From NCBI GenBank assembly GCA_009760885.1, contig CM019704.1, forward strand, positions 11,988,303-12,052,302: DNA of 64,000 nucleotides, in the 5' to 3' direction. This DNA is from Achatina immaculata (lineage: Eukaryota > Mollusca > Gastropoda > Stylommatophora > Achatinidae). Position 1 is the stretch's first letter; the number at the start of each line of letters is the position of its first letter. A model generated the notes under the pieces. It worked only from the letters and a program-made list of their open reading frames with translations, was not told the origin of the DNA and searched no databases. Positions 1-64,000 of the stretch are shown in pieces. A program made the position numbers and the translations under genes.

Positions 1-520
1 CTAATCTGAGGCCAGTCTCACCAATATACGTTATCCTGCATCTTTTTGCAAACGATGACATATATCACATTACGGGACTCGCATGTGAATCCCTCACGAA
101 GAGTGAGGATACTTTTGGGAAAGGTGATTGTTTTCGTTTCCCAGACTACCACGCAGGTAACGCAGCGGGGGCGGTTACATTTTCTGGTACCAACATATGT
201 AAAGCTCCACTTCAAGTGGCTGTGGACGAGGATGTCCTTAAGGTTTGGCTCACGTTTGTATGCCAACAGGGGTGGATCAGAGAAAATGTCGCGAGTGAAA
301 TCATTTCAATGGTCCCACATCTTACAATTTACACCTAAGTACTCTTTTTAATTAAAAATTTTAAAAAATTTTAAAACAGCATTCATGTGAATCTCTACTT
401 TATCTTATCTCTCTAATTCTTCGTCCTGTATATTTTTGTATGATTAAGGCTCACGCCGAAACGTCACAACTTTGTAGTCGTTAAGCAAAAAAAGCTGTTC
501 CTACTTTTTTCCTAGTTTAT
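1..520 (-). mobile_element. Penelope-like element fragment (endonuclease part and terminal repeat)
   Basis: The fragment is cut by the window edge. Its minus strand encodes the zinc-finger-like linker and the start of a GIY-YIG-type endonuclease domain, and closely matches the better copy at 47114-47530. From about 360 to 520 the sequence matches the terminal repeat of the PLEs at 39862-40478 and 46457-47649, including the stem motif GGCTCACGCCGAAAC near 447-461 on the plus strand. The endonuclease and the terminal repeat therefore face opposite ways, the inverted-terminal arrangement often seen in Penelope-like elements. RT is absent here. The junction near 290 differs from that of the 47-kb copy, so the two inverted arrangements probably arose separately. 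Confidence 0.75.
18..266 (-). pseudogene. PLE endonuclease fragment (GIY-YIG linker region)
   Basis: This is an 82-residue fragment with the cysteine cluster CNRPRCVTC and the segment GFTCESRNVIYVIVCKK, which leads into the GIY-YIG core of Penelope-like endonucleases. The domain normally nicks target DNA for retrotransposition. The copy breaks just after the NVIYVIVC strand: relative to the copy at 47.2 kb, an extra T in a T-run shifts the frame so that the CKRCRIMYIGE stretch is lost. It is not expected to be functional. Confidence 0.7.
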
Positions 521-789
521 ACATTCTAGATTGTGGAACAGTAGTCTAAGTGTGTTTGTACGTGTGATATGTAGTATATCTTTCTTGTGTCTTTGTCGAT
601 AAAGTGTTTAATTTTGGCTAGCTGGTTAACTTTCTATGCAATCAAGTTTCTTAGCTTATGTACGTGAGAATTCCAAGTTAAATGCTGATCAATGATGAGT
701 CCTAGAGTTTTATATTCATGAACATTTTCTGTTGCCTTAGTTCCAGCACAAAGTTGTAGTGAAGTTTTTGTTACATTCTGAGTTTCTGT

Positions 790-790
<1 letters not shown>
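521..790 (-). mobile_element. CR1-like LINE fragment
   Basis: The sequence matches, base for base over long runs, the RT-encoding antisense segment at about 55725-56000 and the segments at 6065-6257 and 7405-7600 (for example AGACTGTGGTGCAGTAGTC-like and AATGCTGATCAATGATGAG). It is therefore a short piece of the same non-LTR family in the same orientation. No open frame survives. Confidence 0.65.

Positions 791-855
<65 letters not shown>
791..855. repeat. (GA)n microsatellite
   Basis: A pure GA dinucleotide run of about 65 bp. It follows the LINE fragment, as in the 6.27-kb and 7.60-kb copies, so it may have expanded from a short run inside the LINE family. Confidence 0.95.
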
Positions 856-858
<3 letters not shown>

Positions 859-1308
859 ATATGAAGATCCAACATTTGTCTTCTTGTAGCTCTAGAACGC
901 TAGCAGACTGAAGGTGATGGAAAAACTCAGACCCTTTGAACTCAGCGAAACGAAATACAAATAATTTTGATAAATGTGTCGTATAACTTGGCTCACATCG
1001 ATCACTTAATGAATGATGTATTGTTCTGTACAGAAAACTGAATCAGCCTAAACAACCTGAAGGAGAAAAATATTTAGCAATTTGCAACTTCTCTTGTGCC
1101 AACAAAGTCCTGACAGATTCGCTTGATGTTTTCTGCAGGATGTTTCTCCCATTATTGTAATTATATTTCGGAAATTAGTTTATCTGTCCTAACGAAGTGG
1201 GCTGTTGTGGCTTCATTATGATAGATGGATCTGCAGTTAGATCAGTCATTACAGTGAAAGATTTAAGCTGACAAGGCACGATTGATGCGAGCGGTGAAGT
1301 GAGGTTAC
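856..1308. other. Unassigned sequence
   Basis: I see no open frame of note, no repeat and no recognisable RNA gene in this stretch. Confidence 0.5.
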
Positions 1309-3764
1309 ATGTGGTGGTAAGATGTCAGTATGGCATGTGGTGGTAAGATGTCAGTATGGCATATGGTGGTAAGATGTCAGTATGGCATGTGGTGGTAAGA
1401 TGTCAGTATGGCATATGGTGGTAAGATGTAAGTATGGCATTTGGTGGTAAGATGTCAGTATGGCATTTGGTGGTAAGATGTAAGTATGGCATTTGGTGGT
1501 AAGGTGTAAGTATGGCACGTGGTGGTAAGATATAAGTATGGCATATGGTGGTAAGATGTAAGTATGGCATTTGGTGGTAAGATGTAAGTATGGCATGTGG
1601 TGGTAAGATGTAAGTATGGCATGTGGTGGTAACATGTCAGTATGGCATGTGGTGGTAAGATGTAAGTATGGCATATGGTGGTAAGATGTAAGTATGGCAT
1701 TTGGTGGTAAGATGTAAGTATGGCATGTGGTGGTAAGATATAAGTATGGCACGTGGTGGTAAGATATAAGTATGGCATTTGGTGGTAAGATGTAAGTATG
1801 GCATATGGTGGTAAGATATAAGTATGGCATTTGGTGGTAAGATGTAAGTGTGGCACGTGGTGGTAAGATATAAGTATGGCATTTGGTGGTAAGATGTAAG
1901 TATGGCATATGGTGGTAAGATGTAAGTATGATAGGTGGTGGTAAGATATAAGTATGGCATTTGGTGGTAAGATATAAGTATGGCATATGGTGGTAAGATG
2001 TAAGTATGGCATTTGGTGGTAAGATGTAAGTGTGGCACGTGGTGGTAAGATATAAGTATGGCATATGGTGGTAAGATGTAAGTATGACATATGGTGGTAA
2101 GATGTAAGTATGGCATTTGGTGGTAAGATGTAAGTATGGCACGTGGTGGTAAGATATAAGTATGGCATATGGTGGTAAGATGTAAGTATGGCACGTGGTG
2201 GTAAGATATAAGTATGGCATGTGGTGATAAGATATAAGTATGGCATGTGGTGGTAGGATGTCAGTATGGCATGTGGTGGTAAGATGTAAGTATGGCATAT
2301 GGTGGTAAGATGTAAGTATGGCATTTGGTGGTAAGATGTAAGTATGGCATGTGGTGGTAAGATATAAGTATGGCACGTGGTGGTAAGATAAGTATGGCAT
2401 TTGGTGGTAAGATGTAAGTATGGCATATGGTGGTAAGATATAAGTATGGCATTGGTGGTAAGATGTAAGTGTGGCACGTGGTGGTAAGATATAAGTATGG
2501 CATTTGGTGGTAAGATGTAAGTATGGCATATGGTGGTAAGATGTAAGTATGATAGGTGGTGGTAAGATATAAGTATGGCATTTGGTGGTAAGATATAAGT
2601 ATGGCATATGGTGGTAAGATGTAAGTATGGCATTTGGTGGTAAGATGTAAGTGTGGCACGTGGTGGTAAGATATAAGTATGGCATATGGTGGTAAGATGT
2701 AAGTATGACATATGGTGGTAAGATGTAAGTATGGCATTTGGTGGTAAGATGTAAGTATGGCACGTGGTGGTAAGATATAAGTATGGCATATGGTGGTAAG
2801 ATGTAAGTATGGCACGTGGTGGTAAGATATAAGTATGGCATGTGGTGATAAGATATAAGTATGGCATGTGGTGGTAGGATGTAGATATGGTATGTGGTGG
2901 TAAGATGTAAGTATGGCACGTGGTAGTAAGATGTAAGTATGGCATGTGGTGGTGAGATATAAGTATGGCATATGGAGATAAGGCGTAAGTATGGCATGTG
3001 GTGGTAGAATGTAGGTATGGTATGTGGTGGTAAGATGTAAGTATGGCATATGGTGGTAAGATGTAAGTATAACAGGTAGTGGTGCAGGTGGTTGTAAGAT
3101 GTAAGTATGGCATGTGGGGATAAGATGTGAATATGGCATATGGTGGTAGGATGTAAGCATAGCAGGTGGTGGTAAGATGTAAGTATATCAGGTGGTGGTA
3201 AGATGTAACTATAGCAGGTGGTGGTAAGATGTAAGTATGGCATATGGTGGTAAGATGTAAGTATATCATATGGTGGTAAGATGTAAGTATGGCATATGGT
3301 GGTAAGATATAAGCATAGCAGGTGGTGGTAAGATGTAAGTATAGCAGGTGGTGGTAAGATGTAAGTATATCAGGAGGTGGTAAGATGTAAGTATGGTATA
3401 TGGTGGTAAGATGCAAGTATGGCATATGGTGGTAAGATGTAAACATAGCAGGTGGTGCTAAGATGTAAGTATGGCATATGGTGGTAAGATGTAAGTATGG
3501 CATATGGTGATAAGATGTAAGTATGGCATATGGTGGTAAGATATAAGCATAGCAGGTGGTGGTAAGATGTAAGTATAGCAGGTGGTGGTAAGATGTAAGT
3601 ATATCAGGAGGTGGTAAGATGTAAGTATGGTATATGGTGGTAAGATGCAAGTATGGCATATGGTGGTAAGATGTAAACATAGCAGGTGGTGCTAAGATGT
3701 AAGTATATCAGGTGGTGGTAAGATGTAAGTATATCAGGTGGTGGTAAGATGTAAGTATGGTATG
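1309..3764. repeat. 26-bp minisatellite, about 94 units
   Basis: The unit contains GTGGTGGTAAGATGTAAGTA followed by TGGCAT. Units differ mainly at the last hexamer (CATATG, CATTTG, CACGTG, CATGTG, CAGGTG) and at TGTAAG/TATAAG/TGTCAG. Long blocks recur within the array (about 1870-2290 matches about 2480-2880), so larger segments have been copied. The large minus-strand open frames here are by-products: 26 bp read three times is 78 bp without a stop. Confidence 0.97.
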
Positions 3765-4014
3765 TTCAAGTCCAGAAATATTTAGCTCATAGGGACGGTG
3801 AACTGAGCCGACAATCTTTCTGTGAGAGAATGAATGAATGATCTTTATTTCAAAGGGTGAAGAATTGTGCACGCAGGCCCGTCTTACATTCTGCCTTTCA
3901 TCGCTCAATCTTTCACTCTTTTCACACATTCCATTTAAAACAAGTATGCAAATTACATGAAAAAAACACACATCTAAAAATGGAAAATGAAACTATTAAA
4001 AATACAAGATAATG

Positions 4015-4097
<83 letters not shown>

Positions 4098-4744
4098 AAC
4101 AAGATAGCACACGCACAAACATACACACACATCTTAATGCGGGCCTTCTGAAGCCACAGCCTTGCACGTTCACTAAAAGAACTTCTAACAAGTGACGCTT
4201 AGAACTATGTTCTTTTAGAACAGAACTCAGTGGCTGGCGAGTCATGGTACGAAAGGCTATTAGATATTTCAAGGGGAGGGTGGGCATACAGCTCCACACA
4301 AGTAAGTATTGAAAAAGTTTGGATTTAAATGATAAAGCATTACTAAAGGATTTTAAATGGTAGGGGAGGGAATTTCAGAGCTGTACCGTGGAGTATGCAA
4401 GGCTTTTCTTGTACAGATCTAGCCTGGGTTGAGGAAGAAGTTTGTTATTTTTTAAATGTTGGGTATATTTTGTGTTAGACTTAAACAGCGGCCACAAGTA
4501 AGGCAGGGCAGTGTACGACAGAATTCTGTGACAAACCTGAGTTTGTTATAAATTATTCTACATTTGAGAGGTAGAATTTTTAGTTGTTTGTGCTGATGTG
4601 CAGTCTGTAGCGGGTGTTTCCCGCAAATCATATTTAATGCTCGTTTATGAAGTTAGTGGTGCCATTTTGTGTTCGAGACGGGGCATCCATCCCAGACTGT
4701 GGAACAGTAATCTAAGTGTGCTTGTATATGTGATATATAGTATG
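3765..4744 (-). mobile_element. CR1-like LINE 3' part, copy 1
   Basis: On the minus strand this carries the decayed C-terminal end of an RT ORF and a 3' tail. The 3' end, with ATGAATGAATGATCTTTATT and GCACGCAGGCCCGTCT, matches the LINE at 55018-56475. An AT run at about 4018-4096 interrupts it. The 67-aa frame at 4096-4299 is a remnant of the LINE C-terminus and not a host gene. Confidence 0.75.
4018..4096. repeat. (AT)n microsatellite
   Basis: An AT run of about 79 bp with one TT interruption. The equivalent runs in copies 2 and 3 (about 5419-5475 and 6762-6810) are shorter, so length changed after duplication. Confidence 0.95.
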
Positions 4745-5164
4745 GCTTGTGGGGATAAGATGTGAATATGGCATATGGTGGTAGGATGTAAGCATAGCAG
4801 GTGGTGGTAAGATGTAAGTATATCAGGTGGTGGTAAGATGTAACTATAGCAGGTGGTGGTAAGATGTAAGTATGGCATATGGTGGTAAGATGTAAGTATA
4901 TCATATGGTGGTAAGATGTAAGTATGGCATATGGTGGTAAGATATAAGCATAGCAGGTGGTGGTAAGATGTAAGTATAGCAGGTGGTGGTAAGATGTAAG
5001 TATATCAGGAGGTGGTAAGATGTAAGTATGGTATATGGTGGTAAGATGCAAGTATGGCATATGGTGGTAAGATGTAAACATAGCAGGTGGTGCTAAGATG
5101 TAAGTATATCAGGTGGTGGTAAGATGTAAGTATATCAGGTGGTGGTAAGATGTAAGTATGGTAT
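4745..5164. repeat. 26-bp minisatellite, second block
   Basis: About 16 units of the same family as 1309-3764, carried here by tandem duplication 1. Confidence 0.95.
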
Positions 5165-5424
5165 GTTCAAGTCCAGAAATATTTAGCTCATAGGGACGGT
5201 GAACTGAGCCGACAATCTTTCTGTGAGAGAATGAATGAATGATCTTTATTTCAAAGGGTGAAGAATTGTGCACGCAGGCCCGTCTTACATTCTGCCTTTC
5301 ATCGCTCAATCTTTCACTCTTTTCACACATTCCATTTAAAACAAGTATGCAAATTACATGAAAAAAACACACATCTAAAAATGGAAAATGAAACTATTAA
5401 AAATACAAGATAATGAACTATATA

Positions 5425-5476
<52 letters not shown>

Positions 5477-6257
5477 AACAAGATAGCACACGCACAAACA
5501 TACACACACATCTTAATGCGGGCCTTCTGAAGCCACAGCCTTGCACGTTCACTAAAAGAACTTCTAACAAGTGACGCTTAGAACTATGTTCTTTTAGAAC
5601 AGAACTCAGTGGCTGGCGAGTCATGGTACGAAAGGCTATTAGATATTTCAAGGGGAGGGTGGGCATACAGCTCCACACAAGTAAGTATTGAAAAAGTTTG
5701 GATTTAAATGATAAAGCATTACTAAAGGATTTTAAATGGTAGGGGAGGGAATTTCAGAGCTGTACCGTGGAGTATGCAAGGCTTTTCTTGTACAGATCTA
5801 GCCTGGGTTGAGGAAGAAGTTTGTTATTTTTTAAATGTTGGGTATATTTTGTGTTAGACTTAAACAGCGGCCACAAGTAAGGCAGGGCAGTGTACGACAG
5901 AATTCTGTGACAAACCTGAGTTTGTTATAAATTATTCTACATTTGAGAGGTAGAATTTTTAGTTGTTTGTGCTGATGTGCAGTCTGTAGCGGGTGTTTCC
6001 CGCAAATCATATTTAATGCTCGTTTATGAAGTTAGTGGTGCCATTTTGTGTTCGAGACGGGGCATCCATCCCAGACTGTGGAACAGTAATCTAAGTGTGC
6101 TTGTATATGTGATATATAGTATGGCTTTCTCGTGTCCCGGTCGATAAAGTGTTTAATTTTAGGTAGTTGGTAAACTTTCTATGCTATCACGTTTGTTAGA
6201 TTATGTACCTGAAAGAATTCCAAGTTAAATGCTGATCAATGATGAGACCTAGAGTTT
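5165..6257 (-). mobile_element. CR1-like LINE 3' part, copy 2
   Basis: Near-identical to copy 1 from its start to about 6123, then continues through LINE sequence that copy 1 lacks (TTCTCGTGTCCCGGTCGATA onward). This matches the RT region of the 55-56 kb LINE. Confidence 0.75.
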
Positions 6258-6266
6258 TATGTTCAC

Positions 6267-6267
<1 letters not shown>

Positions 6268-6305
<38 letters not shown>

Positions 6306-6345
6306 AGAAAGGGGGAGAGAGAGAGGAGAGGGAGAAGAGGAGAGA
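6268..6345. repeat. GA-rich microsatellite
   Basis: GA repeats with an AAAGGGGGAGAG interruption. The paralogous run at 7604-7693 is longer. Confidence 0.9.
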
Positions 6346-6667
6346 GAGTTTTACCTACAATTCGTAGAAATTAGTGTATCAGATAACAGCAGCAAACATT
6401 AAACAGACAGCGCTGTCTTAGATGTTTAAGAGATTTTAGGGCAAGATAACATGAAGCAGACAGCGCTGTCTGAGATGTTTAAGATATTTTAGGGCACGAT
6501 AGTCCAGTTCAAGTTAACCTCGTTAAGGTGAGGTATTGCTGAAGTATAGCTGAGGTACTGATGAGTACTTGTGAGGTACTTGTGAGGCACTGGTTGTTGA
6601 GGTTACGAAGTTAGGCCATCGTACACTAGCTAGTACAAATCTGTGATATATCAACATACATGACTGT
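6346..6667. other. LINE-to-array spacer with short direct repeats, copy 1
   Basis: Contains two copies of an element with CAGACAGCGCTGTCT (an internal near-palindrome) followed by AGATGTTTAAGA (about 6405 and 6457), then GAGGTACT/GAGGTACTTGT repeats. The 63-aa minus frame here has no family signature. Confidence 0.5.
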
Positions 6668-6774
6668 CCCACATTCCATTTAAAACAAGTATGCAAATTA
6701 CATGAAAAAAACACACATCTAAAAATGGAAAATGAAACTATTAAAAATACAAGATAATGAACTATATATATATA

Positions 6775-6812
<38 letters not shown>

Positions 6813-7600
6813 AACAAGATAGCACACGCACAAACATACACACACATCTTAATGCGGGCCTTCTGAAGCCACAGCCTTGCACGTTCACTAAAAGAACTTC
6901 TAACAAGTGACGCTTAGAACTATGTTCTTTTAGAACAGAACTCAGTGGCTGGCGAGTCATGGTACGAAAGGCTATTAGATATTTCAAGGGGAGGGTGGGC
7001 ATACAGCTCCACACAAGTAAGTATTGAAAAAGTTTGGATTTAAATGATAAAGCATTACTAAAGGATTTTAAATGGTAGGGGAGGGAATTTCAGAGCTGTA
7101 CCGTGGAGTATGCAAGGCTTTTCTTGTACAGATCTAGCCTGGGTTGAGGAAGAAGTTTGTTATTTTTTAAATGTTGGGTATATTTTGTGTTAGACTTAAA
7201 CAGCGGCCACAAGTAAGGCAGGGCAGTGTACGACAGAATTCTGTGACAAACCTGAGTTTGTTATAAATTATTCTACATTTGAGAGGTAGAATTTTTAGTT
7301 GTTTGTGCTGATGTGCAGTCTGTAGCGGGTGTTTCCCGCAAATCATATTTAATGCTCGTTTATGAAGTTAGTGGTGCCATTTTGTGTTCGAGACGGGGCA
7401 TCCATCCCAGACTGTGGAACAGTAATCTAAGTGTGCTTGTATATGTGATATATAGTATGGCTTTCTCGTGTCCCGGTCGATAAAGTGTTTAATTTTAGGT
7501 AGTTGGTAAACTTTCTATGCTATCACGTTTGTTAGATTATGTACCTGAAAGAATTCCAAGTTAAATGCTGATCAATGATGAGACCTAGAGTTTTATGTTC
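6668..7600 (-). mobile_element. CR1-like LINE 3' part, copy 3
   Basis: Third near-identical copy, lacking the first ~160 bp of the LINE tail because the duplication breakpoint falls inside it. Confidence 0.75.
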
Positions 7601-7602
7601 AC

Positions 7603-7603
<1 letters not shown>

Positions 7604-7647
<44 letters not shown>

Positions 7648-8003
7648 AGAAAGGGGGAGAGAGAGAGAGGAGAGGGAGAAGAGGAGAGAGAGTTTTACCT
7701 ACAATTCGTAGAAATTAGTGTATCAGATAACAGCAGCAAACATTAAACAGACAGCGCTGTCTTAGATGTTTAAGAGATTTTAGGGCAAGATAACATGAAG
7801 CAGACAGCGCTGTCTGAGATGTTTAAGATATTTTAGGGCACGATAGTCCAGTTCAAGTTAACCTCGTTAAGGTGAGGTATTGCTGAAGTATAGCTGAGGT
7901 ACTGATGAGTACTTGTGAGGTACTTGTGAGGCACTGGTTGTTGAGGTTACGAAGTTAGGCCATCGTACACTAGCTAGTACAAATCTGTGATATATCAACA
8001 TAC
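7604..8003. repeat. GA run and spacer, copy 2
   Basis: The GA run (7604-7693) is followed by a near-exact copy of 6346-6667, leading directly into the 30-bp array. Confidence 0.85.
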
Positions 8004-10088
8004 ATGACTGTCTCACACCATATATCAACATACATGACTGTCCCACACCATATATCAACATACATGACTGTCTCACACCATATATCAACATACATGACTG
8101 TCCCACACCATATATCAACAAACATGACTGTCTCACACCATATATCAACATACATGACTGTCCCACACCATATATCAACATACATGACTGTCTCACACCA
8201 TATATCAACATACATGACTGTCCCACCATATATCAACATACATGACTGTCTCACACCATATATCAACATACATGACTGTCCCACACCATATATCAACATA
8301 CATGACTGTCTCACACCATATATCAACATACATGACTGTCCCACACCATATATCAACATACATGACTGTCTCACACCATATATCAACATACATGACTGTC
8401 TCACACCATATATCAACATACATGACTGTCCCACACCATATATCAACATACATGACTGTCCCACACCATATATCAACATACATGGTTGTCCAACACCATA
8501 TATCAACATACATGACTGTCCCACACCATATATCAACATACATGACTGTCTCACACCATATATAAACATACATGACTGTCCCACACCATATATCAACATA
8601 CATGACTGTCCCACACCATATATCAACATACATGACTGTCCCACACCATATATCAACATACATGACTGTCTCACACCATATATCAACATACATGACTGTC
8701 CCACACCATATATCAACATACATGACTGTCTCACACCATATATCAACATACATGACTGTCCCACACCATATATCAACATACATGACTGTCTCACACCATA
8801 TATCAACATACATGACTGTCCCACACCATATATCAACATACATGACTGTCTCACACCATATATCAACATACATGACTGTCCCACACCATATATCAACATA
8901 CATGACTGTCTCACACCATATATCAACATACATGACTGTCTCACACCATATATCAACATACATGACTGTCTCACACCATATATCAACATACATGACTGTC
9001 CCACACCATATATCAACATACATGACTGTCCCACACCATATATCAACATACATGACTGTCTCACACCATATATCAACATACATGACTGTCCCACACCATA
9101 TATCAACATACATGACTGTCTCACACCATATATCAACATACATGACTGTCCCACACCATATATCAACATACATGACTGTCCCACACGATATATCAACATA
9201 CATGACTGTCTCACACTATATATCAACATACATGACTGTCTCAAACCATATATCAACATACATGACTGTCTCACACCATATATCAACATACATGACTGTC
9301 CAACACCATATATCAACATACATGACTGTCTCACAAACATACATGACTGTCTCACACCATATATCAACATACATGATTGTTTCACACCATATATCAACAT
9401 ACATGATTGTCCAACACCATATATCAATATACATGATTGTCCAACACCATATATCAACATACATACTGTCTCACACCATATATCAACATACATGACTGTC
9501 TCACACCATATATCAACATACATGGTTGTCCAACACCATATATCAACATACATGACTGTCTCACACTATATATCAACATACATGATTGTTTCACACCATA
9601 TATCAACATACATGATTGTCCAACACCATATATCAATATACATGATTGTCCAACACCATATATCAACATACATACTGTCTCACACCATATATCAACATAC
9701 ATGACTGTCTCACACCAAATATCAACATACATGACTGTCTCACACCATATATCAACATACATGACTGTCTCACACCATATATCAACATACATGACTGTGA
9801 CTGTCTCACCCCATATATCAACATACATGACTGTCTCACACCATATATCAACATACATGACTGTGACTGTCTCACACCATATATCAACATACATGACTGT
9901 GACTGTCTCACACCATATATCAACATACATGACTGTGACTGTCTCACACCATATATCAACATACATGACTGTCCAACACCATATATCAATATACATAACT
10001 GTCTCACACCATATATCAACATACATGACTGTCTCACACCATATATCAACATACATGACTGTCCAGCACCATATATCAACATACATGT
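8004..10088. repeat. 30-bp minisatellite, about 69 units
   Basis: The unit contains CATATATCAACATACATGAC then TGTCTCACAC. Units come in two forms, TCTCAC and TCCCAC, which alternate almost strictly from 8010 to about 8340 and again at about 8670-8930. Towards the right end, units with CCAAC, TTTCAC and extra TGACTG insertions appear. The 30-bp period explains the very long open frames on both strands. I do not regard them as genes. Confidence 0.97.
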
Positions 10089-10382
10089 GGATAAACTGTT
10101 ATGTGAATGACAGGGGCCTGGTTCCGGTTTGTGGAATACAGGGCGAGATAATAAAACATTCATTCTGAGTAGTCTACAGTCTATTCCACATCAAACATTC
10201 ACTTTGAGTAGTCTACAGTCTATTCCACATCAAACGCGCACGTCAAGTGCGAACTGGACAAGAAAATGTAGCAATTATTTCTGATTTAGCTCCCTTTCTG
10301 GACCGAGACGGCCGTGTTAAATGAGACAGATAGTTCCTACATCAGATCCACTTGGATCATAGATCATTCTTTCAACACGTGA
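10089..10382. other. Spacer with a short duplicated segment
   Basis: Nothing is recognised except a direct repeat of about 40 bp (TTGAGTAGTCTACAGTCTAT-type) at about 10160-10235. Confidence 0.5.
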
Positions 10383-10492
10383 TGAGAGAGAGAGAGGGAG
10401 AGGGAGGGAGGGAAAAGGAGGAAAGAGAGACTGAGACAGAGAGGGAGGAAGACAGAGAGACAGAGAGGGAGAGAAAGAGAGAGGCAGAACCT
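10383..10492. repeat. Purine-rich GA/GGA low-complexity tract
   Basis: Irregular GAGAGA and GGGAGG repeats over about 110 bp. Confidence 0.9.
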
Positions 10493-10529
10493 GGATAAAG
10501 CTTGATACTTTCACAAGTATCACTTCAAA

Positions 10530-10728
10530 CAGCAGCTTCTGTCCAAATTTTGGATGTAATTTCATCAAGAAAGCAGTTTTCTGTCCAAAGTTTGGATGTA
10601 ATTTCATCAAGAAAGCAGTTTTCTGTCCAAAGTTTGGATGTAATTTCATCAAGAAAGCAGTTTTCTGTCCAAAGTTTGGATGTAATTTCATCAAGAAGGC
10701 AGTTTGTTAATCAAAGTTTGAATATGGT
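10530..10728. repeat. 42-bp minisatellite, about 4.7 units
   Basis: The unit contains CTGTCCAAAGTTTGGATGTA and ATTTCATCAAGAAAGCAG. CCAAA...TTTGG inside each unit is a short inverted repeat. The period is a multiple of three, so both strands stay open. Confidence 0.95.
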
Positions 10729-10794
10729 GTAATCAACTAGAACACACCATCTTTGTTTTTTTAGAAGGCATTAAACAGATTTTGAAGAGAATAA

Positions 10795-11115
10795 AGAAGA
10801 CTTGTGGGTTGAGAAAGAAGACTTGTGGGTTGAGAAAGAAGACTTGTGGGTTAAGAGAGAAGACTTGTGGGTTGAGAGAGAAGACTTGTGGGTTGAAAAA
10901 GAAGACTTGTGGGTTGAGAGAGAAGACTTGTGGGTTAAGAGAGAAGACTTGTGGGTTGAGAGAGAAGACTTGTGGTTTGAGAGAGAAGACTTGTGGGTTG
11001 AGAGAGAAGACTTGTGGGTTAAGAGAGAAGACTTGTGGGTTGAGAGAGAAGACTTGTGGGTTAAGAGAGAAGACTTGTGGGTTGAGAGAGAAGACTTGTG
11101 GGTTGAGAGAGAAGA
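10795..11115. repeat. 21-bp minisatellite, about 15 units
   Basis: The unit reads GACTTGTGGGTTGAGAGAGA plus A, with AAGAG variants. The apparent proteins (KTCGLRE or EDLWVERE repeats) follow from a period divisible by three. Confidence 0.95.
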
Positions 11116-11303
11116 TAGAAGACTCGATGTGATCGTGAGTAGGAGGTACAAGAAAAAATTGAGTCAAAGTGCTCACGTTCATGGAAGATTGCCAGGCAAA
11201 ACCAAGAACTCAGCCCTGGACTCCAGCGAGACAACACGTGACCAGGACAGAAAGTGAAATCCGCGTGAAGAAATGAATCGTCCTCTAGTTCTACTGGTGA
11301 AAT

Positions 11304-11872
11304 ATTTTAAAACATCCTGCAGGATTGTCAAACAAACGAGACGCAGAGAAAATACTTGAAAATATCCTGCAGGATTGTCAAACAAACGAGACGCAGAGAA
11401 AATACTTGAAAATATCCTGCAGGATTGTCAAACAAATAGGACGCAGAGAAAATACTTGAAAATATCCTGCAGGATTGTCAAACAAACGAGACGCAGAGAA
11501 AATACTTGAAAATATCCTGCAGGAATGTCAAACAAATAGGACACAGAGAAAATACTTGAACATATCCTGCAGGATTGTCAAACAAACGAGACGCAGAGAA
11601 AATACTTGAAAATATCCTGCAGGATTGTCAAACAAATAGGACGCAGAGAAAATACTTGAAAATATCCTGCAGGATTGTCAAACAAACGAGACGCAGAGAA
11701 AATACTTGAAAATATCCTGCAGGAATGTCAAACAAATAGGACACAGAGAAAATACTTGAACATATCCTGCAGGATTGTCAAACAAACGAGACGCAGAGAA
11801 AATACTTGAAAATATCCTGCAGGAATGTCAAACAAATAGGACGCAGAGAAAATAAATGTGGTCAACGTTTAT
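11304..11872. repeat. 50-bp minisatellite, about 11 units
   Basis: The unit begins ATCCTGCAGGATTGTCAAAC and continues AAACGAGACGCAGAGAAAAT. Each unit carries the palindrome CCTGCAGG or CCTGCAGGA(A/T)TG. Two variants (AAACGAGAC and AAATAGGAC) alternate. Confidence 0.95.
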
Positions 11873-12135
11873 ATCAGTTCAAGAGAAGATTTCTGGGGGT
11901 GTACCCAGACTTCAGATGACCATCTGTTACTTCAGAAGTATACAAATTGATGCCTGAGAATGAAAGAAGACGAAGAAGAAGAAGAACAACAACAACACCA
12001 ACAATCTCGTGACAATGAAAAGACTAGAACTATTGTGACAATGAAAGAACTAGAACTCTTGTGACAATGGAAGAACTAGAACTGTTGTGACAATAACAGA
12101 ATCAGGATTGCGATTAACTGATCACAGAGAAAGGT
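11873..12135. other. Spacer of duplication 3 with ~29-bp repeats
   Basis: Contains a GAA/CAA-rich stretch (about 11965-12003) and four imperfect units with TTGTGACAATGAAAGAACTA (about 12006-12097). It is duplicated at 12955-13240. Confidence 0.7.
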
Positions 12136-12139
12136 TTGG

Positions 12140-12365
12140 GTTTGAAAAATAAAACTTGTGGGTTGAGAGAGAAGACTTGTGGGTTAAGAGAGAAGACTTG
12201 TGGGTTGAGAGAGAAGACTTGTGGTTTGAGAGAGAAGACTTGTGGGTTGAGAGAGAAGACTTGTGGGTTAAGAGAGAAGACTTGTGGGTTGAGAGAGAAG
12301 ACTTGTGGGTTAAGAGAGAAGACTTGTGGGTTGAGAGAGAAGACTTGTGGGTTGAGAGAGAAGAT
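12140..12365. repeat. 21-bp minisatellite, second block, about 10 units
   Basis: Same family as 10795-11115, copied by duplication 3. Confidence 0.95.
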
Positions 12366-12555
12366 AGAAGACTCGATGTGATCGTGAGTAGGAGGTACAA
12401 GAAAAATTGAGTCAAAGTGCTCACGTTCATGGAAGATTGCCAGGCAAAACCAAGAACTCAGCCCTGGACTCCAGCGAGACAACACGTGACCAGGACAGAA
12501 AGTGAAATCCGCGTGAAGAAATGAATCGTCCTCTAGTTCTACTGGTGAAATATTT

Positions 12556-12953
12556 TAAAACATCCTGCAGGATTGTCAAACAAACGAGACGCAGAGAAAA
12601 TACTTGAAAATATCCTGCAGGATTGTCAAACAAACGAGACGCAGAGAAAATACTTGAAAATATCCTGCAGGATTGTCAAACAAATAGGACGCAGAGAAAA
12701 TACTTGAAAATATCCTGCAGGATTGTCAAACAAATAGGACGCAGAGAAAATACTTGAAAATATCCTGCAGGATTGTCAAACAAACGAGACGCAGAGAAAA
12801 TACTTGAAAATATCCTGCAGGAATGTCAAACAAATAGGACACAGAGAAAATACTTGAACATATCCTGCAGGATTGTCAAACAAACGAGACGCAGAGAAAA
12901 TACTTGAAAATATCCTGCAGGAATGTCAAACAAATAGGACGCAGAGAAAATAA
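12556..12953. repeat. 50-bp minisatellite, second block, about 8 units
   Basis: Same family as 11304-11872, with the same CCTGCAGG palindrome, copied by duplication 3. Confidence 0.95.
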
Positions 12954-13487
12954 ATGTGGTCAACGTTTAAATCAGTTCAAGAGAAGATTTCTGGGGGTGT
13001 ACCCAGACTTCAGATGACCATCTGTTACTTCAGAAGTATACAAATTGATGCCTGAGAATGAAAGAAGACGAAGAAGAAGAAGAAGAACAACAACACCAAC
13101 AATCTCGTGACAATGAAAAGACTAGAACTATTGTGACAATGAAAGAACTAGAACTCTTGTGACAATGGAAGAACTAGAACTGTTGTGACAATAACAGAAT
13201 CAGGATTGCGATTAACTGATCACAGAGAAAGGTTTGGGTTTGAAAAAATAAAACTTGATAATTTGTGTGGATGATAGTCCTGTACTGAAGTCAACGACTT
13301 CGTGTATGAAAAAGTGTTACGTGAAACAATGTCTGTTTTGTTTGAGAGCAGAAACTTGCATTTAAGTTAGAAAACAGTGCTTCTATATTTATCCTTGCGT
13401 GTAGGAATATCTCATCTGTGGTGTTACAACTTCGACATAGCATCTTCCACAAAATTCTTGTCTGGTTTGCTATTTCTGAGATGTGGC

Positions 13488-13577
13488 AGTTCACTTTCAG
13501 TATGTTCACTTTGCTCTCCATTCACAGATCACATTTCACTTTCAGTATGTTCACTTTGCTCTCCATTCACAGATCAT
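13488..13577 (+). promoter_or_regulatory. Duplicated 3' splice-site-like segment upstream of Fezf
   Basis: A 45-bp segment occurs twice in tandem. Each copy ends in TTTGCTCTCCATTCACAG, a good pyrimidine tract plus CAG acceptor (AG at 13526-13527 and 13571-13572). The coding start follows 54 bp after the second AG. I infer a 5' UTR intron with two equivalent acceptors 45 bp apart. The frame is open through here, but that stretch is probably not translated. Confidence 0.45.
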
Positions 13578-13625
13578 TTGTTGGCACTGCCTTTGTGGGC
13601 CAGGACAGAAACTACTCACAGCAAG

Positions 13626-15545
13626 ATGGACATGGCAGGTGATGAACGCGGAGCATCTAGCATGGCAGCAAAGAAGATTTTAACTTTCTCTATTGAGAAC
13701 ATTATGAAGAAGAATCCTCAAAGTTCTGCAGACTGCTCCACCCGCGCGTCTTCATCCCCAGATAGTTCTTCTGTTGATCCTACACAACTGCCAGACCACG
13801 TGATCACACCACATAGCCCTGTCATGGATGTTACCAAGTCAAGAACCTTCAGAAATGACACTTGTGAATGTAGAAGTCCTGTAGCTTCACTTGCATTCCC
13901 TCCATCCACGCACAAGAAAACCTGTGCCGGCACCTGCAAGACGCCTACACCTACATCTGTAGATCTTGTAGCAAGTCCCAAGAGGAACGCAGGATCTCAC
14001 TCCCCTGTTTGTGGAGCGTCTCTTCGCCAGACCCCACTCCGTTCACCACGATCACATGACTACCAGACCCCACTCCGCTCACCACGATCACATGACTACC
14101 AGACCCCACTCCGCTCACCACGATCACATGACTATTATAAGTCGCGAAGCAATTCGTCTCCTTGCTCTCTTCCAGATTTGAACAGCCAAGCTTTCATCCA
14201 CTATGCCCGGGATCTACCTGACCCAACACATGGCCAGCCCATGATGTCTGGATTCCCAAAAGGTTTGAACCCTGTGCATGCAGATCTTGGTCATGATTTT
14301 CGAGAACTGAGCCACATGTACTCCATGCTTCACCCTGCTCTTGTGGGAACAATCTCAAGGGGGACAACCTCTGTAGAAGAATATCAGGCCCAGCTTCTGA
14401 GAGCTTGCCCGTGGTTGGGGTCTGGGATAATGACGCAGCTTGGCGCAGGGCACCTGCCACACCTTCCTACAAACATCTTGGAAACTATGAAACATTCACA
14501 TCTTCTTCACAACTCTCTGAGGAACTCTTCCTATAGTACCAACAGCAGAGTAAACTTCAACAACAACATGGGTGACGTGACGTCACATGGGGCTGACAAC
14601 CCGGTGATGCTGAAGTATGCCCTGTCAGTCAATGATCTCCCTGGCAAACAGCTCAGACCCGGGTCTCGAAACATTCCAGGCAGTTTGATGGTGTCCGGGC
14701 CCTCAGATAAGCGAGGCTGCTCTTACGAGTCACACAGTTCCGACTCCAGTCAACACATTTCAGTGAAGACTGAGGACAGCAATGAGGAGGACGACCAGTG
14801 CGTTGACCTATCTTCTCCGAACAGTTCAGGAGCCACGAGCAGCATTGAGGACTGTAAATCAAAGAAGCTGCTGGGCAAGTCCCAGAAAACGTTCACTTGC
14901 CCCGAGTGTGGCAAAGTTTTCAACGCCCACTACAATCTGACGCGCCATATGCCTGTGCATACAGGGGCGCGACCCTTTGTCTGCAAGGTTTGTGGCAAAG
15001 GTTTCCGCCAGGCCAGCACGCTCTGCCGACACAAAATCATACACACTTCAGAGAAACCGCACAAATGTGCGACCTGCGGGAAAGCTTTCAATCGAAGCTC
15101 CACACTGAACACGCACATGCGCATCCACCAGGGCTACAAGCCGTACGTGTGCGAGTTCTGCGGCAAAGGTTTCCATCAGAAAGGAAACTACAAGAACCAC
15201 AAGCTGACCCACAGCGCAGAGAAGCAGTACAAATGTAATGTATGTTCTAAAGCCTTCCACCAAGTGTACAACCTGACCTTTCATATGCACACCCACAACG
15301 ACAAGAAGCCTTATACATGCCATGTTTGTGGCAAAGGTTTCTGTCGGAACTTTGATCTTAAGAAGCATATGAGGAAGCTCCACGATGGAAGCCAGCTAAA
15401 CAACCCAGGAAACTGCTCGGATACTGTTAGCCCTCAGCCCGCAGTCTCGCAGACCGCCCACGCTAATATCTTCATCTACATTTCTCCCATTCTATCCATC
15501 TACATGTCCGCCACTATTTTCATCCACATTTCCCTCACTCTCTAG
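13626..15545 (+). CDS. Fezf: Fez-family zinc finger transcription factor
   Basis: Predicted 639-aa nuclear DNA-binding protein of the Fezf1/Fezf2/earmuff family, which in animals acts mainly as a repressor in forebrain and anterior neural patterning. The N-terminus has an EH1 motif (FSIENIM, residues 21-27) for Groucho/TLE recruitment. Residues 135-170 are three exact copies of [12 protein letters not shown] from a 36-bp repeat. An acidic, serine-rich stretch precedes six C2H2 fingers at 28-residue spacing, with first cysteines at 425, 453, 481, 509, 537 and 565. All six have intact C and H pairs; the last ends HX4H at 581-586. The finger block is nearly invariant in this family, which makes the call secure. 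I chose ATG 13626 because it is just before the EH1 motif and has A at -3 and G at +4. The frame is open back to 13377, but that part includes duplicated acceptor-like DNA. The coding region has no intron. The last ~25 residues are repeat-like and may not be the native end. Confidence 0.93.
14028..14135 (+). repeat. In-frame 36-bp triplication inside Fezf
   Basis: Three tandem 36-bp units encode [12 protein letters not shown]. The first differs by one silent C/T change. The repeat adds three SPR-type sites between the EH1 motif and the fingers, and is probably variable in copy number. Confidence 0.95.
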
Positions 15546-15780
15546 ATCTAGATTCCCCACTACCTACATCTACTTTTGTCACTCTCTCAATCTGCATTCC
15601 CCCACCATCTAGATCTACTTTTTCACTATCTAGATCTACATTTTAGTTACTGCTTTTCTCCATGTTTACTTTTATTTTCGGATCTTTTCTGAAACTTTCG
15701 AGTAGTTTATTGTTTAGTTGAATTATTTCACAAAATACTTTGTAACCGTTTTTTTTTTTTTGTTTTCTTCTGTTTGTAGA
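15546..15780 (+). other. Probable Fezf 3' untranslated region, degenerate repeats
   Basis: Degenerate copies of CATCTACATTT and CATCTAGATCTAC run from about 15470, inside the ORF and across the stop codon, to about 15640. A T-run lies at 15750-15761. The C-terminal residues of the predicted protein therefore come from repeat sequence. Confidence 0.5.
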
Positions 15781-16066
15781 TTACTGGACTGGTCTTGTTT
15801 GCTATGTGACATTGTTTCTGTTTGTAGATTACTGGGCTGGTCTTGTTTGCTATGTGACACTGTTTCTGTTTGTAGATTACTGGGCTGGTCTTGTTTGCTA
15901 TGTGACACTGTTTCTGTTTGTAGATTACTGGGCTGGTCTTGTTTGCTATGTGACATTGTTTCTGTTTGTAGATTACTGGGCTGGTCTTGTTTGCTATGTG
16001 ACACTGTTTCTGTTTGTAGATTACTGGGCTGGTCTTGTTTGCTATGTGACACTGTTCCTGATTATT
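15781..16066. repeat. 48-bp minisatellite, six units
   Basis: The unit begins TTACTGGGCTGGTCTTGTTT and ends TGTTTCTGTTTGTAGA. Units are almost identical. Each ends in a pyrimidine-rich tract plus TAG that looks like a splice acceptor. The open frames on both strands come from the 48-bp period. Confidence 0.95.
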
Positions 16067-16635
16067 TTTTCCTTCACTGTTGTGGAGTTTTTCTTTTTTT
16101 TTAGTAATTTTTTGTCTCGTTTTTAAAATGAAGAAATCCTCTTCCAGTGCAAGAGAGAGAGCGAAATATGTTCAGTATTTGTAGGTATCTGCTTTTATGT
16201 TCAGTATTTTGTAGGTATCTACTTTTCTTGAGAAATGAATGAGGAAAAAGAGACGAGCAGAGGGACAACGACGATAAATGATGACAGAGCAAGTTTGTGA
16301 TAGACATGAGCAAGCCAAAGTTTGCAAGTGACGGAGTGGAGGAGGGGAGGAGGGTGTGGCCAGAGAGAGAAAGCTTTGAGTACAAACTGAACATGAGTTA
16401 CATACAATATGTCATTATGTCATTATAAAACATGTCATTTTTCTGTCAGAAATTATAAACAGTTTATTGCACTGTACGCGGACCACGTGATGTCTGATAA
16501 TTTATGCAAAATAACGGAGCTTGCAATAAATGTACATAAACGTCATATATTGATTGACTGATTTTTGTAAAAACACAATACTTGATTCACTGCCATATAG
16601 CAACCGTTTAGATACAATTATGTGTAGATATGTGT
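16067..16635 (+). other. Unassigned sequence with candidate poly(A) signal
   Basis: No gene is seen. AATAAA at 16525-16530 is the first clear canonical signal downstream of Fezf on the plus strand and could end its transcript about 1 kb after the stop codon. Confidence 0.3.
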
Positions 16636-16639
16636 ATAA

Positions 16640-16830
16640 ATTCAAATAGAAAACGAGATTTATTCAAGATTTGTGTATAGATTAAAATAGAGCACGAGAT
16701 TTATTCAAGATTTGTGTATAGATTAAAATAGATTAAGAGAACATGCGATTTTTTAACATGCGATTTATTCAAGAATGTCAAATAAAATGTCAAAAGATTT
16801 ATTCAAGACTGACATTAAAGTGTGATTTAT
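16640..16830. repeat. Degenerate ~50-bp repeats
   Basis: Repeated GAGATTTATTCAAGATTTGT and GTATAGATTAAAATAGA segments, about four imperfect units. Confidence 0.7.
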
Positions 16831-16869
16831 TAATTCTACTCATTTTTCTTTCTTTTATTGATATCCATG

Positions 16870-17195
16870 TCCTTGGTCACGTGATCTGTTGACATGAACA
16901 CTTCTTTCTTCTGTTTTACATCACATGATGTGTTGAAATAGACACTTCTTTCTTGTGTTTTACGTCACGTGATCTGTTGACATAGACACTTCTTTCTTAC
17001 GTGTTAGGCCACGTGATCTGATAACAGATAGTTCTTACGTATGTTTTATGTCACGTGATCTGTTAACATAGACACTTCTGTCTTTTGTTTTATGACACGT
17101 GATCTGTTGACAGAGACAATTATTTCTTGTGTTTTATGTTACTTAATCTGTTGACATAAACACTTCTTTCATGTGTTTTATGTAAAATACGACTG
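16870..17195. repeat. ~42-44-bp minisatellite with CACGTG in most units, about 7 units
   Basis: The unit contains GTCACGTGATCTGTTGACAT and AGACACTTCTTTCTT. CACGTG is exact in five units. The array lies about 1.3 kb downstream of Fezf. Confidence 0.85.
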
Positions 17196-17248
17196 AGCGT
17201 TTTTTTTTTCTTTTTTAAACGCCAGAAAATATAATTGTGTTTCTACGA

Positions 17249-18021
17249 GGGTTATACCGAAAGTCGTGAGCACAATTTGTTTAAAAATCAGAATTTATAG
17301 ATAGAGACAATATAAATGTATCACCTTAAACTGCATCCTTTTCTTCACTTTTCAACATAATCTCCATTTCTGTGCACACATTTTTCTTATTGCTCTTAAA
17401 GTTTGAAAACATCCTCCCGGTAGAATTCCGTTCCAGCTGACCGACGGCACAGACGCACTGCTTTCTGGAGTTCTCTCCTGTGGGACCCAGCGGGCACAAA
17501 CTTATCTAAAGCCTAGGGTTTCAATCATTTCCGGTAGAAATTGTGTCCTATTCCAAGATTTACAGGGATTTCATATAGTGTGACAGGTCTGTCTTCTTTA
17601 ATGATGTCGTCAACACTTTCCACTTTGCGTTTAGTGGAGGCAGTTCGAGGGCCACCTCTGCGAGGCATATTTTGGATGCTCGTGTTTCCATCTTTGAAAT
17701 GTTTCACTCACCTCTTAACACTGCTAGCACCCATACATACATCTTCATAAGCAATTTCAAGTCTTTGGTGAATTTCAACAGCGGGGATTTCCTGTTTAAC
17801 GAGGAGCTCAGTAACAGCACGTTGACGAAACGAAACTTCAGCACCCGCCACTTTGTTTATGCTCCGCGTGGTCACGTGACACATGATGGTGACGTCATGT
17901 GACCTCTACATGAACTACATGAAATGCAAAGGATGCTGCTTAAGGTAGTGCATTTCTAGTTTCTCTGTCTATAAATTCTGATTTTTAAAAAAAGGTTTGT
18001 TCACGACTCTCGGTATGAGCT
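17249..18021 (-). mobile_element. Internally deleted mariner element
   Basis: The ends are imperfect inverted repeats: CGAGGGTTATACCGAAAGTC at the left and, reading in from the right end, CGAAGCTCATACCGAGAGTC. The left end abuts a TA; the right has TG. Only the N-terminal DNA-binding part and the last residues of a transposase remain. The catalytic domain is missing. At about 770 bp it could move only with help in trans, and its stops show it is old. Confidence 0.75.
17525..17884 (-). pseudogene. Mariner transposase N-terminal remnant
   Basis: From ATG at 17884 the frame reads through a helix-turn-helix-like region (VTELLVKQEIPAVEIHQRL) and, after one stop where tryptophan is expected (KR*VKHFKDG), continues with the linker and second DNA-binding helices (GGPRTASTKRKVESVDDII). 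A second stop follows at 17525. The D,D,D catalytic region is deleted, and only the terminal residues near 17340-17400 are recognisable. Confidence 0.65.
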
Positions 18022-18169
18022 TCGCACTTTGTCAGATTTGTCTACAGCCGGAAATCTCGCCTTTATTTCTCTTAAATAAAATAAATTGTTTGAAAAATAA
18101 AGACAGAAGATTAGAAAAAAATACAAACACAAGAAATTGAATCTTCTGATTTTTAAAATCCATTTTTTA

Positions 18170-18610
18170 AAAATCCTGTGACACAACAAACATAAGATAT
18201 AAAATCTCGTGATGAAACACACCTAAGAGATAAAATCTTGTGATAACACAAACATAAGAGATAAAATCTTGTCATAAGAGATAAAATTTTATGACAAGAC
18301 AAAAATAAGATATAAAATCTTTGTGAGTAGACACACATAAGAGATAAAATCTTGTGACAAGACAAACACAAGCGATAAAATCTTGTGATAAAACAAACAT
18401 AGGGGATAAAATCTTGTGAGAAGACAAACATAAGAGATAAAATCTTGTGATAACCAAACATAATAGATAAAATCTTCTGATAAGACAAATATAGGAGAAA
18501 AAATCTTGTGGCAAGCAAACATAAGAGATAAAAACTTGTGATAAGACAAACATAAGAGATAAAATCTTGTGACAAAACAAAGACAAGGGATAAAATCTTG
18601 TGACAAGACA
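18170..18610. repeat. ~31-bp minisatellite, about 14 units
   Basis: The unit contains ATAAGAGATAAAATCTTGTG and ACAAGACAAAC with small indels. The cysteine-rich minus-strand frames are repeat artefacts. Confidence 0.9.
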
Positions 18611-18612
18611 AA

Positions 18613-18649
<37 letters not shown>

Positions 18650-18966
18650 GAACCTTAAGTACCCAGGGCACATGGGGCTTCCGCAAGGGTTTTCCACAAA
18701 TGCCTGTCCTTTACCTTTTTTTCTGCTCTTGCCCAGGTGAGCACTCTATTGCTCAACATCCTCTCTGTTGTTCTTCTCCATGCCTCTTTTGGTATACACT
18801 TACTTCTGTTCCCCTGTGGTGTTCATCTTAGTGCTATTTTTGGTAGTGAGTTGTCAATCATTCGGAGCACATGTCCCTACCATCGCTAGCGTCTTTCCTC
18901 AATAATTGCTGTCAGTGGCTTCATCTGCATTTCTGCCAACAAGATGTTATTTCTTATGGTGTTTGA

Positions 18967-20859
18967 TCAAAATATTTTTCTAATTCTTCGTAAACAGTTA
19001 GTCTGGAAAGAATTCAACTTGTTTTCTATGGTTTTGGTGATTAACCAGCATTCACTTCCATAGAGTAATACACTTAGAACATTACTCTTAAATATCCTGA
19101 TTTTCATATTTATGCTTAGTTTTTTTTTATTTCCATATAGTCTGCAGCATTGCAAAAGCCTGGTTTGCTCTAGTAAGTCTGCTGTTGATGTCCTCTGTGC
19201 TCTCTCCATTTTCTACTACTCTACTGCCAAGATATATTCGTCGACCTCATCCACTAACTTGCTATCTTCTCTGAGGACATTTCTGTTGTTCACATTTTGC
19301 TTCATTAACTTTTTCTTTCCTACGTTGATCTTTAGTCCTATGTTGTTTGCATTCTGAGTCAACTTGTTTATTTTATCTTGCATATCTTTGTGGCTGCTTG
19401 ATAGTAGACAAATGTCGTCCGCAAAGTCAAGGTCCTCCAGCACTGTGTCAAGGGTCCATTGTAATCCTCTGCGTTTGTCTGATGTTGCCTCCTTCATTAA
19501 CCAGTCTACTGCCAAGATAAATAATGTTGGTGATAGTACACATCCCTGCTTCACTCTTATTTGTACCCTAATGCTGCTGGAGGTATGTTCTCCACAGATC
19601 ATTTGCGCCGAAGACCCTCGTATAGGGCTTTGATTACATTCACTATCTTATGGGGGAGGCCATGCCATCTTAGGATTTTCCACAGTGCATCTCCGCTGAC
19701 ACTGTCAAAGGCTTTCTCAAAATCTATAAACAATGCATATGTTTTACTATGTCACTCATTTACCTGTTCTAATATTTGTCTAAGTACAAATATGTGGTGT
19801 ATGCATGATCTTCCTTTCCTAAATCCTGCCTGCTCTTTCTGAAGTTTTCCCTCAAGTGCTGGTACAATTCTATTGATGATTATTCTGCAAAATACTTTAC
19901 TGGTGAGTGGTAGGAAGGTAATGCCTCTCGAGTTCCCGCAGTCTCTGAGGTCATCCATCTTTGGTAGTTTTATTATAACGCCACTTTTCCACTCCTCTGG
20001 GGCTTTTTCTAGATCATAAATTTGTTGTAATATCCGGCAAAGTTGTTTTGGTGTTTCTGTTTCTTCTGTTTTCAACATCTCAGCAGTCACTTCATCTTCA
20101 CCTGGTGCCTTGTCTAATTTTAGCTTCTTTATTGCCTTCTTTACTTCACTTATTGTTATTGTTTCTGTATTGATGTTTAGTTCCGTTTTTGCTTCAGGTA
20201 TGTCTATTGTTTGTGCTGCTTGTGTTCTGTTTAGTAGGGTGTTAAAGTGCTCCCTCCATCTTTCAATTTTTTCTCTTTCTCCACTGACCAGTTGTCCCTT
20301 TAGTGTCCTTATTGCACTCTCACATCTTGTGCTGAAGTTACCTGTCATCTGCTTTGTGATTTTGTATATAGTTTTCATGTCATTTGCATATGCTGCTTTC
20401 TCTGCTGCTTCTGCTAAGTTATCATAGTATTGACGTTTATCTTGACGGCATGATTCCTTCACTTCTTTGTCTTTTTGTGCATAATTATTTAAAACTTGTT
20501 CTTTTAGCCCTTGTGATTTGGTGTTCAGTAATTTTTTCTTGATTTCCTTTCTTTGTTCTATCTTTTCCCATGCGGTCTTGCTTATCCATTCCTCTTTTCT
20601 CTTTTTTCGATATCCCAGCACCTCTTTTGCTGTTTGCTGTAGTGTTTTATTGAACTCTAGTATGGACATTTCTGCTTCGTCTTGTAGGACACTGAAGCGG
20701 TTCTTAAGTACTATTGAGAATTCATTTCTTGTTTGCTGGTCTTACAGTTTTCTTGTATCAAAACGCGTCTTTCTGTGTTCTCCGATTTTGGCTTTCTTTA
20801 ATTTTAGTTTTATTTTTGCTACCAGAAGGTTGTGATCACTTCGTACATCTGCTCCTTTC
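18967..20859 (-). pseudogene. LINE reverse transcriptase, broken
   Basis: Encodes the linker and RT: KAPGEDEVTAEMLK, a GFRKGRSC motif, FIDFEKAFDSV (catalytic region A, about 19705), GCVLSP, and DFADDICLLSS (catalytic YADD-type box, about 19420). It is broken by a TGA near 19752, a frameshift near 19603 and a stop near 19216. The last part (18967-19209) holds the conserved LYGSECW segment. It copied LINE RNA at nicked target DNA when active. Confidence 0.8.
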
Positions 20860-20863
20860 CTTG
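20860..20863. other. Target site duplication CTTG (left)
   Basis: CTTG directly before the left LTR matches CTTG at 27412-27415 directly after the right LTR. It is a 4-bp duplication as made by retroviral-type integrases. Confidence 0.85.
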
Positions 20864-21541
20864 TGAAGCAGAATCACGGCGCCACTGAAACAGGTTTCCC
20901 CTTACAAGGAGACTACTGGTTTGATTGATTCTTCTTGTGGAGTACAGTTTCAACTTATAAGTTTCTTCTTGTTGCTGGTGTTCTAACCATCACCTAATTT
21001 TCTGTATTATACACTAAGAAAATACAACAAGACACCCAGGCTTTCAACTCCACAAAAGATAGTACAATACAACAACTTGAACATAACTTGGCAGTCTTCC
21101 GACCAAAACAAACTGGTCAACAATGAGAATTTCCACAAAGCCAATTGGTGTAGTTTATCATCAGACAACACACATTTATTACAGAAATTCACAGTAACAA
21201 ATGCCCGGCGTGAAATATCTACGCCACATGGGCAAGGAAAACCTTACAATGATTTATTCATACCAAAAACCATACTTACAGGCTTACCAAGGACTGCAGC
21301 CACACAGAAAAAAACAAACTAAACTAATTCTGACAACAAGACTCGCTCTACCCCATTCTCGTTCGCCCAACACGTCCATCCAGTTCAAAGTTCCACACAT
21401 AGACTGCCTAACGACCGGCTTTTTCACACGGACCTTTTTAACGACTTCTTTGCACACGTACTTTCCTAATGACGTAGTCTACGCAACACAATTATTAGCA
21501 ATACACAAAAACTCTCTGAACAGAATGGCTATTCTGTTACA
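20864..21541 (-). repeat. 3' LTR of the gypsy element (678 bp)
   Basis: Matches 26734-27411 throughout as far as I can compare. It starts and ends TG...CA. At its right edge is a 20-bp hairpin-forming sequence, AACAGAAT GGCT ATTCTGTT. On the minus strand AATAAA occurs at about 21252-21257, a candidate poly(A) signal. The 61-aa frame inside has no family signature. Confidence 0.95.
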
Positions 21542-21547
21542 GAATAT

Positions 21548-21560
21548 CTCCCCACCCCCT
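21548..21560 (-). promoter_or_regulatory. Polypurine tract of the gypsy element
   Basis: On the minus strand AGGGGGTGGGGAG lies six bases before the 3' LTR. This is the expected position and composition for the plus-strand DNA primer. Confidence 0.85.
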
Positions 21561-21916
21561 AAAGGTAGATATTTGGCGATCAAATATCTCCAACCAAACA
21601 AAAAAAAATTGCGAACTTGCACAGAAAACTCTCACGAACTGTGAGCGATAACAATGAATTTAAAGCTGAATATTCAGCTACAAAAAAAAATTTCATGCAC
21701 CCACAATTTGTACAAATTAAGTACGTTAAACATTTGTGGTGCAAACATAAAATACATATATTTACAACATTTTTAATACTGAGTTCTGTGAACTACACCA
21801 TCTATTTCTACTGCCATAGAAATAGGATAGAAGCAAAGGATGAACTCCTTTTTCGAAGAACACTACCCAACTAGTGTCTATTGTGCTTTTCTTTAGAAAT
21901 CCCTATAGATTTCAAA

Positions 21917-24900
21917 CTATTCAGTAGAAGGAATCGCAGTTAATATGTTGATCACAACACGTTCTATGAACTGCTTCCTGCCATCTAGTTCCAATAGTGG
22001 GAACTTTTCCATAAGTGCTTTATGGAGATCTTTCATCGTGAACGTTTCTAAGTCCACGGTATCCATTATCTGCCCTATTGCCACAACGAGCTTACGATCG
22101 GAGACGTACAACTGATCAATCTCCGTATCGCAATCGGCACTAGGTGAAGTCTCTTCAGGGAAATAATCTTCACTGTGAGGACAGTGTTCCTTCTGAGACT
22201 TATGGCAGATATCGGCTCTCCTCCGTTTCTTCCGCCTATGCCGAGGTCGCAAGTCATCCACCGACATAGGAACTGCTGAGGCGGAAGCATCCACCTCCAT
22301 ATAGTGGTCTGAGGGAGGAGCTCTAGGGACCACTCTCTGCTGGGTTTCCTTCAGGTACCACGGTGGGAGCCTGGGAACAAAACGAGGAGGCGGCGGAAGA
22401 GAAAATCTCTGTCTAATGGGACGCGGCAAGTAAGATCTACAACGATCTTGCTGATATTGCCTCTGAAAGGTCCCACCAGGCAACGATACATTAATGGCGA
22501 CGTCCTGAACCATAGGACACAATGTATTGGTCGCCCTCTCTACTCTCTCTTTCTGCTGACAGGGACACGGCAAGTCAGTCTGCACAGAGCAATCTACTAC
22601 AAGCGGAGGCTCTGCCTGTGAATAGGCCTCCACAACGCTCACTGACTTTACGACATATGTCTCAGATCCTTGTGACTGAGGGACGTCCCCATCAAGAACG
22701 TGAACTGGTACTGGTAGAGAAGTGGCACGATCGAAACTTGCCAACGTTGTCTCCCGCGCACCTGGATGAAAGAACATCTGAAGGTCCAGGGTGCGGAGGT
22801 TAGCAAACCACCTCTGCAACTTGACGTCTGACATCTCCTGTTTGCTGATAAATGCGTCCACCAAGGGTCTATGGTCAGTCTTCACAGCGAAATGTCTATT
22901 CGCCAGAAAATATCTCAACTTCTGCGTGGCGTAATGGACAGCATACGCTTCTCTCTCGAAAGTAGACCACTTAGTCTGCGAGCGCGACAGCTTCTGCGAA
23001 AGAAAATATAAGGGCTCTTCAACTGAGAGTCCATCAGAAGAGGAGGCTGTCTGCACCAAACAGGCTCCAACCGCAACATTGGAAGCATCTGTATACAATG
23101 TAAGTGGCTTATGCAAGTCAGGATGCGAGAGAAGCGGTACTTTCGCAAGGCGATCCTTCAAAGACTCGAACGCCATTTGACAGACTGGAGACCATTTGAA
23201 CCTATGACCCTTCTTGGTGAGGTCCACTATGGGAGCCACAATCTCCGAAAAGTGGGGAATGAAACGTCGATAGTAACTGCACGTCCCCAAAAAAGAGCGC
23301 ACCTCCTTCACATTCAAAGGAGACGGCATGTCGGCAATGGCTCTGACCTTCTCAGGATCAGGAGATATGCCTGACTGGCTGATGACATACCCGAGATACT
23401 TTGTCTCAGAGGCCGCAAAGTGACATTTGGATGGTTTGAGCTTGACCTGGTGCTCGCGCAATCGGTCGAATACCGCCTGAAGATCGCCAACATGGTCTTC
23501 GATCGTTCCATCAGTGAACACCAATATATCGTCAATATAGGCTTGTGCAAACTTGCCTAAGCCCTGTAATACTGTGTCCATGAGTGCGACAAAGGTAGAT
23601 GGTGCCCCTTTTAAACCAAAGCTCATGTAATTAAAACAGAAAGAACCCAGATGACAGCTAAAAGCTGACTTCTGCTGAGCGTCCTTGGACAAGGGAATAC
23701 ACCAAAAGCCACAACGAGCATCCAAAGTGCTGAAAAATTTGGCTTTGCCTATCGTGCTCAGGATGTCCTCAATGCGTGGCAATGGATATGACAATGAACG
23801 TGTCACCGCATTGAGTGCACGGTAGTCGCAGCAGAAACGATGGGTACCATCTTTCTTAGTCACCAAGACAACTGGTGATGACCACTCTGAGATCGTGCGA
23901 GAAATTATTCCGTCACGCAACATATTCTCGACGGCCCTCTCTATCACCTCTCTACTCGCCAACGGAGTGCGGTAGGGTTTCCTGGAGATTGGCGGATGAT
24001 CGCCTGTATCAATCTCCATCTGCACTGTCGAGGTATGCGATATCTCGGAATCAGTCAAGGCAAAGACATCCTTGTTCTGTGTCAACAACGTGGATATTAT
24101 GTCCTTGTGCACTTCAGGGCACTGAACCTGTCGAACGATAGTCTCAGAACGACTGTCAGGTGTTGTCTCCTCAGTACCAGAAACCTGCTGGATAGAGTCA
24201 ACTGACTCCGTGAATGGTGTCAATTTTCCTAAAACACATCCACGTCTGAGCTCGATGTGTTTACTAGAATGATTAATTACTGTCAACACGGGATAGCGAT
24301 TAGTGTGGAGCTCACATACTGAGTCTACCAACTCTATCTCCGGCTGGGACAGTAAGAATGGTGTCTCAATACCCTGAACCATATAAGAATTGCCAGATGG
24401 AAAATATGGTTGGGCTTTCAGTTTAAGAGGAATAAGATTGACGGAACGTGGAGAAAGAAGAGAAGAACGCTGGACACGAAGAATAGAAGCAATGTGTGCA
24501 TCTAATTCTAAAGGAATCATCTTGTTATGTATGTTTAGTGTATTAGAATTGTAATCGATGACAGCACCAGAACGAGACAAAAAATCACGCCCCAGAATGG
24601 CGGAACGGTTCATGTTGCGAACCACATAAAAGCAATGAGAAACAGTGACACCAGCAATAGAAATAGGTAAGTAAACTCTGCCAATTACTCTCATGGAAGC
24701 TGCAGTAACAGTCTGCAGAGTAATTCTAGCGGGCAAGAGCTTAGGAGCAGAACGTAAGGATCTGTATACAGAATCCTTGACAAGACAGACACTAGCTCCT
24801 GTGTCTAACAATGCTCGAATTCGAAAAGTATCAACAGAAACAAGGACAGAAGTAGGAGTCGGGGGATTCGCAGCCACCGAGCGTAGTGGTGTCGCATGCG

Positions 24901-24970
24901 AAAATGAGACAGAGTGTTTGGCAGATCTAGATGGTGTAAAGATACGGTCGGACACATGGGAGCTATTCAT
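21917..24970 (-). CDS. Gypsy pol: protease-RT-RNase H with a novel C-terminus
   Basis: 1017 residues from the first ATG; in practice probably fused to Gag by -1 frameshifting at 24985-24991. An aspartic protease has LLDTGAS at 54-60. The RT has the catalytic D417 and YIDD at 478-481, with intact flanking motifs such as FGLKGAPSTF. RNase H has D628 (TDAS), FEREA at 671-675, D699 and a D at 747. A zinc-binding HHCC module and DDE integrase core should follow, but neither is present. Instead residues 752-905 are proline- and arginine-rich with scattered cysteines, 908-918 form a basic cluster resembling a nuclear localisation signal, and 956-1012 form a predicted helical module with the pattern of a DEK_C domain (DLETFTMKDLHKALMEKF). 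All catalytic residues of the recognised enzymes are intact. Confidence 0.92.
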   Translation of the reverse strand: MNSSHVSDRIFTPSRSAKHSVSFSHATPLRSVAANPPTPTSVLVSVDTFRIRALLDTGASVCLVKDSVYRSLRSAPKLLPARITLQTVTAASMRVIGRVYLPISIAGVTVSHCFYVVRNMNRSAILGRDFLSRSGAVIDYNSNTLNIHNKMIPLELDAHIASILRVQRSSLLSPRSVNLIPLKLKAQPYFPSGNSYMVQGIETPFLLSQPEIELVDSVCELHTNRYPVLTVINHSSKHIELRRGCVLGKLTPFTESVDSIQQVSGTEETTPDSRSETIVRQVQCPEVHKDIISTLLTQNKDVFALTDSEISHTSTVQMEIDTGDHPPISRKPYRTPLASREVIERAVENMLRDGIISRTISEWSSPVVLVTKKDGTHRFCCDYRALNAVTRSLSYPLPRIEDILSTIGKAKFFSTLDARCGFWCIPLSKDAQQKSAFSCHLGSFCFNYMSFGLKGAPSTFVALMDTVLQGLGKFAQAYIDDILVFTDGTIEDHVGDLQAVFDRLREHQVKLKPSKCHFAASETKYLGYVISQSGISPDPEKVRAIADMPSPLNVKEVRSFLGTCSYYRRFIPHFSEIVAPIVDLTKKGHRFKWSPVCQMAFESLKDRLAKVPLLSHPDLHKPLTLYTDASNVAVGACLVQTASSSDGLSVEEPLYFLSQKLSRSQTKWSTFEREAYAVHYATQKLRYFLANRHFAVKTDHRPLVDAFISKQEMSDVKLQRWFANLRTLDLQMFFHPGARETTLASFDRATSLPVPVHVLDGDVPQSQGSETYVVKSVSVVEAYSQAEPPLVVDCSVQTDLPCPCQQKERVERATNTLCPMVQDVAINVSLPGGTFQRQYQQDRCRSYLPRPIRQRFSLPPPPRFVPRLPPWYLKETQQRVVPRAPPSDHYMEVDASASAVPMSVDDLRPRHRRKKRRRADICHKSQKEHCPHSEDYFPEETSPSADCDTEIDQLYVSDRKLVVAIGQIMDTVDLETFTMKDLHKALMEKFPLLELDGRKQFIERVVINILTAIPSTE

Positions 24971-24981
24971 GCGCCGACTTG

Positions 24982-25884
24982 TCAGTTTAAATGTACACGA
25001 TCCTTCCTTTCACTCTGCTTACAAAATCGGGCTATGTGACCTCTCCTTCCACAGTTATAACAAGATCTAGTTTCTTGTGGTAGTGTACTCGCAGGTTTAG
25101 CCTTCCTGGTATTCGATCTCTGGTGGTCTATCCTACCCGCTTCGAAGTGTGAAGACGTCCGTCGAGAGTTCTCCTGATGAGAGACTAACTGTACTCTCTG
25201 CGAATCCACACAAGGAGACTCTCTGTGTGTCGTCACCTCACCGGACGGTCGAGAACCTGCAATGAAAGCTTGTCGGGAACTACAACTAAGATTCACCGAC
25301 TTCATGAGGTCATTTTCTTGTAAGGCTAAGTCCACCGCCTGTGAAAACAGAACAGGTTTATCTCTTAATAATTTTGATTTCAATGCGCGAGAAAGTAGTG
25401 CATCTACAAACGACTGCACCATTTGCCTCTGCGCCAGCGGAGTTACCCATTCCGCCTCAGAGTAAGCAACTCTGGCTGCCTCACTGATGCGATCAGCCAG
25501 CGCTTGAATGGGCTCTCCAGGAGACTGTCGAGTAGAGGCTAGCGTATGCCAGGCCTCCTGAGGAGTCTGCAGCACCCCATATCGTGCTAATAAAACAGAT
25601 ACGAACTCCTCCCATGTCTCTTGAATCTGGAGTCGCTGTTTAACGAACTCTGCCAGCGAACCTGTGGTGCGTAAATACACCAAGTTCTTCTTACTGGGCA
25701 CATCAGCATTCCGCATGTCCATAATCTTATTAATCTCATCCAGCCATGGTTTCAATTTTGCTGGGTCCCCGTCGAACTTTGCTACAGCTGACATGACGTG
25801 GGAAAACCTCAAGTCATTGCTGACTTGGGACAGGGTATCTTGTAATAACCCCAGCAAATCTGACGTGGATGGAGCTGAAGCCAT
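24982..25884 (-). CDS. Gypsy Gag with CCHC zinc knuckle
   Basis: A 300-aa structural protein. The central region (about 30-190) is helical with the PWLDEI, TWEEFVSVLLARY and SPGEPIQALADRI segments typical of retrotransposon Gag capsids. A basic, serine-rich linker leads to a single nucleic-acid-binding knuckle CYNCGRRGHIARFC (C275, C278, H283, C288). The stop codon comes directly after the slippery heptamer that joins it to pol. The start is the first ATG after a ~830-bp leader. No breaks are seen. Confidence 0.9.
   Translation of the reverse strand: MASAPSTSDLLGLLQDTLSQVSNDLRFSHVMSAVAKFDGDPAKLKPWLDEINKIMDMRNADVPSKKNLVYLRTTGSLAEFVKQRLQIQETWEEFVSVLLARYGVLQTPQEAWHTLASTRQSPGEPIQALADRISEAARVAYSEAEWVTPLAQRQMVQSFVDALLSRALKSKLLRDKPVLFSQAVDLALQENDLMKSVNLSCSSRQAFIAGSRPSGEVTTHRESPCVDSQRVQLVSHQENSRRTSSHFEAGRIDHQRSNTRKAKPASTLPQETRSCYNCGRRGHIARFCKQSERKDRVHLN
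24985..24991 (-). promoter_or_regulatory. -1 ribosomal frameshift slippery site (T TTA AAC)
   Basis: On the minus strand the last gag codons read CAT TTA AAC TGA. T_TTA_AAC in the gag frame is a canonical X_XXY_YYZ heptamer. Slipping back one base gives TTT AAA CTG ACA, exactly the pol frame, which is then open to 21917. The stop codon directly after the heptamer is a common arrangement. Confidence 0.85.
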
Positions 25885-26716
25885 TGTGCGTCTATCCGTA
25901 GTGCACTCTACTTATTGTTAGTATATACCACTGAAATCAATACAATGCCACCATATACAGTAATGTCAACAATTATTCAAAACAATGGCATATCAATTAT
26001 TCATTATCATGCACTAATGCCATCCAACTAATAACCATAGAAAAGAAAATCAATTAAATACCATACCACGCACTAACTAACTACACTGAAGTCCTAAGTT
26101 AAATGAAAAGCCACAAGAGGTCTATGTACTGTTCCGAATATCACCACTAAAATCAATGTTCAATAAAGTCCCGCTAATAACACTGGAGAAGAATGTCCTA
26201 CAATGTCTATTCCAAATATAAGTGAATCTACAATGTCTGAAATCCTACACCACACATAAAGAGCACAATCCAAACTGTCCATGTATCAATGTCCACTCCT
26301 GTCTATCTGCCGAAATTGTGGAAAACCGTTAATTTTGTCAACATGTTACCTCCCCTGTCCGGATGGAGTTGGTTGAGAAGTAAATGTCGCTTGGAACAAC
26401 TGCTCTAGTTCCTCACCGGATAGTAGTTCAGGTTCAGTCTCACTGGACTTGATTGCAGGCACAGGTAGGCTTCAGTAGCTGCACTGCCCAGGACCCAGGA
26501 CTAGATGTGACACAAACTTTCTTTTGGGTAGGCCGGACATCATCGCCGATTTGAATAACTTCTACGATAACTGTCTCTGACACTAACAAAAATACTATTC
26601 CCTATCCAAAACTTGAAAACCACTGACGAAACATACTAGCAACACACAACTGTGGGCTAGAAAAAACGTGCATGAACTGTTAAACATGTAAACAAACACA
26701 CTGGACGTGACAAGTG
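25885..26716 (-). other. Gypsy untranslated leader
   Basis: About 830 bp between PBS and gag without a substantial ORF. It is expected to hold packaging signals; none can be defined by eye. Confidence 0.6.
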
Positions 26717-26717
26717 G

Positions 26718-26732
26718 CCTGATACGGCACCA
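26718..26732 (-). promoter_or_regulatory. Primer binding site of the gypsy element
   Basis: On the minus strand TGGTGCCGTATCAGG starts one base after the 5' LTR. It begins with TGG, as required to pair with a tRNA CCA end. I cannot name the tRNA with confidence. Confidence 0.7.
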
Positions 26733-26733
26733 C

Positions 26734-27411
26734 TGAAGCAGAATCACGGCGCCACTGAAACAGGTTTCCCCTTACAAGGAGACTACTGGTTTGATTGATT
26801 CTTCTTGTGGAGTACAGTTTCAACTTATAAGTTTCTTCTTGTTGCTGGTGTTCTAACCATCACCTAATTTTCTGTATTATACACTAAGAAAATACAACAA
26901 GACACCCAGGCTTTCAACTCCACAAAAGATAGTACAATACAACAACTTGAACATAACTTGGCAGTCTTCCGACCAAAACAAACTGGTCAACAATGAGAAT
27001 TTCCACAAAGCCAATTGGTGTAGTTTATCATCAGACAACACACATTTATTACAGAAATTCACAGTAACAAATGCCCGGCGTGAAATATCTACGCCACATG
27101 GGCAAGGAAAACCTTACAATGATTTATTCATACCAAAAACCATACTTACAGGCTTACCAAGGACTGCAGCCACACAGAAAAAAACAAACTAAACTAATTC
27201 TGACAACAAGACTCGCTCTACCCCATTCTCGTTCGCCCAACACGTCCATCCAGTTCAAAGTTCCACACATAGACTGCCTAACGACCGGCTTTTTCACACG
27301 GACCTTTTTAACGACTTCTTTGCACACGTACTTTCCTAATGACGTAGTCTACGCAACACAATTATTAGCAATACACAAAAACTCTCTGAACAGAATGGCT
27401 ATTCTGTTACA
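26734..27411 (-). repeat. 5' LTR of the gypsy element (678 bp)
   Basis: Same length as the 3' LTR and apparently identical to it. It carries the same edge hairpin and AATAAA. Confidence 0.95.
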
Positions 27412-28106
27412 CTTGCTCGCACATCTTGTAGTGATTTTTTCCACTTGTTGTTTATTAGTATGTGATCGATTTGGTTTTCTGTGGTTTTATCTGGGGACCT
27501 CCAAGTCGCTTTATGGATGTTTTTATGTTGGAAAATTGTCCCTCCGACGGTCATCATGTTTTCTTCACAGAAACTGCACAGTCTTTCTCCATTTTCATTT
27601 ATTTCTTCGATTCCTTCTCTTCCCATCATTCTTCTTCTATCTTCATTTCCCTTACCTACTTTTGTATTGAAGTCACCCAAGATGAGTAGCATATCACGCT
27701 TGAGTATTGTTTCTACTGTGGCTTGGTGGCTGTTGTAAAAATCTTCTTTTAATTCCTCTTCAGCTGCTTCTGTTGGTGCATAACAAGCTATAACAGACAG
27801 CTTCGTGAATCTTGAGTTGAAGCATGCATATAATAATCTCTCATTTATGGGGGTTCATTTCAGCAATGCTCTTGATGCTTCTTTTGTTATAATCAATGCT
27901 GCTCCTCCTTCATGATGATCTTCTTTACCTGACCATATTATTGTATCCTCTGTGTGCTGTGTTGTTAATTTCCTTCTGCCTTGTCCTGTCCATCTTGCTT
28001 CTTGTATTCCTAGTATGTCTAGTTTGTATCTGTGCATTTCCTAGATGGTTTGTGCTAGTTTTCCAGTCTGGTTAAGTGTTCTTACATTCCAACTGCTCAT
28101 TTGCAT
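27412..28106 (-). pseudogene. LINE AP-type endonuclease, broken
   Basis: Starting near 28106 (MQMSSWNVRTL), the frame shows the expected motifs in order: QEARW, GGAALI, CYAPTE, GDFNTKVG and DHILIN. There are two nonsense changes (TAG near 28045; TGA at 27855-27857 where tryptophan is expected). The gypsy insertion cuts it just before its last catalytic motif, SDHN, which lies on the far side at about 20830. The codon phase is continuous across the insertion once one CTTG is discounted. Confidence 0.8.
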
Positions 28107-28376
28107 CTTGTGTTTAGGTTCCAGTAGGTCTACAGTCGGTTGGGGACTTCCTGTTACTGGCTTTCATCCACAACCTTCATGGGCTAAATTTCCCGATAAG
28201 CATTTCTCCTTCCACCTGCATTTGTTGTTTCCCTTGCTTTTGTTTCTGTAGCAGTCTGATAGCTTTTTACAGATAGGGTTGCTGGCCCTATGCCGAACCC
28301 TCCTTAGTCGCCTTTTACTATCATGCGTGGTAGGGTACAGTGGTCCTATTCTTTGCAGATCCCGGGTTTCACGCGG
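28107..28376 (-). other. RTE-like LINE 5' untranslated region
   Basis: A 5' leader with GGATCTGCAAAGAATAGGAC and GCATAGGGCCAGCAACCCTA on the minus strand. The 78-aa frame here is not supported as a gene. Confidence 0.55.
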
Positions 28377-28889
28377 GCGCACAAGGCAAATATACGACAT
28401 AAATTTCTTTCTCTAGAAAAATACAAGATATAAACCAATATTTCGGCCATATGACAGATAAAAGGGATGACGACTGCTGTAAAACTGGTTCTAATAATAA
28501 AGGTAGATAGAGGTGTATGATGCAGTTTTACAAGGTGGCAGAGGGAGTGAGTAAAGTAAGAAAAGTGAGAAAAAAGGAATAGAAAGTATGAGAGCGAGAT
28601 GAGAATGTATACATGAAAAAGATACAACATCCAATATTTCGGCGTTAGCCTTTTTCGAGGATTACATACACAAACGAAACAAAAACGTATAACTAATCGA
28701 AAACCGTATCTTAATGTGGCATCCTCCAAAAGTAGGAAACACACAGAAATGCGTGTCCACTAGATGAGGCACAGAGACAACGCGGGGTCACACAAAGGAT
28801 ACGCTGATGTAGCCAATCTTAAAGAAAAGATGAAGAGACGGAGGAAAACAGGTGGGGGAAGGGGGAAGGGCAACAGAAACATGATAGCC

Positions 28890-29874
28890 GCTAGAGGAGA
28901 AGGTGTCGGGGGGGGGGGGGGAAGCGGAGAGATAATGAATGAAGAACATAAACACCTGCGGGGAGAAAATGTGAAACTGTTGAATAGAACAAGACCTTAT
29001 AGGTCGCCAAAGAAGAAAAGAAGGTGGCGATAGGGAGGGAAGCTGGGAGAAAGAAGCAAGAAAGTAGAGTATAAATCACAAAAAGGGGGTAGGAAACTAA
29101 AGAAACTAAAGAAGTTAAAGAAAGCGGAAGACATTGTTAATTAACGCTGGGTGGAGACAGACAGCCTGGAAAATAAGGCGATGTTCTAGGACCCTCCGAG
29201 ATCGTACATCAGCAGAACAAGAGCGGATCGCACTAACAGAAATGTCCTGTTTACCCCTGTGGTTGCTAAAGCAAAAATGTTTAGCCACAGGTGTCCAGGC
29301 CCTCTTAGAAATGTCGTTAAGATGTTGGCTAAAATGATCTCCTAAGCGTTAACCAGTCTCATTATATACTTCATACCACAAGGTTTGCACATAATAGCAT
29401 AAATAACATTGCATGAAGTGCAGGTGAAACCCTCCTGAACTGGTAACGTGGACTTAGGGAAGGAGATCTGGCTAGCCTCGACAACAAACGGACAAATGTT
29501 ACATCTACGGCGTCCGCAACGTCTGGTACCACAAAAAGTGTCATCTGTCTTAAGGCGACTTGGTTCTCCAAAAAGTTCACGTGTGTCAGGCTCGATCTGG
29601 GGGAGATGGAGATGGGAAACAGTATGTTTTTAACTGCCAAACTATGAGGGTGGTGCATGAGTACCAGTTTAACTCTGTCCGAGCTACAGTGCGGAGTGAG
29701 GGCTTGTTGCTGCGATATATGGATGATGCGGTTCCAAGATGACGAGAGAACATGTTCTGGATAGCTGCGTTGACATAATAAATCTAGCATTTTATGGCCT
29801 TGATCCCGGAAATCAACATCCTCAGTACATAAACGTCGTAACCTTGAGACCCTTACACTCCTGCTTGGCCACAC
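28890..29874 (-). pseudogene. PLE RT C-terminus and endonuclease, broken (minus copy)
   Basis: The 29371-29874 frame carries the end of the RT (SRLRRLCTEDVDFRDQGHKML) and then drifts out of frame in the region encoding the zinc-finger linker. The plus strand has homologous sequence at 30420-30870. GIY-YIG residues are not intact. Confidence 0.65.
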
Positions 29875-29884
29875 CTACCATATC

Positions 29885-30870
29885 TTCACTCTTGATGTAG
29901 TATCCTTATACACATCCATCCCGCATAATCAGGGACTTCAGGCCGTCAAATTCTTTCTCTATTTCTACGTCTACTATTCTGCACCTTACACGACTTGTCC
30001 TCCAACTCAATTCTTTTGAATTCAATGGCCTGTACTTCGACCAGATAAGTGGTGTAGTCATGGGTACCAAAACTGGCCCTAGCTACACATGTCTGTTCAT
30101 GGGCCACTTCGAACACAAGGTTCTGAGATTCTGTAGAGGTCCCTTTCCCGCCTTTTATAGACGATACACAGATGACGGCATTGGGTCACATCAGTGTCAG
30201 AGGAAGATCTTGACAACTTTATCAGTTTTGTTAAGGAGTACAATCCTGTCATTTCCTTCACCTCCCATGTCTCTGCTACTTCCGCTAACTTTCTTGACAT
30301 TGCCGTCACCATCGGCCCTTCCGGGCTTACTACTTCTAACCACTATAAACCTACAGACTCTCACAGCTACCTCTTGTACTCTTCCTCTCATCCCAGATCG
30401 TGTAAGGACTCTATTTCTTTTTCCCAGCTTCTTAGGTTGCAAAGTTTTTGTACTGAGGATTTGGATTTCCATGATCAAGGCTGTAAAATGCTAGATTTAT
30501 TTCGTCAACGCGGCTAGCCAGATCTCCTTCCCCAAGTCCAAGTTATCAGTTCAGGAGGGTTTCACCTGCACTTCATGCAATGTTATTTATGCTATTATGT
30601 GCAAACCTTGTGGTATGAAGTATATAGGTTGAGACCGGTTTACGCTTAGGAGATCATTTTCGCCAACATCTTAACGACATTTCTAAGAGGGCCTGGACAC
30701 CTGTGGTTAAACATTTTTGCCTTACCAACCACAGGGGAAAATAGGACATTTCTGTTAGTGCGATCCGCTCTTGTTCTGCTGATGTACGATCTCGGAGGGT
30801 CCTAAAACAGTGCCTTATTTTCCATGCTGACTGTCTCCGCCCAGCTTTAATTAACAATGTCTTCAGTTTC
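29885..30870 (+). pseudogene. PLE reverse transcriptase and endonuclease, broken (plus copy)
   Basis: Recognisable PLE RT segments occur across shifting frames: TLDVVSLYTSIPHNQGL, the catalytic FYRRYTDDGIGSH (YxDD type, about 30157), SVSEEDLDNFISFVKEYNPV, FLDIAVTIG, YKPTDSHSYLLYSSSHPRS. It ends with CTSCNVIYAIMCKPCGMKYIG of the GIY-YIG domain near 30570-30630 (21 residues, so quoted only as positions beyond its first part), followed by a stop. At least four frameshifts or stops break it. Confidence 0.75.
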
Positions 30871-30978
30871 CTTTAACTTCTTTAGTTTCCTTTAACTTCT
30901 TTAGTTTCCTTTAACTTCTTTAACTTTCCACGACTAATTTTTGTGATTTATGCTTTATTTTCTTGTTTCTTTCTCCTA

Positions 30979-32273
30979 CGAGGGGTGATTGATAAGTTCT
31001 CGGCATAAAGTACAACAGATTATTTGTGGACAACTTTTTTGGGTTATTTCTCAACATAGTCTCCTTGCAGGGTTTATGCATTTGGTCCAGCGATCCTGGA
31101 GCATACAGATCCCTTCTTTGTAAAAGTCAGCATCTTGTGCCAGTAGAAAGTGGTCTATAGTATGAATGACGTCATCATCCGAAGAAGATTTGCGACCACT
31201 GAGCTCCTTTTTGAGTTTGGTAAACAGGCAAAAGTCCGAGGGAGCCAAATCTGAGGAATAAGGAGGATGTTCAAGAAGCTGGAAGCCACATTCATGAATG
31301 ACAGCCACTGCCACCACCGACTTGTGAACTGGAGCATTGTCTTGATGAAAGATGACTCCTCTCTTCAATTTTCCTCGGTGCTTTTCCTTCAGTTTGACCC
31401 GCAGTTGCTTCACAAGATTAGCGTAATAGGCCCCGGTGACTGTTCTGCCCTTTTGAAGATAGTCTACCAATAGCACACCTTCTGAATCCCAAAAGATGGA
31501 AGCCATCATTTTGCCTGCAGACAGAACCACCCTTGCTTTCTTTGGAGGTGGGGATCCATGGTGTTTCCACTGCTTTGACTGTTCTTTGGTTTCTGGTTGA
31601 AAACGATGAACCCAAGTCTTATCCATAGTCACAAATTGCTGAATAAACTTTTCAGGATCTGCAGAAAAATGGCCAAGATTGTCTCTTGACATATTGAGAC
31701 GCTGTCGTCTGTGATCAGCTCCAAGAAGTTTCGAGACCCACCGAGCAGAGACCTTTGTCATTTGAAGATCATTGTGAATAATGGCATGAACACATACCTG
31801 GGAGATGCCCAACTCAGTAGCAATGTACCGCTCAGTTAGTCGTCGATCCTTTATTATCATGTCATGGATTCTGCTGGTGGTTTCATCGGTGGTTACCGTT
31901 CTTGGTCTTCTTGGACGGGGATCATCTTCCAGACTCTCTCTTCTATGTTTGAAATGAGTTGTCCTTTTCTTCACTGTGCTGTAAGAAGGGGCACTCTCCC
32001 CTAGAGTCTTTACCATATCCTCATGGATCTCCTTCAATGAAAAGCCCTTGATGCAGAGGTAGCGAATGATTGCTCGATGAGAAATTTTATCCATTTTCTC
32101 AATTTCTGCCACCCCTTTACCACTTCAGTAGGCTGTAAAAAAAATTGATTGCAGTTAATTTCTTGAAACTTGGCGTTTAATCTTACATTAACCTGATCTA
32201 CAAATGCACCTAATATTAACTGCGTGTTTCAAGTATTTCTACCTTATGTCGAGAACTTATCAATCAACCCTCT
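30979..32273 (-). mobile_element. Complete mariner transposon
   Basis: A 1295-bp element flanked by TA on both sides (30977-30978 and 32274-32275). The terminal inverted repeats are about 30 bp: left CGAGGGGTGATTGATAAGTT, right (inward) AGAGGGTTGATTGATAAGTT, then TCTCGRCATAARGTA-like. It contains one uninterrupted transposase gene. Confidence 0.93.
31051..32112 (-). CDS. Mariner transposase, intact
   Basis: A 353-aa cut-and-paste transposase. The N-terminal paired-type DNA-binding region (about 10-115) includes GFSLKEIHEDM and SYSTVKKRTTHFK. A basic linker RPRRPRT lies at 66-72. The catalytic domain has D164 (MDKTWVH), D258 (HQDNAPVH) and D293 (LAPSDF), a perfect D34D spacing that defines mariner. 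There is no stop or frameshift, and its length fits the family (about 340-355 aa). It is probably active or only recently silenced. Confidence 0.93.
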   Translation of the reverse strand: MAEIEKMDKISHRAIIRYLCIKGFSLKEIHEDMVKTLGESAPSYSTVKKRTTHFKHRRESLEDDPRPRRPRTVTTDETTSRIHDMIIKDRRLTERYIATELGISQVCVHAIIHNDLQMTKVSARWVSKLLGADHRRQRLNMSRDNLGHFSADPEKFIQQFVTMDKTWVHRFQPETKEQSKQWKHHGSPPPKKARVVLSAGKMMASIFWDSEGVLLVDYLQKGRTVTGAYYANLVKQLRVKLKEKHRGKLKRGVIFHQDNAPVHKSVVAVAVIHECGFQLLEHPPYSSDLAPSDFCLFTKLKKELSGRKSSSDDDVIHTIDHFLLAQDADFYKEGICMLQDRWTKCINPARRLC

Positions 32274-32870
32274 TAGGCCCCCCCACCCCCGATCGCCACC
32301 TTCTCTTCTTCACTGGCGACCTATTGGATCTTGTCCTATTCACCAGTTTCACATTTTCTCCTTGCAGGTGTTTATGTTCTTCATTCATTATCTCTCCGCT
32401 TCCACTTTCTCCCTGTCCCCCTCCCCCGACACCTTCTCCTCTAACGGCTATTATGTTTCTATCTCCCTTCCCCCACCTGTTTCCCTCCGTCTCTCCACCT
32501 ATTCTTTACGATTGGGTCTATCGGCTTATCCTTTGTGTTAACCCACGTGGTCTCTATGGCTCATCTAGTGGACACGCATTTCTGTGTGTTTCCTACTTTT
32601 GAAGGATGCCACAGTAAGGTAAGTTTTTCGTTTAGTTATACGTTTTTGTCTCGTTTGTGTATGTAATCTTCGAAAAAGGCTCACGCCGAAATTTCAGATG
32701 TTGTATGTTTTTCATTTATACATTCTCATCTCGCTCTCATACGTTCTATTCTTTTTATCAGTTTTTTCACTTTACTCACTCCTTCTGCTACCGTGTAAAA
32801 CTGCACCATACACCTCTATATACCTTTATTATGCCGCCATATGCCTTTATCAAGAATAAATACGGCTAAG

Positions 32871-33130
32871 AGGTCTTGGCCACGAAGTGAAGAAATTAAT
32901 CTGGCCAGATAGAGTCTGTCTGCCCGTGTTCATGTTCTTGTCAAGTCGACCTGTACCAGTGTCAGGCTTTACTCATTGCTCCATTATCGTCGTTCTCGTC
33001 TTTCACAAATTCTTATCGCCGAAACATTAGCTTGCTACTGTTTGTTTTACATTTCTGAGTGTTCATATCAGTTCCGCATATGTCACCATCTTCTCACTGT
33101 AGAACTACACCATACCAGCTTTGCTTATTT
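32871..33130. other. PLE-derived scraps before the 48-bp satellite
   Basis: Includes TTATCGCCGAAACATTAG (about 33015), resembling the conserved stem motif of the PLE ends, and GTAGAACTACACCATACCAG (33099), resembling both the PLE tail and the satellite unit. No gene is seen. Confidence 0.4.
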
Positions 33131-36100
33131 CTAGTAGAAATAGTAAAACTACACCATACATCTCTGGCTATATCTACTAGAATTATTAAAACTATACCAT
33201 ATATCTCTGATTATCTCTACTCTACTAGAACTAGTAAAACTACACCATACATCTCTGATTATCTCTACTCTGCTAGAACTAGTAAAACTACACCATACAT
33301 CTCTGATTATCTCTACTCTGCTAGAACTAGTAAAACTACACTATACATCTCTGATTATCTCTACTCTGCTAGAACTAGTAAAACTACACTATATATCTCT
33401 GATTATCTCTACTCTGCTAGAACTAGTAAAACTACACTATACATCTCTGATTATCTCTACTCCACTAGAACTAGTAAAACTACACCATACATCTCTGATT
33501 ATCTCTACTCTACTAGGACTAGTAAAACTACACTATACATCTCTGATTATCTCTACTCTGCTAGAACTAGTAAAACTACACTATACATCTCTGATTATCT
33601 CTACTCTGCTAGAACTAGTAAAACTACACTATACATCTCTGATTATCTCTAATCTACTAGAACTAGTAAAACTACACTATACATCTCTGATTATCTCTAC
33701 TCTACTAGAACTAGTAAAACTACACCATACCTCTCTGATTATCTCTACTCTGCTAGAACTAGTAAAACTACACCATACATCTCTGATTATCTCTACTCTA
33801 CTAGAACTAGTAAAACTACACTATACATCTCTGATTATCTCTACTCTACTAGAACTAGTAAAACTACACCATATATCTCTGATTATCTCTACTCTGCTAG
33901 AACTAGTAAAACTACACTATACATCTCTGATTATCTCTACTCCACTAGAACTAGTAAAACTACACCATACATCTCTGATTATCTCTACTCTACTAGGACT
34001 AGTAAAACTACACTATACATCTCTGATTATCTCTACTCTGCTAGAACTAGTAAAACTACACTATACATCTCTGATTATCTCTACTCTGCTAGAACTAGTA
34101 AAACTACACTATACATCTCTGATTATCTCTAATCTACTAGAACTAGTAAAACTACACTATACATCTCTGATTATCTCTACTCTACTAGAACTAGTAAAAC
34201 TACACCATACCTCTCTGATTATCTCTACTCTGCTAGAACTAGTAAAACTACACCATACATCTCTGATTATCTCTACTCTACTAGAACTAGTAAAACTACA
34301 CTATACATCTCTGATTATCTCTACTCTACTAGAACTAGTAAAACTACACCATACTTCTCTGATTATCTCTACTCTGCTAGAACTAGTAAAACTACACCAT
34401 ACGTCTCTGATTATCTCTACTCTGCTAGAACTAGTAAAACTACACATACTCTGATTATCTCTACTCTACTAGAACTAGTAAAACTACACCATACATCTCT
34501 GATTATCTCTACTCTACTAGAACTAGTAAAACTACACCATACATCTCTGATTATCTCTACTCTACTAGAACTATTAAAACTACACCATACATCTCTGATT
34601 ATCTCTACTCTGCTAGAACTAGTAAAACTACACCATACATCTCTGATTATCTCTACTCTGCTAGAACTAGTAAAACTACACCATACATCTCTGATTATCT
34701 CTACTCTGCTAGAACTAGTAAAACTACACTATACATCTCTGATTATCTCTACTCTGCTAGAACTAGTAAAACTACACTATACATCTCTGATTATCTCTAC
34801 TCTACTAGAACTAGTAAAACTACACTATACATCTCTGATTATCTCTACTCTACTAGAACTAGTAAAACTACACCATACTTCTCTGATTATCTCTACTCTG
34901 CTAGAACTAGTAAAACTACACCATACATCTCTGATTATCTCTACTCTGCTAGAACTAGTAAAACTACACCATACTTCTCTGATTATCTCTACTCTGCTAG
35001 AACTAGTAAAACTACACCATACATCTCTGATTATCTCTACTCTGCTAGAACTAGTAAAACTACACCATACATCTCTGATTATCTCTACTCTGCTAGAACT
35101 AGTAAAACTACACCTACATCTCTGATTATCCTACTCTGCTAGAACTAGTAAAACTACACCATACATCTCTGATTATCTCTACTCTGCTAGAACTAGTAAA
35201 ACTACACTATACATCTCTGATTATCTCTACTCTGCTAGAACTAGTAAAACTACACTATACATCTCTGATTATCTCTACTCTGCTAGAACTAGTAAAACTA
35301 CCATACATCTCTGATTATCTCTACTCTGCTAGAACTAGTAAAACTACACTATACATCTCTGATTATCTCTACTCTGCTAGAACTAGTAAAACTACACTAT
35401 ACATCTTGATTATCTCTACTCTGCTAGAACTAGTAAAACTACACTATAATCTCTGATTATCTCTACTCTGCTAGAACTAGTAAAACTACACTATACATCT
35501 TGATTATCTCTACTCTGCTAGAACTAGTAAAACTACACTATACATCTCTGATTATCTCTACTCTCTGCTAGAACTAGTAAAACTACACTATACATCTCTG
35601 ATTATCTACTCTACTAGAACTAGTAAAACTACACATACATCTCTGATATCTCTACTCTACTAGAACTAGTAAAACTACACATACATCTCTGATTTCTCTA
35701 CTCTACTAGAACTAGTAAAACTACCATACATCTCTGATTATCTACTCTGCTAGAACTAGTAAAACTACACCTACATCTCTGATTATCTCTACTCTGCTAG
35801 AACTATAAAACTACACCATACATCTCTGATATCTCTACTCTGCTAGAACTAGTAAAACTACACCATACATCTCTGATTATCTCTACTCTACTAGAACTAG
35901 TAAAACTACACCATACATCTCTGATTATCTCTACTCTGCTAGAACTAGTAAAACTACACCATACATCTCTGATTATCTCTACTCTGCTAGAACTAGTAAA
36001 ACTACACCATACATCTCTGATTATCTCTACTCTGCTAGAACTAGTAAAACTACACTATACATCTCTGATTATCTCTACTCTGCTAGAACTAGTAAAACTA

Positions 36101-37437
36101 CACTATACATCTCTGATTATCTCTACTCTGCTAGAACTAGTAAAACTACACTATACATCTGATTATCTCTACTCTGCTAGAACTAGTAAAACTACACTAT
36201 ACATCTCTGATTATCTCTACTCTACTAGAACTAGTAAAACTACACTATACATCTCTGATTATCTCTACTCTACTAGAACTAGTAAAACTACACTATACAT
36301 CTCTGATTATCTCTACTCTACTAGAACTAGTAAAACTACACCATACATCTCTGATTATCTCTACTCTGCTAGAACTAGTAAAACTACACCATACATCTCT
36401 GATTATCTCTACTCTGCTAGAACTAGTAAAACTACACCATACATCTCTGATTATCTCTACTCTGCTAGAACTAGTAAAACTACACCATACATCTCTGATT
36501 ATCTCTACTCTACTAGAACTAGTAAAACTACACCATACATCTCTGATTATCTCTACTCTGCTAGAACTAGTAAAACTACACCATACATCTCTGATTATCT
36601 CTACTCTGCTAGAACTAGTAAAACTACACCATACATCTCTGATTATCTCTACTCTGCTAGAACTATTAAAACTACACCATACATCTCTGATTATCTCTAC
36701 TCTGCTAGAACTAGTAAAACTACACCATACATCTCTGATTATCTCTACTCTGCTAGAACTAGTAAAACTACACCATACATCTCTGATTATCTCTACTCTG
36801 CTAGAACTAGTAAAACTACACTATACATCTCTGATTATCTCTACTGCTAGAACTAGTAAAACTACACTATACATCTCTGATTATCTCTACTCTGCTAGAA
36901 CTAGTAAAACTACACTATACATCTCTGATTATCTCTACTCTGCTAGAACTAGTAAAACTACACTATACATCTCTGATTATCTCTACTCTGCTAGAACTAG
37001 TAAAACTACACTATACATCTCTGATTATCTCTACTCTGCTAGAACTAGTAAAACTACACTATACATCTCTGATTATCTCTACTCTGCTAGAACTAGTAAA
37101 ACTACACTATACATCTCTGATTATCTCTACTCTGCTAGAACTAGTAAAACTACACTATACATCTCTGATTATCTCTACTCTGCTAGAACTAGTAAAACTA
37201 CACTATACATCTCTGATTATCTCTACTCTGCTAGAACTAGTAAAACTACACTATACATCTCTGATTATCTCTACTCTGCTAGAACTAGTAAAACTACACT
37301 ATACATCTCTGATTATCTCTACTCTACTAGAACTAGTAAAACTACACTATACATCTCTGATTATCTCTACTAGAACTAGTAAAACTACACTATACATCTC
37401 TGATTATGTCTACTAGAACAAATAAAACTAAGCTATA
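33130..37437. repeat. 48-bp satellite, about 90 units
   Basis: The unit contains CTAGAACTAGTAAAACTACA, CCATACATCT and CTGATTATCTCTACTCTG. Units at the left edge diverge (ATTTCTAGTAGAAATAG). The C/T (ACACCATAC or ACACTATAC) and A/G (CTACTAG or CTGCTAG) positions sort into blocks; 33420-33860 recurs at 33900-34340. Single-base deletions cluster at about 35100-35840. CTAGAACTAG is a near-palindrome. Confidence 0.97.
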
Positions 37438-38055
37438 CATCTCTATGTGTAACATTAAATGAAGTAAAGAATACGTTTGTCACACTTGATGAAGTAAAAT
37501 ACATGTCTGTCACATATGATGAAGTAAAGTACACGTTTGTCACACGTTATGACATAAGGTATATGTTTATCACACTTTCTGAAGTAAGTATACCCTTGTC
37601 ACGCCTGATGAAATAAAGTATATGTTTGTTACAGTTGATGACATGAAGTACACGTTTGTAACACTTGATGAAGTACAATATACGTTTGTCCCACTTGATG
37701 AAATAAAGTATGGGTGTGTAACACTTGCTAAAGTAAAGTACACGGTCATCACACTTAATGGAGTATAGTATACATGTGTCAAAACTTGAAGAAGTAAATT
37801 ATACGTTTGTCACACTTGAAGAAGTAAAGTATACGTTTGTCACACTTGATGAAGTGAAGTATATGTTTGTCACACTTGAAGAAGTAAAGTATACGTTTGT
37901 CACACTTGAAGAAGTAAAGTATACGTTTGTCACACTTGAAGAAGTAAAGTATACGTTTGTCACACTTGAAGAAGTAAAGTATACATTTGTCACACTTAAT
38001 GAAGTAAAGTATACCTTTGTCACACTTGATGAAGTGAAGTAAGTGTTCTTAAACT
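37438..38055. repeat. 30-bp minisatellite, about 20 units
   Basis: The unit contains GAAGTAAAGTATACGTTTGT and CACACTTGAT or CACACTTGAA. The left units are diverged, the right ones nearly identical. The open frames on both strands are artefacts of the 30-bp period. Confidence 0.95.
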
Positions 38056-38159
38056 TGGTCATCTGACCAAAATGTCACACCTTACACTTAACAATAAGTT
38101 TTTTAAAAATAAAATATGTTCTGTAAACACACACACACGCAAATTAGGAGATAAACATA

Positions 38160-38947
38160 AGAGACAACGTAATATAGAACAGTGTAACAAAACGAAAAAT
38201 CATGTAGATGTAATGTAGAACTATGTATATGTAAAAATATGAAATGTAGAACAATGTAACGTAGAAAAATGAAATGTAGAACAATGCAATGTAGAATGAT
38301 GAAATATAGAACAACGGAATGTAAAAAAATGAAATATAGAACAAGGAGATGTAGAAAGATGAAATACAGAACAATGTAATGTAGAAAGATGAAATGTAGA
38401 ACAATGTAATGCAGAAAGATGAAGTAGAAAACAATGTAATGTAGAAAGATGAAACAGACAGCAGGGTAATTTAGAAAGATGAAATATAAAACAATTTAAT
38501 ATAGAAAGATGAAATATAGAACAATGAGATGTAGAAAGATGAAATACAGAACAATGTAATGTAGAAAGATTAAACGTAGAACAGTGAAATGTGGAAAGAT
38601 GAAATGTAGAACAATGTAATGTAGAAAGATGAATTAGACAACAATGTAATGTAGAAAGATAAAATAGACAACATGGTAATGGTGAAAGATGAAATATAGA
38701 ACAGTGTAATAGTGAATGATGAAATGTTGCACAATGAAATGTAGAAAGATGAAATGTAGAACAATGTAATGTAGAAAGATTAAATGTAGAACAATGTAAT
38801 GTAGAAAGATGAATTAGACAACAATGTAATATAGAAAGATGAAACAGACAACAGTGTAAAAGATGAAATATAGAACAGTGTAATAGTGAAAGATGAAATG
38901 TTGCACAATGAAATGTAGAAATATGAAATGTAGAACAATGTAATATA
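38160..38947. repeat. 30-bp minisatellite (part 1), about 26 units
   Basis: The unit contains GTAGAAAGATGAAATGTAGA and ACAATGTAAT. It continues in phase at 40914 after the mariner insertion. Confidence 0.95.
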
Positions 38948-39850
38948 CAAGGAACGTTCATAAACTAATGCATCACATCATGTTTTTCAGCTAATAATGA
39001 AGATAGAAGCGCGAAATTTTGCACACTTTAAATATGGCATGTGCCGATTGTGTGAACCAAATTGCACCGCAACAGGCCAAAGAATATGGCTGCCCTAAAT
39101 GTTGAAATGGAGCGTGTTAGCAACTTGCGGTATAAGCAGCGAATTGTGATAGAATTTCTCGTTGCAGAGAAGGAAACTGTTGTGAACATTCACAAGCGTC
39201 TATGTGATGTGTATGGAAGTTTTGCAGTCGACAGGAGTACAGTCAGTCGCTGGGTTCAGAGAATCAAAGAATCAATAAGTGGAGATAAGGAGTTGCATGA
39301 TCGGCCGCGCTGTGGACGTCCTGCCACAGCCACCAAGGCAGAAATGTTGAAATGCGCTGAGGGCATTATTCTTACTGATAGATGTATCACTACTTAACAA
39401 TTGGCCTTAAAGCTGTCAGTCAGCAATGATAGTGCAAATGCAGCTATAAAAGCTCTCGGATTTTCTAAAGTTTGCGCAAGATGGGTTCCTCGAAGTCTCA
39501 CAGATGACAATCGATTGCAAAGGAAAGCAGGTTCTTCTGAATTGTTGGAGCATTTCAATGCTGAGGGAGAGAACCTTTTGGCTAAGATCGTAACAGGTGA
39601 CTAAATCTGGGCACATCATTTTGAATCTGAGACAAAAAGACAGTCAATGGAGTGGCATCATCCACAATCACCATGAAGAAAGAAATTCAAGACAACTCCT
39701 TCAGCTGGAAAGGTCATGATCACTGTCTTTTGGGACATTGAAGGTGTGATTCTTGTGGCTGTTATGCCAAGAGGAGAGACAATAAATTCGCAAGCTTACA
39801 TTAAGACATTGAAAAAACTCAATCAACATTTTTGCAGAGTTCGGCCCTAC

Positions 39851-39861
39851 AAGAATCCAGC
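39851..39861. other. Target site duplication of the miniature PLE (left)
   Basis: AAGAATCCAGC here and AAGACTCCAGC at 40479-40489 flank the PLE insert: an 11-bp duplication with one mismatch, in mariner coding sequence. Confidence 0.8.
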
Positions 39862-40478
39862 TGTAACACATAATAATTAGTGTATAAGTATACAACTATA
39901 CACGAAGCACTGCAGTAAAGCTGTGATACCAAAATGTATAAACTAGCAAAAAAGTAGGAGCAGCTTTATTATTTAACAAGTACAAAGTTGTGATGTTTCG
40001 GCAAGAGCCTTAATCATACAAAAACCTACAGAACTCATTTGTTACACATGATTCAGAACCTCCTCACAGCATCACATTACAACCCCTCTACCCTAACTAT
40101 AATCATCTATTTCACCGTCTCCTGGCTAGGTTTACATTGGACCTCTCTCTCTCCCCTCCACAGTTTCCCCACCCACCACCGCCAGTTACGACCCACAGAC
40201 CACACATCACAAGTCTCCATTTAAAAAGTCTCTACACCCTACCATGCTCATTTCTGACACACAGCGTCGAACAAGCCACATCTTCTTAAAGTTACAGCTA
40301 AGTGCTCTGTTCATTATTATGTTGTTAAATAGCATTTGTGTGAATCTATACTTTATCTCCTCTCTCCATTTCTTTGCTCTGTATATTTTTGTATGATTAA
40401 GGCTCACGCCTAAACGTCAAAACTTTGTAATCGTTAAGTAATAAAGCTGCTCCTACTTTTTTTCCTAGTTTATACACT
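39862..40478 (+). mobile_element. Miniature Penelope-like element with inverted termini
   Basis: 617 bp with no coding domain. The right half is the plus-strand 3' region and terminal repeat; its complement is found at 46640-46925 in the larger PLE. The left end carries the same terminal repeat inverted, with ~50 extra bases (ACTATACACGAAGCACTGCA). Stem motifs lie at 39992-40017 (minus) and 40393-40418 (plus; the latter has CCTAAAC in place of CCGAAAC). Confidence 0.85.
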
Positions 40479-40913
40479 AAGACTCCAGCAGACCTGCTTC
40501 TCCTTCACGACAATGCGCGCCCTAACACAAGTCTGGCAACACGGGAAGCAATCATCAAATTTCGATTGGACGGTATTACCCCTTCCACCCCATAGTCCCG
40601 ATATGGCACCCTCTGATTTCCATCTGTCTGGTCCACTTAAAGATGCACTCCGAGGGGTAAGATTTGAAAATGAAGAAGGAGTGATTCATGCAGCGAAGAA
40701 ATGGCTACATAATCAAGAGAAACTTGGTATGGGCTATGAATACATGCACTTGTTTCGCGCTGGCGTAAAGCCGTACAATTGATGGGGGTTATGTTGAATA
40801 ATACCGATGTTTACATGACATTTCCATGTATATTTTGTATAAATTTCATGCATTTTGAATAAACAGCTCCTGAGAATAACGATGTGGTGCATTACTTTCT
40901 GAATGCCCCTCTA

Positions 40914-41013
40914 GAAAGATGAAATTTTGAACAATGAAATCTAGAAAGATGAAATGTAGAACAATGTAATGTAGAAAGATGAAATGTAGAACAATGTAAT
41001 GTAGAAAGATAAA
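40914..41013. repeat. 30-bp minisatellite (part 2)
   Basis: About 3.3 units of the array interrupted at 38947. Confidence 0.95.
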
Positions 41014-41099
41014 AAAAATCAAATACCACAAAACAAAGCACTTGTCTAAAACGTGTGACTGACAGATCAAGCAAATAATTGACTCCGTTTATGTCCGTG

Positions 41100-42070
41100 A
41101 CAGAAGGCGCTGCTGTAAGTAGCTACCGTATTTACTCTAATAACCGCACAAAATGACACATTTTCTTTGGACTGCTTGCCTCCTGCAGAAAAGACACGAA
41201 CATTTCCTCCTGCATGGCTTGCACTAGAAATATCTAGAAATATTATCTAGAAATATTATCTAGAAATATTATCTAGAAATAATACTTAAAATACGCATCA
41301 TATTTTTGTCATATTTGATGAATGTTTGTTTAACGGTGCTTTGGATGCTGTTTGTGTCGGTAGCTGTGACAGATTAGTGACACTTTGAATCTGCTTCCAG
41401 CTGTGACAAGTTAGTGACACTTTGAACCTATGTTAGCAGCTGTGACAAGTTAGTGACACTTTGAACCTGTGTTGGCAGCTATGAATCACGTGATACAAGA
41501 ACTGTTTGTCTCTTCCCGTGCCAGAGACCCAGACGCGGACGTTTCGTGTCTGCTAACGTAAAAGCGCGAGTCTTGGTAAGTGTAGGGGGTGTAGTTGTAA
41601 AAGTGAATGTAACAAAGTATTTCCATGTTTAAAGTCTTGGTAAGTGTAGGGGGTGTAGTTGTAAAAGTGAATGTAACAAAGTATTTCCATGTTTAAAGTA
41701 TACGTTGAATGCTTCTAAATAAATGTATGAAGATTTCATAAATACAGTTTTTTTTTCGGAAAAAAGAAGTGTGAAAATAGGAGAACATTTTTAGCACCAG
41801 CAACAACAAAAAAAGATGATGATTGCATCCTACATACCATCGGCGATATCTACATCTACTTGTAGATCTATACGATCTTGTCTTGTGATGATATGTGGCA
41901 TGCTCACTAAAATAATGTCTGAAATGTCATGGGGCATGTCTGTATGCCTATCTACATCACAAAACATTGAAAATCCTAAATAGAAACTTAGAATTTCACA
42001 TTCGTTGCTAACCACGCTTCCAAGTGAACGAAAAAAGTCACTGGAAATGCGTAAATAAAACGTTTACAAT
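41100..42070 (-). mobile_element. Unclassified dispersed repeat, copy 1
   Basis: On the minus strand it shares an ORF segment (FSMFCDVDRHTDMP) and the non-coding motif AACGTCCGC...GGCACG(G/A)GAAGAG with the plus-strand segment at 59200-59910. The outer end contains ACCGTATTTACTCTAATAAC, similar in style to DNA-transposon termini. Inside are short tandem repeats: TAGAAATATTATC (41214-41285), GCTGTGACAAGTTAGTGACA (about 41372-41478), and a 63-bp doublet with CTTGGTAAGTGTAGGGGGTG (41570-41695). Its class is unknown. Confidence 0.45.
41830..42015 (-). pseudogene. Short ORF of the dispersed repeat (61 aa)
   Basis: No family is recognised. The shared core with 59316-59492 is F-S-x-F-x-D-V-D-R-x-x-D-M/I-P followed by a spaced isoleucine- and aspartate-rich tail, which argues that a coding segment was spread by this repeat. 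Confidence 0.35.
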
Positions 42071-42210
42071 AGCTTATTTTAATGAAACAAAGCATGGGTC
42101 ACAAATGTGACTCTCGGCAGGGAACGCTTATATGGGAAGAGTCGCAAACGCCACTTCCGGCAGGGAAAGTGTTGTCTGTCTGCAGGAATCGCCGGAAGCA
42201 GCTTGGTACA

Positions 42211-42765
42211 GAATGTAGCTCAGAACAAGCTACAACTACTAAACATTACACATCACTCTCATAGACATGGAGAATGTAGCTCAGAACAAGCTACAACTAC
42301 TAAATATTACACATCACTCTCCTAGACACTGGAGAATGTAGCTCAGAACAAACTACAACTACTAAATATTACACATCACTCTCCTAGACACTGGAGAATG
42401 TAGCTCACAACAAACTACAACTACTAAATATTACACATCACTCTCCTAGACACTGGAGAATGTAGCTCACAACAAACTACAACTATTAAATATTACACAT
42501 CACTCTCCTAGACACTGGAGAATGTAGCTCACAACAAGCTACAACTATTAAATATTACACATTACTCTCTTAGACACTGGAGAATGTAGCTCAGAACAAG
42601 CTACAACTACTAAATATTACACATCACTCTCTTAGACACTGGAGAATGTAGCTCACAACAAGCTACAACTATTAAATATTACACATCACTCTCCTAGACA
42701 CTGGAGAATGTAGCTCAGAACAAGCTACAATTACTAAATATTACACATCACTCTTCCAGACACTA
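42211..42765. repeat. 62-bp minisatellite, about 9 units
   Basis: The unit contains GAGAATGTAGCTCAGAACAA, GCTACAACTACTAAATATTA and CACATCACTCTCCTAGACAC. GTAGCT...AGCTAC within each unit can form a 6-bp stem with a 7-base loop. In units with CTCACAACAAACTAC the stem is shortened. Confidence 0.95.
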
Positions 42766-43185
42766 AAGTACCACACTGTGTTACTTGCAATTATAAAATC
42801 TTACTTTGTAATATGACAGTATATAGTTTTTGCAACCTTTCTTTTATTTTATTTTTAGTTTTCATCATAATTGTACAGCTTGATGCCATTTTCTGTCTTT
42901 GTCGAATCACAACTTTGTCTAATCACAGCTTCGTCTAGTTACAGCTTTATCTAAATACAACTTTGCTAAGTGTAAACGTGTGCTAGCTTTCTCCATTATT
43001 TCTCGGGTTTGCTAGGCATGACAGTAGGAAGTAAGACTTACTTCGCCTTAGAATTTTTGTTCTCATAAACAGTGTCTTTTATCTGTCAAAACACTTCTTT
43101 TGATGTGACTTATTTATTAGCAAGTTTCACTTTTAGGCACACTAAACAGAAGAGTTTAGTGATGTGCGAAGTTTGTCATCAACAG
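42766..43185. other. Unassigned sequence
   Basis: Contains a few imperfect repeats of TCTAATCACAGCTTCGTCTA type (about 42900-42965). Nothing else is recognised. Confidence 0.5.
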
Positions 43186-45690
43186 AGAATGTTTGTTATT
43201 GTAGACGCGGGCCATGTTTAGGATCGAATGTTTCCTATCGTAGACTTGGGCCATGTTGAAGTTTGAATGTTTGCTATCAAAGACGTGGGCCATGTTGAAG
43301 TTTGAATGTTTGCTATCAAAGACGTGGGCAATGTTGAAGGTTGAATGTTTGTTATCGCAGACGTGGGCATTGTTGAAGTTTGAATGTTTGATATCAAAGA
43401 CGTGGGCCATGTTAAAGTTTGAATGTTTGGTATCATAGACGTGGGGCCATGTTGAAGTTTGAATGTTTGATATCAAAGACGTGGGCCATGTTGAAGTTTG
43501 AATGTTTGCTATCATAGACTAGGGCCATGGTGAAGTTTGAATATTTACTATCATAGACGTGGGCCATGTTGAAGTTTGAATGTTTGCTATCATAGACTAG
43601 GGCCATGGTGAAGTTTGAATATTTACTATCATAGACGTGGGCCATGTTGAAGTTTGAATGTTTGCTATCATAGACGTGGGTCATGTTGAATTTTGAATGT
43701 TTGCTATCAAAGACGTAGGCAATGTTGAAGTTTGAATGTTTGGTATCATAGACGTGGGCCATGTTGAAGTTTGAATGTTTGCTATCGTAGACGTGTGCCA
43801 TGTTGAAGTTTGATGTTTGGTATCATAGACGTGTGCCATGTTGAAGTTTGAATGTTTGATATCAAAGACGTGGGCAATGTTGAAGTTTGAATGTTTGCTA
43901 TCATAGACGTGTGCCATGTTGAAGTTTGATGTTTGGTATCATAGACGTGGGCCATGTTGAAGTTTGAATGTTTGATATCAAAGACGTGGGCAATGTTGAA
44001 GTTTGAATGTTTGCTATCATAGACGTGTGCCATGTTGAAGTTTGATGTTTGGTATCATAGACTAGGGCCATGGTGAAGTTTGAATATTTACTATCATAGA
44101 CGTGGGCCATGTTGAAGTTTGAATGTTTGCTATCATAGACATGGGTCATGTTGAATTTTGAATGTTTGCTATCAAAGACGTAGGCAATGTTGAAGTTTGA
44201 ATGTTTGGTATCATAGACGTGGGCCATGTTGAAGTTTGATGTTTGGTATCATAGACGTGGGCCATGTTGAAGTTTGAATGTTTGTTATCATAGACGTGAG
44301 GAATATTGAAGTTTGAATATTTGCGATCATAGACGTGGGGAATATTGACGTTTGAATGTTTGCGATCATAGACGTGGGGAATATTGAAGTTTGAATGTTT
44401 GCTATCACAGACATGGGCCATGTTGAGGTTTGAATGTTTGCTATCAAAGATGTGGGCAATGTTGAAGTTTGAATGTTTGCTTTCGCAGACGTGTGCCATG
44501 TTGAAGTTTGAATGTTTGCTATCATAGACGTGGGCCATGTTGAAGTTTGAATGTTTGCTATCGTAGACGTGGGCAATGTTGAATTTTGAATGTTTGCTAT
44601 CAAAGATGTGAGCCATGTTGAAGTTTGAATGTTTGCTATCAAAGACGTGGGCCATGTTGAAGTTTGAATGTTTGCTATCATAGACGTGGGCAATGTTGAA
44701 TTTTGAATGTTTGCTATCAAAGATGTGGGCCAGGTTGAGGTTTTAATATTTACTATCGAAGACGTGGGAAATGTTGAAATTTCGTTATTTGCTATCATAG
44801 ACGTGGGCATTTTTGAAGTTTGAATGTTTGCTATCAAAGACATGGTCCATGTTGAGGTTTGAATGTTTGCTATCAAAAAAATGTGGGACATGTTGAGGTT
44901 TGAATGTTTGCTATCAAAGACGTTGGCAAGTTGAGGTTTGAAAATTTGCTATCATAGACATGTCCCATGTAGAGGTTTGAATGTTTGTTATCGAAGGCGT
45001 GGGCAGTGTTGAGGTTCGAATGTTTGTTATCGCAAACGTGGGCACTGTTGATGTTTGAATGTTTGGTAACAAAGACGTGGGCAATGTTGAAGTTTGAATG
45101 TTTGCTATCAAAGACGTGGGCAATGTTGAGGTTTGAATATTTGCTATTAAAAACGTGGGCAATGTTGAAGTGTGAATGTTTTATATCAAAGATGTGGGCC
45201 AGGTTAAGGTTTGAATATTTGCTATCAAAGACGTGGGCCATGTTGAAGTTTGAATGTTTGCTATCAAAGACTTGGGCCATGTTGAAGTTTGAATGTTTGT
45301 TATCAAAGACGTTGGCAAGTTGAGGTTTGAATGTTTGCTATCAATAACGTGAGTAATGTTGAGGTTTGAATGTTTGCTATCAATAACTTGGGCAATGTTG
45401 AGGTTTGAATGTTTGCTATCTATAACGTGGGTAATGTTGAGGTTTGAATGTTTGCTATCAAAAACGTGGGCCATGTTGAAGTTTGAATGTTTGTTATCGC
45501 AGACGTGGGTAATGTTGAAGTTTGAATGTTTCCTATCAAGGACGTGGGCAATATTTACGTTTGAATGTTTGCTATCAAAGACGTGGTCAATGTTAAAGTT
45601 TGAATGTTTGCTATCGTATACGTGGGCCATGTTGAAATTTGTAGGTTCTCTGTCGCAGATGTGGGCCATGTTGAGGTATGAATGTGTGCC
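43186..45690. repeat. 39-bp minisatellite, about 64 units
   Basis: The unit contains CATGTTGAAGTTTGAATGTT and TGCTATCATAGACGTGGGC. Blocks of 5-8 units recur (43545-43800 resembles 44075-44230). Units with a 1-base loss (GTTTGATGTTTGG) shift the reading frame, which is why the minus-strand frames keep switching. Left and right edges are more diverged. Confidence 0.97.
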
Positions 45691-45777
45691 AGTGAAATGA
45701 AACAACAATTCTACTTTCTGGATTTTGTATTTTAAAAAGTTATAAGTCTAAAACATTGTACAACCGTAACAACTTAA

Positions 45778-46456
45778 GATATACAGACGACACAGTTGAT
45801 TGCTAAAAGTGAAGGGGATCTACAGGGTCTTCTGGACATCGTGGTTCGTGAAAGTAAAAGTAAAGGCCTCAGCCTGAATAAAAAGAAGACTGAAGTGATG
45901 GTCATCACAAAGAAAAGAATACCACCAAAATGTAGCATTACCATAGATGACACAAATCTGAAACAAGTTGATAGATTCAATTACTTAGGAATGATTATAA
46001 CAACTGATGGAAAATGTCATTACGAAATAAAAAGCAGACGTGCTCAGGCCAAGTCAGCATTCCAGACATTGAGACACATCTTGTGCAACAGATCCATATC
46101 AACTGAAACAAGTTTCCGTGTACTTAAATGTTACGTCGAGCCAATTTTGTTTTGTGAATGTGAAGCATTGTCTATGAATAAGAGAGTACAGCGAGAAATG
46201 GAGGCCATGGAGATGTGGTTTATAAGAAGAATGTTGAAGGTACCATGGACAGCTAAGAAAACCAATGAAGAAGTCTTAAGAGAGGCTGGATTTAAAATGC
46301 AAATTTTAGCAAAGATCAGAGACAGACAAGCAATATTTATAGGACATTTCCTGAGAAGAGGAAAATTGGAACACAATGTTGCAACTTAAAAAATTGAAGG
46401 AAGAAGAGACAGACAGAAAGAGAGAGAAGTTACTGGATAGGGTGTCAGTGTCACAC
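45778..46456 (+). pseudogene. LINE RT C-terminal part, truncated and interrupted
   Basis: The readable order is RYTDDT (catalytic box, A to T change; a one-base slip follows), GLSLNKKKTEVMVITKK, FNYLGMIITTDGK, RAQAKSAFQTL, EMWFIRRMLKVPW and HFLRRGKLEHNV. A TAA ends the frame at 46389. The last part of the protein (WLGRKSPADLIIKSKDRELW) lies beyond the PLE at 47661-47720, followed by the natural stop near 47760. It is non-functional. Confidence 0.75.
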
Positions 46457-47649
46457 AATAATTAGTGTATAAGTATATAACTATACACGAAGCACTGCAG
46501 TAAAGCTGTGATACCAGAATGTATAAACTAGGAAAAATGGAGGAACAGCTTTATTACTTAACGACTACAAAGTTGTGACGTTTCGGCGTGAGCCTTAATC
46601 ATACAAAAACATACAGACGAAGAAATAGAGAGAGGAAATAAAATACAGATTCAACAGAATACTATTAAAAAGAAAAAAAAAATAGAGTACTAACTGTAAA
46701 TTGTAAGGTGTGGCTTGTCCGGCGGTATGTGTCAGGAATGGATTTAGTAGAACGTGGAGACTGTTTAAATAGAGACCTGTGACATGTGGTCGGTGGGTTG
46801 TAACTGGGGGTGGTGGATGGGGAACCGGGGAGGGGAGAGAGAGTGATACAATGTTGACCTAGCCAGGAGAAATAGATGATTGGGGAAGATGGGTTGCAAA
46901 GTGACGCTGTGAGGAGATTTGACAAGTAAGAAAGGGTGGAGCTTAGTGGAGAGGTACTATAGCGATTGAAGAGAATGTTAAATGTAGCTAAACAGCGAAT
47001 TTAACCCATGTGGCTCCAGCGTCTCATAATTTTGAATGCAGCGGTTCTCAAGTGCCAGGCGGCATGTGTCATCTGCGTGACATTGTTTGGTGGCTGTTAC
47101 CAGAAAATCAGATTTACCTCTGTTGTTGGGGCCATTGAAATGATTTGTGACTGGTTTTGAAGCATGCTGGGCGATGTTGTACAGATGTTTTTGTCCTTAA
47201 TTTGAGGCCAATCTCACCAATATACATTATCCTGCATCTTTTGCAAACGATGACATATATCACATTACGGGACTCGCATGTGAATCCCTCCTGAAGAGTG
47301 AGGATAGTTTTGGGAAAGGTGATTGTTTTCGTTTCGCAGACTACCGGGCAGGTAACACAGCGGGGGCGGTTACATTTTCTGGTGCCAACATATGTAAGGC
47401 TCTGCTTCAAGTGGCTGTGGACAAGGATGTCCTTAAGGTTTGCCTCACTTTTGTATGCCAACAGGAGTGGATCAGAGAAAATGTCGCAAGTGTCGGAGTC
47501 GAGCTGGATAGCTAATCCAAACGAAAACAATCAACTTTATTTCTTCGTCCTGTATGTTTTTGTATGATTAAGGCTCACGCCGAAACGTCACAACTTTGTA
47601 GCTGTTAAGTAATAAAGCTCTTCCTACATTTTTCCTAGTTTATACACTC
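46457..47649 (-). mobile_element. Penelope-like element, RT-less, with inverted termini
   Basis: About 1.19 kb. The minus strand runs endonuclease domain (47114-47530), 3' region and terminal repeat (46457-46640, minus); an inverted terminal repeat closes the right end (47540-47649, plus). Stem motifs lie at 46577-46602 (minus) and 47564-47589 (plus). The left end has the same ~50-base extension as the miniature PLE. It is inserted within LINE coding sequence. Confidence 0.85.
47114..47530 (-). pseudogene. PLE GIY-YIG endonuclease domain
   Basis: A 138-aa frame with the linker CNRPRCVTCPVVC, the segment GFTCESRNVIYVIVCKRC, and the core MYIGEIGLKLRTK (GIY-YIG second strand and conserved R), followed by HRPACF. 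This is the best endonuclease in the window. The domain nicks target DNA in PLE retrotransposition. RT is missing upstream, and the N-terminal residues are foreign, so it cannot act alone. Confidence 0.75.
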
Positions 47650-47761
47650 GACCTGTATGTGTGGCTAGGAAGAAAGTCACCGGCGGATCTCATAATCAAG
47701 TCTAAAGACAGGGAATTGTGGAGAGAAATGATCACCTATGCCATGTGGCATGGCACTTGAA

Positions 47762-48159
47762 TTGAAATCTAAAACACAGAAAAGTTGGAAAGCTGCGAGT
47801 CTGTTCGTGTATTTTACAGAAAATGTATAAAGGCGTGAATATACTGTTGTTTTGTTTTTGTTGACAGAAACATTTCATGAAAGTGTAAATAATAAACTTT
47901 TAACAGATGAGAAAAAACATTTTGTACAAAATTTGCAGCTTTGAATCTGCTTCACACGAAAGATAAAGGTGAATGTAATCCTGTCATGCCTAAGAGGCAC
48001 ATATGGATAGAAAGATAAGAATTTAATTTATACAAAACACTGAAAACTAAGTTTATTATGCACAAAAGATAAAAAAAATGTGGATCTATTTTACACCAAA
48101 GATAGAAAACAGTGAATTTAATTTGCACAAATAATTTTGTGGCCTTTTTTTCGGTGAAA
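47762..48159. other. Unassigned sequence
   Basis: AT-rich, with several weak ACAAAAGATA repeats at about 47950-48120. No gene is seen. Confidence 0.5.
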
Positions 48160-48535
48160 ATATAAAGGAAAGATGAAGAAAAGAATGAAAAAAGATCAAG
48201 AAAAGATGAAAGAAATATGAAGAAAATATGAAAGAAATATGAAAGAAAGATGAAGGAAAGATGAAGAAAAGATGAAAAAAAGATGAAGGAAAGATGAAGA
48301 AAAGATGAAGGAAAGATGAAGAAATGATGAAGGAAAGATGAAAGAAAGATAAAGGAAAAATGAAGATGAAGAAGAAATGAAGGAAAGATCAAGAAAACAT
48401 GAAGGAAATATGAAGAAAAGATGAAGTAAAGATGAAGGAAAGGTGAAGGAAAGATAAAGAGAAGGTGCAGAAAAGGTGAAGGAAAGATGAAGGAAGGTTG
48501 AAGAAAAGATAAAGGAAAGAGGAAGAAAGAAAGAA
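48160..48535. repeat. Purine-only GAAAGATGAA low-complexity array
   Basis: Irregular repeats of GATGAAGGAAAGATGAAGAA on one strand. The Phe/Ser-rich frame on the other strand is an artefact. Confidence 0.9.
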
Positions 48536-48624
48536 TGAACGAAGGAATGGACTGTCTTTATTTTCGAAAAGTAAAAACTTTGGCGTGCAGACGTGTTTGA
48601 TATTCTGTCTTATCTCTTTGTTGG

Positions 48625-48838
48625 TACCCCCCCCCCCCTCCCCAACAGGCCTAGCCTGGCTAAGAGGGTAGGCACTGCCGTAGTCCCCATGGTGGTGGGG
48701 GGGGGGGTCTGCCACAGAAATATTGCCTACTCACTGCATTTTAGCTGCACTCAGGGACTAAACCCATACGATGCTGGCCTCAACATCTTTACACCATCAG
48801 CTCGCAGGGTCGGAGAAGAAGAAGAAGAAGAAGAATTT
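48625..48838 (+). repeat. SINE-like candidate with (GAA)n tail
   Basis: GCCTGGCTAAGAGGGTAGGC loosely resembles a tRNA A box, and the segment ends in GAAGAAGAAGAAGAAGAA. No B box is visible, and only one copy is present here. C and G homopolymers at 48629 and 48698 flank the head. Speculative. Confidence 0.2.
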
Positions 48839-49460
48839 AGATAAAACCTTTTATTTTCTAGATATTAGCCTAACATTTCAAATTTAGATACGGATCTGAA
48901 GTGGGAAAGTGAAGCTTAGCAAAAGCTATAAAAGACCAGGGGCATACTTTGTATAGCTAGTGAAGGAGTGGTTTATCCTGGTGGAAGATTACAGGCTGCA
49001 AGAGCTAACAGGCAGCTGTGATCAGCTGTCAAGAACCGTAATCAAGTGCTGGACTACAAAAGATTAACAGGCACACTTGCCGGCGGGAGAAGCCAGGCAT
49101 TTTCCCGATCTCTCAGCGGTTGTGAGATATCAGCGTGATGTCTCTAACTCTGGGCCACAGGTTTCAAGTCTGCCTACCAGTTGGCCTTTTATACAGGTAA
49201 TCAAGAATAAACTAGCGATAAGGAGATATCTTAAGTTTGTCAGGTGAAAGTGTCCTACAGGATTAGCTGCCGTCATTACGTGGTCACCCAGGGAGACGTT
49301 TTGTCGCACGCGCCACGTCCCTGCCCCAGGATTCATCAAGACCTGATTGTGTACGTGTCACTTCTGCCTCAAGTTCGTGTAAGTGTTCGGGGTGGCCTTT
49401 CCCACTTTCTAAAGAGCTCAGGAAAGAATAAAACAAACTTCGAAGTGATCTTCTACGTCC
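48839..49460. other. Unassigned single-copy-looking sequence
   Basis: Higher GC and less repetitive than its surroundings. CTATAAAAGACC at about 48927 is TATA-like. The open frames (69 and 124 aa) have no recognised motif. It could be an LTR remnant or part of a host gene; I cannot decide. Confidence 0.3.
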
Positions 49461-49464
49461 AAGA

Positions 49465-49900
49465 CTTGCTCCGTTGTCATGTTGCTGTAAGTCAAGCTGG
49501 TAAATTGTTCCGTTGTCACGTTGTTGTAAGTCAACCTGGTGATTTGTTCGGTTATCATGTTGTTGTAAGTCAAACTGGTGATTTGTTGAGTTGTCATGTT
49601 ATTGTAAATCAAGACTGATGATTTATTGAATTACCATGTTGTAAATCAGACTGGTGATTTGTTGAGTTGTCATGTTATTGTAAATAAGACTGATGATTTA
49701 CTGAGTTACCATGTTGAAAATCAGTCTGGTGATTTGTTGAGTTGTCATGTTGTAAATCAGACTGGAGATTTATTAAGTTGTCATGCTCTAAATCAGACTG
49801 CTGTTTTTTTTTTGGGTTGCTATGTTCTTCTAAGTCAAGCTAGTGATGTGTTGTTAGACTCATACTTGCAAGTGAAGTCAAGCTAGTGATGTGTTGTTAG
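49465..49900. repeat. ~36-39-bp minisatellite, about 11 imperfect units
   Basis: The unit contains GTTGTCATGTTGTAAATCAG and ACTGGTGATTTGTTGA. The two right-most copies carry an exact ~45-bp doublet with AAGCTAGTGATGTGTTGTTA. Confidence 0.85.
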
Positions 49901-49904
49901 ACTC

Positions 49905-50128
49905 ATACTGTAGCTCTTGTCTTCCAGCAATCATAACTCCTGTCTTCCAACAATCATAACTTTTGTCTTCCGGCAGTCATAAATCTTGTCTTCCGACAGT
50001 CATAATTCTTGTATTCCAGTAATCATAGCTCTTGTCTACCAGCAATCACAACTCTTGTCTTCCAATAACCATATCTCTTGTCTTCCAGCAATCAAAACTC
50101 TTGTCTTCCAACAATCATAATTCTTTAT
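49905..50128. repeat. 23-bp minisatellite, about 9 units
   Basis: The unit contains CTCTTGTCTTCCAGCAATCA plus TAA, with AACAATCA variants. Confidence 0.9.
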
Positions 50129-50338
50129 ATGACTTTATAGTGTGAAATTAGTTCTTAAGTTCGACATACTTCTGAATGAATAATAAAATAAATAATAATC
50201 TAAATATAAATAAATAATCTAATGAAATGAAGTAAGGAGAATGGCATGTCCCTAGAAAACATCCATGAGCTTTAACATAAAACAGACATGACTAACCTCA
50301 CAAAACAAAACAAAATCACTACAACATTGTCCTGCAAC
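50129..50338. other. Unassigned AT-rich sequence
   Basis: AATAAATAATCTAA-type low complexity at about 50175-50225. No gene is seen. Confidence 0.5.
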
Positions 50339-50668
50339 ATCTCACAAAGAAAATATCTACAATAATAAAGCTGGTAATCGCAACTTCTCACAAAGAAAAT
50401 ATCTACAACAAAAAAGCTGGTAATCGCAACTTCTCACAAAGAAAATATCTACAACAAAAAAGCTGGTAATCCCAACTTCTCACAAAGAAAATATCTACAA
50501 CAACAAAGCTGGTAATCGCAACTTCTCACGAAGAAAATATCTACAACAAAAAAGCTGGTAATCGCAACTTCTCACAAAGAAAATATCTACAACAATAAAG
50601 CTGGTAATCGAAACTTCTCACAAAGAAAATATTTACAATAAAGCTGGTAATCGCAACTTCTCACAATT
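50339..50668. repeat. 46-bp minisatellite, about 7 units
   Basis: The unit contains CTCACAAAGAAAATATCTAC and AAGCTGGTAATCGCAACTT. One late unit is shortened. Confidence 0.95.
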
Positions 50669-50984
50669 ACATCTCTATAAATTAATTTCCTTTTCAACAA
50701 AGCAATATAAATAAATGTTTATAACAGTAAGTTATCAAGCCGAAACAATTTTTGAAAGTTGACGCTTCAAGTACACTTGACATCACAAATCAGTTGTCCA
50801 TTCCATTCAGTTATATAGTTCAGTCAGTTATCTGGCACTAATTTCCACGCCAGACATTCACGGATCACTGAACTGACCTGACACTACCATTTGCTGGAGC
50901 TAGCTGTTGCATGGCTGGCTTTCAGCGTTTTCAAACACTGGTAAGGCACTTTATAACATTTGTGTGCATTTTTCTTATTATATC
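50669..50984. other. Unassigned sequence
   Basis: No gene, repeat or RNA feature is recognised. Confidence 0.5.
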
Positions 50985-53900
50985 CAGGTAACATTTAGCC
51001 CGGTCATGGCTCTAATATTCTGATGACATTTATCCCCGGTCATGGCTCTAATAACCTGGTGACATTTATCTCTGGTCATAGCTCTAATATTCTGATGACA
51101 TTTAGCCCGGTCATGGTTCTAATAACCTGGTGACATTTATCTCTGGTCATAGCTCTAATATTCTGATGACATTTATCCCCGGTCATGGTTCTAATAACCT
51201 GGTGACATTTATCTCTGGTCATAGCTCTAATATTCTGATGACATTTAGCCCGGTCATGGCTCTAATAACCTGGTGACATTTATCCCCGGTCATGGCAGTA
51301 ATAACCTGGTGACATTTAGCTGCGGTCATGGCAGTAATAAGCTGCTGACAATTATCCTCGGTCATAGTAGTAATAACCTGATGATATTTAGCCCCAGTCA
51401 TAGTAGTAATAACCTGATGATATTTAGCCCCAGTCATAGTAGTAATAAACTGGTGATATTTAGCCCCAGTCATGACAGTATTAACCTGATGATATTTAGC
51501 CCCAGTCATAGTAGTAATAACCTGATGATATTTAGCCCCAGTCATAGTAGTAATAACCTGATGATATTTAGCCCCAGTCATAGTAGTAATAAACTGGTGA
51601 TATTTAGCCCCAGTCATAGTAGTAATAAACTGGTGATATTTAGCCCCAGTCATAGTAGTAATAAACTGGTGATATTTAGCCCCAGTCATAGTAGTAATAA
51701 ACCTGATGATATTTAGCCCCAGTCATAGTAGTAATAACTGGTGATATTTAGCCCCAGTCATAGTAGTAATAACCTGATGATATTTAGCCCCAGTCATAGC
51801 AGTAATAAACTGGTGATATTTAGCCCCAGTCATAGTAGTAATAACCTGATGATATTTAGCCCCAGTCATAGTAGTAATAACCTGATGATATTTAGCCCCA
51901 GTCATAGTAGTAATAACCTGATGATATTTAGCCCCAGTCATAGTAGTAATAAACTGGTGATATTTAGCCCCAGTCATAGTAGTAATAACCTGATGATATT
52001 TAGCCCCAGTCATAGTAGTAATAACTGATGATATTTAGCCCCAGTCATAGTAGTAATAACTGATGATATTTAGCCCCAGTCATAGTAGTAATAAACTGGT
52101 GATATTTAGCCCCAGTCATAGTAGTAATAAACTGGTGATATTTAGCCCCAGTCAGTAGTAATAACTGGTGATATTTAGCCCCAGTCATAGTAGTAATAAA
52201 CTGGTGATATTTAGCCCCAGTCATAGTAGTAATAAACTGGTGATATTTAGCCCCAGTCATAGTAGTAATAACCTGATGATATTTAGCCCCAGTCATAGCA
52301 GTAATAAACTGGTGATATTTAGCCCCAGTCATAGTAGTAATAACCTGATGATATTTAGCCCCAGTCATAGTAGTAATAACCTGATGATATTTAGCCCCAG
52401 TCATAGTAGTAATAACCTGATGATATTTGGTCCCAGTCATAGTAGTAATAACCTGATGATATTTAGCCCCAGTCATAGTAGTAATAACCTGATGATATTT
52501 AGCCCCAGTCATAGTAGTAATAACCTGATGATATTTAGCCCCAGTCATAGTAGTAATAACCTGATGATATTTAGCCCCAGTCATAGTAGTAATAACCTGA
52601 TGATATTTGGCCCCAGTCATAGTAGTAATAACCTGATGATATTTGGCCCCAGTCATAGTATAATAACCTGATGATATTTAGCCCCAGTCATAGTAGTAAT
52701 AACCTGATGATATTTAGCCCCAGTCATAGTAGTAATAACCTGATGATATTTAGCCCCAGTCATAGTAGTAATAACCTGATGATATTTAGCCCCAGTCATG
52801 ACAGTAATAATCTATTGACATTAGGCACGGTCATGGCAGTAATAATCTATTGACATTTAGCCACGGTTATGGCAGTAATAATCTATTGACATTTAGCCAC
52901 GGTTATGGCAGTAATAATTTATTGACATTTAGCCACGGTCATGGCAGTAATAATCTATTGACATTTAGCCACGGTTATGGCAGTAATAATTTATTGACAT
53001 TTAGCCACGGTTATGGCAGTAATAATTTATTGACATTTAGCCACGGTTATGGCAGTAATAATCTATTGACATTTAGCCACGGTTATGGCAGTAATAATTT
53101 ATTGACATTTAGCCACGGTCATGGCAGTAATAATCTATTGACATTTAACCCCGGTCACGGCAGTAATAATCTATTGACATTTAGCCACGGTCATGGCAGT
53201 AATAACCTGGTGACATTTAACCCCAGTCATGGCAGTAATAATCTGCTGACATTTAGCCCAAGTCGTGGCTCTTATAACCTGGTAACATTTAGCCCAATTC
53301 ATGGCTCTAATAACCTGTTGACATTTAGCCCAAGTCATAGCTTTAATAACCTTTTGTTTTTTAGCCCAAGTCATGGCTCCAATAACCTTGTGAAATTTGC
53401 CCAAGTTGTGGCTCTAATAACCTGTTGACATTTAGCCCAAGTCATGGCTCTTATAACCTTGTGACATTTAGCCCAAGTCATGGCTCTAATAACCTGGTGA
53501 CATTTAGCCCAAGTCATGGCTCTTATAACTTGATGACATTTAGCCCAAGTCATGGCTCTAATAACCTGTTGACATTTAGCCAGAGTCTTGGCTCTAATAA
53601 CCTGTTTTAGTCCAATTCATGACTCTAATAACCTTGTGACATTTAGCCCAAGTCATGGCTTTAATAACCTGTTGACATTTAGCCCAAGTCATGACTCTAA
53701 TAACCTTTTGACATTTAGCTCCAGTCATAGCTCTAATAACCTTTTGTTGTTTAGCCCAAGTCATGGCTCTAATATCCTTGTGAAGCCAAGTCATGGCTCT
53801 AATTACCTGGTGACATTAAGCCCAAGTCACGGCTCTAATAACCTGTTGACATTTAGCACAAGTCATGGCTCTAATAACCTGGTGACATTTAGCACAGGTC

Positions 53901-54308
53901 ATGGCTCCAATAACCTTGTGAAATTTGCCCAAGTCGTGGCTCTAATAACCTGTTGATATTTAGCCTAAGTCATGGGTCTTATAACCTTGTGACATTTAGC
54001 CCAAGTCATGACTCTAATAACTTTGTGACATTTAGCCCAAGTCATGGCTTTAATAACCTTGTGACATTTAGCCCAAGTCATGGCTCTAATAACCTTGTGA
54101 CATTTAGCCCAAGTCATGGCTCTTATAGCCTGGTGACATTTAGCCCAAGTCATGGCTCTAATAACCTGGTGACATTTAGCCCCAGTCATGGCTCTTATAA
54201 TCTGGTGACATTTAGCCCAAGTCATGGCTCTTATAACCTGGTGACATTTAGCCCAAGTCATGGCTCTAATAACCTGTTGACATTTAGCCCAAGTATTGGC
54301 TCTAATGA
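50985..54308. repeat. 36-bp minisatellite, about 92 units in four zones
   Basis: Four blocks share one 36-bp frame. Zone 1 (to about 51350) has GGTCATGGCTCTAATAACCT and TATCCCC. Zone 2 (about 51360-52795) has GATGATATTTAGCCCCAGTC and ATAGTAGTAATAACCT. Zone 3 (about 52800-53230) has TTATGGCAGTAATAATCTAT and TTAGCCACGG. Zone 4 (to 54308) has CAAGTCATGGCTCTAATAAC. The period, divisible by three, keeps both strands open. The MTGAKYHQ and FSPSHSSNN frames are not genes. Confidence 0.97.
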
Positions 54309-54925
54309 ATAGAAACAGTGCTTGTCTTGATGGGAAGCACAAACATCGCAGCTGAACATAACAGATATGCTAGAAAAAACAAACTTGACAGAGGCGTGTC
54401 TGTGCAAGCTTGTCAGATTTCTACAGCATTGGCTCATCTACAGTTTATGACATAAGAAAAGACAGAGAAAAAAATGACATGTAACCTTTACTGTGTTTTC
54501 ATTTCCATTTAATTATTTCTTTTCCTTTATTAACCTACTTGTGGTGACTTACAGGCTATTTTAATAGTAGGCTGAAGTGGTTAGCTGTTGGGTTTAGAGT
54601 ACTTTAACGTAACCATCCGTAATCCGGCAAGAGCATTTATACGGCATCCAACAGGTCCCGATGGTGCCGGATTTGTGATATTGTATATTATCCACTTGTG
54701 ATGGTCAAGCCGTCCCAGAGAATTCCGTTTTGAGTCTGATTTAGAGGTGAAAGAAGAATGCACGAAATCGTGGACAGACTGAAGATGAGCTGAACAAACA
54801 AACAAACAAACAAACAAACGAAAGCGCAATTTGTGTAGATCCGTTAGAAGAGTGCAGACGTGAGGAGATCATATATTAGGAGAACGCCTGGAGGACACGA
54901 GAAGATCACTGACCACAGACAGAGA
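54309..54925. other. Unassigned sequence
   Basis: Includes a (CAAA)n run at about 54796-54820. No gene is recognised. Confidence 0.5.
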
Positions 54926-55012
54926 ACGAACGAACGAACGAATGAACGAACGAATGAATGAACGAACGAACGAATGAACGAACGAATGAACGAACGAATG
55001 AACGAACATACT
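54926..55012. repeat. (GAAC/GAAT)n tetranucleotide repeat
   Basis: A mixed GAAC/GAAT run directly at the 3' end of the minus-strand LINE, matching the short GAATGAATGAAT run at the LINE tails in the 3.8-kb and 5.2-kb copies. It is the 3' tail microsatellite of this LINE family. Confidence 0.95.
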
Positions 55013-55017
55013 TTGTT

Positions 55018-56478
55018 TTCAAAGAGTTAAGAATTAGGCACGCAGGCCCGTCTGAAATTCTGCCCTTCATCATACAGCTTTCACTTAGTCACAATCATTT
55101 AGCATTTGTTAATGAGCATAATAATCATGAAGACACAATTAAATGATTACATAAATAAAAAATAAATTTATCTCATTTCCATACACTCCACACGCTGATT
55201 TATGCAACAGCATGAAATAAACTTGCATTCTTACATTCATTCAAAACTAACAAATTTGTAGAAAAGCAGTATGAAAAAAATTACAACACTCAAGCATTTT
55301 AAACTACTTTAAACTATGCTTAGGGAGGCATATAGTCCATATCAAACAGATGTTGACAAAGTTTAAAGTTATAAGAACGAATATTACTTATAAGTTTTGT
55401 GTGAATTGGTAGGGCATTCCAAAGGTGGGCAGCTGAGTAAGAGAAGCTTTTTTTAAACATGTCAAGCCTTGGTTTTGGGAGAATGCAATTACTTAAGCGT
55501 TGACTGTGTTTTGGGTTGGGTTTGAACGACCACAGATAGGGTGGAGCATCATCCGATAGAATTTTATGAATTAGCTTGGCCTTGTTGAAAAGAAATCTCT
55601 TCTTGAGGAGTAGAATATCAAGATGTTTGTCCTTATTTGTAATACGTGCTGTATGTTTGTCATCTAGAAGCTTTACTGCTCGTTTTTGAAGTGAGTAAAA
55701 CTTTTCATGTTTGACATGGAACAACCATCCCAGACTGTGGTGCAGTAGTCCACGCGTGTTTGTATCTGTGATATGTAGTACATTCTCCTGGTGTTTATGT
55801 CAAGAAAATGTTTAATTTTAGTAAATTGGTAAACTTTTTGTGCAATGAGTTTGGTTAGATTGTCTACATGATGATTCCAGCTGAGGTGGTGGTCAGTCAT
55901 GAGACCTAGAGTTTTATGTTCACTAACGTTCTCTATCTGTGAAGTACCAGCGTGGAGCAGTAGTGTTGTTGTTGGTGAATTTGTTAATTTCTGTCTTGTT
56001 GTAATGAGCATGGATTTTGTTTTGCTGATGTTTATGAGCATTCTGTTGTTATTGGTCCAGTTAATTAGACTGTTTATTTCAATTTCAAGAGTTGACTGAA
56101 GGTTAATATAGTCATTGTCACTAGTGTAAACTGTGCAGTCATCAGCCAAGAGGTCACAGGATGATTTTGTGAGATGAAGTGGAAGATCATTGATGTAGAT
56201 GGTAAACAGGAGAGGACCAAGAATAGATCCCTGTGGAACACCATTATCAACCACAGATGAAACTGACTTAAGAGTTTTTGAGGCAAACTACTTAAGAGTT
56301 TTTGAGGCAAACTACCTGTTGTCTGTTGGAAAGAAAAGATGTAATAAATTTTGTCAAGTCAGGGTGTAATTTATAAGTCTCAAGCTTTCTAACTAGGATT
56401 TCATGATCAGTCATATCAAATAGTTTTTTAAAGTCAAGAAAGACAGCACCACATAATTTATCATCGTTTATGTTAGAT
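55018..56478 (-). mobile_element. CR1-like LINE, 5' truncated
   Basis: The minus strand carries the RT from about 56478 to 55320, a ~300-bp 3' UTR with GCACGCAGGCCCGTCT, and a tetranucleotide tail. It is the fullest copy in the window of the family seen at 521-790, 3765-4744, 5165-6257 and 6668-7600. Confidence 0.85.
55320..56478 (-). pseudogene. CR1-like LINE reverse transcriptase, partial
   Basis: From the 5' side: DFKKLFDMTDHEILV (region around the first catalytic aspartate), GVPQGSILGPLLFTIYINDL, LLADDCTVYTS (catalytic box LADD), SKTKSMLIT, LGLMTDHHLSW, VDYCTTVWDGCS, then, in another frame, LQKRAVKLLDD and HLWNALP, ending at 55320. A 24-bp tandem duplication at about 56268-56313 puts a stop in the frame, and a frameshift near 55700 splits the C-terminal part. 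It is inactive. Confidence 0.85.
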
Positions 56479-56514
56479 AATCAACATTCTGTCATTTTTA
56501 TGAGAGCTCTGTGC

Positions 56515-56905
56515 TCTCAGAGGGAGACCAAAGACCACAGAGAGAGACCAAAGACCACAGACAGAGGGAGACCAAGGACCACAGACAGAGGGAGACCAAG
56601 GGCCACAGACAGAGGGAGACAAAGGACCACAGACAGAGCGAGATCAAGGACCGCAGACAGAGGGAGACCAAGGACCACAGACAGAGGAAGACCAAGGACC
56701 ACGGACAGAGGGAGACCAAGAACCACAGACAGAGGGAGACCAAGGACCACAGACAGAGGGAGACCAAGGACCACAGACAGAGGGAGACAAAGGACCACAG
56801 ACAGAGGAAGACCAAGGACCACAGGCAGAGGGAGACCAAGGACCACAGACAGAGGGAGACCAAGGACCACGGACAGAGGCAGACCAAAAACCACAGAGGA
56901 AGACC
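56515..56905. repeat. 24-bp minisatellite, about 16 units
   Basis: The unit contains GACCAAGGACCACAGACAGA plus GGGA. The RPRTTDRG-type and LWSLVSLC-type frames are artefacts of the 24-bp period. Confidence 0.95.
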
Positions 56906-57174
56906 AAGGATCACATCTAGACGGGAACCATCTTTCTGTACTATTCTTTTTGTTAAACAACTCAATGCTATTGCAATATCATTCATCTGGTCTGTTGTGG
57001 TTTGCATGGCTTCACTTCTTCTACCCTGCTGCTCGTTATCATCTGTCCCGGGTACATGTATTATGTCTCCTGTTCTAATGTGTCTTCATTTACATTTATG
57101 TTTATCATTCATTTCTTATTTTAATCCCAGATTGCCTTTACCGTCATGTTACTAATATTTACTCATAGCCAATA

Positions 57175-57630
57175 TTCTTGATTTTTGTTGTTTATTTGTG
57201 TTGTAAGATTCTTCTGTTTATTTATATTATAAGATTCTGTTGTTTATTTATATTATAAGATTCTGTTGTTTATTTATATTATAAGATTCTATTGTTTATT
57301 TATATTATAAGATTCTGTTGTTTATTTATATTATAAGATTCTGTGGTTTATTTGTATTATAAGATTCTGTTGTTTATTTATATTATAAGATTCTGTTGTT
57401 TATTTGTGTTGTAAGATTAAGTTGTTTATTTGTGTTGTAAGATTAAGTTGTTTATTTGTATTATAAAATTGTGTTGTTTATGTATGTTATAAGATTCTGT
57501 TGTTATTTGTTTTATAAGATTAAGTTCTTTAGTTGTGTTATAGGATTCTGATGTTTATTTGTATTACAATATTCTGTTGTTTATTTGTGTTATAAGATTC
57601 TGTTGTTTATTTGTATTATAAGATTTCTTA
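57175..57630. repeat. 26-bp minisatellite, about 17 units
   Basis: The unit contains CTGTTGTTTATTTATATTAT and AAGATT, with GTGTTGTAAG variants to the right. Confidence 0.93.
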
Positions 57631-57865
57631 AATCATCTATATTTTCTACAAAAAACACTATCTTATCTGAATGTTTCAGATTGTTCATTGTTGTTCCATT
57701 ACTGATTAATTCAGACATCTCACTAATGTTCTTCACTTGTGTGCTCTGTAAACATATGGAACAAGCAGAGAGACAGTATATACACACACGTCTAACAGCA
57801 CTTTTTATATCAGTGGGTTTTGATTAGCCAGTGTTAAATTTTACAACTGCTGTCTGTACCCAGTA
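57631..57865. other. Unassigned sequence
   Basis: The plus-strand 80-aa frame has no recognisable motif and starts within the array. Confidence 0.4.
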
Positions 57866-57869
57866 CAAG

Positions 57870-58605
57870 TTGTTTATAAACTCTGGTGTGTTTATAACTC
57901 TGATGTGTTTATAATTCTCGTATGTTTATAACTCTGATGTGTTTATAAATCTGATGTGTTTATAAATCTGTTGTACTTATAATTCTGATATGTTTATAAC
58001 TCTGATATGTTTATAAATCTAATGTGATTATAACTCTAGTGTACTTATAACTCTTATGTGTTTATAACTATGGTATGTTTACACATCTCTGATGTGTTTA
58101 TAAATCTGATGCGTTTATAACTCTCTCATATTTATAACTCTGGTGTGTTTATAACTCTGGTACGTGTTTAATACTCTGGTATGTTTATAACTCTGGTATG
58201 TTTATAACTCTGATGTGTTTATAACTCTTGCATGTTTATAACTCTGATATGCTTTTAACTGGGATATGTTTATAACTATGATGTGTTTATAAATCCGATA
58301 TGTTTATAACTCTGGTGTACTTATAACTCTTGTGCGTTCACGAGAGTTCATACCTCTGATGATTTATAACTCTGATATGTTTATAACTCTGATGTGTTTA
58401 TAAATCTGATGTGTTTATAACTCTGATGTGTTTATAACTCTGATATGTTTATAACTCTGATGTGTTTATAACTCTGATATGTTTATAACTCTGATGTGTT
58501 TATAACTCTGATATGTTTATAACTCTGATGTGTTTATAACTCTGATATGTTTATAACTCTGATGTGTTTATAACTCCGATATGTTTATAACTTTCATATG
58601 ATTAC
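57870..58605. repeat. 17-bp minisatellite, diverged block
   Basis: The unit reads CTCTGATGTGTTTATAA with many variants (CTGGTATG, CTTGTG). It is the same family as 60025-63045 but more diverged. Confidence 0.95.
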
Positions 58606-58639
58606 TATCTGAATTAATCACCTTTAGACATTCATTTTC

Positions 58640-59165
58640 TTGTTCAGAACTTTACTATAAGAAATCTTTATGTCTTACAATGTAGCAAGACTTCATGTCT
58701 TACATTATAACAAGACTTTTATGTCTTATACTATAGGAAGACTTCGTGTCTTATGTTATAACAAGACTTCATCTCGTACACTATAAGAAGACTTTTTGTC
58801 TTACACTATAACAAGACTTCTTGTCTTATACTATAACAGGACTTCGTGCCTTACACTATAACAAGACTTTATGTCTTACACTATAACAGGACTTCGTGCC
58901 TTACACTATAACAAGACTTTATGTCTTACACTATAACAGGACTTCGTGCCTTACACTATAACAAGACTTTATGTCTTACACTATAACAGGACTTCATGCC
59001 TTACACTATAACAAGACTTTATGTCTTACACTATAACAAGACTTCTTGTCTTACACTATAACAGGACTTCGTGCCTTACACAATAACACGACTTTATCTT
59101 ACACTATAACAAGAGTTCATGTCTTTTATATCTTACACTAAACAAGAATTTATCTTACACTATAA
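58640..59165. repeat. 25-bp minisatellite, about 20 units
   Basis: The unit contains CTTACACTATAACAAGACTT plus TATGT, alternating with ACAGGACTTCGTGC units, so the middle part (58800-59050) behaves as a ~50-bp dimer. Confidence 0.95.
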
Positions 59166-59315
59166 ATGTGTGCTTTGTGTTATCACAATAACACTTCAGG
59201 CTTTTGACTTGAGTGCCGTAGGACACTATAATGCTACATGCCTCGTTTCGTTAAAAAACCGGTTAATGTTTAGATTGTAAACATTTAGTGCGCATGCCCC
59301 GTGACCCTGTTCATC

Positions 59316-59492
59316 ATGGCCGAAGAGTATTTAGTAAACGAAAGAGAAAATCGAAGTTTTCGTCGTGAATTTTCAATTTTTGATGATGTAGATAGGGATA
59401 TGGACATACCCTTTACAAGACCACATCTTGAATTTATCCCAAGTAGATCTAGACATATTAGTTATACATTAGAGTACTGGAGAAGTAGTTAG
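59316..59492 (+). CDS. Short ORF of the dispersed repeat (58 aa)
   Basis: From ATG at 59316 (good context, ATCATGG) the frame encodes an acidic 58-residue peptide: MAEEYLVNERENRSFRREF, then SIFDDVDRDMDIPF and a basic tail. I recognise no family. The same core occurs, diverged, at 41830-42015. It could be a first exon of a DNA transposon or host-derived gene spread by the repeat. Coding status is unproven. Confidence 0.35.
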   Translation: MAEEYLVNERENRSFRREFSIFDDVDRDMDIPFTRPHLEFIPSRSRHISYTLEYWRSS

Positions 59493-59574
59493 AAGGTTAT
59501 TTCAGACATTATTTTAGAGAGAATACAACATATCATCACAAGACGAGATCGACAGGTAGATCTAGGCATCTCAG

Positions 59575-59785
59575 ATGGTGAGTAGTGTACATCTAGACCT
59601 AGCAGATGGTAAGTAGTGTATATCTAGACCTAGCCGATGGTAAGTAGTGTACATCTAGACCTAGCCGATGGTAAATAGTGTACATCTAGACCTAGCCGAT
59701 AGTTAGTAGTGTACATCTAAACCTAGTAGATGGTAAGTAGTGTATATCTAGACCTAGCCGACGGTAAGTAGTATACATCTGATAT
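59575..59785. repeat. 31-bp minisatellite, about 6 units
   Basis: The unit contains GTAGTGTACATCTAGACCTA and GCCGATGGTAA. Confidence 0.93.
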
Positions 59786-59910
59786 TCCCCTATACATATC
59801 AAGACCCGGACTTTTAATTTGGATAAATGGAACGTCCGCATTTTTTCTTGTGGCACGAGAAGAGTTAAAAGTAAGAAGTGATGTACTTGTACTTGTATGT
59901 GATAGAGGGG

Positions 59911-60024
59911 GAATAACCGCTATTACTATTTTAAATGTTACTACAATACTTATGCTATTGTTATAACAACTGCCATTAGTACTACTAATTGCTAAGATTT
60001 TCCACTACTACGACTACTATTATT
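59911..60024. other. Short AT-rich spacer
   Basis: Includes CTACTACGACTACTATTATT, similar to the trinucleotide-rich array at 63046-64000. The same kind of sequence therefore lies on both sides of the 16/17-bp array. Confidence 0.6.
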
Positions 60025-63000
60025 ACTCTGATATGTTTATAACTCTGATGTGTTTATAACTCTGATATGTTTATAACTCTGATATGTTTATAACTCTGAT
60101 ATGTTTATAACTCTGATATGTTTATAACTCTGATATGTTTATAACTCTGATATGTTTATAACTCTGATATGTTTATAACTCTGATGTGTTATAACTCTGA
60201 TATGTTTATAACTCTGATGTGTTATAACTCTGATGTGTTATAACTCTGATGTGTTATAACTCTGATGTGTTATAACTCTGATATGTTTATAACTCTGATG
60301 TGTTATAACTCTGATATGTTTATAACTCTGATGTGTTTATAACTCTGATGTGTTATAACTCTGATATGTTTATAACTCTGATGTGTTATAACTCTGATAT
60401 GTTTATAACTCTGATGTGTTATAACTCTGATATGTTTATAACTCTGATGTGTTATAACTCTGATATGTTTATAACTCTGATGTGTTATAACTCTGATGTG
60501 TTATAACTCTGATATGTTTATAACTCTGATGTGTTATAACTCTGATATGTTTATAACTCTGATGTGTTATAACTCTGATATGTTTATAACTCTGATGTGT
60601 TATAACTCTGATATGTTTATAACTCTGATGTGTTATAACTCTGATATGTTTATAACTCTGATGTGTTATAACTCTGATATGTTTATAACTCTGATGTGTT
60701 ATAACTCTGATATGTTTATAACTCTGATGTGTTATAACTCTGATGTGTTATAACTCTGATATGTTTATAACTCTGATATGTTTATAACTCTGATGTGTTA
60801 TAACTCTGATGTGTTTATAACTCTGATATGTTTATAACTCTGATGTGTTTATAACTCTGATATGTTTATAACTCTGATGTGTTATAACTCTGATGTGTTA
60901 TAACTCTGATGTGTTATAACTCTGATATGTTTATAACTCTGATGTGTTATAACTCTGATATGTTTATAACTCTGATGTGTTATAACTCTGATGTGTTATA
61001 ACTCTGATATGTTTATAACTCTGATGTGTTATAACTCTGATGTGTTTATAACTCTGATATGTTTATAACTCTGATGTGTTTATAACTCTGATGTGTTATA
61101 ACTCTGATGTGTTTATAACTCTGATATGTTTATAACTCTGATGTGTTTATAACTCTGATATGTTTATAACTCTGATGTGTTATAACTCTGATGTGTTATA
61201 ACTCTGATATGTTTATAACTCTGATGTGTTATAACTCTGATATGTTTATAACTCTGATGTGTTATAACTCTGATGTGTTATAACTCTGATGTGTTATAAC
61301 TCTGATATGTTTATAACTCTGATATGTTTATAACTCTGATATGTTTATAACTCTGATGTGTTATAACTCTGATATGTTTATAACTCTGATGTGTTATAAC
61401 TCTGATGTGTTATAACTCTGATGTGTTATAACTCTGATGTGTTATAACTCTGATGTGTTATAACTCTGATGTGTTATAACTCTGATGTGTTATAACTCTG
61501 ATGTGTTATAACTCTGATGTGTTATAACTCTGATGTGTTATAACTCTGATGTGTTATAACTCTGATGTGTTATAACTCTGATGTGTTATAACTCTGATAT
61601 GTTTATAACTCTGATGTGTTATAACTCTGATGTGTTATAACTCTGATATGTTTATAACTCTGATATGTTTATAACTCTGATGTGTTATAACTCTGATGTG
61701 TTATAACTCTGATATGTTTATAACTCTGATATGTTTATAACTCTGATATGTTTATAACTCTGATGTGTTATAACTCTGATGTGTTATAACTCTGATGTGT
61801 TTATAACTCTGATGTGTTATAACTCTGATGTGTTATAACTCTGATGTGTTATAACTCTGATGTGTTATAACTCTGATGTGTTATAACTCTGATGTGTTAT
61901 AACTCTGATGTGTTATAACTCTGATGTGTTTATAACTCTGATGTGTTATAACTCTGATATGTTTATAACTCTGATGTGTTATAACTCTGATATGTTTATA
62001 ACTCTGATGTGTTATAACTCTGATGTGTTTATAACTCTGATATGTTTATAACTCTGATATGTTTATAACTCTGATATGTTTATAACTCTGATATGTTTAT
62101 AACTCTGATATGTTTATAACTCTGATATGTTTATAACTCTGATATGTTTATAACTCTGATGTGTTATAACTCTGATATGTTTATAACTCTGATGTGTTAT
62201 AACTCTGATGTGTTATAACTCTGATGTGTTATAACTCTGATATGTTTATAACTCTGATGTGTTATAACTCTGATGTGTTATAACTCTGATGTGTTATAAC
62301 TCTGATATGTTTATAACTCTGATATGTTTATAACTCTGATATGTTTATAACTCTGATGTGTTATAACTCTGATATGTTTATAACTCTGATGTGTTATAAC
62401 TCTGATATGTTTATAACTCTGATGTGTTATAACTCTGATGTGTTATAACTCTGATGTGTTATAACTCTGATGTGTTATAACTCTGATATGTTTATAACTC
62501 TGATATGTTTATAACTCTGATGTGTTATAACTCTGATGTGTTATAACTCTGATGTGTTATAACTCTGATGTGTTATAACTCTGATATGTTTATAACTCTG
62601 ATATGTTTATAACTCTGATGTGTTATAACTCTGATGTGTTATAACTCTGATGTGTTATAACTCTGATGTGTTATAACTCTGATGTGTTATAACTCTGATA
62701 TGTTTATAACTCTGATGTGTTATAACTCTGATGTGTTATAACTCTGATATGTTTATAACTCTGATGTGTTATAACTCTGATATGTTTATAACTCTGATAT
62801 GTTTATAACTCTGATGTGTTATAACTCTGATGTGTTATAACTCTGATGTGTTATAACTCTGATGTGTTATAACTCTGATATGTTTATAACTCTGATATGT
62901 TTATAACTCTGATATGTTTATAACTCTGATATGTTTATAACTCTGATGTGTTATAACTCTGATATGTTTATAACTCTGATGTGTTATAACTCTGATATGT

Positions 63001-63045
63001 TTATAACTCTGATGTGTTATAACTCTGATGTGTTATAACTCTGAT
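60025..63045. repeat. 16/17-bp minisatellite of two main monomers, about 180 units
   Basis: Two monomers dominate: a 16-mer CTCTGATGTGTTATAA and a 17-mer CTCTGATATGTTTATAA. A third form, CTCTGATGTGTTTATAA, is rare. The G/A change and the one-T length change are almost perfectly linked. Their order along the array is irregular. Confidence 0.97.
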
Positions 63046-64000
63046 GTGTTACTACTACTACTATTATACTACTACTGCTGCTACTACTACTATTATATTA
63101 CTACTGCTGTTACTACTACTATTATTATACTAATACTGCTGTTACTACTACTACTATTATACTACTACTGCTGTTACTACTACTATTATACTACTACTGC
63201 TGTTACTACTACTATTATACTACTACTGCTGTTACTACTACTATGATACTACTACTGCTGTTACTACTACTATTATACTACTAATGCTGTTACTACTACT
63301 ATTATACTACTAATGCTGTTACTACTACTTTTATACTACTACTGCTGCTACTACTACTACTATTATACTACTACTACTGTTACTACTACTATTATAGTAC
63401 TACTACTGTTACTACTACTAATTTACTACTACTACTGTTACTACTACTATTATACTACTACTATTGTTACTACTACTATTATACTACTACTACTGTTACT
63501 ATTACTATTATACTACTACTACTGTTACTACTACTATTATACTACTACTACTGTTACTACTACTATTATACTACTACTGCTGTTACTACTACTATTATAC
63601 TACTACTGCTGTTACTACTACTATTATACTACTACTACTGCTGCTACTACTATTATACTACTACTACTGTTGCTACTACTATTATACTACTACTGCTGTT
63701 ACTACTACTATTATACGACTACTGCTGTTACTACTACTATTATACTACTACTGCTGTTACTACTACTATTATACTACTACTGCTGTTACTACTATTATTA
63801 TACTACTACTGCTGTTACTACTACTATTATACTACTACTGCTGTTACTACTACTATTATACTACTACTGCTGTTACTACTACTATTATACTACTACTACT
63901 GCTGTTACTACTACTATTATACTACTACTGCTGTTACTACTACTATTATACTACTACTACTGCTACTACTACTATTATACTACTACTGCTGTTACTACTA
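63046..64000. repeat. ~29-bp array of CTA/CTG triplets
   Basis: The unit contains GCTGTTACTACTACTATTAT and ACTACTACT, varying by whole triplets. It runs to the window edge. Confidence 0.95.

What the first reader, a model, noticed from the sequence alone, without database searches (positions are those of the whole stretch)
21917..22717. Ty3/gypsy pol with no integrase and a DEK_C-like C-terminus
Seen: after RNase H (last conserved D at residue 747) the pol frame continues for 270 residues without the HHCC or DDE integrase signatures, then ends at a natural stop about 360 bp before a good polypurine tract. Residues 908-918 are a basic cluster. Residues 956-1012 (DRKLVVAIGQIMDTVDLETF and DLHKALMEKF onward, with GRKQFIERVVINIL) show the spacing of hydrophobic, acidic and basic residues I associate with the DEK C-terminal domain, a small helical DNA-binding fold. 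Known: autonomous Ty3/gypsy elements encode integrase. Inference: this family may have exchanged integrase for a chromatin- or DNA-binding tail and moves with integrase in trans, or uses an unknown route.
Basis: partly seen in the sequence, partly recalled or inferred. Interest (0 to 1): 0.88.

Follow-up and report, generated by a model that had tools for sequence, protein, structure and literature searches.

The report
Retrotransposon with integrase swapped for DEK_C
A young, many-copy family of LTR retrotransposons carries a DEK-type domain where its integrase should be, and still inserts like an integrase-using element, probably by borrowing the enzyme from a sister element in the same genome.

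Summary
Pol (24970-21917, minus strand) has PR, RT and RNase H, no integrase match, and a C-terminal DEK_C domain (Pfam E 1.1e-10, above the curated cut-off). It lies in a complete LTR element, 20864-27411: identical 678-bp LTRs, 4-bp target duplication, and gag joined to pol by a -1 slippery site with a stem. It is a family. In the host genome 40 of 46 pol rows span residues 1-1017, 37 of them without stops; DEK_C occurs at 150 or more places. The tail is under purifying selection. Of 21 copies opened, 18 have both outer LTR ends readable, and all 18 show a 4-bp duplication, as a DDE integrase leaves. A sister locus (L044/L045) is 96-99% identical in DNA over residues 43-230 and 409-711, shares 3'UTR, polypurine tract and LTR start, but has an integrase where the DEK_C tail sits. 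So this is a cassette replacement, not a deletion upstream of the tail. Most likely integrase acts in trans. The role of DEK_C is inferred, and only one sister was opened; that copy is broken.

The parts
26734..27411 (-). 5' LTR, 678 bp, TG...CA
   Evidence: 0/678 differences to the 3' LTR
20864..21541 (-). 3' LTR, 678 bp
20860..20863 (.). target-site duplication CTTG (one side)
   Evidence: joining the flanks with one copy restores a LINE reading frame
27412..27415 (.). target-site duplication CTTG (other side)
26714..26732 (-). primer binding site TGGTGCCGTATCAGGCCAC, one nt after the 5' LTR; primer tRNA not identified
   Evidence: the 16 nt after the LTR are identical in 13 of the 20 copies for which one search printed them
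24982..25884 (-). gag, 300 aa, one CCHC knuckle
   Evidence: zf-CCHC E 4.5e-5
24985..24991 (-). -1 slippery heptamer TTTAAAC directly before the gag stop
   Evidence: present in 21 of 21 copies
24947..24978 (-). stem-loop 6 nt after the slippery site
   Evidence: -15.2 kcal/mol, z -3.05, 3 of 200 shuffles as good; a longer 102-nt stretch gave z -1.33
21917..24970 (-). pol frame, 1017 aa: PR-RT-RNase H-linker-DEK_C
24572..24841 (-). aspartic protease, residues 44-133
   Evidence: gag-asp_proteas E 9.9e-8
23381..23860 (-). reverse transcriptase, residues 371-530
   Evidence: RVT_1 E 4.6e-31; Ty3
22793..23194 (-). RNase H, residues 593-726
   Evidence: RT_RNaseH_2 / RT_RNaseH
21896..22837 (-). 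exchanged cassette: from residue 712 to about 21 nt past the pol stop; sister L044 has another RNase H end plus integrase here
22106..22729 (-). linker, residues 748-955, Pro-rich, low-confidence (likely disordered) in the model
22217..22249 (-). basic cluster, residues 908-918 (NLS-like, inferred)
21941..22105 (-). DEK_C domain, residues 956-1010
21547..21560 (-). polypurine tract AGGGGGTGGGGAGA
   Evidence: also in sister L045

Best explanation
This is a non-autonomous but coding Ty3/gypsy-type LTR retrotransposon. It makes its own Gag and, by -1 frameshift (inferred from the site), PR-RT-RNase H. The integrase module has been exchanged for a cassette made of a different RNase H end, a linker with a basic cluster, and a DEK_C domain. 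Its cDNA is inserted by a DDE integrase supplied in trans, most likely by IN-bearing sister elements in the same genome that share its polypurine tract and LTR start. The DEK_C tail probably keeps the RT or cDNA particle on DNA or chromatin in the nucleus, doing part of what a chromodomain-tailed integrase does elsewhere. Shown: architecture, copy number, selection, 4-bp duplications, one IN-bearing sister with a shared 3' end. Inferred: trans supply, and the role of DEK_C.
For: No IN match in pol, and no minus-strand frame of 60 aa or more between the 5' LTR and gag. 40 of 46 pol rows span residues 1-1017, 37 of these without a stop. The IN of L044 matches nothing in the fetched stretches of the 35 DEK_C-family copies. 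18 of 18 copies with both outer LTR ends readable, out of 21 opened, have 4-bp duplications (12, one, five); for the first 13 of these the two LTRs differ at 0-2 positions. The empty site restores a LINE reading frame. Tail pN/pS 0.16 against core 0.16 among 21 copies. Sister L044: DNA identity 96.3% over residues 43-230, 98.9-99.3% over 409-700, 97.0% over 701-711, then 45% over 712-745, followed by H2C2 (E 1.7e-16) and rve (E 6.2e-13), then the same 3'UTR at 96.3%, the same PPT, and the first 14 nt of the LTR identical. rve places are abundant (150 scored of 567 candidates, all 150 over the cut-off).
Against: Only one IN-bearing sister was opened. Its frames are interrupted, part of its PR-RT region is missing, and residues 295-448 align at only 76.6% in protein. 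Its LTR is about 78% alike over the first 550 bases and not alike after that, so a shared U5 end was not seen. No working helper was shown. Another gypsy family could supply the integrase. Nothing here shows that DEK_C binds DNA or chromatin: its net charge is -1 over residues 956-1012, and Foldseek gave no significant match.
Confidence: 0.62

Rival explanations
1. Integrase comes in trans, but from an unrelated Ty3/gypsy family. L044 is a one-off chimera made when a DEK_C-form RNA recombined with an IN-bearing element, not the normal partner.
For: L044 is interrupted and its LTR is not alike to the end. Other IN-bearing gypsy pols with long open frames exist, such as L043, whose PR-RT-RNase H region is 41% identical.
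Against: The sister shares 3'UTR, PPT and LTR start as well as RT, so the pair share the U3-side end. 12 of 150 rve rows start at profile position 3-4, as L044 does, but of these only L044 was opened.
Confidence: 0.25
2. Simple internal deletion: the family once had RNase H-IN-linker-DEK_C and lost IN.
For: DEK_C ends Pol, where chromoviruses carry a chromodomain (position from PMC12440569, passages read).
Against: The full-length copies found share the form. The sister has IN in place of the tail, and the two differ from residue 712 onward inside RNase H (45% DNA identity), before any IN.
Confidence: 0.06
3. The DEK_C tail gives an integrase-independent entry route, for example by host repair or recombination.
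For: DEK is reported to prefer four-way junction and supercoiled DNA (PMC3176155, passages read), which could aid recombination.
Against: 18 of 18 readable duplications are exactly 4 bp, with LTRs starting TG, as expected of a DDE integrase.
Confidence: 0.04
4. Compatible with trans integration: DEK_C acts in expression, particle assembly or silencing evasion rather than at integration.
For: In plants, GAG-derived proteins carry DEK_C together with PC4 and zinc knuckles (PMC9784723, passage read). [quoted passage not shown]
Against: None direct; not tested.
Confidence: 0.25

Closest known systems
Ty3 (Metaviridae, Ty3/gypsy LTR retrotransposon)
   Same: Residues 42-751 align to Ty3-G Gag-Pol 322-1011, E 1.4e-75; PR-RT-RNase H order, LTRs, PBS, PPT.
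   Different: The alignment stops at the end of RNase H; Ty3's integrase part (recalled) has no counterpart, and a DEK_C tail follows.
Chromoviruses (gypsy elements with a chromodomain at the C-terminus of Pol; PMC12440569, passage)
   Same: A small, presumably chromatin-directed domain ends Pol.
   Different: In chromoviruses it follows an integrase (recalled); here there is no integrase and the domain is DEK_C.
Non-autonomous LTR elements mobilised by a partner (recalled: BARE-2 with BARE-1, Dasheng with RIRE2)
   Same: A missing function is supplied by an element that shares terminal sequences.
   Different: Those lack gag or nearly all coding sequence (recalled). This one keeps gag, PR, RT and RNase H, and only integrase is replaced.
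HadGAG2 / Ctrg10-like plant genes (PMC9784723, passage)
   Same: DEK_C joined to a retrotransposon protein.
   Different: A domesticated copia Gag gene, in plants; here a mobile Pol.
Orchid Ty3/gypsy elements with an m6A demethylase domain (PMC9289625, search listing only)
   Same: An extra domain acquired by a gypsy element.
   Different: As listed, an acquired extra domain; here a domain in place of integrase.

Membership tests
Ty3/gypsy (Metaviridae) autonomous element | Ty3-type PR-RT-RNase H in this order | tested here: met
Ty3/gypsy (Metaviridae) autonomous element | DDE integrase downstream of RNase H | tested here: not met
   none in the window element, and no match to L044's integrase in the fetched stretches of 35 family copies
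Ty3/gypsy (Metaviridae) autonomous element | LTRs with TG...CA ends, PBS, PPT, 4-6 bp target duplication | tested here: met
   two of 21 copies have LTRs ending TTTA (L014, L021); the 4-6 bp range is from PMC12440569 (abstract)
DEK_C domain (PF08766) | Profile score over the curated cut-off | tested here: met
   150 of 150 scored places in the genome over the cut-off (359 candidates)
DEK_C domain (PF08766) | Solved DEK C-terminal fold | tested here: inconclusive
DEK_C domain (PF08766) | Binds DNA | not testable with these tools
   needs a binding assay
Chromovirus | Chromodomain at the Pol C-terminus | tested here: not met
   no chromodomain among the matches up to E 10
DIRS-like tyrosine-recombinase element | Tyrosine recombinase instead of DDE integrase | tested here: not met
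   no such match; 4-bp duplications
Simple non-coding non-autonomous LTR element (LARD/TRIM) | No intact gag/pol | tested here: not met
   intact gag and pol frames in the window; pol in 37 of 46 rows full-length without stop; gag full-length without stop in 18 of 21 copies, (L013, L022, L023 matched in part)

The most novel reading that the evidence does not exclude
A two-form retroelement system: elements with shared PR, RT, 3'UTR, PPT and LTR start exist in an integrase form and a DEK_C form that exchange a cassette at a fixed place in RNase H. The DEK_C form has spread because its tail gives a positive function, such as nuclear tethering of shared particles, while integrase is a public good supplied by the other form.
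Probability: 0.35. Interest if true: 0.78.

Novelty: new variant of a known kind. Interest (0 to 1): 0.66.

Why it matters
Autonomous LTR elements encode an integrase, and non-autonomous ones are usually reduced passengers (general knowledge). Here a young family with many copies keeps every other enzyme under selection and carries a chromatin-protein domain in integrase's place, beside a sister with a matching 3' end. That makes integrase sharing, and what a DEK-type domain does for a mobile element, directly testable in one genome.

Tried and rejected
Rejected: chance resemblance to DEK_C; a single decayed copy; integrase hidden elsewhere in the element; deletion between RNase H and the tail.

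Led nowhere: viral contigs and genome contigs gave no relative. NCBIfam gave only a protease match below its cut-off. Rfam and ARAGORN (bacterial settings) found nothing in the window. Structure searches were weak, and DEK was not among the rows shown; that absence is no evidence. The fold of a 102-nt stretch after the slippery site was not unusual (z -1.33); the 45-nt stem was. DEK_C dN/dS alone rests on few changes (3; single comparisons 0.14-0.74). Among divergent copies themselves the tail ratio goes up to 0.56 (L029 against L032), less constrained than the core. The 21 copies are the best-scoring ones by protein, which lowers nonsynonymous counts, for core and tail alike; one of them (L026) has a stop in the linker. 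The loose D-D-E pattern also fired in the acidic tail and was judged meaningless. In one search one motif coordinate was wrong (it printed CLVQT instead of the RNase H motif) and is not used. A count of IN copies with L044's own integrase did not complete.

Papers: searches ('dek c-terminal domain', 'retrotransposon', 'integrase'; 'DEK_C', 'retrotransposon'; molluscs), and on missing integrase: no listed title or abstract start reports a gypsy Pol with DEK_C. This holds for those term searches in an open-licence library only. PMC9784723, PMC12440569, PMC3176155, PMC12263440 and PMC6431247 were read as passages (PMC12440569 also abstract); others as listings. PMC2279821 is not held.

In one search the end was looked for over about 120 positions (90 for L022) by its 4-bp match; four of the five gave one candidate, L022 gave three, of which one follows TTCA.

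Full report
The observation. The minus-strand frame 24970-21917 encodes 1017 residues. Pfam gives protease, RVT_1, RT_RNaseH and, at 956-1010, DEK_C with E 1.1e-10 and 41.8 bits against a curated cut-off of 24.8; no integrase family is listed up to E 10. The tail on its own gives only DEK_C. Against solved structures the tail matches human DEK's C-terminal domain (E 0.0033; 17 of 54 identical, 31 positive, 0 of 5000 shuffles as good). Homology to Ty3-G Gag-Pol covers residues 42-751 and stops at the end of RNase H. The tail is a real coding stretch: codon usage z 6.2, no in-frame stop against 14 and 17 in the other two frames of its strand.

The element. The pol lies in a complete LTR element, 20864-27411, inside a LINE (weak endonuclease and RT matches on either side). 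The LTRs are 678 bp with 0 differences and TG...CA ends; the target duplication is CTTG. Joining the flanks with one CTTG restores an open LINE frame across the junction. Gag has one zinc knuckle. TTTAAAC directly precedes the gag stop, and a stem begins six bases after it (z -3.05; a longer stretch gave z -1.33). This heptamer is present in 21 of 21 copies. A polypurine tract precedes the 3' LTR by five bases. No minus-strand frame of 60 aa or more lies between the 5' LTR and gag.

The family. In the host genome (unnamed, 1.65 Gb, 145 contigs) the pol search gave 46 rows: 40 cover residues 1-1017 (37 without a stop), 4 more cover at least 982 residues, and 2 are halves of one copy; 45 of 3115 candidates were scored. 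The tail search gave 142 rows (142 of 930 candidates scored), 87-100% identical. The DEK_C stretch gave 150 rows (150 of 488 candidates), and the Pfam profile gave 150 rows, all over the cut-off (150 of 359). These counts are lower bounds. I opened 20 further whole copies, 8 divergent ones, and 6 found by the DEK_C profile and not in the tail list. All belong to the family. None of the fetched stretches holds a match to the integrase found later. RNase H runs into the tail without a gap in the 20 whole copies, and in one aligned piece in the 8 divergent ones (L033 only from residue 537 and with gaps). The 6 others are decayed or have an expanded linker repeat, and one (L039) has only the tail end. 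Pol differs by 0.73% on average among 21 copies, at most 1.15%.

Selection. Among 21 copies, pN/pS is 0.16 for residues 1-747 and 0.16 for the tail. Against six more divergent copies, tail dN/dS is 0.27-0.45 and core (320-747) 0.17-0.49; among four pairs of divergent copies the tail gives 0.32-0.56 and the core 0.19-0.36. So the tail is constrained, in the older comparisons less than the core. DEK_C alone has too few changes to judge well. Choosing best-scoring copies lowers the ratios, for core and tail alike.

How it inserts. Of 21 copies examined, 18 have both outer LTR ends readable, and all 18 show a 4-bp duplication: 12, L025, and L011, L018, L019, L022 and L026, where the 3' LTR is shorter and ends TTCA. 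The first 13 have 0-2 LTR differences. The other 3 (L015, L020, L027) have a missing or unaligned end and say nothing. Constant short duplications with TG-started LTRs are what a DDE integrase leaves (established knowledge; PMC12440569 gives 4-6 bp for most LTR elements). So an integrase acts on an element that does not encode one.

The sister. A profile search for rve found 150 scored places of 567 candidates. I opened two. L043 is a different gypsy family (41% in the PR-RT-RNase H region). L044 is a sister: residues 43-230 are 96.3% identical in DNA, 409-500 98.9%, 501-600 99.0%, 601-700 99.3%, 701-711 97.0%; then identity falls to 45% for 712-745. Residues 231-294 are missing, and 295-448 align at 76.6% in protein, across a frame break. 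After the break at 711, L044 has another RNase H end (NFSADLLSR), an H2C2 zinc domain (E 1.7e-16), rve (E 6.2e-13) and a weak integrase C-terminal match (E 0.00065, below its cut-off). About 21 nt past where the DEK_C form stops, the two become alike again: 3'UTR 96.3%, then the same polypurine tract and the same first 14 nt of the LTR, the LTR being about 78% alike over its first 550 bases and not alike after that. L044 is interrupted and its U5 end was not seen. So the two forms share the parts on both sides of one cassette. Which form is older was not resolved. The DEK_C form's RNase H end (712-747) still aligns to Ty3's RNase H end, so it is a different RNase H end rather than scrambled sequence, which points to recombination with another element.

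Mechanism. Best explanation: the DEK_C form is copied by its own Gag and RT and inserted by integrase supplied in trans by IN-bearing sisters with the same 3' end (0.62). DEK_C probably anchors the complex to DNA or chromatin; this is inference. DEK has a C-terminal DNA-binding domain (PMC3176155, PMC12263440, passages), but that domain is only auxiliary for nucleosome binding in DEK, and here its net charge is -1. Single-sequence models show a low-confidence linker and a helical domain, with weak forkhead-like matches only.

Comparison. It is Ty3/gypsy by RT, order and ends, but fails the integrase criterion, so it is not an autonomous member. It works like a partner-dependent LTR element, though far more complete than those I recall. 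It resembles chromoviruses in having a small tail domain, but without integrase. Plant HadGAG2 genes join DEK_C to a copia Gag (PMC9784723). No listing showed a report of a gypsy Pol with DEK_C; these are term searches of an open-licence library.

Noticed in passing
19752-20669 and 27399-27854 (-): A LINE (weak endonuclease and RT matches, below the curated cut-offs) is split by the element; its frame is open across the joined site.
   Followed up: yes
LTR end, 20864-20892 and 26734-26762 (-): The last bases of this LTR, GTTTCAGTGGCGCCGTGATTCTGCTTCA, contain what looks like an older LTR end followed by a primer-site-like GTGGCGCCG. Five other copies have a shorter 3' LTR, so the LTR end seems to have shifted.
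   Followed up: partly
31051-32112 (-): A 353-aa mariner-type transposase frame without a stop (Transposase_1 E 8.4e-24, HTH_48).
   Followed up: partly
13377-15545 (+): A host C2H2 zinc-finger frame with five zf-C2H2 stretches; FEZ-like by recall of the N-terminus, not tested.
   Followed up: partly
1308-3765, 7990-10087, 33135-37414, 43187-45689, 50980-54294, 60020-63051: Long minisatellite arrays fill much of the window.
   Followed up: no
L040, L041: The linker carries an expanded repeat of the type PSDHYMEVDARAL, so linker length varies among old copies while DEK_C stays similar.
   Followed up: partly
L029, L030, L036 against the window: Core dS is low (0.03-0.05) while tail dS is 0.15-0.17, suggesting recombination between subfamilies.
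   Followed up: partly
29099-30892: Inverted-repeat arms, 84-97% complementary in three pairs, unexplained.
   Followed up: no
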